Part shown: piece after piece, positions 1-37,002 of the stretch | Layout of the letters: every line of letters starts with the position of its first letter | Numbering within the stretch: the first letter of the stretch is position 1 | Source: a virus | IMG/VR virus record: IMGVR_UViG_3300034072_001157 | Coordinates: 1-37,002 of that record | Direction: 5' to 3' (one strand) | DNA length: 37,002 bases | The notes under the pieces: generated by a model | Told to the model about the DNA's origin: nothing | Seen by the model: only the letters and a program-made list of their open reading frames with translations | Database searches by the model: none | Position numbers and translations under genes: made by a program

Positions 1-1463
1 GCGGTCAGCCAGGCGTGCGGGTTGATCCCAGTGAGTTTGCAGTTCTCGATCAGCGTGGCGATCACCGCCCAGTTGTCGCCGCCCTCGTCTGAGCCTGCGA
101 ACAGGGCGTTCTTGCGGTTGAGGGCAAGCGGGCGGATGGCGCGCTCGACGGCGTTGTTGTCGAGATCGATACGGCCATCGTCGAGGAAGCGGACGAGACC
201 GTCCCAGCGGGGAAGCGTGTAGCGGATCGCCTCGCCGAGGCGGCTCTTGGCGCTGACCTGCCGGCCGCGTGCTTCAAGGAACCGGTAGAGGTCGTCGACG
301 ATCGGGCGGCTGCGCTGATCACGGGCGGTGCGACGCTCGTCAGCAGATAGGCCGCGGATCTCGTCCTCGATGGCGTAGAGGGCAGCAATGCGCCGTAGCA
401 CGTCGGCTGCCACGGGCGAGCTCTCGGCAAGCTCGTAGAACTTGCGGCGCACATGCGCCCAGCAGAACGCGAGGCGGATCTGCTGATGACGCCGGGCCAG
501 CGCCGCATAGGCACCATAGCCGTCGACCTGCAGGATGCCCGCAAAACTGGACAGGTGGGCCTCGGGCCGCTCGGTCTTGCGATCCGCAGCGTAGACATAG
601 GCGACCATGGGCAGGTCGCTGCCGCCCCAAGGTCGGTCATCGCAGGCATAGGCCCAGATCTGGCCGGTCTTGGTTCGCTTGCGCCCGGGATCGAGCACGG
701 GCGCGGTGGTCTCGTCAGCGAACAGTCGCTCGGATCGTCGCAATCGCTCGAGGATGTGGTCGCGCAAGGGCCGAAGATACCAGGCCGCCCTTCCGACCCA
801 GTCAGCAAGGGTGGAGCGATCCAGCTGGATGCCCTGACGGGCATAGATCTGCGCTTGCCTGTAGAGCGGCAGGTGATCGGCATACTTGGATACCAGCACC
901 TGCGCGATCAGCGCTTCGGTGGGGATGCCGCCTTCGACGATCCGTGCCGGCGCCGGAGCCTGGACAACCGTGCTCTCGCACGAGCGGCAGCCATAACGCG
1001 GGCGCCGGGTGACCAGCACGCGGAAGGTGGTGGGAACGACATCGAGGCGTTCGGCAACATCCTCGCCGATCTGGTGGAGCGCACCGCCGCAGCACGGACA
1101 ACCCTTGTCCTCAACATCGACGACCTGCTCGATCCGCTCAAGATGGGCGGGCAGCGATCCGCGGTTGGTCTTGCGCGGCCGTTCGCCCCTGGCCTTGGGC
1201 AGCGCGGCATCAGTTGCGGCATGCACGTTGCCGAGTGCCGTCTCGATATCCTCAAGCGCAAGCTCGAACTGATCGGGATCGAGCTGCTCGGACTTGCGGC
1301 CGAACCGGTGCCGCTGGAACGCCTCGAGGATCGCCTGGAGCCGCTCGATCCGGGCATCGGCCTTGCTCTTGGCATCGGTGAGATCGGCCAGTGTGCGGGC
1401 CTGTTCGAGGACGAGCGCGCGCAGCGCATCGACGTCATCGGGAAGGTCCGCTTCGAGGAGCAT
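1..1463 (-). CDS. tnpC: IS66 transposase TnpC (partial, C-terminus cut by window edge)
   Basis: This is the catalytic DDE transposase of the IS66 element. From the ATG at 1463 about 487 codons are readable without a stop to the window edge. The N-terminal part has a leucine-rich helical region and the FGRKSEQ motif. A zinc-finger-like segment follows (CPCCGG and CRSCES). Next come the conserved blocks YADHLPLYRQ, FADETTAPVLDPG, VDGYGAY, FCWAHVRRKF and DNNAVERAIRPL, which carry the catalytic Asp, Asp and Glu. The last visible residues (INPHAWLT) are typical of the family C-terminus, so only a few tens of residues are missing. It lies downstream of tnpB and was probably translated from the same transcript. 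Confidence 0.95.
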   Translation of the reverse strand, partial: MLLEADLPDDVDALRALVLEQARTLADLTDAKSKADARIERLQAILEAFQRHRFGRKSEQLDPDQFELALEDIETALGNVHAATDAALPKARGERPRKTNRGSLPAHLERIEQVVDVEDKGCPCCGGALHQIGEDVAERLDVVPTTFRVLVTRRPRYGCRSCESTVVQAPAPARIVEGGIPTEALIAQVLVSKYADHLPLYRQAQIYARQGIQLDRSTLADWVGRAAWYLRPLRDHILERLRRSERLFADETTAPVLDPGRKRTKTGQIWAYACDDRPWGGSDLPMVAYVYAADRKTERPEAHLSSFAGILQVDGYGAYAALARRHQQIRLAFCWAHVRRKFYELAESSPVAADVLRRIAALYAIEDEIRGLSADERRTARDQRSRPIVDDLYRFLEARGRQVSAKSRLGEAIRYTLPRWDGLVRFLDDGRIDLDNNAVERAIRPLALNRKNALFAGSDEGGDNWAVIATLIENCKLTGINPHAWLT

Positions 1464-1494
1464 GACCCAGTTGAATCAGCCCGAGCGCACCCCG

Positions 1495-1851
1495 TCAAGC
1501 GGCAATCTGGGGCGCGATCGGACGGCGCCCGCCATGGACGCGGCGCCAGTCCAGACCCTCCAGCAAAGCACCCAATTGGGCGGCGGTCAGCCGCATCACG
1601 CCCTCCTGGATCCGGGGCCATTGGAACGCGCCTTGCTCGAGCCTCTTGGCCATCAGGCACAGGCCTGTTCCGTCCCACCAGATCAGCTTGATCCGGTCCG
1701 CGCGCTTGGCGCGGAACACGTAGATCACGCCGGAATAGGGCTTACCGCCATACTCGGCCGCTACCAGCGCCGCGAGCGAGTCCGCTCCCTTCCTGAAATC
1801 CACAGGCCGCGTTGCCACCATCACCTTCGCACCGGGTGCAGGACCAATCAT
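1495..1851 (-). CDS. tnpB: IS66 accessory protein TnpB (IS66 Orf2-like)
   Basis: A 118-aa protein of the IS66 Orf2 family, essential in IS66 transposition although its biochemical role is unclear. Diagnostic motifs are ATRPVDFRKGADSLAALV near the N-terminus, the central VFRAKRADRIKLIWWDGTGLCL and the segment LEQGAFQWP. Its ATG overlaps the tnpA stop as ATGA (1848-1851), the usual translational coupling in this family. Length and motifs are complete, so it appears intact. Confidence 0.95.
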   Translation of the reverse strand: MIGPAPGAKVMVATRPVDFRKGADSLAALVAAEYGGKPYSGVIYVFRAKRADRIKLIWWDGTGLCLMAKRLEQGAFQWPRIQEGVMRLTAAQLGALLEGLDWRRVHGGRRPIAPQIAA

Positions 1852-2282
1852 CGTGATGCTCGAAGGGCGGTGATGACCGCGGTGATCGTATCCGTATCAG
1901 CGCCGCTGCCGATCCTGACCAGCGCGCCGCCGATCTCCAGCTCGATCTGCGCGGCCTCAGCGCGGTGCCGCCGACGTGAACGGCGAGGAGCGTGGCTAGG
2001 CTCGGGGGACACCTCGGGAGTGATCATCACTGGAACGAATGCTGGAGCCTCTTGCTTCAACGCCGCTGGAACGGGGAGACCTTGATCCTCGCACCGCCTG
2101 ACCAGCTCCTTCCGCCAAGTGTATATCTGGGAAGGGTCCAAGCCGTGCCTACGAGCGACGGCAGTGACCCTATCGCCGCCAGGCCAGCACTCCGCGAGGA
2201 TCGACGCCTTTACCGCGTTGGGCCAATCCCTGCGCTTGCCAACGCCAGTGAAAACCTCGAACCGGCGAACGCCCTTGCTCAT
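1848..2282 (-). CDS. tnpA: IS66 transposase accessory protein TnpA (helix-turn-helix)
   Basis: About 144 aa when started at the ATG at 2282 (MSKGVRRFEVF). An in-frame GTG at 2306 would add eight residues, but neither start has a convincing ribosome site. The N-terminal half holds a helix-turn-helix of the IS3/IS66 TnpA type (KASILAECWPGG...VTAVARRHGLDPSQIYTWRKEL), which is expected to bind the IS ends. The C-terminal half is less conserved. The stop overlaps the tnpB start. The gene looks intact, so the IS may still be mobile. Confidence 0.9.
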   Translation of the reverse strand: MSKGVRRFEVFTGVGKRRDWPNAVKASILAECWPGGDRVTAVARRHGLDPSQIYTWRKELVRRCEDQGLPVPAALKQEAPAFVPVMITPEVSPEPSHAPRRSRRRHRAEAAQIELEIGGALVRIGSGADTDTITAVITALRASR

Positions 2283-2371
2283 AGGGTCATCACCAGTGAT
2301 CATCACAGGAGTAGCGCCTCAACCAACATCAGGGTGCGGACACTCGGCGCTTCAGATCAAGCGCGCAAGGT

Positions 2372-2391
2372 GGGCTCAGAACATCGCTTAC
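2372..2391 (-). repeat. IS66 terminal inverted repeat (tnpA-side end)
   Basis: Read on the minus strand the sequence starts GTAAGCGATGTTCTGAGCCC at 2391, which matches the GTAAGCG termini of IS66-family elements. It marks the junction with the interrupted integrase gene. The matching end lies outside the window, so the full extent of the inverted repeat cannot be measured here. Confidence 0.75.
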
Positions 2392-2911
2392 CGTCGTGCT
2401 GTAGATCATGGCGGCCTTCGTCCGCCGCATCGAGTGTGGGCGGCAGACTTCCCGCCGCAAACCAATCGCGGTGCCCCAATCATCGGCGAGCCGGGCATAC
2501 TGCCGAGTGCTCATCGGTCGCGCGGAATCAATTCTGCTCTCGAACACGAAATCATCAATGGTGCCGCCCCGTTGCAGTAGCCATGTCGCCAGGCTCGAGC
2601 GGGCGTCCGCGGTGATTTCAAATTGCACGAGTCGACCGAATTTGCGCTGAATGATCATTGCGCAATCCCGAACTTCGGATCCGGCCACGAGGTCGCCGAT
2701 CTTGAGCTTCACCAGATCGCAGCCCTGCAACTCGCTGTCGATCGCCAGGTCGAACAGAGCGTGATCTCGGAGCCGCTCCTCGCGATCAAGGAAGAACCGG
2801 ATCGCCCAATTCTGCTTTTGGGTCAGTGGCCGCTTGGTGCCGATGGTTCTGCCAGCATCCCACGCGACCCGGATTTTGCATGGTGGGTTCGAGGTGAGAG
2901 TAGGTCATCAT
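2392..2911 (-). pseudogene. int: Phage tyrosine recombinase (integrase), broken by IS66 and by an N-terminal frameshift
   Basis: The reading frame from about 2880 to 2392 encodes the core of a short alphaproteobacterial tyrosine integrase: WDAGRTIGTKRPLTQKQNWA, then IRFFLDRE, LFDLAIDS, the block around GCDLVKLKIGDLV, FVFESRIDS, STRQYARL, and the catalytic H..R box as HSMRRTKAAMIY. The coding sequence stops at the IS66 end directly after MIYSTT. The last catalytic His and Tyr must therefore lie beyond the IS. At the other end, the natural start with MTY (ATG at 2908, or 2911 just before it) is in a different frame from the WDAGRT block, and the core frame has a stop just upstream and no usable start. 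Two independent lesions make this a pseudogene. Confidence 0.9.
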
Positions 2912-3448
2912 CTTTCTCCATGGCGTTGATTGGCCGAGGAGAAGAACGGGCGTCGCATCAGCGACATCCACATTGCCGTTGCCGTTGCCGTTCATAGGCA
3001 GCTTGAGAAGGGCCGCCGACACCTCAGGCACTCAAAAGCAAAAGGGAAGATTTCGGCATAATCCGACATTTGGCGATGCCGGTGCGAACGACTGCTTCGG
3101 CCCAAACGCGGTCGTAGCAGCCAGAGGGCAGTCTTGGGCTTTCAACCGTTCTGCGGGTACTCATCGAGGCTGCGGTGCAAAACCTGTGCATTTGCCGGCG
3201 GAAAAATTGCGGAAAAATCCCGGCGATCCTGCGCCCCGAATGCACTCGAATCATGATGCCGAAGTCGGAACCGCGACAAGGAACGACGGAGTCTAGCCTT
3301 GAAGGGCAATCCGTTATTTTTCAGATGTTTGAAACTAAGAAAATTTCTGGCTGGGGCGGAAGGATGCAGGGCGGGGTCATAAAACGTCCTGTTTGCGTGA
3401 ACTTAGCTTGGTGAATGAGGGCGCTGGTGCCCCCAAACGTGTCGGGGA
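2912..3448. other. Non-coding stretch between integrase remnant and AlpA gene
   Basis: No convincing gene is seen in these 537 bases. The stretch is locally richer in A and T than the flanks (for example 3300-3350), as expected for a recombination or promoter region next to an integrase. It contains three GCCGTT units (2975-2992) and a tandem 10-base direct repeat (3198-3218). It could hold the integrase promoter and arm-type or excisionase sites, but this is inference from position only. Confidence 0.5.
3198..3218 (+). repeat. Tandem 10-bp direct repeat GCGGAAAAAT
   Basis: GCGGAAAAAT occurs at 3198-3207 and again at 3209-3218, so the copies repeat with an 11-base period, one helical turn. 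Such phased repeats next to an integrase and an AlpA/Xis-like gene resemble excisionase or integrase arm sites. The repeat is visible; the function is inferred. Confidence 0.5.
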
Positions 3449-3631
3449 TTACGCCTGCTGGCGGTTGATCCACTCGCTCACATCGGCGGCGCGCCAGCCA
3501 ACGCGGCGGCGGCCGAGGCGAATCTGTTTCGGGAATTCTTCGCGCTCGATGAGCCGGTAGATCGTCGCCCGGTGGAGCGAGGTCAGGCGGGTGACGTCCC
3601 GCATCTTGAGGATCTGAAAGGACTCGATCAT
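3449..3631 (-). CDS. AlpA-family excisionase/transcriptional regulator
   Basis: A 60-aa protein with the small winged-helix fold of the AlpA/MerR-like excisionase family. The helix-turn-helix reads MRDVTRLTSLHRATIYRLI, followed by the wing EREEFPKQIRLGRRRVGW and the terminal WINRQQA. AlpA-type proteins bind near att sites, direct excision, or activate integrase genes. It is the last intact gene of the leftward early operon and sits next to the integrase remnant, as expected for an Xis. Its ATG overlaps the stop of the upstream gene as ATGA (3628-3631). With the integrase broken it may now have no partner. Confidence 0.85.
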   Translation of the reverse strand: MIESFQILKMRDVTRLTSLHRATIYRLIEREEFPKQIRLGRRRVGWRAADVSEWINRQQA

Positions 3632-4566
3632 TCGGCGGCCTCGGTGATAGGGTAGTGTTTGCAGCCGAATGCGAAGCGTGTGCCGCAGGTGGGGCAGGCT
3701 CCGGTCGGCGACATGGTGGTTGGCATCGTGCGGATCCGCACCGGTCTGGACGTGATTGTCCCGGGCTCCGCATGCGCGTGGGGCCGCTCGCGCTTCAGCG
3801 CATCGAGGAAGGCCGCATCGCCCTTCCCAGTGCTGAAGATCTCGCCCAGCGGTGCCTGAGACGTCACACTCTCTTGAGTCACTGCTGGGCGGATGCGCGG
3901 ACCGCTGTCTGGGCGCCAAGCTGGCTTCGGAGGTAGTGGTGCAACAGGCTCTGGCGCCGGTGCAACAATAGGCACATCGGCTGCAACGACGCCCGCCGGC
4001 TGTGTTGACTTCTGTGCCAACGGCTTCGGCCCGCGCTTCTTCGCCGGCGGCTTGGCGGGGAACCTGATCGGTTCACGCACCAGCCTGAAGCCAAAGCGGA
4101 TCACGCGGGGATTGTGCTCCACCTTGAACCGGACGATGCCGACCAGCTGCGCTTCCTTGTCCCAGTGAGCGTTTAAGCTGGCGCGGGTGCTGAAGCCTAG
4201 CTCGGCCACGTCTTCGTCCGTGAGGTCCTGAATCAGGATCTCGGTCCGGCTGGTGATGACGATGTGGGCACGGTGCCACTCGCGGCAAAGCGACCGCGCT
4301 GCGTGGCGCTGGCCGTGCGTGGTGGCCAGATCGCGCTGGTTGAAGGTGTTGTCGACCGCGAAGGCTGGCACGGCGCCGAGATCACGGGCGACGGTCGGGG
4401 CGTAGCCGTCGTATCGCTTCTCGAGGTGGAACGGCTCCGCGATCCAGAGCTTCTCGCCTTCCTGCACGCGGCTGAAGAAGCTGCTGCGCGGACGCAGGAA
4501 GAAGCGCTGCTCGCCCGCCATGACGCGGCCGATCTCGTGGATCCCGATCGCGATGCGGCGGCTCAC
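3628..4566 (-). CDS. Probable ASCH/PUA-like domain protein with C-terminal zinc-ribbon-like motif
   Basis: A 312-aa protein. Residues 1-160 resemble the ASCH (PUA-like) fold found in many phage proteins: a start region with RVMAGEQRFFLRP, then VQEGEKLWIAEPF, and a later segment with IQDLTDEDVAELGF. ASCH domains are thought to bind RNA or modified nucleotides. Residues 165-285 are a Pro/Ala-rich linker, probably disordered. The C-terminus has CPTCGTRFAFGCKHY, a possible Zn site (C, C, C, H). The start ATG overlaps the ParB stop (ATGA) and the stop overlaps the AlpA start. The family call is from motif impression only; an unrelated phage domain is possible. Confidence 0.5.
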   Translation of the reverse strand: MSRRIAIGIHEIGRVMAGEQRFFLRPRSSFFSRVQEGEKLWIAEPFHLEKRYDGYAPTVARDLGAVPAFAVDNTFNQRDLATTHGQRHAARSLCREWHRAHIVITSRTEILIQDLTDEDVAELGFSTRASLNAHWDKEAQLVGIVRFKVEHNPRVIRFGFRLVREPIRFPAKPPAKKRGPKPLAQKSTQPAGVVAADVPIVAPAPEPVAPLPPKPAWRPDSGPRIRPAVTQESVTSQAPLGEIFSTGKGDAAFLDALKRERPHAHAEPGTITSRPVRIRTMPTTMSPTGACPTCGTRFAFGCKHYPITEAAE

Positions 4567-6536
4567 TCTGCGGGCTCCTCGACGGGAGGATTGGTGGCCA
4601 GTGCCAGCGCCGAAAGTGTCTCGTCGCTGACCGACGCAAACCCGTCGAAGTCGAAGCTCACCACGGGATGGACCCAGTCAGGCCGGGCGGCGAGGACGTG
4701 GGCGGCGGCCGCAGCAAGGGGCTTGTCGGTGAGCGTCTTCCACTGCTTGAAGGCGTCGGCCGGGACGAAGGGCTGCGCGAGCTCGAGGCGCTTCATCTTT
4801 GGCAACAGGCCGGTGAAGTGATGGTCGGGCGTCCAGGCGCGGCGGGCCTGCTGCGCGTCGAGGCCGATCGCCTCGGCAAGCACGTCGTGAAGCGGGACCT
4901 TGAAGCCGGGAGCATTCGCCGAGCGCTTCAGCAGCAGGCCGGCGAGCACAGCCGCGGCGCGATCCTGCGCGGCAAGGCCGATTGCGAGGAATTGCGCGAA
5001 GGCCTTGCCAAGATCCTTCTCGGTGATCCAGTCGGCGGCCAACAGGCCTTCGACGTTGGCGGCGAAGACCACGCGCGCCGGGGTCTGGCAATAAGCCTTA
5101 ACCAGCTCGCGGTCCTCGTTGTCTTCCTGCCGATAGGCACTGCTCAGCTGACGCACGCCCAGCTGAGCGGCGCTTTCCTTGCCGAGTTCGGTTCGGAGCA
5201 GGGCGAAGATCACGAACGAGGCCGCCAACCCGCCGTTTGCATGCGCCTCGGTTACCAGTCCCCAGCGCAGGATGTCGCGCCGGATCGAAAGGCAGACCTC
5301 GAGGCCGGAAGCGGTGAGGCCGTGTTCGTCGCGAGCGATCGCGCGAGCATCTTTGCCGTAGATTGCGGGGTTGGTGAGCGCTTCTTCCTCGAGGTCGCGG
5401 CCGTCAATCAGCTCGGAGGCGGCGCGCGAATTGGGAAAGGTGCCCCTTTCAAAGTCGGCTTTCGCCTTGCGGCTGGTCCACCAGAAGCGGACGATCGGCT
5501 GGCCGCCGGCGGTGAGCTCCAACGTCGCGCAGATCGCGTCGTCGGGCAGGGCCATCCCAAGTTCGACCGGTCGGTCGACGTAGATCTCGAGGCTGGTGTC
5601 GTTGTAGCCGTGGTGCTGGGGCGGCTGAGCGGCGAAGCGCAGATCGCGGCGCTGCGCCTCGACGCGGATGCGGGCGCGCTCGGCGTCCAGCTTCTCCTCG
5701 GCCAGGCGCTGCAGCAAGGCCTCGTCAGCCACGCGGCCGCGATGGTCCTGATCGCCAGCGAAGAGATCGAGCTCGAACAGGCCACCCGCGGCGCGATAGG
5801 CGTCCTCTCCGACCAGGCGCAGGAGCTTTGCCAGCTGGTGATCGCCGACCTTGTAGAAGGCGCGGATGTGTTCGGGACGGCGTTCCCAGTTCTGGCGGCG
5901 GGCGAAGTGCTCCCACGCGGCCGCCTGAAGCTCGAGGTCCTCGGTTGCCGCAAAGGCACGCGCCTGCTCGACGTCGATCGCGCCTGAGGAGTAAGCGTCG
6001 AAGATCGGCGGGTGCAACTCGCCAAGACGCGCCTGCTGGGCGACCCAGTCGCTGCTCTGGCCGAGGTTGCGGGCGATCTCGCCGATCGTCATGCCGAGCC
6101 CGCGCAGCCGCGCGATCGCGGCGTGGACCTCGTAGCCCTGCAGATCCCGGCGGAGCAGGTTCTCCGACAGCGACAGCAGCACGATCTGCTGGTCGGAAAG
6201 ATCCTTGATGACGCAGCGGACGGGGAAGTCTGCCGGCAGCAGGCCGTTGCCGATCGCGAGCCGGATCGCGCGGTACCGCCGCCCGCCGGCGAGGACGCCG
6301 AACGAGGCGGGCTCTGTCTGCCCAAATTTTGAGCAGTCCTTGGTGCGCTTGGCCCACTTCGCCCCTTCGGGTGCCGGATGAATGAGCAGCTGCTCGAGCA
6401 GGCCCTGCTCGACAATGGAGGCGGACAGGGCCTCGACCGCGTTGGCGTCGCTTTCATTGTAGCGGACGTTGAGCGGCGAGATCGCCAGATCGGCCAAGGT
6501 GAGGTGGACCGTCGTGTCAGGCGGGGGAGTGGTCAT
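4563..6536 (-). CDS. Large ParB/RepB/Spo0J-like DNA-binding protein (no ParA partner)
   Basis: A 657-aa ParB-family protein, about twice the length of chromosomal ParB. Residues 11-125 form the ParB/sulfiredoxin-like domain with LAISPLNVRYNE, a GGRRYRA box (Gly where canonical ParB has Glu) and SENLLRRDLQGYE (box I). The HTH follows (MTIGEIARNLGQSSDWVAQQ). The remaining 400 residues are a helical extension seen in plasmid and phage ParB-like proteins of Alphaproteobacteria. A roughly 19-residue insert (residues 58-78, KWAKRTKDCSKFGQTEP) interrupts the segment before the GGRR box. No ParA gene is nearby, so a regulatory or replication role is as likely as partition. It is coupled by ATGA overlaps on both sides. 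Confidence 0.8.
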   Translation of the reverse strand: MTTPPPDTTVHLTLADLAISPLNVRYNESDANAVEALSASIVEQGLLEQLLIHPAPEGAKWAKRTKDCSKFGQTEPASFGVLAGGRRYRAIRLAIGNGLLPADFPVRCVIKDLSDQQIVLLSLSENLLRRDLQGYEVHAAIARLRGLGMTIGEIARNLGQSSDWVAQQARLGELHPPIFDAYSSGAIDVEQARAFAATEDLELQAAAWEHFARRQNWERRPEHIRAFYKVGDHQLAKLLRLVGEDAYRAAGGLFELDLFAGDQDHRGRVADEALLQRLAEEKLDAERARIRVEAQRRDLRFAAQPPQHHGYNDTSLEIYVDRPVELGMALPDDAICATLELTAGGQPIVRFWWTSRKAKADFERGTFPNSRAASELIDGRDLEEEALTNPAIYGKDARAIARDEHGLTASGLEVCLSIRRDILRWGLVTEAHANGGLAASFVIFALLRTELGKESAAQLGVRQLSSAYRQEDNEDRELVKAYCQTPARVVFAANVEGLLAADWITEKDLGKAFAQFLAIGLAAQDRAAAVLAGLLLKRSANAPGFKVPLHDVLAEAIGLDAQQARRAWTPDHHFTGLLPKMKRLELAQPFVPADAFKQWKTLTDKPLAAAAAHVLAARPDWVHPVVSFDFDGFASVSDETLSALALATNPPVEEPAE

Positions 6537-6799
6537 GTCAGGGGGTGTTCCTCTCTTCGGTGATCGCGGCGGGGATCGAGGCCGCCGGAGGCGGTGTCCG
6601 CGTGGAGGATGGTCACCACCGTCGCGTCGCGGATGACCGCGCGGTGGCCGGAAGGGAGCTTGACGAAAGGGGCGCCGATCTCGGCCGCGAGCTCGAAGGC
6701 CGGGCTGGTGAGGCGGCGGAAGATCTCGTGATCGGACAGATCCGCCACGCGCTCGCGGTAGCAGTCCATCGCGTGGCGGGTGACGATGAGATTATCCAT
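6533..6799 (-). CDS. Conserved phage protein of unknown function, 88 aa
   Basis: From ATG at 6799 it encodes an 88-aa soluble protein starting MDNLIVTRHAMDCYRERVADL. The N-terminal pattern (TRHAMDCYRERV) followed by short beta-prone segments (PFVKLPSGHRAVIRD, TVVTILHAD) recalls small RelE-like or DUF-type phage proteins, but I do not recognise a named family. The start overlaps the end of the repeat-containing gene by 8 bases, and the stop overlaps the ParB start as ATGA. It is therefore probably translated only with its upstream neighbour. Function unknown. Confidence 0.65.
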   Translation of the reverse strand: MDNLIVTRHAMDCYRERVADLSDHEIFRRLTSPAFELAAEIGAPFVKLPSGHRAVIRDATVVTILHADTASGGLDPRRDHRREEHPLT

Positions 6800-7352
6800 A
6801 GGCCTGCCCCGACCCACGGCCGTAGCCGTAGCCGTAGCCGTCGCCGTAGCCGTCGCCGTAGCCGTAGCCGTCGCCGTAGCCGTAGCCGTAGCCGTAGCCG
6901 TCGCCGTAGCCGTAGCCGTCGCCGTAGCCGTAGCCGTAGCCGTAGCCGTCGCCGTCGCCGTCGCCGTAGCCGTAGCCGTCGCCGTCGCCGTAGCCGTCGC
7001 CGTCGCCGTAGCCGTAGCCGTCGCCGTAGCCGTAGCCGTCGCCGTCGCCGTAGCCGTAGCCGTAGCCGTAGCCGTAGCCGTCGCCGTCGCCGTCGCCGTC
7101 GCCGTAGCCGTCGCTCTGGGTGGCACCGTCGCCCGGGAGCGTCTTTGCCGAAACCGCATCCAGGATGTACTGCCGCTCTTCTCGCGGAACCATGGTCAGC
7201 ATCCGGGAAGCGGACTCCGCGGCGGCGATCTGGATCGCGTCCGCAACCTCCCGCAGCCGACGGCCGACGCCACCATTGCAAGCTCCTGCTCGTATGATGT
7301 CATCGGCTGTCAGCAATCCGGGCTCAGGCGGGAGGCTCAGGCCGCCTGCCAT
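6792..7352 (-). CDS. Protein with N-terminal conserved domain and (Tyr/Asp-Gly)49 tail
   Basis: ATG at 7352 gives 186 aa; an in-frame GTG at 7361 is possible. Residues 1-78 look like ordinary phage protein: SLPPEPGLLTADDIIRAGAC, then REVADAIQIAAAESASRML and REERQYILDAVSAKTLP. From about residue 80 the chain is 49 consecutive dipeptides, 29 Tyr-Gly and 20 Asp-Gly in irregular order, ending RGSGQAYG. The array is in frame and uncut by stops, and flanking gene overlaps are intact. The tail should be disordered, acidic and Tyr-rich. Function unknown; similar Tyr/Asp/Ser-Gly tails occur in some phage proteins to my recollection. The other five frames through the array are also open, so the frame choice rests on the N-terminal domain and gene coupling. 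Confidence 0.65.
   Translation of the reverse strand: MAGGLSLPPEPGLLTADDIIRAGACNGGVGRRLREVADAIQIAAAESASRMLTMVPREERQYILDAVSAKTLPGDGATQSDGYGDGDGDGDGYGYGYGYGYGDGDGYGYGDGYGYGDGDGYGDGDGYGYGDGDGDGYGYGYGYGDGYGYGDGYGYGYGYGDGYGYGDGYGDGYGYGYGRGSGQAYG
6819..7112 (-). repeat. 49-copy hexanucleotide tandem repeat GGC(T/G)AC (plus strand GCCGT(A/C))
   Basis: The 294-base array consists of perfect six-base units. On the plus strand every unit is GCCGTA or GCCGTC; only the sixth base varies. On the coding (minus) strand this switches TAC (Tyr) to GAC (Asp) while Gly is always GGC. No other substitution or indel is present, which points to recent expansion by slippage or unequal recombination between two unit types. 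Because the unit is two codons, gain or loss of copies never shifts the frame of the host gene. Confidence 0.97.
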
Positions 7353-7603
7353 TTTGCCCACGCATCATCGGTGATCGCGAAAACGCCGGTGATGCCGTGA
7401 AGCATCGCGATATCGGCGGGTGCGCTGATTCTGCTACTGGAGGTAGGGCCCGTCTCTGCCAGTTCGAGCACGCCGCGAGTGGTGCCGAAGCGGATCGCCA
7501 TCCGGGCACCCTTCAGCGGCATGGCGGTCGCCGAGAGGTCCTGATCGTCATCGATCTCACCGGCGAACACGCCTCGGTAGCTGGTAGTCACAAGTGCTTT
7601 CAC
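7337..7603 (-). CDS. Conserved small phage protein (DUF6948-like), 88 aa
   Basis: GTG at 7603 is the start because AAAGGAG lies seven bases upstream. The product begins VKALVTTSYRGVFAGEIDDD, continues with MPLKGARMAIRFGTTRGVLEL and ends ITDDAWAKWQAA. This arrangement (short beta-rich head, GARM..R.G.T.GV block) matches small early-region phage proteins I associate with DUF6948; the family label is tentative. It is the only gene in this part of the operon preceded by its own clear ribosome site. Its end overlaps the start of the repeat-tail gene by about 16 bases. Function unknown. Confidence 0.65.
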   Translation of the reverse strand: MKALVTTSYRGVFAGEIDDDQDLSATAMPLKGARMAIRFGTTRGVLELAETGPTSSSRISAPADIAMLHGITGVFAITDDAWAKWQAA

Positions 7604-7631
7604 AGGTTTACTCCTTTGGTTGGAAGGGTTG

Positions 7632-7814
7632 TCAGCCGGCCGCGCCGGCAAGCGCGATGGTGGCCGAGGCGAGGATCACGAGGCCGAGGCCCATGATGCC
7701 GACGACGATCCGCCGGTCCCGCTCCAGGCGCGCCTGGTAGGCGGCGCGCCGCTGTTCGGTTTCGATGCGCAGCTGAGCTTCATCAAGAAAGGGCGGCATG
7801 CAGCGCTCGGCCAT
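7632..7814 (-). CDS. Small C-terminally anchored membrane protein, 60 aa
   Basis: Started at ATG 7814, which shares one base with the stop of the gene before it (TGATG). Residues 8-38 are a charged helix (DEAQLRIETEQRRAAYQARL), and residues 39-58 a single hydrophobic segment (IVVGIMGLGLVILASATIAL). The likely topology is a cytoplasmic helix with one inner-membrane anchor. No family recognised. In early phage operons such proteins sometimes act in superinfection exclusion or membrane tethering, but nothing here shows that. Confidence 0.6.
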   Translation of the reverse strand: MAERCMPPFLDEAQLRIETEQRRAAYQARLERDRRIVVGIMGLGLVILASATIALAGAAG

Positions 7815-8200
7815 CACTGCCATTCCCGGATCGTTTCGCGGGGCAGCGCGGGCGCGGGCTTGCGACGTACGAGGTCGGTGAACTCAGCCTCTGCCGCGAT
7901 CGCTTCGTCGCCGCGCGGCCGAAGCTTCTTGAAGTAGAGCGCGCCGTAAAAGCAGTGCGGCCATCCGGCGAAGCTGAGCGACAGGACTTTGCCACCGGGC
8001 ACCCGGTGATCATTGCAGACCCTGACTGCGGTCACCTGCATGATCTGGCCATGACGAGGGCCGGGAAGCGTATCATCGCTGCCAGGCGGGTACCAAAGGC
8101 CCATGTGGGTGGACTCGGCCCAGTCTCCGACCTCCCAGCCTTCCAGATCGGCGTTGAAGACGGATTTGCCCGCCTGGCGGCTGAAGAACGAGAAGATCAC
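7814..8200 (-). CDS. Conserved phage hypothetical protein, 128 aa
   Basis: GTG at 8200 is chosen because AAGGAGG lies six bases upstream and because it overlaps the preceding stop as GTGA. The product starts VIFSFFSRQAGKSVFN. It is rich in aromatic and Gly residues (MGLWYPPGSDD, GPRHGQIMQVTAVRV, LSFAGWPHCFYGALYFKKLRP), suggesting a compact SH3- or beta-barrel-like fold known from small phage proteins of this length. No named family recognised. It is part of the coupled early operon. Confidence 0.65.
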   Translation of the reverse strand: MIFSFFSRQAGKSVFNADLEGWEVGDWAESTHMGLWYPPGSDDTLPGPRHGQIMQVTAVRVCNDHRVPGGKVLSLSFAGWPHCFYGALYFKKLRPRGDEAIAAEAEFTDLVRRKPAPALPRETIREWQ

Positions 8201-8457
8201 GCAGTCCTCCTTGAGTTCTGCCGCTCGCTCCACGTGCGGAATGCGGCGGCGTGGGTGGGGCACAGGTCCTTTTCGGGGGCGGGGACGGTGGAGCAGTTGG
8301 CGCAAAGCGGAGTGTCGCACGTCCCCGAACGACGCTCCGGCATCTTCCAGTCACACTCGCGGGTGGCGCGGGCACCGCAGGCGCAGCGCTTGCGGCGCCC
8401 TGACGTGCAGACGATCGCGGCCGTCCCGTCGGGAAAGGTGACGGACGCGCAGGGCAT
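8197..8457 (-). CDS. Cysteine-rich, probable zinc-binding phage protein, 86 aa
   Basis: ATG at 8457 overlaps the preceding stop (TGATG). After a short beta hairpin (MPCASVTFPDGTAAIVC) the protein has CACGARATRECDW, TCDTPLCANCS and DLCPTH, giving about seven Cys and one His arranged as two probable Zn knuckles. The pattern of CxCG, C, CxxC and CxxH is familiar from short phage early proteins but has no assigned function that I know. It may bind DNA or a host protein. Stop overlaps the next start as GTGA. Confidence 0.65.
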   Translation of the reverse strand: MPCASVTFPDGTAAIVCTSGRRKRCACGARATRECDWKMPERRSGTCDTPLCANCSTVPAPEKDLCPTHAAAFRTWSERQNSRRTA

Positions 8458-8618
8458 CAGAAGCCGACCTTCAGCAGGATAAAGGTCGGGATGAGAACGG
8501 CGAGGAGCATGCCCGAGGGCCAGAGCGGCTTCGAACGCGCGAGCGCGCCGAAGAAGGTCACCGCGTTCCAACCGATGGCAAACGAAACGCCGAGCGCGGC
8601 GACCTCGGGCATGTCCAT
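8457..8618 (-). CDS. Small membrane protein, 53 aa
   Basis: A short gene fitted exactly between two neighbours: its ATG at 8618 shares a base with the GapR stop and its stop shares a base with the next ATG (both TGATG). The product [20 protein letters not shown] continues with a hydrophobic stretch, a positively charged loop (ALARSKPLWPSG) and a second hydrophobic helix (MLLAVLIPTFILLKVGF). Two short membrane segments with a basic loop between them are likely. Function unknown. Confidence 0.6.
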   Translation of the reverse strand: MDMPEVAALGVSFAIGWNAVTFFGALARSKPLWPSGMLLAVLIPTFILLKVGF

Positions 8619-8851
8619 CAGCCCATCCCCAGCGCGGTCTTGTAGGTGTCGAGGATCATGTCCTGTTCGTTGCGATCGTCCGGCTTCATCTTCCGGAGCT
8701 TCACGACCAGGCGCATGATCTTGGGGTCGTAGCCGACCGCCTTGGCTTCCATGTAGACATCCCGGATGTCGTCGGAGATGCCCTTCTTCTCCTCTTCGAG
8801 GCGCTCGACGCGCTCGATCAGCAGGCGCAGGCGATCGTCTGCTTCAGCCAT
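8618..8851 (-). CDS. GapR-family DNA-binding protein (DUF2312)
   Basis: A 77-aa protein matching the GapR/DUF2312 family throughout: [47 protein letters not shown] and a final [12 protein letters not shown]. In Caulobacter GapR forms clamps around overtwisted DNA ahead of replication and transcription forks and stimulates topoisomerases. Phage copies are common in Alphaproteobacteria and may aid phage DNA replication or compete with host GapR. Length and motifs are complete. The start lies 8 bases inside the end of the upstream gene. Confidence 0.92.
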
Positions 8852-9191
8852 GGGCGCGCGCTCCCTTGATGGTGGTCACTGCAAAAGGCGCACCGATCAT
8901 TTTGGCGAAGTCTTCCTGCGCCTCAGTGATGACGCTGAGGTCGCCGCCGAGCATCCCAATTGCCGGACCGACGGCCGTGATGGCGATGCGCGGGTCGGAG
9001 CAGCTGGCAAGCACGGTAAAGAGCGAGGTCCGCGCGCTGGCGGCGGCGTGGCATGCCAGGTCGACGATCTCGTCGATCGCATCGGCGGGCACTGTAGTGC
9101 CGTTGGCAGCGTGCAGCTCGACAATCCGAGCGCGCAGTTCGGCGCGCGGATAATCGGGCCACCCGGCGTTGACGTTAAGAAACACGCTCAA
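8844..9191 (-). CDS. Hypothetical early phage protein, 115 aa
   Basis: TTG at 9191 is the most likely start: it overlaps the preceding stop as TTGA and has AAGGAG seven bases upstream. The product is mainly helical ([68 protein letters not shown]). No family recognised. No signal peptide or clear membrane helix is seen. It ends 8 bases inside gapR, so the two are probably co-translated. Confidence 0.6.
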
Positions 9192-9751
9192 GATGGTTCT
9201 CCTTCCTTGGGCACGAGGCGCAGCATCGCGCCCGGGGTTTCGTTGTTGGCCGCGTTGAATCGGGCCATGCGCTCGCCGAGGTCGCGCAGTTGCTGACCGA
9301 TCGTCAGATGGGCTGCGGGCGCGACCTGCGGGGGCTGCTTGCGGGCGGCATCGGCGCAGGCCGAGCAGAGGTTCGCCTCGACCCAGCAACAGGTGCTGGC
9401 GCCGAGGCCGGCAGCCGGATCGACCGGCACGCTGCAGGGATCGTGGAAGGTGCAGGCGCAGACGCGGCAGACGCCGTGAACGTTGAGGCCCGGCATGTCG
9501 CGATCGATCGCGATGAGGCGGAAATACACCGCCGGATCGAGTGGCACGAAGTTGCGGATCACGTCGATCCGCTCGGCCGAATGATGGAGGCTGCCATCCT
9601 CGGCCGCGATCAGCGTAAGCTGGAGGCGGTGGAAGTCGCTCGCGGCGCGCCCCGCGCCGAAGCCGGTCAGCGCGAGCAGTTCGCGGGCGAGACCCGCAAT
9701 CGAATAGCCCGCCATGACGCGGCGCTTCTCGAGATAGGTGCCAGGGGCCAT
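9188..9751 (-). CDS. Phage early protein with HTH-like N-terminus and Cys cluster, 187 aa
   Basis: ATG at 9751 is preceded by AAAGGA at a suitable distance. Residues 1-35 (TYLEKRRVMAGYSIAGLARE) resemble the first helices of an Xre-type HTH. The middle contains CRVCACTFHDPC followed by CCWVEANLCSAC, a probable zinc-binding cluster of eight Cys with one His. The C-terminus is helical (LTIGQQLRDLGERMARFN). This mix recalls uncharacterised early proteins of alphaproteobacterial phages; function unknown. It begins the second coupled block of the early operon after a 200-base gap. Confidence 0.6.
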   Translation of the reverse strand: MAPGTYLEKRRVMAGYSIAGLARELLALTGFGAGRAASDFHRLQLTLIAAEDGSLHHSAERIDVIRNFVPLDPAVYFRLIAIDRDMPGLNVHGVCRVCACTFHDPCSVPVDPAAGLGASTCCWVEANLCSACADAARKQPPQVAPAAHLTIGQQLRDLGERMARFNAANNETPGAMLRLVPKEGEPS

Positions 9752-9953
9752 CGGGGTCCTTTCGGGCAGCAGAAAGCCGCTCCGGAAAGCGCGGTGCGCA
9801 AGCCGGTGCGGCAGGGAAATTAGGGAAGGTGGGGGCAGGGAAGGCGGTTAACCGCCGCCCGTTGCGCTGGTGCGGAGGCGACTTCGACCCTGCCCCCGAG
9901 GATGCAGCACGGCTCGGGTCGCGGAAGACCGGCTGCAATTCGGCCGACCGGGA
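9752..9953. promoter_or_regulatory. Gap in early operon with a perfect 14-bp palindrome (9843-9856)
   Basis: These 202 bases separate two coupled blocks of the leftward early operon. GGCGGTTAACCGCC at 9843-9856 is a perfect palindrome and could be a regulator binding site. The leftward Shine-Dalgarno AAAGGA precedes the 9751 start. No convincing gene is seen. An internal promoter is plausible but no consensus boxes can be assigned with confidence. Confidence 0.45.
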
Positions 9954-10421
9954 TCAGGGCGGCTGAGCGGGATCGTCGGAAAGCAGCGGGATGATGTCGC
10001 GCAGCTTCTCGTAGGCCTCGGCGGCCTCGCGGAAAGCATTGCGGCGATCGGCGGCCGTGGCACCGGGGCGCGCGGCAGCGACGATCGCGGCGTGGGCCTC
10101 TCCGCCTTCCTTGATCACGCTCTGCGCATGATCGAGGAGGCGGTGCTGTTCGATGAAGCGCTTGCTGGACGCGAGATCGAGCGCGGCTCCGTAGGCTTCG
10201 AAGAGTGGGGAACCTTCGCCACCGTGTTCGCGGAACGCAAGATCGAGATCGATCGCGGCGGGGAACGGGATCTGCTCGGCCCGGTCGGGATCCATCCAGG
10301 CGCGCACAGTGCTCGGCTGGCGATGAGACACGGCGGCCATGGTTTCCACGCCGCCAGGCAGTTGCACGGCAATGCGCTGCAGCGCCTGCTCGATGGAAAG
10401 CGGGGTCCGCACCTTGGTCAC
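9954..10421 (-). CDS. Probable phage regulatory protein (CII-like position), 155 aa
   Basis: GTG at 10421 overlaps the stop of a 23-codon ORF as GTGA. Residues 8-50 look like a DNA-binding HTH with a proline-bounded recognition helix (IEQALQRIAVQLPGGVETMA, then VSHRQPSTVRAWMDPDR). The rest is helical. The gene lies second after the Cro-like gene in the leftward operon, the place of cII in lambdoid maps. The activity of lambda CII cannot be inferred from sequence alone, and the family is not recognised with certainty. Confidence 0.55.
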   Translation of the reverse strand: MTKVRTPLSIEQALQRIAVQLPGGVETMAAVSHRQPSTVRAWMDPDRAEQIPFPAAIDLDLAFREHGGEGSPLFEAYGAALDLASSKRFIEQHRLLDHAQSVIKEGGEAHAAIVAAARPGATAADRRNAFREAAEAYEKLRDIIPLLSDDPAQPP

Positions 10422-10489
10422 TGGATGCGGCCCTTCCGATTACAGGTGAGGGCTACGGCGGGCCGTGAGAGGATGGCAGTCATGATCAT
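10418..10489 (-). CDS. Candidate micro-ORF, 23 aa, coupled on both sides
   Basis: ATG at 10489 overlaps the stop of the upstream regulator as ATGA, and its TGA overlaps the downstream GTG start as GTGA. The product starts MIMTAILSRPAVALTC and ends NRKGRIQ. The precise interlocking with both neighbours suggests it is translated and passes ribosomes from one regulator gene to the next. It could be a real micropeptide or only a coupling leader. Confidence 0.4.
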   Translation of the reverse strand: MIMTAILSRPAVALTCNRKGRIQ

Positions 10490-10866
10490 GCGGCCATTCC
10501 TTCCAGCGGATTTGCGCCCGGGTTGTCGGGCGCGAGAGGGGTTCCGTCGGCGCCCGAGGGCACGGGGGCTTGTGGTGCGGGCGCCGACGGATGCGCAGTC
10601 GGGACCTGCGCAGTGGGCTGAGAAGCGGGGACGTGCTCCTCGGGAGGATAAATGTCAGGGCGCAGCTCGTGACGGGTCACGCCTGTGGCAGCTTGAATGC
10701 GCTCAATCTCCACCAGCTTTTGAACAGGCACAGCGGCGCGATTTAAGCGCTGCGAGATTGCCTGTCGGGAAACACCGAGCAGCGCAGCCATTTCGGCCTG
10801 ACCTCCCAAGAGGAAGACCGCTCTTTTGAACGCGGCGCGGGCCAAGAGGAGCTGATTCGGGTCCAT
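10486..10866 (-). CDS. YdaS/Cro-like helix-turn-helix regulator, 126 aa
   Basis: First gene of the leftward operon, divergent from the repressor. Residues 10-60 form the HTH: AVFLLGGQAEMAALLGVSRQ and AISQRLNRAAVPVQKLVEIE, close to the YdaS/Cro antitoxin-like family in phage control regions. Residues 70-126 are a Pro/Ala-rich tail without clear fold. It probably plays the Cro role, binding the operator repeats in the adjacent 84-base intergenic region. The ATG at 10866 lacks a strong Shine-Dalgarno, so a leaderless or weak start is possible. Confidence 0.8.
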   Translation of the reverse strand: MDPNQLLLARAAFKRAVFLLGGQAEMAALLGVSRQAISQRLNRAAVPVQKLVEIERIQAATGVTRHELRPDIYPPEEHVPASQPTAQVPTAHPSAPAPQAPVPSGADGTPLAPDNPGANPLEGMAA

Positions 10867-10950
10867 GAATCAGGCTTGTAAAGTGAATGCTTGTGAACGC
10901 AAGTGATTTCGCAAGCGGACGCAAGTGAGTGTTAGTTTAAGGGGAAGCCC
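10867..10950. promoter_or_regulatory. Divergent control region with CGCAAG/CTTG operator-like repeats
   Basis: This 84-base gap lies between the Cro-like and CI-like genes, the expected lysis-lysogeny switch. CGCAAG occurs at 10898-10903, 10910-10915 and 10920-10925. Two of the three copies read CGCAAGTGA. The inverse motif GCTTGTGAA starts at 10889 and GCTTGTAAA at 10873, so CTTGTGAACGCAAG (10890-10903) is a dyad of CTTG/CAAG half-sites. These are good operator candidates for both regulators. Promoter boxes cannot be assigned confidently. Confidence 0.6.
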
Positions 10951-11442
10951 GTGAAGTCGATCGAGGACATTGAGACAGCCGAGGAGGCAGCGCAGTGGCT
11001 CCGCACAGAGCGGCGCCGCCGAGGTTGGACGGCTGAACGGCTGGCAAATCTCATACGCGCGGCGGCAGCGGACGAAGGGGAAAATCTGACCCTGACCCGC
11101 CAGGCCATCTCGCAGCTGGAGACTGGCCGCACCTTGTCGATCCCGCGATGGCTGAAGTACTTCGATGTTGTGCTTCTGAACGACACCGTTGCCCGAGCTC
11201 GCACGGGAGGCGATTTTGGCCAGCGCCAAGAGGCGACGCTTGGCACGCTCCGGGTCTTCGACCTCGACGAGGATGAGGCAAAACTGGTTGAGCGATGGCG
11301 CCTACTCGGGATGGTCGAGCGTCAGGCCATTGTAAAGCTGGTGACGGACCTTAGTAGTGCAGCTTGGTCGAAGGTCGATCATGAGAGGCGACGAAAGCTT
11401 GCGTCGCTCCACGAGAAGTCACCTTCGTACCGACCGAAGTAG
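10951..11442 (+). CDS. CI-like phage repressor without peptidase domain, 163 aa
   Basis: GTG at 10951 with AAGGGG upstream. Residues 12-75 are an Xre-type HTH (AAQWLRTERRRRGWTAERLA, then TLTRQAISQLETGRTLSIPR). The C-terminal part is helical (LDEDEAKLVERWRLLGMVER, QAIVKLVTDL) and probably mediates oligomerisation. There is no S24 peptidase Ser/Lys region, so unlike lambda CI it is not expected to self-cleave after RecA activation. It is divergent from the Cro-like gene, so it is the best candidate for the maintenance repressor. Confidence 0.8.
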   Translation: MKSIEDIETAEEAAQWLRTERRRRGWTAERLANLIRAAAADEGENLTLTRQAISQLETGRTLSIPRWLKYFDVVLLNDTVARARTGGDFGQRQEATLGTLRVFDLDEDEAKLVERWRLLGMVERQAIVKLVTDLSSAAWSKVDHERRRKLASLHEKSPSYRPK

Positions 11443-11466
11443 GCGGTCAAAGAAGGGGGCAATCGA

Positions 11467-11988
11467 ATGGTAGAAGAAGGGTCGCAGCCTAAGAAGCGCA
11501 GTTGGCTAAAGATGGGTTGCCTTGGCATCCTCGGGTTGTTCGCCGCGACTATTGCGCTCGGAGTGGTAATCGAAACGGTGGACCCCGAGGGGGCGAAGAG
11601 GCGTGCTGCCGAAGCAGAGGTGGCCAGAAAGGCGAGTGCTGCCGAGGATGAAGCGGAAGCAAAAGCACTGGCCGCAGCCGAACAGCGCAAAGTCGATGCG
11701 GAACGAGAGGCGGCGGAGGCGAAGCGCCGAAGCGGTTTCCATTGCCTATCCAAATGGGACGGATCGCATCGCGAGCTGGTGAGGTCGCTGAAGGCTTCGC
11801 TTCGGGATCCCGACAGCTTCGAGCACATCGAAACGCGCATCACGCCCGTGGACGATAAGGGGTACCACGTCCTGATGATGAACTACCGTGCTCGCAACGG
11901 CTTTGGCGGGATGAACATTGGACGGCTGGCCGCAAAGGTGAAGGGCAGCGATTGCAGCTTCGAGATCCTGGCCAATGCTGACGAATAG
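11467..11988 (+). CDS. Membrane-anchored coiled-coil protein, probable lysogeny moron
   Basis: A 173-aa protein. Residues 16-36 are one membrane helix (MGCLGILGLFAATIALGVVI), followed by a long Ala/Glu/Lys coiled coil (about 42-95). A C-terminal globular domain follows with ELVRSLKASLRDPDSFEHIE and a CSFEIL end. That C-terminal pattern is widespread in small bacterial exported or membrane proteins; I know no function. Its place directly after the repressor, on the same strand, suits a gene expressed in the lysogen. Base composition is lower in GC than the late genes. Confidence 0.6.
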   Translation: MVEEGSQPKKRSWLKMGCLGILGLFAATIALGVVIETVDPEGAKRRAAEAEVARKASAAEDEAEAKALAAAEQRKVDAEREAAEAKRRSGFHCLSKWDGSHRELVRSLKASLRDPDSFEHIETRITPVDDKGYHVLMMNYRARNGFGGMNIGRLAAKVKGSDCSFEILANADE

Positions 11989-12074
11989 GGAGTTCGGGCG
12001 CTAACCCCCAGCTTTCCAACGATTCCCATCTGCGCTATGTGTGCGGCGGGGCAGGGCGGCTGGAGTTTTCGCGG

Positions 12075-12533
12075 ATGCGGCCGCCTGGTGATGTCGTTGC
12101 TGATCCTGACGCGCTCCGGCTTAAGCCGGAGATGGTCAGTTTCCGCGGGCTCGTGCTGGCCTTTGTTGACTCCTACATCAACACCTGGGGGCAATCGCCG
12201 AGCTACGGCGAGATCGCCGCGGCGACCCGGAGCAACCGCACGCGGGTGAAGCGGGCGGTCGCCAGCCTCGAGCGGGAAGGGCTGCTGCTGCGCCGGAAGG
12301 GCACGCGGGGCCTGTCGCTGCCCGATGCGGTGGAGAAGGCGCGCCGGACGCTCGAGCGGGCAGGCATGCTGCCCAGCGTAACAAATCCGACCCTCTTGCC
12401 GCCGCCGGCGCTCGACTATCCCTCGCCTGCACAGCGCGCAGCAAGGGGACATCGCGACAATGCCGCAGCCGACAATCGATCCGACCGTGGCGCAACAGCG
12501 GTGGGCGCGCCGCCATCGCCACCGCGCGTTTGA
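12075..12533 (+). CDS. Winged-helix (LexA N-terminal-like) regulator
   Basis: The HTH runs FRGLVLAFVDSYINTWGQSP, SYGEIAAATRSNRTRVKRAV, ASLEREGLLLRRKGTRGLSL, which fits LexA/MarR-type winged helices of phage regulators. The tail after about residue 100 is Pro/Ala-rich. The start is uncertain: ATG at 12075 has GGAG nine bases upstream, whereas ATG at 12132 sits directly after a perfect 18-bp palindrome and at the start of the HTH domain. It overlaps the next gene by 74 bases. It probably regulates late or lysogeny genes. Confidence 0.65.
   Translation: MRPPGDVVADPDALRLKPEMVSFRGLVLAFVDSYINTWGQSPSYGEIAAATRSNRTRVKRAVASLEREGLLLRRKGTRGLSLPDAVEKARRTLERAGMLPSVTNPTLLPPPALDYPSPAQRAARGHRDNAAADNRSDRGATAVGAPPSPPRV
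12114..12131. promoter_or_regulatory. Perfect 18-bp palindrome at the winged-helix gene start
   Basis: CTCCGGCTTAAGCCGGAG is fully self-complementary and ends at the base before an in-frame ATG (12132). As DNA it could be an operator for a dimeric regulator, perhaps the product itself. As RNA it would form a hairpin that blocks or positions the downstream start. If translation begins at 12075 it is simply coding, which would make perfect symmetry a coincidence. Confidence 0.5.
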
Positions 12534-13059
12534 AGAGCTCGAGCTGCGCGAGGAAGCGCGGATTGTCGACAGCTGGCGCAAGCACGAAGCGCACGGCACG
12601 GCCGAGACCCTGATCAAGGCCTCGCGCTCATCCAGTGGCACGCTGGCGCGCATGTATTCGGACGGCCACCTGACGATCGACCATATTGCATGGGCGGAGG
12701 AGATCCGGCGTGTGGTCGACTACATCCGCCGCGACGTGGCGATCGGCACGATCAGCTTTGAGACGCGGGTAGACAATGGGTTCACCGGCCACCGGATGGC
12801 CGAGGAAAGCCTTGGCCGGGTGCGGGCGGAGGTCGCCTATTCGCGCTGGCGCCGCCAGCTGCGCGCGCCGGGCCCGGTGCTGGCGATGATCATCGAGGAT
12901 CGCGGCGTCCGCGGCGTGGGCCGGATGTTCCGCATGCGCGATGCCACGGCGCGGACGCTGCTGGTCGATGCGCTCGACGCCTGGCCGGATTGTTATGGCT
13001 GGGCTCGGGACCGGGTGGATGAGAACGATATCCTGGCGGTCCAGAGGAGGCTGAGCTAG
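12460..13059 (+). CDS. Possible late regulator (DUF6456-like / antitermination-type), 199 aa
   Basis: ATG at 12460 has AAGGGG upstream and lies inside the end of the previous gene. The C-terminal part (residues 115-185) has HRMAEESLGRVRAEVA, PGPVLAMIIEDRGVRGVGRM and ATARTLLVDALDAWPDCYG. This architecture resembles DUF6456-type phage proteins and sigma-region-4-like HTHs used in late antitermination regulators. It is followed by a strand change and then the late operon, where a Q-like gene would be expected. Function is inferred from position and weak resemblance. Confidence 0.5.
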   Translation: MPQPTIDPTVAQQRWARRHRHRAFEELELREEARIVDSWRKHEAHGTAETLIKASRSSSGTLARMYSDGHLTIDHIAWAEEIRRVVDYIRRDVAIGTISFETRVDNGFTGHRMAEESLGRVRAEVAYSRWRRQLRAPGPVLAMIIEDRGVRGVGRMFRMRDATARTLLVDALDAWPDCYGWARDRVDENDILAVQRRLS

Positions 13060-13995
13060 TCAGCTTTTGCCTGCATAATCGTCATCGTCGAAAGGCAAAT
13101 CAAGGAATTCGACCCGATTGACCAGCACCTCGAGCACCTCGAGCACAGTGTAGCGTTCCGAAACGAGTTCGTTGTCGAACCCATAGTTGTACTCGATTTG
13201 CAGAATGCATCGCAGCGCATCCCCGGGTCGAACATCCTCTTGGCGGCTTTGAAATCGCCGGAGCCAGACTTGATCCTCTAGCCGCGCCGAGATGTTTCGT
13301 TTGCCGTGCCGTAGTTCCCACTGGCTGTTGCCCAAATAATCTGGCTTCTTGACCGGTAAGATCATCTCAGCGGGCGGCACCGTGATTGACCGTGCAACGG
13401 CCATCGCTTCGATGTCCTCGATGTCCAACTGCACCGTGAGGTCGAATGGGATGTCGCCGTCATGTGAAAGTAGCTTGGCGCTGTCCCCCGGCAACAGGCT
13501 GTCCTTCACGCCCTGAAACCCCTTGATCGCTTCAATCAGCGCGCCCGGCGAGGGTGGCGTGTAATCCGGAAGGTGCCGAACATCCGTTTCTTGCGCGATT
13601 TGCTGTAACTCGCGGCGAAGAGCGGGGAGGCTCCTTGGTGCTGAATCCTCATCGATCCAGCGGATCACCGCGTACTTGGCTCGAACGAGATACTTTCCGA
13701 CCAGCGGCTTCCAATCGAGCGTCTTCAATGCATCGTCTTCGGTGGCCACGAGGGCGTTCCGAAGCCAGGTCTTGATCGAGCCTGTCTCGATATCTTCGAG
13801 GACCAGAATCGTCTCGATGCTTGAATCGATCGACCTGACCAGTTCTCGATCCAGTGCTTCGCACACCTTGATGAAGTCACGGGTGGCCGTGAAAACACGG
13901 GACGCAGGCCCTACGCCCCTTTCGAAATCGATCTCAAAGCCGAAGTCGGCGCGCGGCGCCGCAGGTTCTTTATCGGTTAGCGTTAGCTCTGCCAT
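13060..13995 (-). CDS. Unrecognised 311-aa accessory protein (candidate moron)
   Basis: ATG at 13995 is chosen because GGGAGG lies five bases upstream; an in-frame ATG at 14016 lacks this. The product has a helical, acidic middle (IDSSIETILVLEDIETGSIK, TWLRNALVATEDDALKTLDW, VGKYLVRAKYAVIRWIDED). A beta-rich C-terminal half follows (ILPVKKPDYLGNSQWELRHG, RCILQIEYNYGF). No signal peptide, membrane helix or nuclease motif is seen. It lies opposite to both flanking phage modules, has its own promoter region, and its GC content is visibly lower than the late genes. These are typical moron features. A role in host phenotype or superinfection immunity is possible but untested. Confidence 0.6.
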   Translation of the reverse strand: MAELTLTDKEPAAPRADFGFEIDFERGVGPASRVFTATRDFIKVCEALDRELVRSIDSSIETILVLEDIETGSIKTWLRNALVATEDDALKTLDWKPLVGKYLVRAKYAVIRWIDEDSAPRSLPALRRELQQIAQETDVRHLPDYTPPSPGALIEAIKGFQGVKDSLLPGDSAKLLSHDGDIPFDLTVQLDIEDIEAMAVARSITVPPAEMILPVKKPDYLGNSQWELRHGKRNISARLEDQVWLRRFQSRQEDVRPGDALRCILQIEYNYGFDNELVSERYTVLEVLEVLVNRVEFLDLPFDDDDYAGKS

Positions 13996-14038
13996 GGCGA
14001 CCTCCCAAGCATTCATGCGCTTAATTGAGACTGTATGA

Positions 14039-14110
14039 GGTCACTAGAGCAAACCGGTCACAGTCGTCAGAAATCACACCGTCACAAAATAGACCCTCCC
14101 ATTTGGTCAC
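14039..14110. repeat. GGTCAC direct repeats in the late/moron promoter region
   Basis: GGTCAC occurs at 14039-14044, 14056-14061 and 14105-14110, and CGTCAC at 14080-14085. The copies are spaced by about 17, 24 and 25 bases in a relatively A-rich intergenic stretch between the divergent moron and late operons. Several identical hexamers in 72 bases suggest a protein-binding cluster. No regulator can be assigned. Confidence 0.45.
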
Positions 14111-14164
14111 CAGATCGGGCCAAAACGACCCCGCCACAGGACCGTCCAAAGCGGACCTGATGCC

Positions 14165-14221
14165 CACGAAACCCGCCGAGCGCGCCCATTGTCCCTGGGG
14201 GCTGCGCCGGCGGGTTTCGTG
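14165..14221. promoter_or_regulatory. Inverted repeat with 14-bp perfect stem upstream of late operon
   Basis: CACGAAACCCGCCG (14165-14178) is matched by CGGCGGGTTTCGTG (14208-14221) across a 29-base loop that is itself GC-rich. No T-run follows on either strand, so a simple intrinsic terminator is not supported. It could be an RNA structure in the late leader, for example an antitermination or put-like element, or the remnant of a small mobile sequence. The symmetry is seen; the role is open. Confidence 0.55.
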
Positions 14222-14257
14222 ATTCTGGAGATCACGCCCTTGCCGCTGCCCAAGCAA

Positions 14258-14428
14258 ATGCCCTCGATCGAGCAACTGCTCGACGGGGCGGTCGATGCGC
14301 TTGATGCGCTGATGGCAGATGTGCGCGGCGGTATTCGCGGGCCCGAACACTTCGACCGCCTCGAGGCCGAGGCTACCCGGATCGCGGGATCTTTGCGCGA
14401 CGCCTTTCGCAAGGGGGCGCGCCGATGA
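14258..14428 (+). CDS. Small late-operon leader gene, 56 aa
   Basis: First gene of the rightward late region. From ATG 14258 the product is helical and acidic (MPSIEQLLDGAVDALDALMA, RLEAEATRIAGSLRDAF, ending RKGARR). A TTG at 14240 with GGAG nine bases upstream would add six residues and is a real alternative. It ends in an ATGA overlap with the next gene. No family recognised. Confidence 0.5.
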   Translation: MPSIEQLLDGAVDALDALMADVRGGIRGPEHFDRLEAEATRIAGSLRDAFRKGARR

Positions 14429-14580
14429 TCGATCGCGAGGAGCTTCGGTCTGTGGCGGAACGTGCCGACCACGGTTGCTGTATCGTGAGCCGTGCCTGGC
14501 TGAGGCAGGTGCTAAAGGAACTTGCCCTGCTCGACATGCACCGCGCCGAACGCAAGCGTCGCCGGAGGGAAGTGCGGTGA
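14425..14580 (+). CDS. Small basic phage protein, 51 aa
   Basis: Interlocked on both sides: its ATG overlaps the preceding stop (ATGA) and its stop overlaps the next GTG (GTGA). The product is a helical peptide (MIDREELRSVAERADHGCC, AWLRQVLKELALLDMHRA) ending in an Arg-rich tail. It may bind nucleic acid, but no family is recognised. The coupling to both neighbours is the main evidence that it is real. Confidence 0.6.
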   Translation: MIDREELRSVAERADHGCCIVSRAWLRQVLKELALLDMHRAERKRRRREVR

Positions 14581-14939
14581 CCGCCAGCTTCTACGCCCGC
14601 ACGCCCGCCGCAGCGCCGCGCCAGATACCCACCACGGCCGACCGGGTGCGCGAGGCCGTGCTGGCGCTGTGCGGCGGGCGCTTCAAGATGCTCAGTCATC
14701 TCGAGAGCAGCTGGGGCTCGATCACGTTTTCCGGCACCCGGCACGAGCTGAGGCTGCGGTTCGATGGGATCGAGGACGTCGCGGCGGGCGAGCTGCTGAT
14801 CGAGCGGCTGCCCGATCATGAATTCAGCATCCCCGGCCAGCTGGTCGCCGATGCCACCATCATCAAGGTCGAACACCACTTCGGGCCCATGGAGTGGCTC
14901 GAGGTGACGGCCGTGCTGCTGCTCCTGGAGGAAAATTGA
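14577..14939 (+). CDS. Hypothetical phage protein, 120 aa
   Basis: GTG start at 14577 inside a GTGA overlap. The product begins VTASFYARTPAAAPRQIPTT, has a helical DRVREAVLALCGGRFKMLSH and a beta-rich remainder (SITFSGTRHELRLRFD, ATIIKVEHHFGPMEWLEVTA). It ends in a TGATG overlap with the Gam gene. It is probably co-expressed with Gam, but I recognise no family and assign no function. Confidence 0.6.
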   Translation: MTASFYARTPAAAPRQIPTTADRVREAVLALCGGRFKMLSHLESSWGSITFSGTRHELRLRFDGIEDVAAGELLIERLPDHEFSIPGQLVADATIIKVEHHFGPMEWLEVTAVLLLLEEN

Positions 14940-15466
14940 TGGCCGATACTGCAATCCGCGCACCGCGCAGCCTGACCGAGGCGCAGCGGCTGTGCGAGCA
15001 ATGGGCCGAGCTCGACGGCGAGGTCGCCGCGATCGAGGAGGCGCGCGACGCTGCGATCGCGGCCGCCAATGCTGAGGTGGACAAGGATCTGACGCCACTG
15101 GTGAAGCGGCGCGACGCGATCGTCGCCAAGCTCGAGCCGTGGTGGAAGAGCAATGCGGCCGAGCTGACCAAGGGCAAGCGCAAGTCGGCCGAGCTGGGCG
15201 GCGTGGTGCTGGGTACGCGCACTGGGCGCGCGAAGCTCTCCATCGCCGGCAAGGTCGAGAACGTCGTCGCAATGCTCGCCACGCTGCGATGGGCGAAGCC
15301 GTTCCTGCGGCAGAAAATCGAGCTTGACCGGGTCGCCATCATGCGAGCGCTCGACGGCAAGCACGCTGCCGCGCTGGCCGAGATGGGAATCGCGGCTGAT
15401 GCTGCGGAGGAAAGCTTCTTCATCGAACGCACCGCGCAGGCGGGCACTCAGGGCAAGGTGAGCTGA
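14939..15466 (+). CDS. Mu Gam-like host-nuclease inhibitor protein
   Basis: A 175-aa protein of the Mu Gam family (distant relatives of Ku), which binds double-strand DNA ends and shields linear phage DNA from exonucleases such as RecBCD or AddAB. Motifs visible are a long N-terminal coiled coil (LTEAQRLCEQWAELDGEVAA), a conserved centre (GGVVLGTRTGRAKLSIAG, followed by LRWAKPFLRQ), and a C-terminal helix with the terminal FFIERTAQAG. The length is near that of the family. It is coupled to both neighbours by TGATG. Its place before packaging genes suits protection of replicated or linear DNA. Confidence 0.85.
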   Translation: MADTAIRAPRSLTEAQRLCEQWAELDGEVAAIEEARDAAIAAANAEVDKDLTPLVKRRDAIVAKLEPWWKSNAAELTKGKRKSAELGGVVLGTRTGRAKLSIAGKVENVVAMLATLRWAKPFLRQKIELDRVAIMRALDGKHAAALAEMGIAADAAEESFFIERTAQAGTQGKVS

Positions 15467-15729
15467 TGCGAGGCTACGGAAAATCCATGATGATCGCGGC
15501 GCTGGCCGCTTCGACTTTCGGTGTCGTGGCTGTGGCGCCGTCGAATGTGCCGGTCGCCGAAAGCGGGTACGAGCTCGCCCAGCGCCAGCGCGAGCGGATC
15601 CGCGTGGGCGGCGTGCCCGGTCGCCGCTTCCCATCCAAGGGCAAGCAGGCGCACCCGAAGAAGCGCCGCAACATGAATCACGTGAGCCGGCGCACCCGCC
15701 GTGCTCATCGTCGGAGCCGTGCGGCGTGA
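15466..15729 (+). CDS. Small exported or anchored protein with very basic tail, 87 aa
   Basis: ATG at 15466 shares a base with the Gam stop. Residues 8-26 are hydrophobic (MMIAALAASTFGVVAVA) and may be a signal or anchor. From residue 40 the chain is extremely rich in Arg, Lys and His (PSKGKQAHPKKRRNMNHVSR and RRTRRAHRRSRAA), so it should bind nucleic acid or anionic membrane. No family recognised. The stop overlaps the next GTG. Confidence 0.5.
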   Translation: MRGYGKSMMIAALAASTFGVVAVAPSNVPVAESGYELAQRQRERIRVGGVPGRRFPSKGKQAHPKKRRNMNHVSRRTRRAHRRSRAA

Positions 15730-15953
15730 AGCTGACGCAGCTGCCGACTGCCAATGAACTGGTCTCCGAGCGGCAGCGGTTGCAGGACATGGTTGATGCT
15801 GCCGAGCTTGGCCTCATCGATCTCAAGATCGGTGGCAAGATCCCGGCCGAGAGTGTCGTTGCTGTGACGCGCGCGCCGCTGATCGCGGAATGCCGCGCGC
15901 AGATTGCTGCCATCGATCGGCAGCTGGCCGTGCTCGGCGTCGAGGTGGACTGA
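15726..15953 (+). CDS. Small helical phage protein, 75 aa
   Basis: GTG start at 15726 within a GTGA overlap; the stop shares a base with the HNH gene (TGATG). The product is mostly helix and probably coiled coil (NELVSERQRLQDMVDAAELG, then APLIAECRAQIAAIDRQLAV). No domain recognised. Its only context is the coupled row that leads to the HNH nuclease and terminase. Confidence 0.6.
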   Translation: MKLTQLPTANELVSERQRLQDMVDAAELGLIDLKIGGKIPAESVVAVTRAPLIAECRAQIAAIDRQLAVLGVEVD

Positions 15954-16282
15954 TGGCCGAGCGGCCGCCGGTGTTTCGCCCGCCCGGGTGGAAGCCGCGC
16001 GAGCCGTGGGAGCGTCGCACAACCTATCAAGATAAGCGCATCAGAGGCCGGGCAGGGCAGGCCCGCCGGGCACAGGTGCTGGCCGAGGAACCCTTCTGCA
16101 GGCTGTGCCTGGCGCAGGGCAAGCGGGTCCAGGCTACCGAGGTCGACCACATCAAGGCTTTGGCTGCCGGTGGCAGCGAGGCGCGGTCGAACCGGCAGGC
16201 ACTGTGCAAGCCGTGCCACGAGGCCAAGTCCAAGGCCGAACGGGCCGAGGCGCAGCACGGGGGGGGAGGGTCGATCTCTTAG
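15953..16282 (+). CDS. HNH endonuclease, likely packaging accessory
   Basis: A 109-aa HNH nuclease. The Zn-binding and catalytic residues are all present: C49-x2-C52, D65-H66 in VDHIKALAAGG, N80 and C85-x2-C88-H89 (CKPCHEAK). Small HNH proteins encoded directly before the terminase genes stimulate terminase cleavage of concatemers in HK97-like phages. This one lies 66 bases before terS. The start ATG overlaps the preceding stop. It appears complete and active. Confidence 0.92.
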   Translation: MAERPPVFRPPGWKPREPWERRTTYQDKRIRGRAGQARRAQVLAEEPFCRLCLAQGKRVQATEVDHIKALAAGGSEARSNRQALCKPCHEAKSKAERAEAQHGGGGSIS

Positions 16283-16348
16283 GTCGATCCTTACGGACAC
16301 CGCCGCCCCAGGTAAATTTTCACGCGGACGATTTCAAAGGGTAAAAAC

Positions 16349-16837
16349 ATGCCGCGAGGAGGCTCCCGGCCGGGATCCGGTCGGAAGCGGACCGAGCCGG
16401 CGCTGAAGAGGTTGCGCGGGACGGATCGCGCCGATCGCGACAGTGAGGCGCCGCCGCCGGCGGTGCCGGGCGGCATGCCGCCGCCGTTCCATCTTTCGGA
16501 GCACGCGCAGGGGCTGTTCGGGTCGATCGCGCTGATCCTCGAGCAGCAGGGCCGCGCTTCGCCGCACTACGTCGACGTTGTCGCGCTGCTCGCCATGCGG
16601 CTCGAGCAGATTCGCCGGTACCAGGCGGTGCTCGAGGTCGAGGGCGACACTTACGAGAGCCGGACGCAGCACGGATTCATGATCCGCAAGCGGCCCGAGG
16701 TGCAGATGCTGGGCGATGCCATGCGCCATGCGCACGCGCTGCTCGCCGAATTGATGATCACGCCGGCAACGGCACTGAGGCTCGGCCAGGGCGACAAGCC
16801 CGAGGACAACCCTTTCAAGGCCCTGCTCGAACTCTGA
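16349..16837 (+). CDS. terS: Terminase small subunit (P27 family)
   Basis: A 162-aa protein typical of P27-type small terminases: the basic start PRGGSRPGSGRKRTEPALKR, the Pro-rich LRGTDR...APPPAVPGG segment, then the helical core (FHLSEHAQGLFGSIALILEQ, YVDVVALLAMRLEQIRRYQA). A terminal DNPFKALLEL follows. It recognises phage DNA and feeds the large subunit. ATG at 16349 has AAAGGG upstream. The 66-base gap before it is a reasonable place for a cos or pac site, though none can be read. Confidence 0.9.
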   Translation: MPRGGSRPGSGRKRTEPALKRLRGTDRADRDSEAPPPAVPGGMPPPFHLSEHAQGLFGSIALILEQQGRASPHYVDVVALLAMRLEQIRRYQAVLEVEGDTYESRTQHGFMIRKRPEVQMLGDAMRHAHALLAELMITPATALRLGQGDKPEDNPFKALLEL

Positions 16838-16847
16838 AGGACTTACC

Positions 16848-17054
16848 ATGACCACCAAGGTTACCGTCACCACCCACGACTGGCCCGTAGAGGTGATGGA
16901 GTTCCCGCTCCGCGATCGGTTCCCGGTGGAAGGCGGCGAATGGCGCAAGATCGGGGCGCTCGGCAAGAACATGTCCGGCGAGTTCACCGTCCACTCCGGC
17001 CGCGACTTAATGATCCGCGAGCTGCCAGCTGACTTCGAAGAGAAGCACGCCTAA
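16848..17054 (+). CDS. Small phage protein between terminase subunits, 68 aa
   Basis: ATG at 16848 has GAAGG seven bases upstream. The product is beta-rich (MTTKVTVTTHDWPVEVMEFP, GEFTVHSGRDLMIRELP) and probably a small folded domain. Similar short genes occur between terminase genes in other phages. No family recognised; a role in packaging is possible from position only. Confidence 0.6.
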   Translation: MTTKVTVTTHDWPVEVMEFPLRDRFPVEGGEWRKIGALGKNMSGEFTVHSGRDLMIRELPADFEEKHA

Positions 17055-17060
17055 GGCGAT

Positions 17061-18827
17061 GTGGAGACGAAAAACTACGCGGCGATCGCGGAGCAGTATG
17101 CCCGCGACGTAGTCGGCGGGACAATTCTCGCCTGCAAGACGATCCGGCTGCAGTGCCAGCGCTTCCTCGATGAGCTGACACGACAGGACGACGAGGACTT
17201 CCCTTTCACCTTCGACCCGAAGAAGGTGAAGAAGATCTGCGCCTTCATCGAGTGCCTGCCGCACACGAAGGGTAAATGGGCGGGGCGCAAAGAGACCCTG
17301 ATCCTGCAGCCATGGCAGATCTGGATCTTCGCCTGCGCCTTCGGGTGGCTTCGCAAGGTCGACGGGCTGCGACGCTACCGCGTCCTGTACGTCGTGGTGC
17401 CGCGCAAGAACGGCAAGAGCGTTATCGCCGCCGGCGTCGGGCTCTACATGTTCTGCCTCGACGGCGAGCATGGCGCCGAGGTCTATAGCGGGGCGACCAA
17501 CGAAAAGCAGGCGTGGGAAGTTTTCACGCCGGCGCGGCTGATGGTAAAGCGGACGCAGGCGCTGCGCGACAGCTTCGGCATCGAGCTCACCGCCAAGAAC
17601 ATCATCAGGCCGGCGGACGGGTCGAAGTTCGAGACGATCATCGGGGATCCCGGCGACGGGCAGAGCCCCAGCTGCTCGATCCACGACGAGTACCACGAGC
17701 ACGACGACGACAGCCAGGTCGAGACGATGCAGACCGGCATGGGTGCGCGCGAGCAGCCCATGCAGGTCATCATCACCACGGCCGGCTACAATCTGGCGGG
17801 GCCATGCTACGCCTCGATCCGGGAGGAGCGCGAGAAGCTCACCGGCATCGGGTGCGAGGGCGGGGTGTTCCCGCTCGATCACGAGACCTTCTTCGTCGAG
17901 TACACGATCGACGAGGACGACGACTGGAAGAGCGTCGACGCGCTGCGCAAGGCGAACCCGAATATGGGCGTCTCGGTGCTCGAAGATTACCTCCTCGCGC
18001 GGCAGCGGGATGCGATCCGGACGCCGCGCAAGGCCGGGGCGTTCAAGACCAAGCACCTCGATCTGTGGGTCGCGGCGCGGGCGGCGTACTTCGACATCGA
18101 GGCATGGCGCCGCTGCAAGCGGGACTGGATCCCGCCGACGGGCGACGAGGTACTGGCGCTCGAGCAGCTGCGCGGGCGCCGCGCGATTGCCGCGCTCGAC
18201 CTCGCGTCGAAGATCGACATCGGGGCGCTCGAGCTGCTGATCCTGCCGGAAGGCGAGAAGCCGACGCCGGAGGATCCGGTGATCCGGACGGGCTGGTACT
18301 TCGTGCCAGAGAAGGCGGTCGAGGACCGGCCGTCCTATCAGGGCTGGGACAAGCTGGGGCTGCTGTCGGTCAACCCGGGCGAGATCCTCGATTACGACGA
18401 GATGCTGATCAAGCTGGAGGAGATCAGCAGCTTTCTCCAGCTGGAGCAGGTCCCGTACGACCCGCACCAGGCCAACTACTTCGTCACCACGGCGATGAAG
18501 GCCGGGTACCCGATGATCGAGTACCGCCAGATCGTGCTCAACATGAGCGAGCCGATGAAGACGCTCGATGCGCTGACGCGCTCGGGCGCGATCGCGCACG
18601 GCGGCTGCGCTGTCATGGAATGGCAGCTGAGCAACGTCGTCGCGCAGGTCGACAAGAAGGACAACGTCTACCCGAACAAGCCCGGGCCCGAAGCCAAGAT
18701 CGACAGCGCCGTCGCGCTGATCATGGGGATCGGGACCGCGATGGGCGGATCGGGGGAGGAAGAAGCGCCGCCGTCCCCATGGGACGATCCGAACTACCGG
18801 CTCGTGCCGGACGAAAGCGAGAACTGA
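17061..18827 (+). CDS. terL: Terminase large subunit (ATPase and nuclease)
   Basis: A 588-aa packaging motor of the Terminase_1 family. The ATPase domain has a Walker A-like loop PRKNGKS (residues 114-120) and a Walker B acidic pair D209-E210 in SIHDEYHEH. The C-terminal RNase H-like nuclease shows D380 in AALDLASK and D548 in KIDSAVAL. It hydrolyses ATP to translocate DNA into proheads and cuts concatemers. GTG at 17061 is used; it lies six bases after the preceding stop. The portal ATG follows the stop with no gap. Confidence 0.96.
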   Translation: METKNYAAIAEQYARDVVGGTILACKTIRLQCQRFLDELTRQDDEDFPFTFDPKKVKKICAFIECLPHTKGKWAGRKETLILQPWQIWIFACAFGWLRKVDGLRRYRVLYVVVPRKNGKSVIAAGVGLYMFCLDGEHGAEVYSGATNEKQAWEVFTPARLMVKRTQALRDSFGIELTAKNIIRPADGSKFETIIGDPGDGQSPSCSIHDEYHEHDDDSQVETMQTGMGAREQPMQVIITTAGYNLAGPCYASIREEREKLTGIGCEGGVFPLDHETFFVEYTIDEDDDWKSVDALRKANPNMGVSVLEDYLLARQRDAIRTPRKAGAFKTKHLDLWVAARAAYFDIEAWRRCKRDWIPPTGDEVLALEQLRGRRAIAALDLASKIDIGALELLILPEGEKPTPEDPVIRTGWYFVPEKAVEDRPSYQGWDKLGLLSVNPGEILDYDEMLIKLEEISSFLQLEQVPYDPHQANYFVTTAMKAGYPMIEYRQIVLNMSEPMKTLDALTRSGAIAHGGCAVMEWQLSNVVAQVDKKDNVYPNKPGPEAKIDSAVALIMGIGTAMGGSGEEEAPPSPWDDPNYRLVPDESEN

Positions 18828-20141
18828 ATGGGTTTGTGGAGCTGGATGTTCGGGCAGCCGGGCGACACTGCGCCGCCGTCATATGTGGCGGAGCAGCGGT
18901 CGCTCGAGGATCCGAAGTACAGCGTCTCGGAGAACTCCGAAGAGCTGCTTCGCCTGCTCGGCATCGCGGACAGCATGGGCGCTTTGCCGCTGGTCTCGAT
19001 CGAGGCAGCGCTGTGCGTACCAGCGGTGTTCTCGATCGTCTCGTTCCTGTCGCGCACCCTGGCCGCGCTGCCGCTGCCGACCTTCGAGGCGGGCGAGAAC
19101 GGCGCACGGGTCGAGGACGACACGGCGCAGCTGCTCAGCTATGCGCCGAACGAAGGCGAGACCAGCTTCGGATGGCGCTGCTGGTTCTGGCAGCAGGTGT
19201 TCACGGGCGGCCGCGGGCTTAGCTGGATCGAACGGGCTGGGCGCAAGCCGGTCGGGATCTGGCCGATGGATCCCGGCATGACCACAGTAAAGCGCGTCGG
19301 CGGGCGGAAGGTCTACGTCCACGCCGGGCGTGAGTACCTGCCGGGCGACGTGATCGATCTGCCCTACATGCTGAAGCGGGACGGGCTGGGGAGCTATTCG
19401 CCGATCGGCAAGATCAACAAGGCGATCAGCCTGGCGATCGCGATGGAGAGCTTCGCCGGCGGCTTCTTCCTGGGCGGCGGCGTTCCGCCGCTGGCGCTGG
19501 AAGGTCCGTTGCCGAGCGGGCCGGATGCGTTCAAGCGGGCGCAGGCCGACATCATGAAGGCGATCGACATTGCCCGCCGGTCGAACTCCAACTTCTTCGG
19601 CATGCCCCCGGGCCACAGCCTGAAGCCGGTCGGGATCGATCCGTCGAAGGGGCAGATGGTGGAAGCGCGCGCCTTCCAGATCGTGGAGATCAGCCGCGGG
19701 TGGCAGATGCCGCCGGTGTTTGTGCAGGACCTTTCGAAGGGCACCTTCAGCAACACCGAACAGCAGGATCTGTGGCTCGCCAAGCACCTGGTGATGCAGT
19801 GGGCCAAGGCGTTCGAGGATGAGCTTACGCTGAAGCTCTATGGCTGGCGCAATCCGAACCGGAAGGTCCGGCACAATCTCGACGGATTGCAGCGCGGCGC
19901 ATTCAAGGATCGAAGCGAGGCGCTGGCCCGCGCGATTCAGACCGGCCAGCTCACCCCCAACGAAGCGCGCGCGCTCGAGCAGCGGCCGCCGATGGAAGGC
20001 GGCGATCGCCTCTACGTGCAGCAGGCGACCGTGCCGCTGACCATGGCGGGCTCCACGACCAATCCCACACCCGGCACCAGCGCGGAGCCGGACGACGACG
20101 ATACACAACAGGAGGACGGCGGTGCCGGCACCCAAGACTGA
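18828..20141 (+). CDS. Portal protein (HK97 family)
   Basis: A 437-aa HK97-type portal, the dodecameric ring at the head vertex through which DNA passes. Features are SIEAALCVPAVFSIVSFLSR in the N-terminal helical part, the FLPTF-like turn (LPLPTFEAGE), a clip/stem region around GLGSYSPIGKINKAISLAIA, the wing with RGWQMPPVFVQDLS, and the ending NEARALEQRPPMEGGDRLYV typical of this family. The acidic C-terminal tail overlaps the protease gene by 20 bases. Length is normal. Confidence 0.95.
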   Translation: MGLWSWMFGQPGDTAPPSYVAEQRSLEDPKYSVSENSEELLRLLGIADSMGALPLVSIEAALCVPAVFSIVSFLSRTLAALPLPTFEAGENGARVEDDTAQLLSYAPNEGETSFGWRCWFWQQVFTGGRGLSWIERAGRKPVGIWPMDPGMTTVKRVGGRKVYVHAGREYLPGDVIDLPYMLKRDGLGSYSPIGKINKAISLAIAMESFAGGFFLGGGVPPLALEGPLPSGPDAFKRAQADIMKAIDIARRSNSNFFGMPPGHSLKPVGIDPSKGQMVEARAFQIVEISRGWQMPPVFVQDLSKGTFSNTEQQDLWLAKHLVMQWAKAFEDELTLKLYGWRNPNRKVRHNLDGLQRGAFKDRSEALARAIQTGQLTPNEARALEQRPPMEGGDRLYVQQATVPLTMAGSTTNPTPGTSAEPDDDDTQQEDGGAGTQD

Positions 20142-20724
20142 CGGGCAGGAGCGCCGTGCGCTCAGCGGCGGCGAGCTGCGCATGGTGCAGGGCGAGAATG
20201 GGATCGGGACGGCTGCGGGCTACGCCGTCCTGTGGAACAACCGGACCGATATCGGCGGATGGTGGACCGAGCAATTCGCTCCCGGGTGCTTCACCAAGTC
20301 GCTCGGCGAGCGCGATGTCGTTGCGCTGCACAGCCATGACGATTCCCGCCCGGTCGGCCGGCGCAGTCGCGGCACACTGCGCCTCAACGAGGACGAGCGC
20401 GGCCTCGCCTTCGAGAACGATCTGCCGGACACCAATGACGGCCGGGACCTGAAGGTACAGCTGGAGCGCGGCGATATCGAGGGCATGAGCTTCCGCTTTG
20501 TCGCGCGCCGGCAGGAATGGGACGAGACCGTCGATCCGCCGGTCCGCACCATCCAGGAGGCGGACCTGATCGAGGTCACCTACACCGCGTTCCCCGCCTA
20601 TCCCGACACCGAGGCCGGCATGCGCAGCCTCGAGCAGATCCGCAACGAGCGGCGCCAGCACAACAAGTCGGGCGCGCTGGCGCGCCTCCGCATGAAGCAG
20701 GCGCAGGCCGAGCGGAAGATCTGA
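20122..20724 (+). CDS. HK97-family prohead protease
   Basis: A 200-aa S78-family maturation protease. GTG at 20122 has AGGAGG six bases upstream. The catalytic pattern is visible: VVALHSHDD with His at about 72, and EGMSFRF with Ser123. A C-terminal tail (RQHNKSGALARLRM) is probably removed by self-processing. It cleaves the N-terminal delta domain of the capsid protein during prohead maturation. It lies between portal and capsid, the standard order. Confidence 0.93.
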   Translation: MPAPKTDGQERRALSGGELRMVQGENGIGTAAGYAVLWNNRTDIGGWWTEQFAPGCFTKSLGERDVVALHSHDDSRPVGRRSRGTLRLNEDERGLAFENDLPDTNDGRDLKVQLERGDIEGMSFRFVARRQEWDETVDPPVRTIQEADLIEVTYTAFPAYPDTEAGMRSLEQIRNERRQHNKSGALARLRMKQAQAERKI

Positions 20725-20784
20725 CCAACCCATTACCGGGCGTGAGCCCGAGGCGACGATCCGCGCGCGCGGCGTCCTCAACCA

Positions 20785-20805
20785 CCCGCCTCTGGCGGGT
20801 TTTTT
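20785..20805 (+). terminator. Intrinsic terminator between protease and capsid genes
   Basis: CCCGCC (20785-20790), a 3-base loop, GGCGGG (20794-20799) and a run of six T form a textbook rho-independent terminator. It lies inside the structural operon. It would reduce read-through from upstream into the capsid gene unless late antitermination is active. Confidence 0.8.
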
Positions 20806-20821
20806 GTGACCGGAGCCTGAG

Positions 20822-22102
20822 ATGATTCTCCAGCAGTACTACGAACAGCGCGGCGAGCTCGTCGCCGAAGCCCGCTCGATCCTCGACGGGATCGAGAACG
20901 AGACCGACACCACCCGCATCACCGAGGCCGAGCAGCGTCACGACGCGGTGATGGAGAAGCTGAAGCAGCTGGACACCAAGATCCAGCGCGAAGAGCGCCA
21001 GCTGGCGGCCGAGAAGGCCGAGGAAGAGCGCCGTCGGCTCAACCGCCCGAACGGCCGCGATGGCAGCGCATCGGGCGTCGACACGCCCGGCGAGGGCGAG
21101 CAGCGCTCGGACGAGGAGCTGCAGGCCGAGTACCGTGCCGCCTTCCTCTCGATGATCCAGCATGGCGAAAGTCGCCTGACCCCCGAGCAGCGATCGCTCC
21201 TCAACGCTGGTTACCGCGCGGAAGAGCGCATTCAGCTCGGTGGGACCAACGCCGCCGGCGGCTTCACCGTGCCGCGCGAGCTGCAGAACGAGATCATCAA
21301 GCGCCTGCTCGACTGGGGTCCGATGTATGACCCGACCGTCACCCGCGAGATCGTCACCAGCGGCGGCAATCCGCTCGATTACGTCACCAACGACGACACC
21401 GCCCAGAGCGGCGCGGCGCTGGCGGAAGGTGCCGATCCGTTGAACGATAACAGCGGGGACGTCGTGTTCGGTCAGCGCACCCTTGGTGCGTTCACCTATG
21501 CCACCCCGTGGGTGCAGCTCAGCCTCGAGCTGATCCAGGACTCGGCCTTCAATATGGAAGCCGAGCTGTCGGACCTGCTCGGCGTCCGCCTCGGCCGCCT
21601 CGGCAACCGCTTCCTCACCATCGGCACCGGTACCGGTCAGCCGCAGGGTGTTGTCACCGGCTCGACGCAGGGCCTCATCGCTGCCTCTGCCACCGCGATC
21701 GCGGCGGACGAGCTCATCCAGCTGCAGCACTCGGTCAACGCCGCCTATCGCCGCAGCCCGTTCTGCCGCTGGATGTTTGCCGACACGACCATGTCGGTGA
21801 TCCGCCGCCTGAAGGACGGTCAGGGCAACTACCTCTGGCAGATGGGCGACGTCCGCGTCGGCCAGCCCGACCAGATCCTCGGCAAGCCGTATTCGATCAA
21901 CGATGATGTTCCGGCGATCGCCACCGGCAACCGCACGGTGCTGTTCGGCGACTTCAGCCGCTACGTCGTCCGCAAGGTCGGCGGCCCGCTGGTCCTGACG
22001 GCGCGCGAACGCTTCCTGCCGAAGCTCGGCATCATGGGCCTTATGCGCTTCGACGGGCGTCTGCTGGACGACTTCGCGGTTCGCCACCTGCGCCAGCTCT
22101 GA
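20822..22102 (+). CDS. Major capsid protein (HK97 fold)
   Basis: A 426-aa HK97-type capsid protein. Residues 1-120 are a coiled-coil delta domain (AEQRHDAVMEKLKQLDTKIQ) expected to act as scaffold and be removed by the protease. The mature part carries family motifs: GGTNAAGGFTVPRELQNEII, TYATPWVQLSLELIQDSAFN, LGNRFLTIGTGTGQPQGVVT, FADTTMSVIRRLKD and YLWQMGDVRVGQPDQILG. ATG at 20822 has GGAG upstream. The terminator just before it and the hairpin after it may isolate this high-output gene. Confidence 0.96.
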   Translation: MILQQYYEQRGELVAEARSILDGIENETDTTRITEAEQRHDAVMEKLKQLDTKIQREERQLAAEKAEEERRRLNRPNGRDGSASGVDTPGEGEQRSDEELQAEYRAAFLSMIQHGESRLTPEQRSLLNAGYRAEERIQLGGTNAAGGFTVPRELQNEIIKRLLDWGPMYDPTVTREIVTSGGNPLDYVTNDDTAQSGAALAEGADPLNDNSGDVVFGQRTLGAFTYATPWVQLSLELIQDSAFNMEAELSDLLGVRLGRLGNRFLTIGTGTGQPQGVVTGSTQGLIAASATAIAADELIQLQHSVNAAYRRSPFCRWMFADTTMSVIRRLKDGQGNYLWQMGDVRVGQPDQILGKPYSINDDVPAIATGNRTVLFGDFSRYVVRKVGGPLVLTARERFLPKLGIMGLMRFDGRLLDDFAVRHLRQL

Positions 22103-22114
22103 TCCGGATCGATA

Positions 22115-22140
22115 CCCGGGCGGGGGCAACCTCGCCCGGG
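22115..22140 (+). terminator. GC-rich hairpin after the capsid gene, weak terminator candidate
   Basis: CCCGGGCG (22115-22122) pairs with CGCCCGGG (22133-22140) over a 10-base loop. Only a short CTTT follows, so termination would be partial. The position right after the capsid stop suits attenuation or 3-prime end protection of capsid mRNA. Confidence 0.5.
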
Positions 22141-22191
22141 CTTTCGCTGGCTTGCGCAGCTGATGCGCGGGCCTGCGAAGGAGACCGACCA

Positions 22192-22704
22192 ATGCCCAAC
22201 CCGACCATCAAGATGACGACCGGCCTTTGCGGGCCTGACGTGTCGCTCGTGCGCAATGACCTGACCGATCGCTTCGACGCGGTCGAGGCTTCGCGGCTCA
22301 TCCACTCCGGTTTCGCCGTCCCGACTGGCGACTTCGAGCCGCTGCCGCCTGAAGACTCTGCACCCGAGCTCACGGCCGCGTCGGCCCAGGCGATTGCCGA
22401 GGCCGCTCGTGACAAGGTCGCCGCTGCGATTGCTGCCGCCGAGGAAGCCGAGCGGATCGCCGCCGAGCTGAAGGCGCGCGAAGACGAAGCGGCCAAGGCG
22501 GATGCCGAGCCCGCAGCCGACGCTGATGCCGAGCCCGCGGCCGATGCCGAGCCGGTGGCCGATGTCGAGCCCGCGGCCGATGCCGAGCCCGCGGCCGACG
22601 CCGAACCTGCCGCTGATGCAGAGCCCGCTGCGGCTGCCGAACCGGCGGCCGACGCTGCGCCCGCCAAGGCACCCGCCAAGGCGCCTGCGAAGCGCAAGGC
22701 CTAA
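22192..22704 (+). CDS. Structural-region protein with Glu-Pro-Ala-Ala-Asp-Ala repeats, 170 aa
   Basis: Residues 1-55 form a small domain (MPNPTIKMTTGLCGPDVSLV, RLIHSGFAVPTGDF) similar to short proteins found after capsid genes. Residues 60-105 are an Ala-rich helix. Residues 106-155 repeat a six-residue unit (EPAADA with variants), and the tail is PAKAPAKAPAKRKA. The repeat is acidic, disordered and variable in unit sequence, unlike the clean array at 6819-7112. Function unknown; a linker or head-surface protein is possible. Confidence 0.6.
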   Translation: MPNPTIKMTTGLCGPDVSLVRNDLTDRFDAVEASRLIHSGFAVPTGDFEPLPPEDSAPELTAASAQAIAEAARDKVAAAIAAAEEAERIAAELKAREDEAAKADAEPAADADAEPAADAEPVADVEPAADAEPAADAEPAADAEPAAAAEPAADAAPAKAPAKAPAKRKA

Positions 22705-22710
22705 GCCAGT

Positions 22711-23289
22711 ATGTGGAGCGCGCCAGTCACCCTGACGCCCCCGGCTCGCGAGCCGGTTACGATCGACGAGGCGAAAGAGTTCCTCGTGATCGAGGCGGAG
22801 GAGGTGCTGTACGACCAGCTGCTGGCGCGCTTCATCACCGCAGCACGGATGCAGGTCGAGGCCATGACCGGCACCCGGCTTGTGCCGCAAACCGTCCGGG
22901 TCATGGCGAGCGGTTGGCCGGATCTGATGAGCCTGCCGATCGGGCCCGTCAGCGCCGTCACTGCTCTGGAATGGCAGGATACCGACGGTGTCTGGCAGAT
23001 ACTCGATACCGCGATCTACCAGCTCGCCGCAGCCGGGCTGACCGCGATGATCGGGCTGAAGCCGCGGCAGCACTTCCCCTACGGGCTGCGCCGCGTCGAC
23101 GATGCGATCAGCGTCACACTAGAGGTCGGCTATGATCCGGTCCCCGAGCCAATCCGGACCGCGATCCTGATCATGGTCGCGGACCTCTACGCACAACGCG
23201 AAAGCTTCGTGTTGGGCACAATCGCCGCCAAGGTCCCGACATCGATGCAGGTCGACACCCTGCTAGCCAACTACCGGATCTGGCTGTGA
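22711..23289 (+). CDS. Head-tail connector protein (phiE125 gp8 / HK97 gp6-like)
   Basis: A 192-aa connector. Typical features are the start PVTLTPPAREPVTIDEAKEF, the helical LARFITAARMQVEAMTGTRL, the beta segment PQTVRVMASGWPDLMSLPIG and the terminal VRTAILIM-type helix (PIRTAILIMVADLYAQRES). It forms the ring below the portal that receives the head closure protein. Its stop overlaps the next GTG start. Confidence 0.88.
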   Translation: MWSAPVTLTPPAREPVTIDEAKEFLVIEAEEVLYDQLLARFITAARMQVEAMTGTRLVPQTVRVMASGWPDLMSLPIGPVSAVTALEWQDTDGVWQILDTAIYQLAAAGLTAMIGLKPRQHFPYGLRRVDDAISVTLEVGYDPVPEPIRTAILIMVADLYAQRESFVLGTIAAKVPTSMQVDTLLANYRIWL

Positions 23290-23630
23290 GGGCGGGCAGC
23301 CTCGACCGCCGGGTCAAGATCCTGCGCCGCAAGCTCACCCACGACGGGCTGCAGCAGGTCGAGACCTGGGAGGTCCTGGGCACCCGTTCCGCCTCACGCA
23401 TGCCGGTCGCCGGCGGCGAGCGCGCCGACACAGACCGCCGCAAGAGTTTCCCGCGCTATTCGCTGTGGCTGCGCATCGACAGCCTGACGCGCGCGATCAC
23501 GTCAGCCGACGCGATCGGCATCGATGGCCAGATCTACGAGCTGCTGCAGCCGCCGCTCGAGATCGAACGGTCGCGCCGGCAGGGCATCGAACTGCTGGTC
23601 GAGGGGACCGGCGAGAAGCTGGCCGCCTAA
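23286..23630 (+). CDS. Head closure / head-tail adaptor protein
   Basis: A 114-aa SPP1 gp16-like head closure protein: AGSLDRRVKILRRKLTHDGL, QVETWEVLGTRSASRMPVAG and the terminal QGIELLVEGTGEKLAA are characteristic of this beta-barrel family. GTG at 23286 overlaps the connector stop (GTGA). It plugs the portal channel after packaging and provides the tail attachment surface. Confidence 0.85.
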   Translation: MRAGSLDRRVKILRRKLTHDGLQQVETWEVLGTRSASRMPVAGGERADTDRRKSFPRYSLWLRIDSLTRAITSADAIGIDGQIYELLQPPLEIERSRRQGIELLVEGTGEKLAA

Positions 23631-23655
23631 CTCATTCTGCCAAGGAGCAAGTCCA

Positions 23656-24075
23656 ATGCCCGATATCGTAATCAATGCTGCCAACGTCAGCCCGCGCGGC
23701 GGGGTGCCCCAGTTCGAAGCGCTCGCGGGCGTTGCGATCGCCGCTGGCGAGATGGTCTATCTCGACCCGGCGGACAACCGCCTGAAGCTGGCCGACTGCG
23801 ACGCCGCCGCGCCGAACCTCGCGGCGCGCTCGCCCAGCGGTATGGCGCTCAACAGCGCAGGCGTCGGTCAGCCCGTGAAGGTCGGGCAGCCGAATGGCGA
23901 GGTGAACGTCGGTGCCGTCCTCACCCCGGGCCTTGCCTATTACCTCTCGCCCAACCCGGGCAAGATCTGCCCGGTGGCCGACGTGCTCGCCGGGGATAGC
24001 CCGGTGGTGATCGGGATTGCCCGGTCGAACAGCATCCTTCGCCTCGGGATCCTCGAGAGCGGCGTCACGCTGTAA
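23656..24075 (+). CDS. Probable capsid decoration (cement) protein, 139 aa
   Basis: ATG at 23656 with AAGGAG upstream. The beta-rich sequence (FEALAGVAIAAGEMVYLDPA, QPVKVGQPNGEVNVGAVLTP, GLAYYLSPNPGKICPVAD, VVIGIARSNSILRLGILESG) resembles DUF2190-type capsid cement proteins that bind the outside of mature heads. Its place among head-tail genes rather than before the capsid gene is unusual but known. An alternative is a tail-associated beta protein. Confidence 0.55.
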   Translation: MPDIVINAANVSPRGGVPQFEALAGVAIAAGEMVYLDPADNRLKLADCDAAAPNLAARSPSGMALNSAGVGQPVKVGQPNGEVNVGAVLTPGLAYYLSPNPGKICPVADVLAGDSPVVIGIARSNSILRLGILESGVTL

Positions 24076-24094
24076 CGAGAGGAATTGACGGTGA

Positions 24095-24445
24095 TCAGGA
24101 GCCAATACGCGCTAGCTGCGCCTTTAAATCGGCAGCTGCCGCCGCATCTCGCGCTGTGTCCTGCGTCACTGTCAGCGCGTGCAAATCCTCTAGTCGATGT
24201 GATTCGAGCAGCCGCACGGCTGCCTTCATCCGATCTAGTGCGGCGTCCCGTGCTTGCTCTTCTAGTTCTGCGAATGAAAGCTCGCGTGCTGGATCGAGCA
24301 ATACGGGAACCCGGATCTGCACGGCACGATCATCGGCGTCTCTGAGCTGGATGACGAACTCGCCTTCGCGGAGATTCAGATCGGGATCGAGCGTGCCGAA
24401 ATTGATGAGTGAAAGGCGGTCGAAGCTGAAATCAGGCACAGGCAT
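24095..24445 (-). CDS. Minus-strand gene inside the head-tail operon, probable moron, 116 aa
   Basis: This gene reads against the whole late operon. It begins MPVPDFSFDRLSLINFGTLD and has a beta-rich first half (EGEFVIQLRDADDRAVQIRV). A helical second half follows (LSFAELEEQARDAALDRMKA) and the protein ends ADLKAQLARIGS. A GGAG touches the ATG, so the GTG at 24439, six bases from it, may be the true start. The local GC looks lower than in neighbouring late genes. No family recognised. Placement and strand fit a moron with its own promoter in 24446-24597. Confidence 0.55.
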   Translation of the reverse strand: MPVPDFSFDRLSLINFGTLDPDLNLREGEFVIQLRDADDRAVQIRVPVLLDPARELSFAELEEQARDAALDRMKAAVRLLESHRLEDLHALTVTQDTARDAAAAADLKAQLARIGS

Positions 24446-24597
24446 CTCCGTATTGCAGGGTGAGGGCGAGCAGCAAGCATTTGATCTCCCTGATCGTGAG
24501 GGATCAACAGCTAACGAGAGTCCGCAGCGACGGCAAGAAGGCGGCGCAATGCTCCCACGGGGGGCGGGGCGTCGCCCTTTTCAATTTGGAACACGCG

Positions 24598-25110
24598 ATG
24601 AAGATTGAGATCGACGGGGCTTTGGACATTCAGAAGGCCCTTTCTGAACTCGGCGATCCGCGCGCCGTCCGCACATCGTTGCGCGCCATCCTGCGCAAAG
24701 CTGCGCGGCCGATGCTTGAAGCCGCGCAGGCACACGTTCCGATCGACCAGGGAGACCTCCGGCGCTCACTGAAAATTGCGGCGGCGAAGGGTGAGAAGGC
24801 TGGCGGCGATGCTTTCGGGATCGTCATCGGCATCGACGCCAATGAGCAGCCTGCGCAATACATTATTCGCAAAACGAATTCGGGCGGCAGGCGCAAGGGC
24901 GCAGGTAAAGGTGGCTATTACCGCGATCCAAACGTCGCGGGTCACGGCCCCATGATCGAGTTCGGGACGCCGCAGAAAGCGGCGAACCCATTCATGCGCC
25001 CGGCGTTCGACGCCGAGGGCGAAGCAACTATCCGCCGGTTCGGTGAGGAAGCCGGGCCAATCATCGAGAAGACCGCTGCCAGACTCGCGAAGAAGCGGAG
25101 CAAGGGATGA
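24598..25110 (+). CDS. Tail completion protein (HK97 gp10 family)
   Basis: A 170-aa HK97-gp10-like protein: MKIEIDGALDIQKALSELGD, KAARPMLEAAQAHVPIDQGD, LRRSLKIAA, the HGPMIEFGTPQKAANPFMRP block (the family hallmark), and a basic end (RLAKKRSKG). It joins the tail to the head connector. ATG at 24598 restarts the late operon after the minus-strand insertion. The stop overlaps the next ATG (ATGA). Confidence 0.9.
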   Translation: MKIEIDGALDIQKALSELGDPRAVRTSLRAILRKAARPMLEAAQAHVPIDQGDLRRSLKIAAAKGEKAGGDAFGIVIGIDANEQPAQYIIRKTNSGGRRKGAGKGGYYRDPNVAGHGPMIEFGTPQKAANPFMRPAFDAEGEATIRRFGEEAGPIIEKTAARLAKKRSKG

Positions 25111-25496
25111 GCTGGGAGGCCGCGCTGGTGCATCGCCTGCTGGCGGATCCGGCGGTCGCCGCGATCGTCGACCAGCGGATCGAATGGGACGATCTGGCGC
25201 CCGACACGCCGCTGCCCGCGATCACACTGCAGATCATTACCGATCCGCAGCCCCAGAACAATGACGGCTTCGACACCTTCTGGCCCACGCGGGTCCAGCT
25301 TAACGCGCTGGCCAAGAAGAAGGCCGAAGCCATCGCGCTGCGCAAAGCCGCAGTCGACGCGCTGATCCCTGAAGGGACCGTGGGAGACACGACCTTTCTG
25401 CGCAGCTTTGTCGATGGCGGCGGATCGGACGCGGAAAACTTGCCGACCGGCCGACGCTGCCGAGACCGCAAAGACCTGATCATCTGGCACAACTAG
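25107..25496 (+). CDS. Tail completion / terminator protein (DUF3168)
   Basis: A 129-aa DUF3168 protein, the lambda gpU-like tail terminator of HK97-type phages. Family traits are SWEAALVHRLLADPAVAAIV, the DQRIEWDDLAPDTPLPAITL strand, VQLNALAKKKAEAIALRKAA and DSEN/RD-like end (SDAENLPTGRRCRDRKDLII). ATG overlaps the preceding stop. It caps the tail tube and fixes its length together with the tape measure. Confidence 0.88.
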   Translation: MSWEAALVHRLLADPAVAAIVDQRIEWDDLAPDTPLPAITLQIITDPQPQNNDGFDTFWPTRVQLNALAKKKAEAIALRKAAVDALIPEGTVGDTTFLRSFVDGGGSDAENLPTGRRCRDRKDLIIWHN

Positions 25497-25506
25497 GAGA
25501 AAGCCG

Positions 25507-25941
25507 ATGCCTCTTTCGAATGCGACCCATGGCTTCGGGTCGGAGCTCTGGATCAACACCGGGAGCGGCCTCGTTAAGGTCGCCGAGGTGGACGACATCC
25601 CCGAGCTGCCGACCTCGAGTGAGCGGGAACTCTATGAGACCAGCAACTTCGACAGCGAGCAGTACAAGGAATGGAAGAAGCTCCCGCTGAAGGACGGCAC
25701 CCCGATCACGATCCGGGGCAACTATGTCATCAACTCGGCCTCGGACACGCTGCTCCAGGCGGCAGATAATGCAGAAGGCGCGCTGCCCTACCGCATCGTG
25801 CTGAAGCAAGGCACGGCCGTGTTCCATTGCACCGGCACCGGCCTGTTCTACAACTTCAAGCGGATGAACCCGTCGGATGCCAAGCGCACCTTCGAGATCA
25901 CGCTCAAGCCGGTCGATGCGGCCGGGATTGTGCCTGCCTGA
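25507..25941 (+). CDS. Major tail tube protein
   Basis: A 144-aa tail tube protein with the typical start (SNATHGFGSELWINTGSGLV), then KVAEVDDIPELPTSSERELY, ETSNFDSEQYKEWKKLPLKD and a terminal FEITLKPVDAAGIVPA. The length and beta-rich pattern match siphovirus tube proteins. ATG at 25507 has AGGAG upstream. The stop shares a base with the chaperone ATG (TGATG). Confidence 0.88.
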   Translation: MPLSNATHGFGSELWINTGSGLVKVAEVDDIPELPTSSERELYETSNFDSEQYKEWKKLPLKDGTPITIRGNYVINSASDTLLQAADNAEGALPYRIVLKQGTAVFHCTGTGLFYNFKRMNPSDAKRTFEITLKPVDAAGIVPA

Positions 25942-26372
25942 TGAGCCGGCTCGATGAGAAGCGCTTCAAAGCGCTGAAGCAGGAGTGGATTGCGCGGTTC
26001 AGCTTCAACGCGACCTGCGCAGTCGAGGAAGAGACCGGCGAAAGCTTCTATGCTGTCGCCGCGCCTTTCCTTGCCGCGATCGACAAGGGCGATGCCGAAG
26101 ATCCGGCCAAGGTGCTGGCAGCGCTCGGTGCGCGAAAGAATTCGCGCATCCGGCTGCTACTGTTCCACGCCCTCTCCGATGCTCACGATGTCACGATCGA
26201 GGAGGTCGGCGACATCATCGGCGAGATCGGGTTGCAGGAGGCGATGTCCATCGTTCTCTGGGCGATCGGGAAGGCACTCGGAGCACCTGACGAGGATCAG
26301 GAGGGAAACGCACCCAAGGCGACGCCGGGAGCGAAGAAGACACGCCCGAAATCCGCCGGCGTTCATGGCTAG
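25941..26372 (+). CDS. Tail assembly chaperone G-like (frame 0 product), 143 aa
   Basis: A 143-aa protein in the position of lambda gpG between tail tube and tape measure. It starts MSRLDEKRFKALKQEWIARF, has a helical GTA-like centre (SFNATCAVEEETGESFYAVA, RIRLLLFHALSDAH) and a basic disordered end (KKTRPKSAGVHG). The chaperone coats the tape measure during tail assembly. A slippery heptamer at 26303-26309 lets a fraction of ribosomes shift to the -1 frame and make the longer G-T product. Confidence 0.85.
   Translation: MSRLDEKRFKALKQEWIARFSFNATCAVEEETGESFYAVAAPFLAAIDKGDAEDPAKVLAALGARKNSRIRLLLFHALSDAHDVTIEEVGDIIGEIGLQEAMSIVLWAIGKALGAPDEDQEGNAPKATPGAKKTRPKSAGVHG
26303..26309 (+). promoter_or_regulatory. 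Programmed -1 ribosomal frameshift site GGGAAAC
   Basis: The heptamer GGGAAAC is in the correct X XXY YYZ phase of the G-like frame (codons GGA and AAC at 26304-26309). It lies near the end of the gene and closely resembles the lambda GGGAAAG site. After the slip the -1 frame stays open from 26309 to 26683 and encodes plausible protein. GC-rich sequence follows and might stall ribosomes. Confidence 0.88.
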
Positions 26373-26683
26373 AACTGCTCGGCCGCTGGATCGCCAGCGG
26401 CCGGGCAGAGGCCGAGTTCTGGCGACAGACACCGGCCACTTACGTTGCGACAGTGCGGGCCGAAGCCGGGATCCGGCAGGCCGCACGCGAGGACCGCGTG
26501 CTTACCGATTACGTTGCCGCACAAATGCGCGTGATGGCGGGCGCAGGAAAGCTGGCTCCGCTTGAAAATTACCTCGAGCAGGTTCGGCCGCCGAAGCCGC
26601 GCACCGTCGAGGACATGATCCTCGCCCTCCAGGACGCGGCTGCGCAGGGCGCTCCGATTACATTCGAGCAAGTGAAAGGCTGA
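26309..26683 (+). CDS. T-part of the frameshifted tail assembly chaperone (G-T)
   Basis: In the -1 frame after the slippery site there are 124 codons to the stop at 26683. Recognisable blocks are SWLELLGRWIASGRAEAEFW, RQTPATYVATVRAEAGIRQA and YLEQVRPPKPRTVEDMILAL. There is no good independent start at its beginning, so it is made as a fusion of about 247 aa with the G-like part. In lambda the T domain binds the tail tube protein and recruits it to the tape measure. Confidence 0.8.
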   Translation, partial: RTQGDAGSEEDTPEIRRRSWLELLGRWIASGRAEAEFWRQTPATYVATVRAEAGIRQAAREDRVLTDYVAAQMRVMAGAGKLAPLENYLEQVRPPKPRTVEDMILALQDAAAQGAPITFEQVKG

Positions 26684-26687
26684 ACCG

Positions 26688-29108
26688 ATGGCAGTAAAGA
26701 TCGGATCGCTGATCATCCGGCTAGCAGTCGAACACGGGCTGCTTCAGGAAGGCCTTTCGGCCGCCGAGCAAGACGTCGCCAAAACCACCAAGGCAATCCA
26801 ACGGCGCGGGCGCGAGATCGCCGATTTCGGCAAGAACATGTCTCTGGCGATCTCGCTTCCGGTGCTGGGCCTTGCCACCGCCAGCATCAAGGCGGCGAAG
26901 GAAAGCGCGGACGCGCTCGGCTCCGTCAACGCCGCGCTCGCCTCGATGGGCAATGCTGCGGGCCGCACAACCCAGCAACTGCAGGCGTTGGCTAGCGAGC
27001 AGATGAGCCGCTCGCTCTACGATGATGACCAAATCCTGCGTGAGGTCACAGCAACCCTGCTAACGTTCGGAAAGGTTTCTGGGGAACAGTTCGATCGGGC
27101 CCAGCAAGCCGCGCTGGATATGGCGACGCTTCTTAAAACTGACCTGCAGACTGCATCGATACAGGTCGGCAAGGCGCTAAATGACCCGGTCAAAGGCGTC
27201 GCGGCTCTGTCGAAGGCTGGGATCCAGTTCACCGCGGATCAGAAGGCGATGATCGCCAGCATGGTCGAAGCGGGCGACGTCGCGGGCGCGCAGCGGGTCA
27301 TTCTTGCCGAGCTGGAGAGGCAGTTCAAGGGACAGGCGCAAGCCGCGCGCGATGCCGACCCGGGCGCCGCGCTGGCGCAGTCCTTTGCCAACTTTCAGGA
27401 GGAGATCGGCGCGAAGCTGCTGCCCTTGCTGCCGGCCTTGACCGATGCGCTTACCGGCGTTCTCGATGCCTTCGGCGCAATGCCGGACGGCGTTCAACAG
27501 GCGATCGTGATTGTCGGCGCGCTGACGGCCGCAGTTGGCCCGGTCGCGATAGTTCTCGGCTCGTTGATCAGCGCGGCCTCGGGCACGCTGGCGATCTTCT
27601 CCACTCTTGGCCTGACTTTCGGCGCTGTCGCAGCAGCGGCTGCGCCCTTTATCGCCGCCGCGGCCGCGATCGGTGCCGCCGCCTACGTCATCTACGACAA
27701 TTGGGACAAGATTGCGCCCGTGCTCGACGCGGTCTGGGGCAAGATGCAGACTGTGCTTGGCCCGCCGGTCGAGAAGCTGATCGCCAGTGCGACAGAGCTG
27801 CTTACCGCACTGTGGGAAGGCCCGCTGGGCGAAAGCATTCGGACCGTCGTCAGCGTGCTCGGTGAACTCGGCGCAGCCTACGCGGATGTTATGGGCGATC
27901 GCCTCAACCGCATCTTCAATGCTGCTCTCGCGTTCCTTGGCGCCACGTTCGAGCAGATTGGCAACATCTTCGATCTGTTTTCCGCCTTGCTGCGCGGCGA
28001 CTTCGCTGGGGCGTGGGACGCGGCAAAGGCAATGGTGACGACCGCCGTGAAAGGACTGCTCGCCGTGATCGAGGCGGCTTTTCCCGGCGCGCTCAACTAC
28101 GTCCGGCAGCTTTACGAAGGCGTGAAGACTTGGCTGCAGGACAAGTTGGGCGCGATCTTCAACTGGGTCGGAAAGAAAATCCAGCAGGTCACCGGCTTCT
28201 TCTTCGACATGTATGATGCCGTCGTCGGCAACTCTTACGTGCCCGACATGGTCGACGGGATCGACGTCGAGTTCAAGCGCCTGCAGGGAGTGATGGTCGA
28301 GCCGGCCAAGCGGGCGACCGCCAGCGTCACCGAGGCGACCCGCCAGATGGCGCAGGACGTGATGGGCCTGCTCGACCGGCTGTTCCCCGAATTTGCGAAG
28401 GCCCGCAAGCTGGCCGAGGAGCTGGCGCTGATCGATGGTGCGGGCCTGAACGAAGATCTGCGTCGCCGTGCCCGCCAGCGCCTGCTCGGCGAAGCTTACG
28501 GTAGCAAGGCTGAAGTCAGCTTCGACACCAATCCCGAGGGCCCAATTGAACAGGCCAAAGTGGTCGAGGAGGCGACGGTCAAGATCGGTAAAGCGATGGG
28601 CGGCTTGGCCGACGAGAACGAGGTACAAACCGTTCGCATCGCGCAGACCTTCCAGCAGATGGTCGAGAGCATCCTGTCGAAATCGCGTCAGCTGGTCGAA
28701 GGCCTCAAGAAGGGCGACTTCGCGTCGATCCTCGAAGGCGCGTTCGGCGTATTCTCGGCGCTCGGCAACTCGGGCGTACTGGGCAGCGGTGTCCGTAACT
28801 TCCTTAACGGCGTGCCGGGCCGCGCCAACGGTACCGCTTTCCACCCTGGCGGTTTCATGAAGGTCGGCGAGCGCGGGCCGGAGATCTTGCAGGTGCCGCG
28901 CGGTGGCCGGGTGATCCCCAACCACGAGCTGCGCCAGGCGGGCAGTGTTGCCGGGCGCGTGCACGTGACCGTCGGCATTGACGATAGCGGGAACCTTCGC
29001 GCCGCAGTGGAGCCGATGGTGCGAGAATACTCCGGCGTTGCCGCTCAGGCCGGGGCCGCGATGGCGCAGGCCCAGATGGTCCAGCGTTCGCGCAGGAGAT
29101 ATCGATGA
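26688..29108 (+). CDS. Tail tape measure protein
   Basis: An 806-aa tape measure protein, which sets tail length and is later ejected with the DNA. The N-terminal part is helical (SAAEQDVAKTTKAIQRRGRE, IADFGKNMSLAISLP). A Ser/Ala/Gln-rich region follows with TALLTFGKVSGEQF-like motifs of the family. Hydrophobic segments are at about 270-340 (AIVIVGALTAAVGPVAIVLG, AAAAAPFIAAAAAIGAAAYV). The C-terminus has FHPGGFMKVGERGPEILQVP, a common tape measure ending. The stop overlaps the next ATG (ATGA). Confidence 0.95.
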   Translation: MAVKIGSLIIRLAVEHGLLQEGLSAAEQDVAKTTKAIQRRGREIADFGKNMSLAISLPVLGLATASIKAAKESADALGSVNAALASMGNAAGRTTQQLQALASEQMSRSLYDDDQILREVTATLLTFGKVSGEQFDRAQQAALDMATLLKTDLQTASIQVGKALNDPVKGVAALSKAGIQFTADQKAMIASMVEAGDVAGAQRVILAELERQFKGQAQAARDADPGAALAQSFANFQEEIGAKLLPLLPALTDALTGVLDAFGAMPDGVQQAIVIVGALTAAVGPVAIVLGSLISAASGTLAIFSTLGLTFGAVAAAAAPFIAAAAAIGAAAYVIYDNWDKIAPVLDAVWGKMQTVLGPPVEKLIASATELLTALWEGPLGESIRTVVSVLGELGAAYADVMGDRLNRIFNAALAFLGATFEQIGNIFDLFSALLRGDFAGAWDAAKAMVTTAVKGLLAVIEAAFPGALNYVRQLYEGVKTWLQDKLGAIFNWVGKKIQQVTGFFFDMYDAVVGNSYVPDMVDGIDVEFKRLQGVMVEPAKRATASVTEATRQMAQDVMGLLDRLFPEFAKARKLAEELALIDGAGLNEDLRRRARQRLLGEAYGSKAEVSFDTNPEGPIEQAKVVEEATVKIGKAMGGLADENEVQTVRIAQTFQQMVESILSKSRQLVEGLKKGDFASILEGAFGVFSALGNSGVLGSGVRNFLNGVPGRANGTAFHPGGFMKVGERGPEILQVPRGGRVIPNHELRQAGSVAGRVHVTVGIDDSGNLRAAVEPMVREYSGVAAQAGAAMAQAQMVQRSRRRYR

Positions 29109-29683
29109 TCGACCTGCCGACCTTTGCCGTTCCCGGCAGCTTTGAGGCGACCTTGAACGACGCGGGCTTCACCCAGAGCGGCGTGCAGTCCGATGATTAC
29201 GTGCCGCGCAAGGGCAGCCGCTACACGGTCAGCTTCACCTTCGGCCCCTACACCGCCGATGAGGGGCGGGTGATGGTGTCGCGCCTGATCGCGGGCAAGC
29301 AGGGCGGCGTGCGGGTCAAGCTGCCGCTGTTGCAGCCGCAGGGCTCGCCGGGTGCGCCGCTGCTTAACGGCGCGGTCACTACGGGGCGCACGATTGCCAT
29401 TGATGGGCTGACCCCCGGCTATGTCGTCCAAGAGGGCTTCTGGCTCTCGCTGGTCAAGGATGGGCGGCACTATCTGCACTCAGTCGGCGTGGGCGCAACG
29501 GCTAACGGTTCGGGGCAGGCGACCATCCAACTGAATGAATTGCTGCGGGATAGCTTTGCGGACAACACGGTTGTGAACCTCGCACAGCCACAAGTCGAGG
29601 GCTTGCTTACCGATGATTGGGGCTTCGGCTTCGACGTTAACCGCGTCATTCCCATAGAGTTCACGCTCAAGGAAGTGCGATGA
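29105..29683 (+). CDS. Tail tip protein (distal tail-like), 192 aa
   Basis: Directly after the tape measure, with ATGA overlap. The product (MIDLPTFAVPGSFEATLNDA, KGSRYTVSFTFGPYTADEGR, TDDWGFGFDVNRVIPIEFTL) is beta-rich and of the length of distal tail or minor tail proteins. I recognise no exact family. Its coupling to the next gene and placement support a tail-tip adaptor between tube and hub. Confidence 0.7.
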   Translation: MIDLPTFAVPGSFEATLNDAGFTQSGVQSDDYVPRKGSRYTVSFTFGPYTADEGRVMVSRLIAGKQGGVRVKLPLLQPQGSPGAPLLNGAVTTGRTIAIDGLTPGYVVQEGFWLSLVKDGRHYLHSVGVGATANGSGQATIQLNELLRDSFADNTVVNLAQPQVEGLLTDDWGFGFDVNRVIPIEFTLKEVR

Positions 29684-30294
29684 ACGGGCTGACTTGGCTG
29701 TTGCGCCTCGATCTGCCCTCTGGCGGTGTTTACCTGAATGACGGCGGCGTGACCGTGTGGGGCGGCAATACCTACACCGCCGAGCATCCGGTGATCGGGA
29801 GCCTAGCACAGATCGGGGAACTGACCGAGGGCTTCGGTTCGCAATTGCCCGAACAGGAAATCATCCTCGCGCCGCCGAGCAATGCCGCGTTGGCATCCTT
29901 GCAGGCCGGTGCCTTCGCACGCAGCGCAATGCGCCTTTGGCTGGCAGAATATGACGCGGACACGGGCGCTGTCGTCGGCACGCCCGAACTGCGGTTTGCT
30001 GGCCGTATGGACCGCGTGCGGCAGCAATTCGCTTTCCAGCAATTGCAGATTGTCGTGTCCGGTGTGCCCGAAACTGAGGTGATGCTGTTCTCCGATGACG
30101 GCAACGGGCTGTCCGCTTCGTTCCACAAGCAGGTTTACCCCGGCGAGACGGGCCACGATCAGGCCACGGGCCTTGTCCGCCCCGTCACTTGGGGCGTGGA
30201 AAGCGCGGCCCCGCGTGGCGGTGTGAGCGGGGGCGGTGCAGGCGGTGGCGGCGGCAATGGCTTTGGCAGCGACATTTTTGAGAACGCCCGATGA
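29680..30294 (+). CDS. Tail tip protein, 204 aa
   Basis: ATG at 29680 overlaps the preceding stop. The protein (MNGLTWLLRLDLPSGGVYLN, NTYTAEHPVIGSLAQIGELT, QIVVSGVPETEVMLFSDDGN) ends with VYPGETGHDQATGLVRPVTW and then a Gly-rich tail. The combination of LSASFHKQ and GETGHDQATG is common in minor tail proteins at this spot in alphaproteobacterial phages and resembles DUF2163-type tip proteins. It probably forms part of the baseplate. Confidence 0.7.
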   Translation: MNGLTWLLRLDLPSGGVYLNDGGVTVWGGNTYTAEHPVIGSLAQIGELTEGFGSQLPEQEIILAPPSNAALASLQAGAFARSAMRLWLAEYDADTGAVVGTPELRFAGRMDRVRQQFAFQQLQIVVSGVPETEVMLFSDDGNGLSASFHKQVYPGETGHDQATGLVRPVTWGVESAAPRGGVSGGGAGGGGGNGFGSDIFENAR

Positions 30295-30509
30295 ACGAAC
30301 TGCGCGTCTTCGCCTGCCGGGGTTGGCGTTTACCGCTTGCCAACCCCGACTTAGGCGGCCTGATCGACGCTTCGCCGTCGCATCGCGTTTGCACTCAGGG
30401 CCTACCCAGCACCCGGCGACGGGCTGACTCCGGTGAACACGTCGCGGAACCTGTTCACGGACTGCTGGTGCCTCCAGTTTTAGCCTCTTGCCAAAAGGTT
30501 TTCAACTGA
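30291..30509 (+). CDS. Coupled small tail-region ORF, 72 aa
   Basis: ATG at 30291 overlaps the preceding stop (ATGA) and its stop shares a base with the next ATG (TGATG). The product begins MNELRVFACRGWRLPLANPD and has no recognised domain. Composition is not strongly biased. The two exact overlaps suggest translation; alternatively it is a spacer that only carries ribosomes across about 215 bases. Confidence 0.45.
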   Translation: MNELRVFACRGWRLPLANPDLGGLIDASPSHRVCTQGLPSTRRRADSGEHVAEPVHGLLVPPVLASCQKVFN

Positions 30510-30940
30510 TGGCGAACGAACTTCAACGCCGCGTCGCTGCAGTGACGGCCACTCAGGCGCGCTTTGCCGGGCGCCCCTTCGACTGGCGCAAGGCGGCGAC
30601 ATGCCTGCACATGATCCGCTTCCACGCTGCACAGTTGGGCCACAAGCTGCCCACCGTGCCGCGCTTCCGTTCGGCGCTGGGGGCCATGAAGGCGCTTAAG
30701 GCCGAGGGCGTCGAAACCCTGCCCGAACTGATGGACAAGCACTTTCCGCGCATTCCGGCGGCGCAGATGCTCCCCGGCGATGTAGCGGCGTTCCCCGGCG
30801 ATGAAGGCGGGTTCGAGGCGCTGATGGTTTACGGCCAGCTGCGCGCATTCATTGGCTGGCACGAAGACATCGCGGCCTGCGACATCATCCGCGTATCGGA
30901 TGAAGGCTATTCTCACTGCACCGGGGCTTGGAGGCTGTAA
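30509..30940 (+). CDS. Tail assembly protein, DUF6950-like (in the NlpC/P60 position), 143 aa
   Basis: A 143-aa protein (FDWRKAATCLHMIRFHAAQL, GHKLPTVPRFRSALGAMKAL, AQMLPGDVAAFPGDEGG, CDIIRVSDEGYSHCTGAWRL). The layout of a Cys near the start (TCLHM) and an LPGDV motif is similar to NlpC/P60 tail peptidases (lambda gpK), and the DUF6950 family occupies this position in many sphingomonad phages. Catalytic competence is uncertain. It overlaps the hub gene start. Confidence 0.65.
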   Translation: MANELQRRVAAVTATQARFAGRPFDWRKAATCLHMIRFHAAQLGHKLPTVPRFRSALGAMKALKAEGVETLPELMDKHFPRIPAAQMLPGDVAAFPGDEGGFEALMVYGQLRAFIGWHEDIAACDIIRVSDEGYSHCTGAWRL

Positions 30941-33900
30941 TGGCGAAAGCTTTGCGTGTTGTCGGGCAGGTTGCGGGTGCAGCGGCTCTGGTCCTGTCTG
31001 TTGTCGCACCCCCGCTTGCCCCGATTGCGGCTGCTGTTGCCACGGTTGCCAATGTGGGCGCGCAGCTTTTGGCACCCAAGCCCATCGCGCGCGGTTCTCC
31101 GGCGCAGGTGACAATCGACATCGAACCGCCGCGCCCCTACGCGGTCGGGCTGGTGATGACCGGCGGCGTGATGCGCCACGATGTCGCCTATGGCCCGACA
31201 CTTAAGAAGGTGCCCAACCCCTATCGCTGGCAGGTCCGGGTGCTGTCCGGTGTCGGCCCGATCAGCGGGTTCGTGGGCGATTACTTCGATTTCGAGCCGA
31301 TTGGCACGTTCTATGCGGACGGCTTTCTCAGCATCGCCCGCCAGAACGGCAACCGGCCCGAGGCCAGTGCGCTTTTGCCGCCGATTGTCGGCACCGGGGC
31401 GTCGCCAGCTCCGGGCTGGGATGCGTCGAGCAAGCTTTCGGGCTGCGCTGCCGTTGGGCTCAACCTCCGCTTCGACAAGGACGGCAAGCGTTACGCCTCG
31501 GGCCTGCCGGTCTACACCGCCCTGATCGAGGGCGAAAAGGTATACGACCCCCGCCTTGACAGCACTTACCCCGGCGGCTCCGGTCCTTGCCGTGCTGGCG
31601 TGGAAAGCACTTACGTTTACAGTGCGAACCCCGCTTGCCACGCGCTGACTTACGCGCTGGGCCGGTTCCAGAACGGCGTTCGGGTGTTCGGCCTAGGCCA
31701 GCCTGCCGATACGATTGATCTGCCCGCAATCGTTGATTGGGCGAACGATTGTGACGCGAACGGGTGGACCGTCAACATGGTCCTGACCGAAGGCGGCACG
31801 GGTGCCAATCTGCGCGAGCAGCGGGTGCGCAACCTCGATGACCTTTGCGCCGCTGGTGGCGGGCGCTGGTATCAGGCCGGGGGGCTGCTGTCGTTCGACT
31901 GGCACCGCCCGCGCGTGTCGCTGGCTACCCTGACCGACGACGATATTCTCGAAGCGGGCGGCGGCACCGATGCCGTGCCGACCGTGCGCGACCGTATGAA
32001 CGGGGTGCGCCCGCAATACGTCAGCCCCGCGCACAACTGGCAGCAAATCACCGCTGACGAGATCATTGGCAGCACCTACCGCGCCGAGGATGGCGAGCCG
32101 CTGACGCAGGTTTACCCGCTCAACGGTGTCACCAACCCCGAGCAAGCGGGCGAACTTGCCGCCTACGCAATGGCGGATAGCCGCGAAATCGGCCCGATGG
32201 ATGTGCAGGCCAAGGTAAACTGGCGCTTCTATCGTCCGGGCGATTGCATCACCGTTGATAGCGGCCTGATGGCCTATGACGGACAGGCGGTCATCAACCA
32301 GCGCAGCCTTAATCCGCAGACGCTGGCGGTGTCGCTGTCGCTCAAGTCTGAAACCCCCGGAAAGCACGACTTCGCGCTGGGCAAGGTGGCCAATCCACCG
32401 CCGACCCCTGTTCTGGCGCAGACTGCCGAGGAACGCGATCTGCTCGCCAATGCGGCGCTGACCCCGCGCGCGGTCGATGTCGAGTTCGATGACGGCACGA
32501 ATGCCGAAGAACTGAAGCCCGGTGAAGGCGGCGCGACCCGCAACGTTCCGCGCGGCACTTATGAAGCGGGCACTACCTATGTGCGCGGCGACACGGTTAT
32601 CTTCTCGGGTTCGTCCTATCAGCTGATCGTCGCCAGCAGCACCGGCAATGCCCCGCCCGATGTGGCGCGGTGGGCGCTGACCGCCAACGCGGGGAGCGGG
32701 CCTGCGGGTGCGGACGGCCTTCCCGGCCTGACCGTCATCGTCAGCAACGAGGCACATGTCGTGGCGACCGCGCCGGATGGCACCGGCGGCGATTACAGCG
32801 CGGCGGGCGGGCAGATGCGCTTGCTGCGCGGCGACACTGTGTTGACGCCCACCTTCTCGATCCCGGCCAAGACCCCGAACACCAGCTGGATCAGCATCGA
32901 CAGCAGCGGGAACTTCACCGTCAGCGACCCCGGCGTTGATCTGGCGACCGCCACTATCCGCGCCAGCTGGGCGGGCGTGAACTATGACCGCACCTACACG
33001 CTTGCCAAGTCCAAGCAGGGTGTCACCGGCCCGCGCCTTGCGCTGGTAGCGGATAATCAGGCGTTCACCTTCACCGATGGCGCGGCCAATCCCGGTTCGC
33101 AGACCATCACGCTGACGGCGCTGCTCAACAACCTGTCGGGCACGGCCACATGGTCCACCACCCCGAGTGTGCCGCTGGGCGGCACTGGCAATACGCGCAC
33201 GCTTTCGGTCGCCAACTTCGGCAGCAACCGGCAGGTGACGGTCGAGGCCACGCTGGGCGGCATCACCGACCGGATCACTGTAGTGCGGTTGGAGCGGGAT
33301 GTAAGCGCCCCTGCTAACGCGAACCGCGTGCGGCTTTCGCTCATGGAGGGGGACAGCGGCTATGGCGTGTTGTTCAACCCGAGCGGTTTGTCCGCGCCAA
33401 CCGACTATGGCAGCTTTGAAGGGCAGCGGTTTTTCCGTGTGCAGGCCACGGCCACTGCGCCGGGGCAACAGATCAGCGTTGGCAATGCTCCATCGACGCA
33501 GGCGGCTTTCCGGCTCAACCCAAACGAACGCATCAGCGTTCAAGCGCGTGTCGAGGCTCAAGGGGCTGGGGCGACAGGCGGAAGCTGGACACTTGCACTA
33601 TGGGGCTTTCTGCCTGACGGGACACAAAGTCTGACCGCAGTTGGAAGCGTGTCCGGTTCCGCGCCACGCGCCATCGGCAATGGCCATGTGCAGTTTTTTG
33701 CCGATGTGCCTAGCAACATTGTGGGTGGCAGGCTTGAGCTTTACGGAAACAGCGGCGGCACTGGCCTTCTGCAAGTCGTTATCTCCGAACCGATGGTGAC
33801 TTCGGCGGCACCGGGACAGACCGTGCATCCGCCGTTCACGCCTGGGCCTGTCCTGACCGGACCCATCGACGCGGGCGGGCCGCTGCTGATCGGGCAGCTG

Positions 33901-34818
33901 CCGACTGACAAAGCAGTTGCCGATCTGCGGAACACGACTGTCACGCTCGCGGGCCTGCGATCAGCCCGCCCGGTGTCGGGCGCGTTCATAGGCCAACGCT
34001 ACAATGCGACCGACACGCGCGAGGCGTTTCGCTGGGATGGCTTCAACTGGCAGGCTGAGGCGGATGTGACGACAACCGTCAGCGGCCCTGCGGATATTGT
34101 CATGCAGTTCCGCGCTGACCTGTCAGTCACCTCGCCGCTGCCCCTGACCGCAGACTATCAGCTTGGGGTGGCCGGTGCTTCCCCGCTGACCTCGGGTGTC
34201 AGTTGGTCGGTTGCGGTGCTGAGCGGCACATTCTCGGGCGCTGCGCCGAGCATGGTGGGCAGTGGTGGCGGGCAGTTGCGCGTCCCTTCTCCGCTGACCT
34301 CGCCCGAGGCTGAGTTGCGGATCACGGCCAGCGTGGGGGGGCGCGCTTCGCCGCCGTTCGTCGCGAAGCTGCGGCGTCAGGTGGCCGCGCCGTCAGTCGC
34401 CGCGCTCATCTTCATAAACTCTAGCACGTTCGCCATTGCGCACGATCAGCCCATCCAGATCACATTGCCGGCAGGCGTGAGTTCGGTGTCGCTGACTGCG
34501 GTGTCTGATTTGTTCATCGACCCGAATGCGCCTGTCGGCGGCACCACGGTTGAGGGTAAGTGGCAGCGCGAAACGTCGCCGGGGACTTGGGCCGATGTCG
34601 GCGCGGTGGCGACATCATCGCCCAACCCCGAGGTGTTCGAAACCGAGATCGCACCGGGCGAATTTGTTTTCAGTGCCGAACCCGGCTCGATCACCTGCAA
34701 CCGCACTGCCTCGGGCCTGACGCCCGGGACGATTCAGCGGTTCCGGTTCGTGGCCCGCATCAGCCTTGGCAACGTGCGGGGTGTTCGGCTCAACGGCAAC
34801 GCGAGTGCAATCGCATGA
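30940..34818 (+). CDS. Tail hub / host specificity protein (lambda gpJ-like) with putative carbohydrate-binding module
   Basis: A 1292-aa protein. Residues 1-50 are hydrophobic (VVGQVAGAAALVLSVVAPPL). Residues 60-500 match the gpJ-type hub (IEPPRPYAVGLVMTGGVMRH, YGPTLKKVPNPYRWQVRVLS, GGGRWYQAGGLLSFDWHRPR, YVSPAHNWQQITADEIIGST). Residues 538-583 look like a CBM5/12 chitin-type module (GTYEAGTTYVRGDTVIFSGS, SYQLIVAS). The rest is a series of beta-sandwich domains to the C-terminus. It should bind the host receptor, probably a surface glycan. ATG at 30940 shares a base with the preceding stop. Confidence 0.88.
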   Translation: MAKALRVVGQVAGAAALVLSVVAPPLAPIAAAVATVANVGAQLLAPKPIARGSPAQVTIDIEPPRPYAVGLVMTGGVMRHDVAYGPTLKKVPNPYRWQVRVLSGVGPISGFVGDYFDFEPIGTFYADGFLSIARQNGNRPEASALLPPIVGTGASPAPGWDASSKLSGCAAVGLNLRFDKDGKRYASGLPVYTALIEGEKVYDPRLDSTYPGGSGPCRAGVESTYVYSANPACHALTYALGRFQNGVRVFGLGQPADTIDLPAIVDWANDCDANGWTVNMVLTEGGTGANLREQRVRNLDDLCAAGGGRWYQAGGLLSFDWHRPRVSLATLTDDDILEAGGGTDAVPTVRDRMNGVRPQYVSPAHNWQQITADEIIGSTYRAEDGEPLTQVYPLNGVTNPEQAGELAAYAMADSREIGPMDVQAKVNWRFYRPGDCITVDSGLMAYDGQAVINQRSLNPQTLAVSLSLKSETPGKHDFALGKVANPPPTPVLAQTAEERDLLANAALTPRAVDVEFDDGTNAEELKPGEGGATRNVPRGTYEAGTTYVRGDTVIFSGSSYQLIVASSTGNAPPDVARWALTANAGSGPAGADGLPGLTVIVSNEAHVVATAPDGTGGDYSAAGGQMRLLRGDTVLTPTFSIPAKTPNTSWISIDSSGNFTVSDPGVDLATATIRASWAGVNYDRTYTLAKSKQGVTGPRLALVADNQAFTFTDGAANPGSQTITLTALLNNLSGTATWSTTPSVPLGGTGNTRTLSVANFGSNRQVTVEATLGGITDRITVVRLERDVSAPANANRVRLSLMEGDSGYGVLFNPSGLSAPTDYGSFEGQRFFRVQATATAPGQQISVGNAPSTQAAFRLNPNERISVQARVEAQGAGATGGSWTLALWGFLPDGTQSLTAVGSVSGSAPRAIGNGHVQFFADVPSNIVGGRLELYGNSGGTGLLQVVISEPMVTSAAPGQTVHPPFTPGPVLTGPIDAGGPLLIGQLPTDKAVADLRNTTVTLAGLRSARPVSGAFIGQRYNATDTREAFRWDGFNWQAEADVTTTVSGPADIVMQFRADLSVTSPLPLTADYQLGVAGASPLTSGVSWSVAVLSGTFSGAAPSMVGSGGGQLRVPSPLTSPEAELRITASVGGRASPPFVAKLRRQVAAPSVAALIFINSSTFAIAHDQPIQITLPAGVSSVSLTAVSDLFIDPNAPVGGTTVEGKWQRETSPGTWADVGAVATSSPNPEVFETEIAPGEFVFSAEPGSITCNRTASGLTPGTIQRFRFVARISLGNVRGVRLNGNASAIA

Positions 34819-35087
34819 TCCTGCTCGAATGTCCCGAAACCGGGGAGCGCTGCCTCGTGGAAAGCGCCGATGGTTACGGCGGATGGCGTGTCGTTTCCGA
34901 TCGTGTGCCGCATCCGCCGCCCGGCGAGCATTGGCACTGGGTCGAGCATGAGGGGCGCTGGCGGGCCGATGTCGCCAAGCGTGTCGAGGACGAAAACCGC
35001 GCCGCGATGCGCGATCCCGATGCGCTGCTCGAGATCATCACGGGCCTGCTGGCCGAAATCGAAGTCCTCAAAACAAAGGAGAACTGA
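34815..35087 (+). CDS. Small protein after the tail hub, 90 aa
   Basis: ATG at 34815 overlaps the hub stop (ATGA). The product (MILLECPETGERCLVESADG, GEHWHWVEHEGRWRADVAKR, PDALLEIITGLLAEIEVLKT) has a His/Trp-rich centre and a helical end. No family recognised. It may be a tail fibre accessory or start the lysis block. Confidence 0.55.
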   Translation: MILLECPETGERCLVESADGYGGWRVVSDRVPHPPPGEHWHWVEHEGRWRADVAKRVEDENRAAMRDPDALLEIITGLLAEIEVLKTKEN

Positions 35088-35088
35088 C

Positions 35089-35229
35089 ATGCGAATGATC
35101 GTGATTGCCGCTCTGGCGCTTGGCCTTGCCGCCTGCGAGCCGCCGCCCCCGCAGCCGATCCGTGATCACCCCCTGCCGGTCAATCCGAACCCGGATTGCC
35201 CGCCTGACACCCAGTGTGTCGAACCCTGA
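35089..35229 (+). CDS. Short Pro-rich lipoprotein (o-spanin-like candidate), 46 aa
   Basis: The peptide starts MRMIVIAALALGLAACEPPP: a signal of about 15 residues with a LAAC lipobox, so Cys16 should be lipidated. The mature part is 31 residues and rich in Pro. This is the architecture of Rz1-type outer-membrane spanins. However, no embedded Rz partner is seen, so it could be another small phage lipoprotein. It lies at the start of the lysis genes. Confidence 0.55.
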   Translation: MRMIVIAALALGLAACEPPPPQPIRDHPLPVNPNPDCPPDTQCVEP

Positions 35230-35258
35230 GCACCCGAATACGCTCTCCGGAGGATCCG

Positions 35259-35531
35259 ATGAACCAAGCCGACCGCAAGAACTTCGAGGTCCTCGGAGAG
35301 AAGATCGATGCGCTTTCTAATGGGCTCGAGACGCTCGAGTACCTCGGAAACGAAAAAACCGTTGAGGCGCTCGAGGACCTCGTCCGGATCGCGCCGACGC
35401 TCAAGCAGCTGGCCAAGGGATACGAGGCGGCCGGCATCGCCGGGAACTTCATCAAATGGATTGCCGGCCTCGCCACTGCCTTCGGCGTGCTGGTCGCTGC
35501 CATCCGCTTCTACATGGGAGATGCGAAGTGA
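35259..35531 (+). CDS. Single-TM protein in the lysis cassette (holin or spanin candidate), 90 aa
   Basis: ATG at 35259 has GGAGG upstream. Residues 1-60 are a charged coiled helix (FEVLGEKIDALSNGLETLEY, ALEDLVRIAPTLKQLAKGYE), and residues 62-84 a membrane helix (AGNFIKWIAGLATAFGVLVA). This N-in C-out or C-tail-anchored topology fits some class III holin-like proteins. The stop overlaps the endolysin GTG, so the two are coupled. Confidence 0.6.
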   Translation: MNQADRKNFEVLGEKIDALSNGLETLEYLGNEKTVEALEDLVRIAPTLKQLAKGYEAAGIAGNFIKWIAGLATAFGVLVAAIRFYMGDAK

Positions 35532-36160
35532 CCTTTCCCTTTGATACCTTCATGCGCGAATGGCGGAGCCGCCGGCACAAGGATGCTGCGATCATCACCC
35601 AGGCCGAGCTCGACTTCGTCCGGGACGCGCTCGAGGGACGTTGGCCGCGGCCAGTGGCACCTGCCGACCGCGAGCCCGCCTGGGTTCGTGCCGGCCGGTC
35701 GAAGATCGGCGAGCGCGAGATCCCGGGTCCGAAGCACAATCCGTGGATTATCGGCTTCTGGCAGAAACTGGGCGCGCCCTGGATCAAGACCGACGACGCG
35801 GACGGTGCCTGGTGCGGCGGCTTCATCGCGTGGTGCCTCTCGGAAGCAGGGCTGAGCTATCCGAAGAACTATCCGGCCGCTGCCAGCTTCGCCACGTGGG
35901 GCACGCCGTGCCAAGCGCAAGTAGGTGCGATCGGTGTGAAGTCGCGTCGCGGCGGCAACCACGTTTTTCAGATCGTCGGAATCACGGCTGACCGCCGATA
36001 CTACAAGGCGCTCGGCGGCAACCAGGACAACTCGGTCAGCATCATCGACATTCCGGTCGATCAGGTGACCGCTATTCGTTGGCCGAAGGGTGCGCCTGCT
36101 CCGGCCAATAAACCTTTACCGATCATGCCGCGCGGACAGATCGGGGCGAGCGAAGCATGA
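35528..36160 (+). CDS. Cys/His peptidoglycan hydrolase (TIGR02594 / NlpC-CHAP-like endolysin)
   Basis: A 210-aa endolysin. GTG at 35528 overlaps the preceding stop. The catalytic Cys96 lies in DGAWCGGFIAWCLSEAG and the His145 in GGNHVFQIVG. This is the TIGR02594-type arrangement of NlpC/CHAP-fold amidases or endopeptidases. The region before it (PGPKHNPWIIGFWQKLGAPW) is also typical. No signal peptide is seen, so release needs a holin. It cleaves peptidoglycan to end the infection. Confidence 0.88.
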   Translation: MTFPFDTFMREWRSRRHKDAAIITQAELDFVRDALEGRWPRPVAPADREPAWVRAGRSKIGEREIPGPKHNPWIIGFWQKLGAPWIKTDDADGAWCGGFIAWCLSEAGLSYPKNYPAAASFATWGTPCQAQVGAIGVKSRRGGNHVFQIVGITADRRYYKALGGNQDNSVSIIDIPVDQVTAIRWPKGAPAPANKPLPIMPRGQIGASEA

Positions 36161-36414
36161 GCCGGGGCGAACGGCAGGAGGCGCTGACCGCCTTCCTCGC
36201 GCTGGTTGGTGCGATCGTTGTGCTTTCGGCCGCAGGCGCGCTGGCCGTCGCTTTCGCACCTTCCGATCGCATCGATCAGGTGCTCGGCGCGCTCGGCTTC
36301 ATTGCCGCAGCTGTGACCGGGCTGGTCGGCGTAATGGGCACGTTCCGCCCGCGCGCGCGGGACGAGAAGGCGCCGCCTGCCACCCATTACGAACCCGACG
36401 AAGGAGAACCCTGA
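36157..36414 (+). CDS. Two-TM holin candidate, 85 aa
   Basis: ATG at 36157 overlaps the endolysin stop. Two hydrophobic helices are at about 10-32 (LTAFLALVGAIVVLSAAGAL) and 42-62 (VLGALGFIAAAVTGLVGVMG). The tail is charged (RPRARDEKAPPATHYEPDEG). This is a class II holin-like layout directly after the endolysin. The stop shares a base with the next ATG. Confidence 0.65.
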   Translation: MSRGERQEALTAFLALVGAIVVLSAAGALAVAFAPSDRIDQVLGALGFIAAAVTGLVGVMGTFRPRARDEKAPPATHYEPDEGEP

Positions 36415-36587
36415 TGTTCAAGAAACTGATCAAGAAGGTTGTGCGCAAGGTGGTGAAGAGCCCGGTGGTGGCCGAGGTTATCGCCGAGGCGGCCGACGAC
36501 GCAATCATGGCCGCGGCCGACAAAAAGACCGGCGGCCTGGCCTCCCAAGCTGAACAGCTCATCAAGCAGCGCCGGCGCCTTCACTGA
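36414..36587 (+). CDS. Cationic amphipathic peptide gene, 57 aa
   Basis: ATG at 36414 shares a base with the holin stop (TGATG). The first 15 residues (MFKKLIKKVVRKVVK) alternate Lys/Arg with hydrophobic residues as in amphipathic membrane-active peptides. The rest is a soluble helix (AEVIAEAADDAIMAAADKK) with a basic end. Placement right after endolysin and holin makes a lysis role possible. Compare the disruptins, cationic peptides that replace spanins in some phages. No family match is known to me. Confidence 0.55.
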   Translation: MFKKLIKKVVRKVVKSPVVAEVIAEAADDAIMAAADKKTGGLASQAEQLIKQRRRLH

Positions 36588-36634
36588 GCCGCGCTGGCCG
36601 GCAACTGACCCCTCACTTCGAAAGGAACACGATC

Positions 36635-37002
36635 ATGCCCTTCCAGTTTTCTGTTGCCGCGCGCAACGCATCGCTCGACGCTATCGAAACCGCCATCGGT
36701 GCCTCGCCGATCCTGCGGATCCGCACCGGCGCTCCGCCGGCCGATTGCGCCGCTGCCCGGACCGGGACCGTGCTGGCGACCATCGCGCTGCCCGCTGACT
36801 GGATGGCCAACGCGGCCGCCGGGCTCAAGAGCTTGCTGGGCACCTGGCAGGACAGCGCCGCCGATGCCACCGGCGTGGCCGGCCACTTCGAAATCATGAA
36901 TGCCGCCGGCACGGTCTGCCACATCCAGGGCAATGTCACCGGCACCGGCGGCGGCGGCGATATGGAAATCCAGAACACCAACATCGCGACCGGCCAGTCG
37001 AT
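36635..37002 (+). CDS. Hypothetical structural-type protein (runs off right edge)
   Basis: ATG at 36635 has AAAGGA upstream; 122 codons are visible with no stop to the edge. The sequence (MPFQFSVAARNASLDAIETA, IGASPILRIRTGAPPADCAA, GVAGHFEIMNAAGTVCHIQG) is beta-rich and Gly/Ala-rich, like minor structural or fibre-type proteins of alphaproteobacterial phages located after the lysis genes. The visible end is Gly-rich (NVTGTGGGGDMEIQNTNIAT). No named family. Confidence 0.6.
   Translation, partial: MPFQFSVAARNASLDAIETAIGASPILRIRTGAPPADCAAARTGTVLATIALPADWMANAAAGLKSLLGTWQDSAADATGVAGHFEIMNAAGTVCHIQGNVTGTGGGGDMEIQNTNIATGQS

Follow-up and report, generated by a model that had tools for sequence, protein, structure and literature searches.

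Our results show that a gene on the minus strand of the window, positions 13060 to 13995, is mobile cargo (a moron), inserted relative to sister phages; the window, here and below, is the whole stretch of DNA analysed, a viral record 37,002 bases long. The family models that its 311-residue product matches place it in the family of gp29 of mycobacteriophage MichelleMyBell (MMB), of the candidate defence family PDC-S42 and of the NCBIfam family NF053583, although its direct similarity to MMB gp29 is weak. MMB gp29 and gp30 are described as a prophage-encoded anti-phage pair, in which gp29 is the toxic half and the other half is a membrane protein (PMC11856565). Because both family models are common to the window protein and MMB gp29, we consider it probable that this prophage cargo, a single-gene member of the family, protects the lysogen against unrelated phages. 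The candidate immunity factor proposed in an earlier, sequence-only reading of this DNA thus gains a relative with anti-phage activity.

A mobile gene between regulators and late genes

The reading frame stops at 13060 and can be opened at ATG 14016, which gives the longest version (318 aa), or at ATG 13995 (311 aa). The second is the better candidate for the gene start, since a Shine-Dalgarno sequence, GGGAGGT (14000 to 14006, minus strand), lies just upstream of it and the homologues L030, L002 and L031 start at the same residue. In the alignment the whole reading frame is kept in homologues down to 17–28% identity, which rules out a chance ORF, and the gene is confirmed as real. Its GC content (56.8%) and its GC3 are both the lowest among the 36 called genes that exceed 300 bp, for which GC has a mean of 65.8% and a standard deviation of 3.1; the window as a whole has 65.2%. 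The length, strong Shine-Dalgarno, low GC and flank-unlike composition described from the sequence alone were therefore all recovered. The promoter region attributed to the gene in that description stands in part: 84 bp of inserted sequence precede ATG 13995, but no sigma-70-like site was found in this upstream inserted segment, a negative that carries little weight for a phage of a probable alphaproteobacterium. From the orientation of the gene and its own upstream segment, we assume that it is expressed in the lysogen.

The gene runs against the rightward genes on both sides. To its left lie a CII-like regulator (9954–10421), a weak repressor match (10951–11442) and a ParB-like protein, and to its right late genes, among them those for a Mu Gam-like protein and the large terminase, in agreement with the opposite-strand site between regulators and late operon noted earlier. 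Its immediate neighbours, at 12460–13059 and 14219–14428 (both plus strand), are phage genes that are kept in the sister phages and lie outside the moron. The proximity of the CII-like gene and of the weak repressor match could suggest that the protein regulates the choice between lysis and lysogeny, a role that has been proposed for lambda RexA. This we consider very unlikely, as members of the family also occur outside phages and at different places in related phages, and RexA is not among the structural matches listed for the window protein.

The inserted segment (13054–14079, about 1,026 bp) was delimited by alignment with the sister contig L048. The five sister contigs (L048–L052) have the same left and right genes in the same order and nothing similar between them, so that the site is empty in all five. 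L048 has a terminase 97% identical to that of the window; in this contig, positions 6529–6582 and 6648–6797, only 65 bp apart, align with 13000–13053 and 14080–14228 of the window, the latter stretch with 94.7% identity. A sixth relative (L002) carries a 77%-identical copy in the opposite orientation, about 2.2 kb away and to the left of the conserved gene, and another copy, 79% identical, lies in a phage (L030) that, over the stretch available, has no match to any of the other window genes compared. The empty site in five phages and the other placements in these two point to repeated transfer of the gene between phages; the suspicion that it is a moron was well founded.

Other parts of the window drew our attention. 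The intergenic stretch before the late genes (14080–14235) shares 94.7% identity with L048 and can be recognised in each of the five sister phages. It holds a hairpin of very high stability (CACGAAACCCGCCG...CGGCGGGTTTCGTG, z −5.8), and may be an element for late regulation or one related to packaging. An ORF on the minus strand at 6792–7202 consists almost wholly of Gly-Asp and Gly-Tyr repeats, encoded by GGCGAC/GGCTAC hexamers. At the left end (3–1821, minus strand) the ORFs resemble, by eye, IS66-type transposase genes, and this end of the window may therefore be host DNA or an insertion.

Family membership and distribution

The sequence-only reading recognised no domain in the protein and called it a candidate for a new factor. 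The first statement holds for Pfam, where the window protein has no match and its homologues only scattered weak ones, and a sequence search of the PDB returned nothing useful for the window protein, but it does not hold for NCBIfam and PADLOC. The NCBIfam model NF053583 (LAPAL_fam, ‘LAPAL motif-containing putative phage structural protein’, curated cut-off 60 bits) matches the window protein with 96.7 bits over residues 40–297 of the 318-aa reading, and all 17 homologue records pass the cut-off. PDC-S42 (PDLC05015) of PADLOC matches it weakly (1e-7) and only along the C-terminal 81 residues, and is matched by every one of the 29 aligned sequences, that is, the window protein and 28 homologues. 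MMB gp29 is recognised by the same models, with 181 bits for NF053583 (residues 17–295) and 1.6e-16 for PDC-S42. A literal LAPAL motif is missing from both proteins, which nevertheless exceed the NF053583 cut-off. With a relative already described, the window protein is not entirely new.

The direct link to MMB gp29 is more distant. In a profile-profile alignment of the window branch with the MMB group only the C-terminal OB domain aligned (E 1.3e-5, probability 81%), and the same D-x6-W...D spacing recurs in the OB domain of the MMB group. A profile of the window branch alone did not find MMB gp29, and the addition of bridging sequences to this profile raised the scores of intermediate members but not that of MMB gp29. 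A second route would be structural and independent: the third BFVD match of the window model (E 5.6e-6) is a 184-aa protein of mycobacteriophage Pipsqueaks, which we equated by organism and length, rather than by accession, with gene 31, the only annotated 184-aa CDS of this phage. The sequence of Pipsqueaks gene 31 recurs with 100% identity in the C-terminal portion of MMB gp29 (annotated as 310 aa), so this model-based match may lead to the same protein. For the N-terminal domain, the putative link to MMB gp29 rests on the family model. The phages Squirty and Flathead (L067 and L069) combine the C-terminal portion of MMB gp29 with different N-terminal parts, and the OB domain may therefore be exchanged as a module.

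Homologues are sparse. We found them at 25 genome loci, in Pseudomonadota, Bacteroidota, Ignavibacteriota, Chloroflexota, Verrucomicrobiota and Bacillota, and Acidobacteriota contribute one short homologue fragment. The NF053583 cut-off was exceeded in 4 of 289 genomes of the class of Afipia and in 2 of 245 of Clostridia. No DNA-level homologue of the gene was found in E. coli; among plasmids, the window protein found no homologue and a Shewanella protein one distant match. Phage and bacterial copies interleave on the tree, where the well-supported branches force at least 4 changes, which shows that this sparse family moves between phages and bacteria. The copy of Vibrio anguillarum lies within 15 attC-like repeats, with an integrase gene beside the IF-3, L35 and L20 genes; this array is the chromosomal superintegron, and the family member is one of its cassette genes. 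The record that holds it (L004) is filed as Vibrio phage Va_90-11-286_p16, yet its positions 9700–23086 are host DNA, including the genes for threonyl-tRNA synthetase, IF-3, L35 and L20, the integrase and about 13 kb of superintegron cassette array.

The earlier reading proposed to look for copies outside prophages near defence genes. Chromosomal copies do exist, and among 130 genes neighbouring them 72 PADLOC families were matched, a count that has no matched control. By Pfam many of the neighbours are ordinary genes, and several homologues have ordinary surroundings; we therefore make no claim of defence-island enrichment. One homologue (L009, 7371–9497) is found between pieces of a type IIG restriction enzyme that cover model positions 3–157 and 955–1136, the middle being missing.

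Small accessory phage genes often serve counter-defence or host takeover, and an early lytic OB-fold protein could shield phage DNA or block restriction, recombination or CRISPR. The predicted OB-fold and the homologue inside a restriction gene would suit such a role for the window protein. We regard it as unlikely, since many members of the family are chromosomal or integron-borne, with no phage to protect, and since the relative whose role is known, MMB gp29, is a defence protein. The possibility that the gene encodes a phage structural protein comes from the name of NF053583. Against it, the family spans genomes of six or more phyla, has chromosomal genes and an integron cassette gene among its members, and includes MMB gp29; the gene lies outside the late operon and on the opposite strand, and is missing in the five sister phages, which keep the flanking genes and the terminase. 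A structural role is thus extremely improbable, and for this gene the label ‘structural’ is in all likelihood an error. The earlier reading had named in advance, as a finding that would count against an immunity role, a clear structural-protein match; such a match was obtained in name only, through this label.

Predicted structure of the window protein

The AlphaFold model of the window protein (pLDDT 87.9, pTM 0.73) predicts two domains, an N-terminal alpha/beta domain (residues 15–200; 13396–13953, minus strand) and a C-terminal OB-fold (residues 203–295; 13111–13389, minus strand), followed by a low-confidence tail (residues 296–311; 13063–13110, minus strand). For the N-terminal domain the best structural alignments are weak, with Z about 5, to an amidohydrolase domain and to ferredoxin-like folds; modelled alone (pLDDT 85.9) and submitted to a structure search, this domain has no clear relative (best Z 5.5). 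In the predicted OB-fold, residues D219, W226 and D259 do not vary across the 29 aligned sequences. Its best match is the mitochondrial SSB Rim1 (Z 8.5, rmsd 2.4 over 80 residues), ahead of RPA, HIN-200 and tRNA-synthetase OB-folds, although for an OB-fold Z values of this size may reflect just a common arrangement. The whole model has no match in the PDB by fold under E 0.001, and the lysyl-tRNA synthetase and SSB entries returned by that search reflect the OB-fold. The top BFVD match of the model (E 9e-9) is a phage protein annotated as DUF6575. The DUF6575 Pfam model matches no aligned member of the window family. As a sequence family DUF6575 was set aside, being rare in the three classes sampled and having in L058 a clear member that by eye is unlike the window protein; we keep DUF6575 as a structural lead only.

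With mitochondrial SSB, RPA and other OB-folds as its best C-domain matches, and with several homologues ending in a peptide that resembles clamp-binding sequences, the protein might be taken for an SSB-like accessory of phage replication or recombination. We consider this quite unlikely: the gene is missing in sister phages, one of which has the 97%-identical terminase, and lies on the opposite strand with foreign composition; moreover, the OB-fold is common to many unrelated proteins, and the PDB gave no match by sequence.

Possible mode of action and comparison with known systems

How might the protein exclude other phages? Under the reading we prefer, in which the window gene is a stand-alone exclusion gene of the MMB gp29 family, a ligand, either a nucleic acid or a nucleotide, would appear during the replication of another phage and be bound by the OB domain; this binding would free a toxic action of the N-terminal domain that halts either the infected cell or the synthesis of phage DNA. 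In the mycobacteriophage and the gamma/Bacteroidales branches, the product of an overlapping gene, a small membrane protein, would be its partner, as effector or as brake. Such genes are present in Vibrio, Shewanella, Marinobacterium, Aeromonas and one Bacteroidales, where the overlapping downstream gene encodes 137–144 aa with 3–4 predicted membrane helices; the neighbour protein of the mycobacterial and Gordonia phages has 67–68 aa and 2 predicted membrane helices, and other multi-helix neighbours are found in Verrucomicrobia (L018) and Afipia (L013). Membrane genes of this kind make up 5% of the called genes of 60–300 aa in the loci. A different gene (L014, 8925–9719), 7 bp downstream of a homologue and with a single HEPN-type RDEVAH motif, is a possible alternative partner. 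In the window no multi-TM ORF adjoins the gene on its strand, and neither a gp30-like nor a RexB-like neighbour was found; we therefore file the gene as encoding a gp29-family protein only, and not as an MMB gp29-gp30 system. The protein of the window branch would then work by itself, which Butters gp30, an unrelated protein, is also able to do.

The sequence Qxx[LM]F has the shape of the bacterial sliding-clamp-binding peptide. Its strict form is present in the last 22 residues of 6 of 37 family members versus 4 of 443 other locus proteins, with 0.1 expected from shuffled tails and a count of six that is somewhat inflated by kinship of the sequences. Examples are QTDLF in L006, QGSLF in L009 and QQELF in L032. 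The tail of the window protein, FLDLPF, is at best a degenerate version, and MMB gp29 is without the peptide. This clamp-binding-like tail of several relatives is a lead, from which a bolder proposal can be drawn: a widespread family of immune OB-fold proteins, in phages, integrons and at least six bacterial phyla, tethered to the sliding clamp by a Qxx[LM]F-like peptide, which watch or poison the replication of invading phages, with varying membrane or HEPN-like partners and with the window protein as a stand-alone form. We put this forward tentatively, as a rather doubtful extension.

If the defence reading is true, MMB gp29, the candidate PDC-S42 and NF053583, labels that are unconnected in the sources read, would be one family. 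What had been an actinophage curiosity would become an immune family of wide distribution, for which a fold is predicted, conserved residues are available for mutation and a site of action can be tested, and a misleading NCBIfam name would be corrected.

Several known systems resemble the window protein in part. RexAB-like exclusion systems (lambda, Sbash, CarolAnn and Butters) are likewise prophage cargo, and some branches of the window family similarly pair a soluble protein with a small protein of 2–4 membrane helices; however, there is no sequence link and the window has no membrane partner. The structure of lambda RexA is not described as an OB-fold, its nearest relative being RdgC (PMC11077077), and a RexA reading, which the soluble-plus-membrane layout had prompted, is unsupported; RexA is not among the structural matches listed. 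A DUF6575 anti-phage protein was reported from an E. coli screen (PMC9519451); the likeness lies in the DUF6575-annotated phage protein that tops the BFVD matches, and the difference in the Pfam model, matched by no aligned family member. With OB-fold single-stranded DNA-binding proteins the window protein has the predicted OB-fold of residues 203–295 in common. From PDC-S42, a computational candidate family, it differs in that only its C-terminal 81 residues match. It exceeds the curated cut-off of NF053583 over nearly its whole length, unlike that family's name in its lack of a literal LAPAL motif and in the misfit of the word ‘structural’. MMB gp29-gp30 differs in its great distance from the window protein, in its gp30 membrane partner and in its host group; but gp29, with 310 aa versus 311 here, has a near-full-length NF053583 match and a PDC-S42 match as the window protein does, aligns with it in the OB-domain profiles and, similarly, is encoded in a cargo position of a temperate phage.
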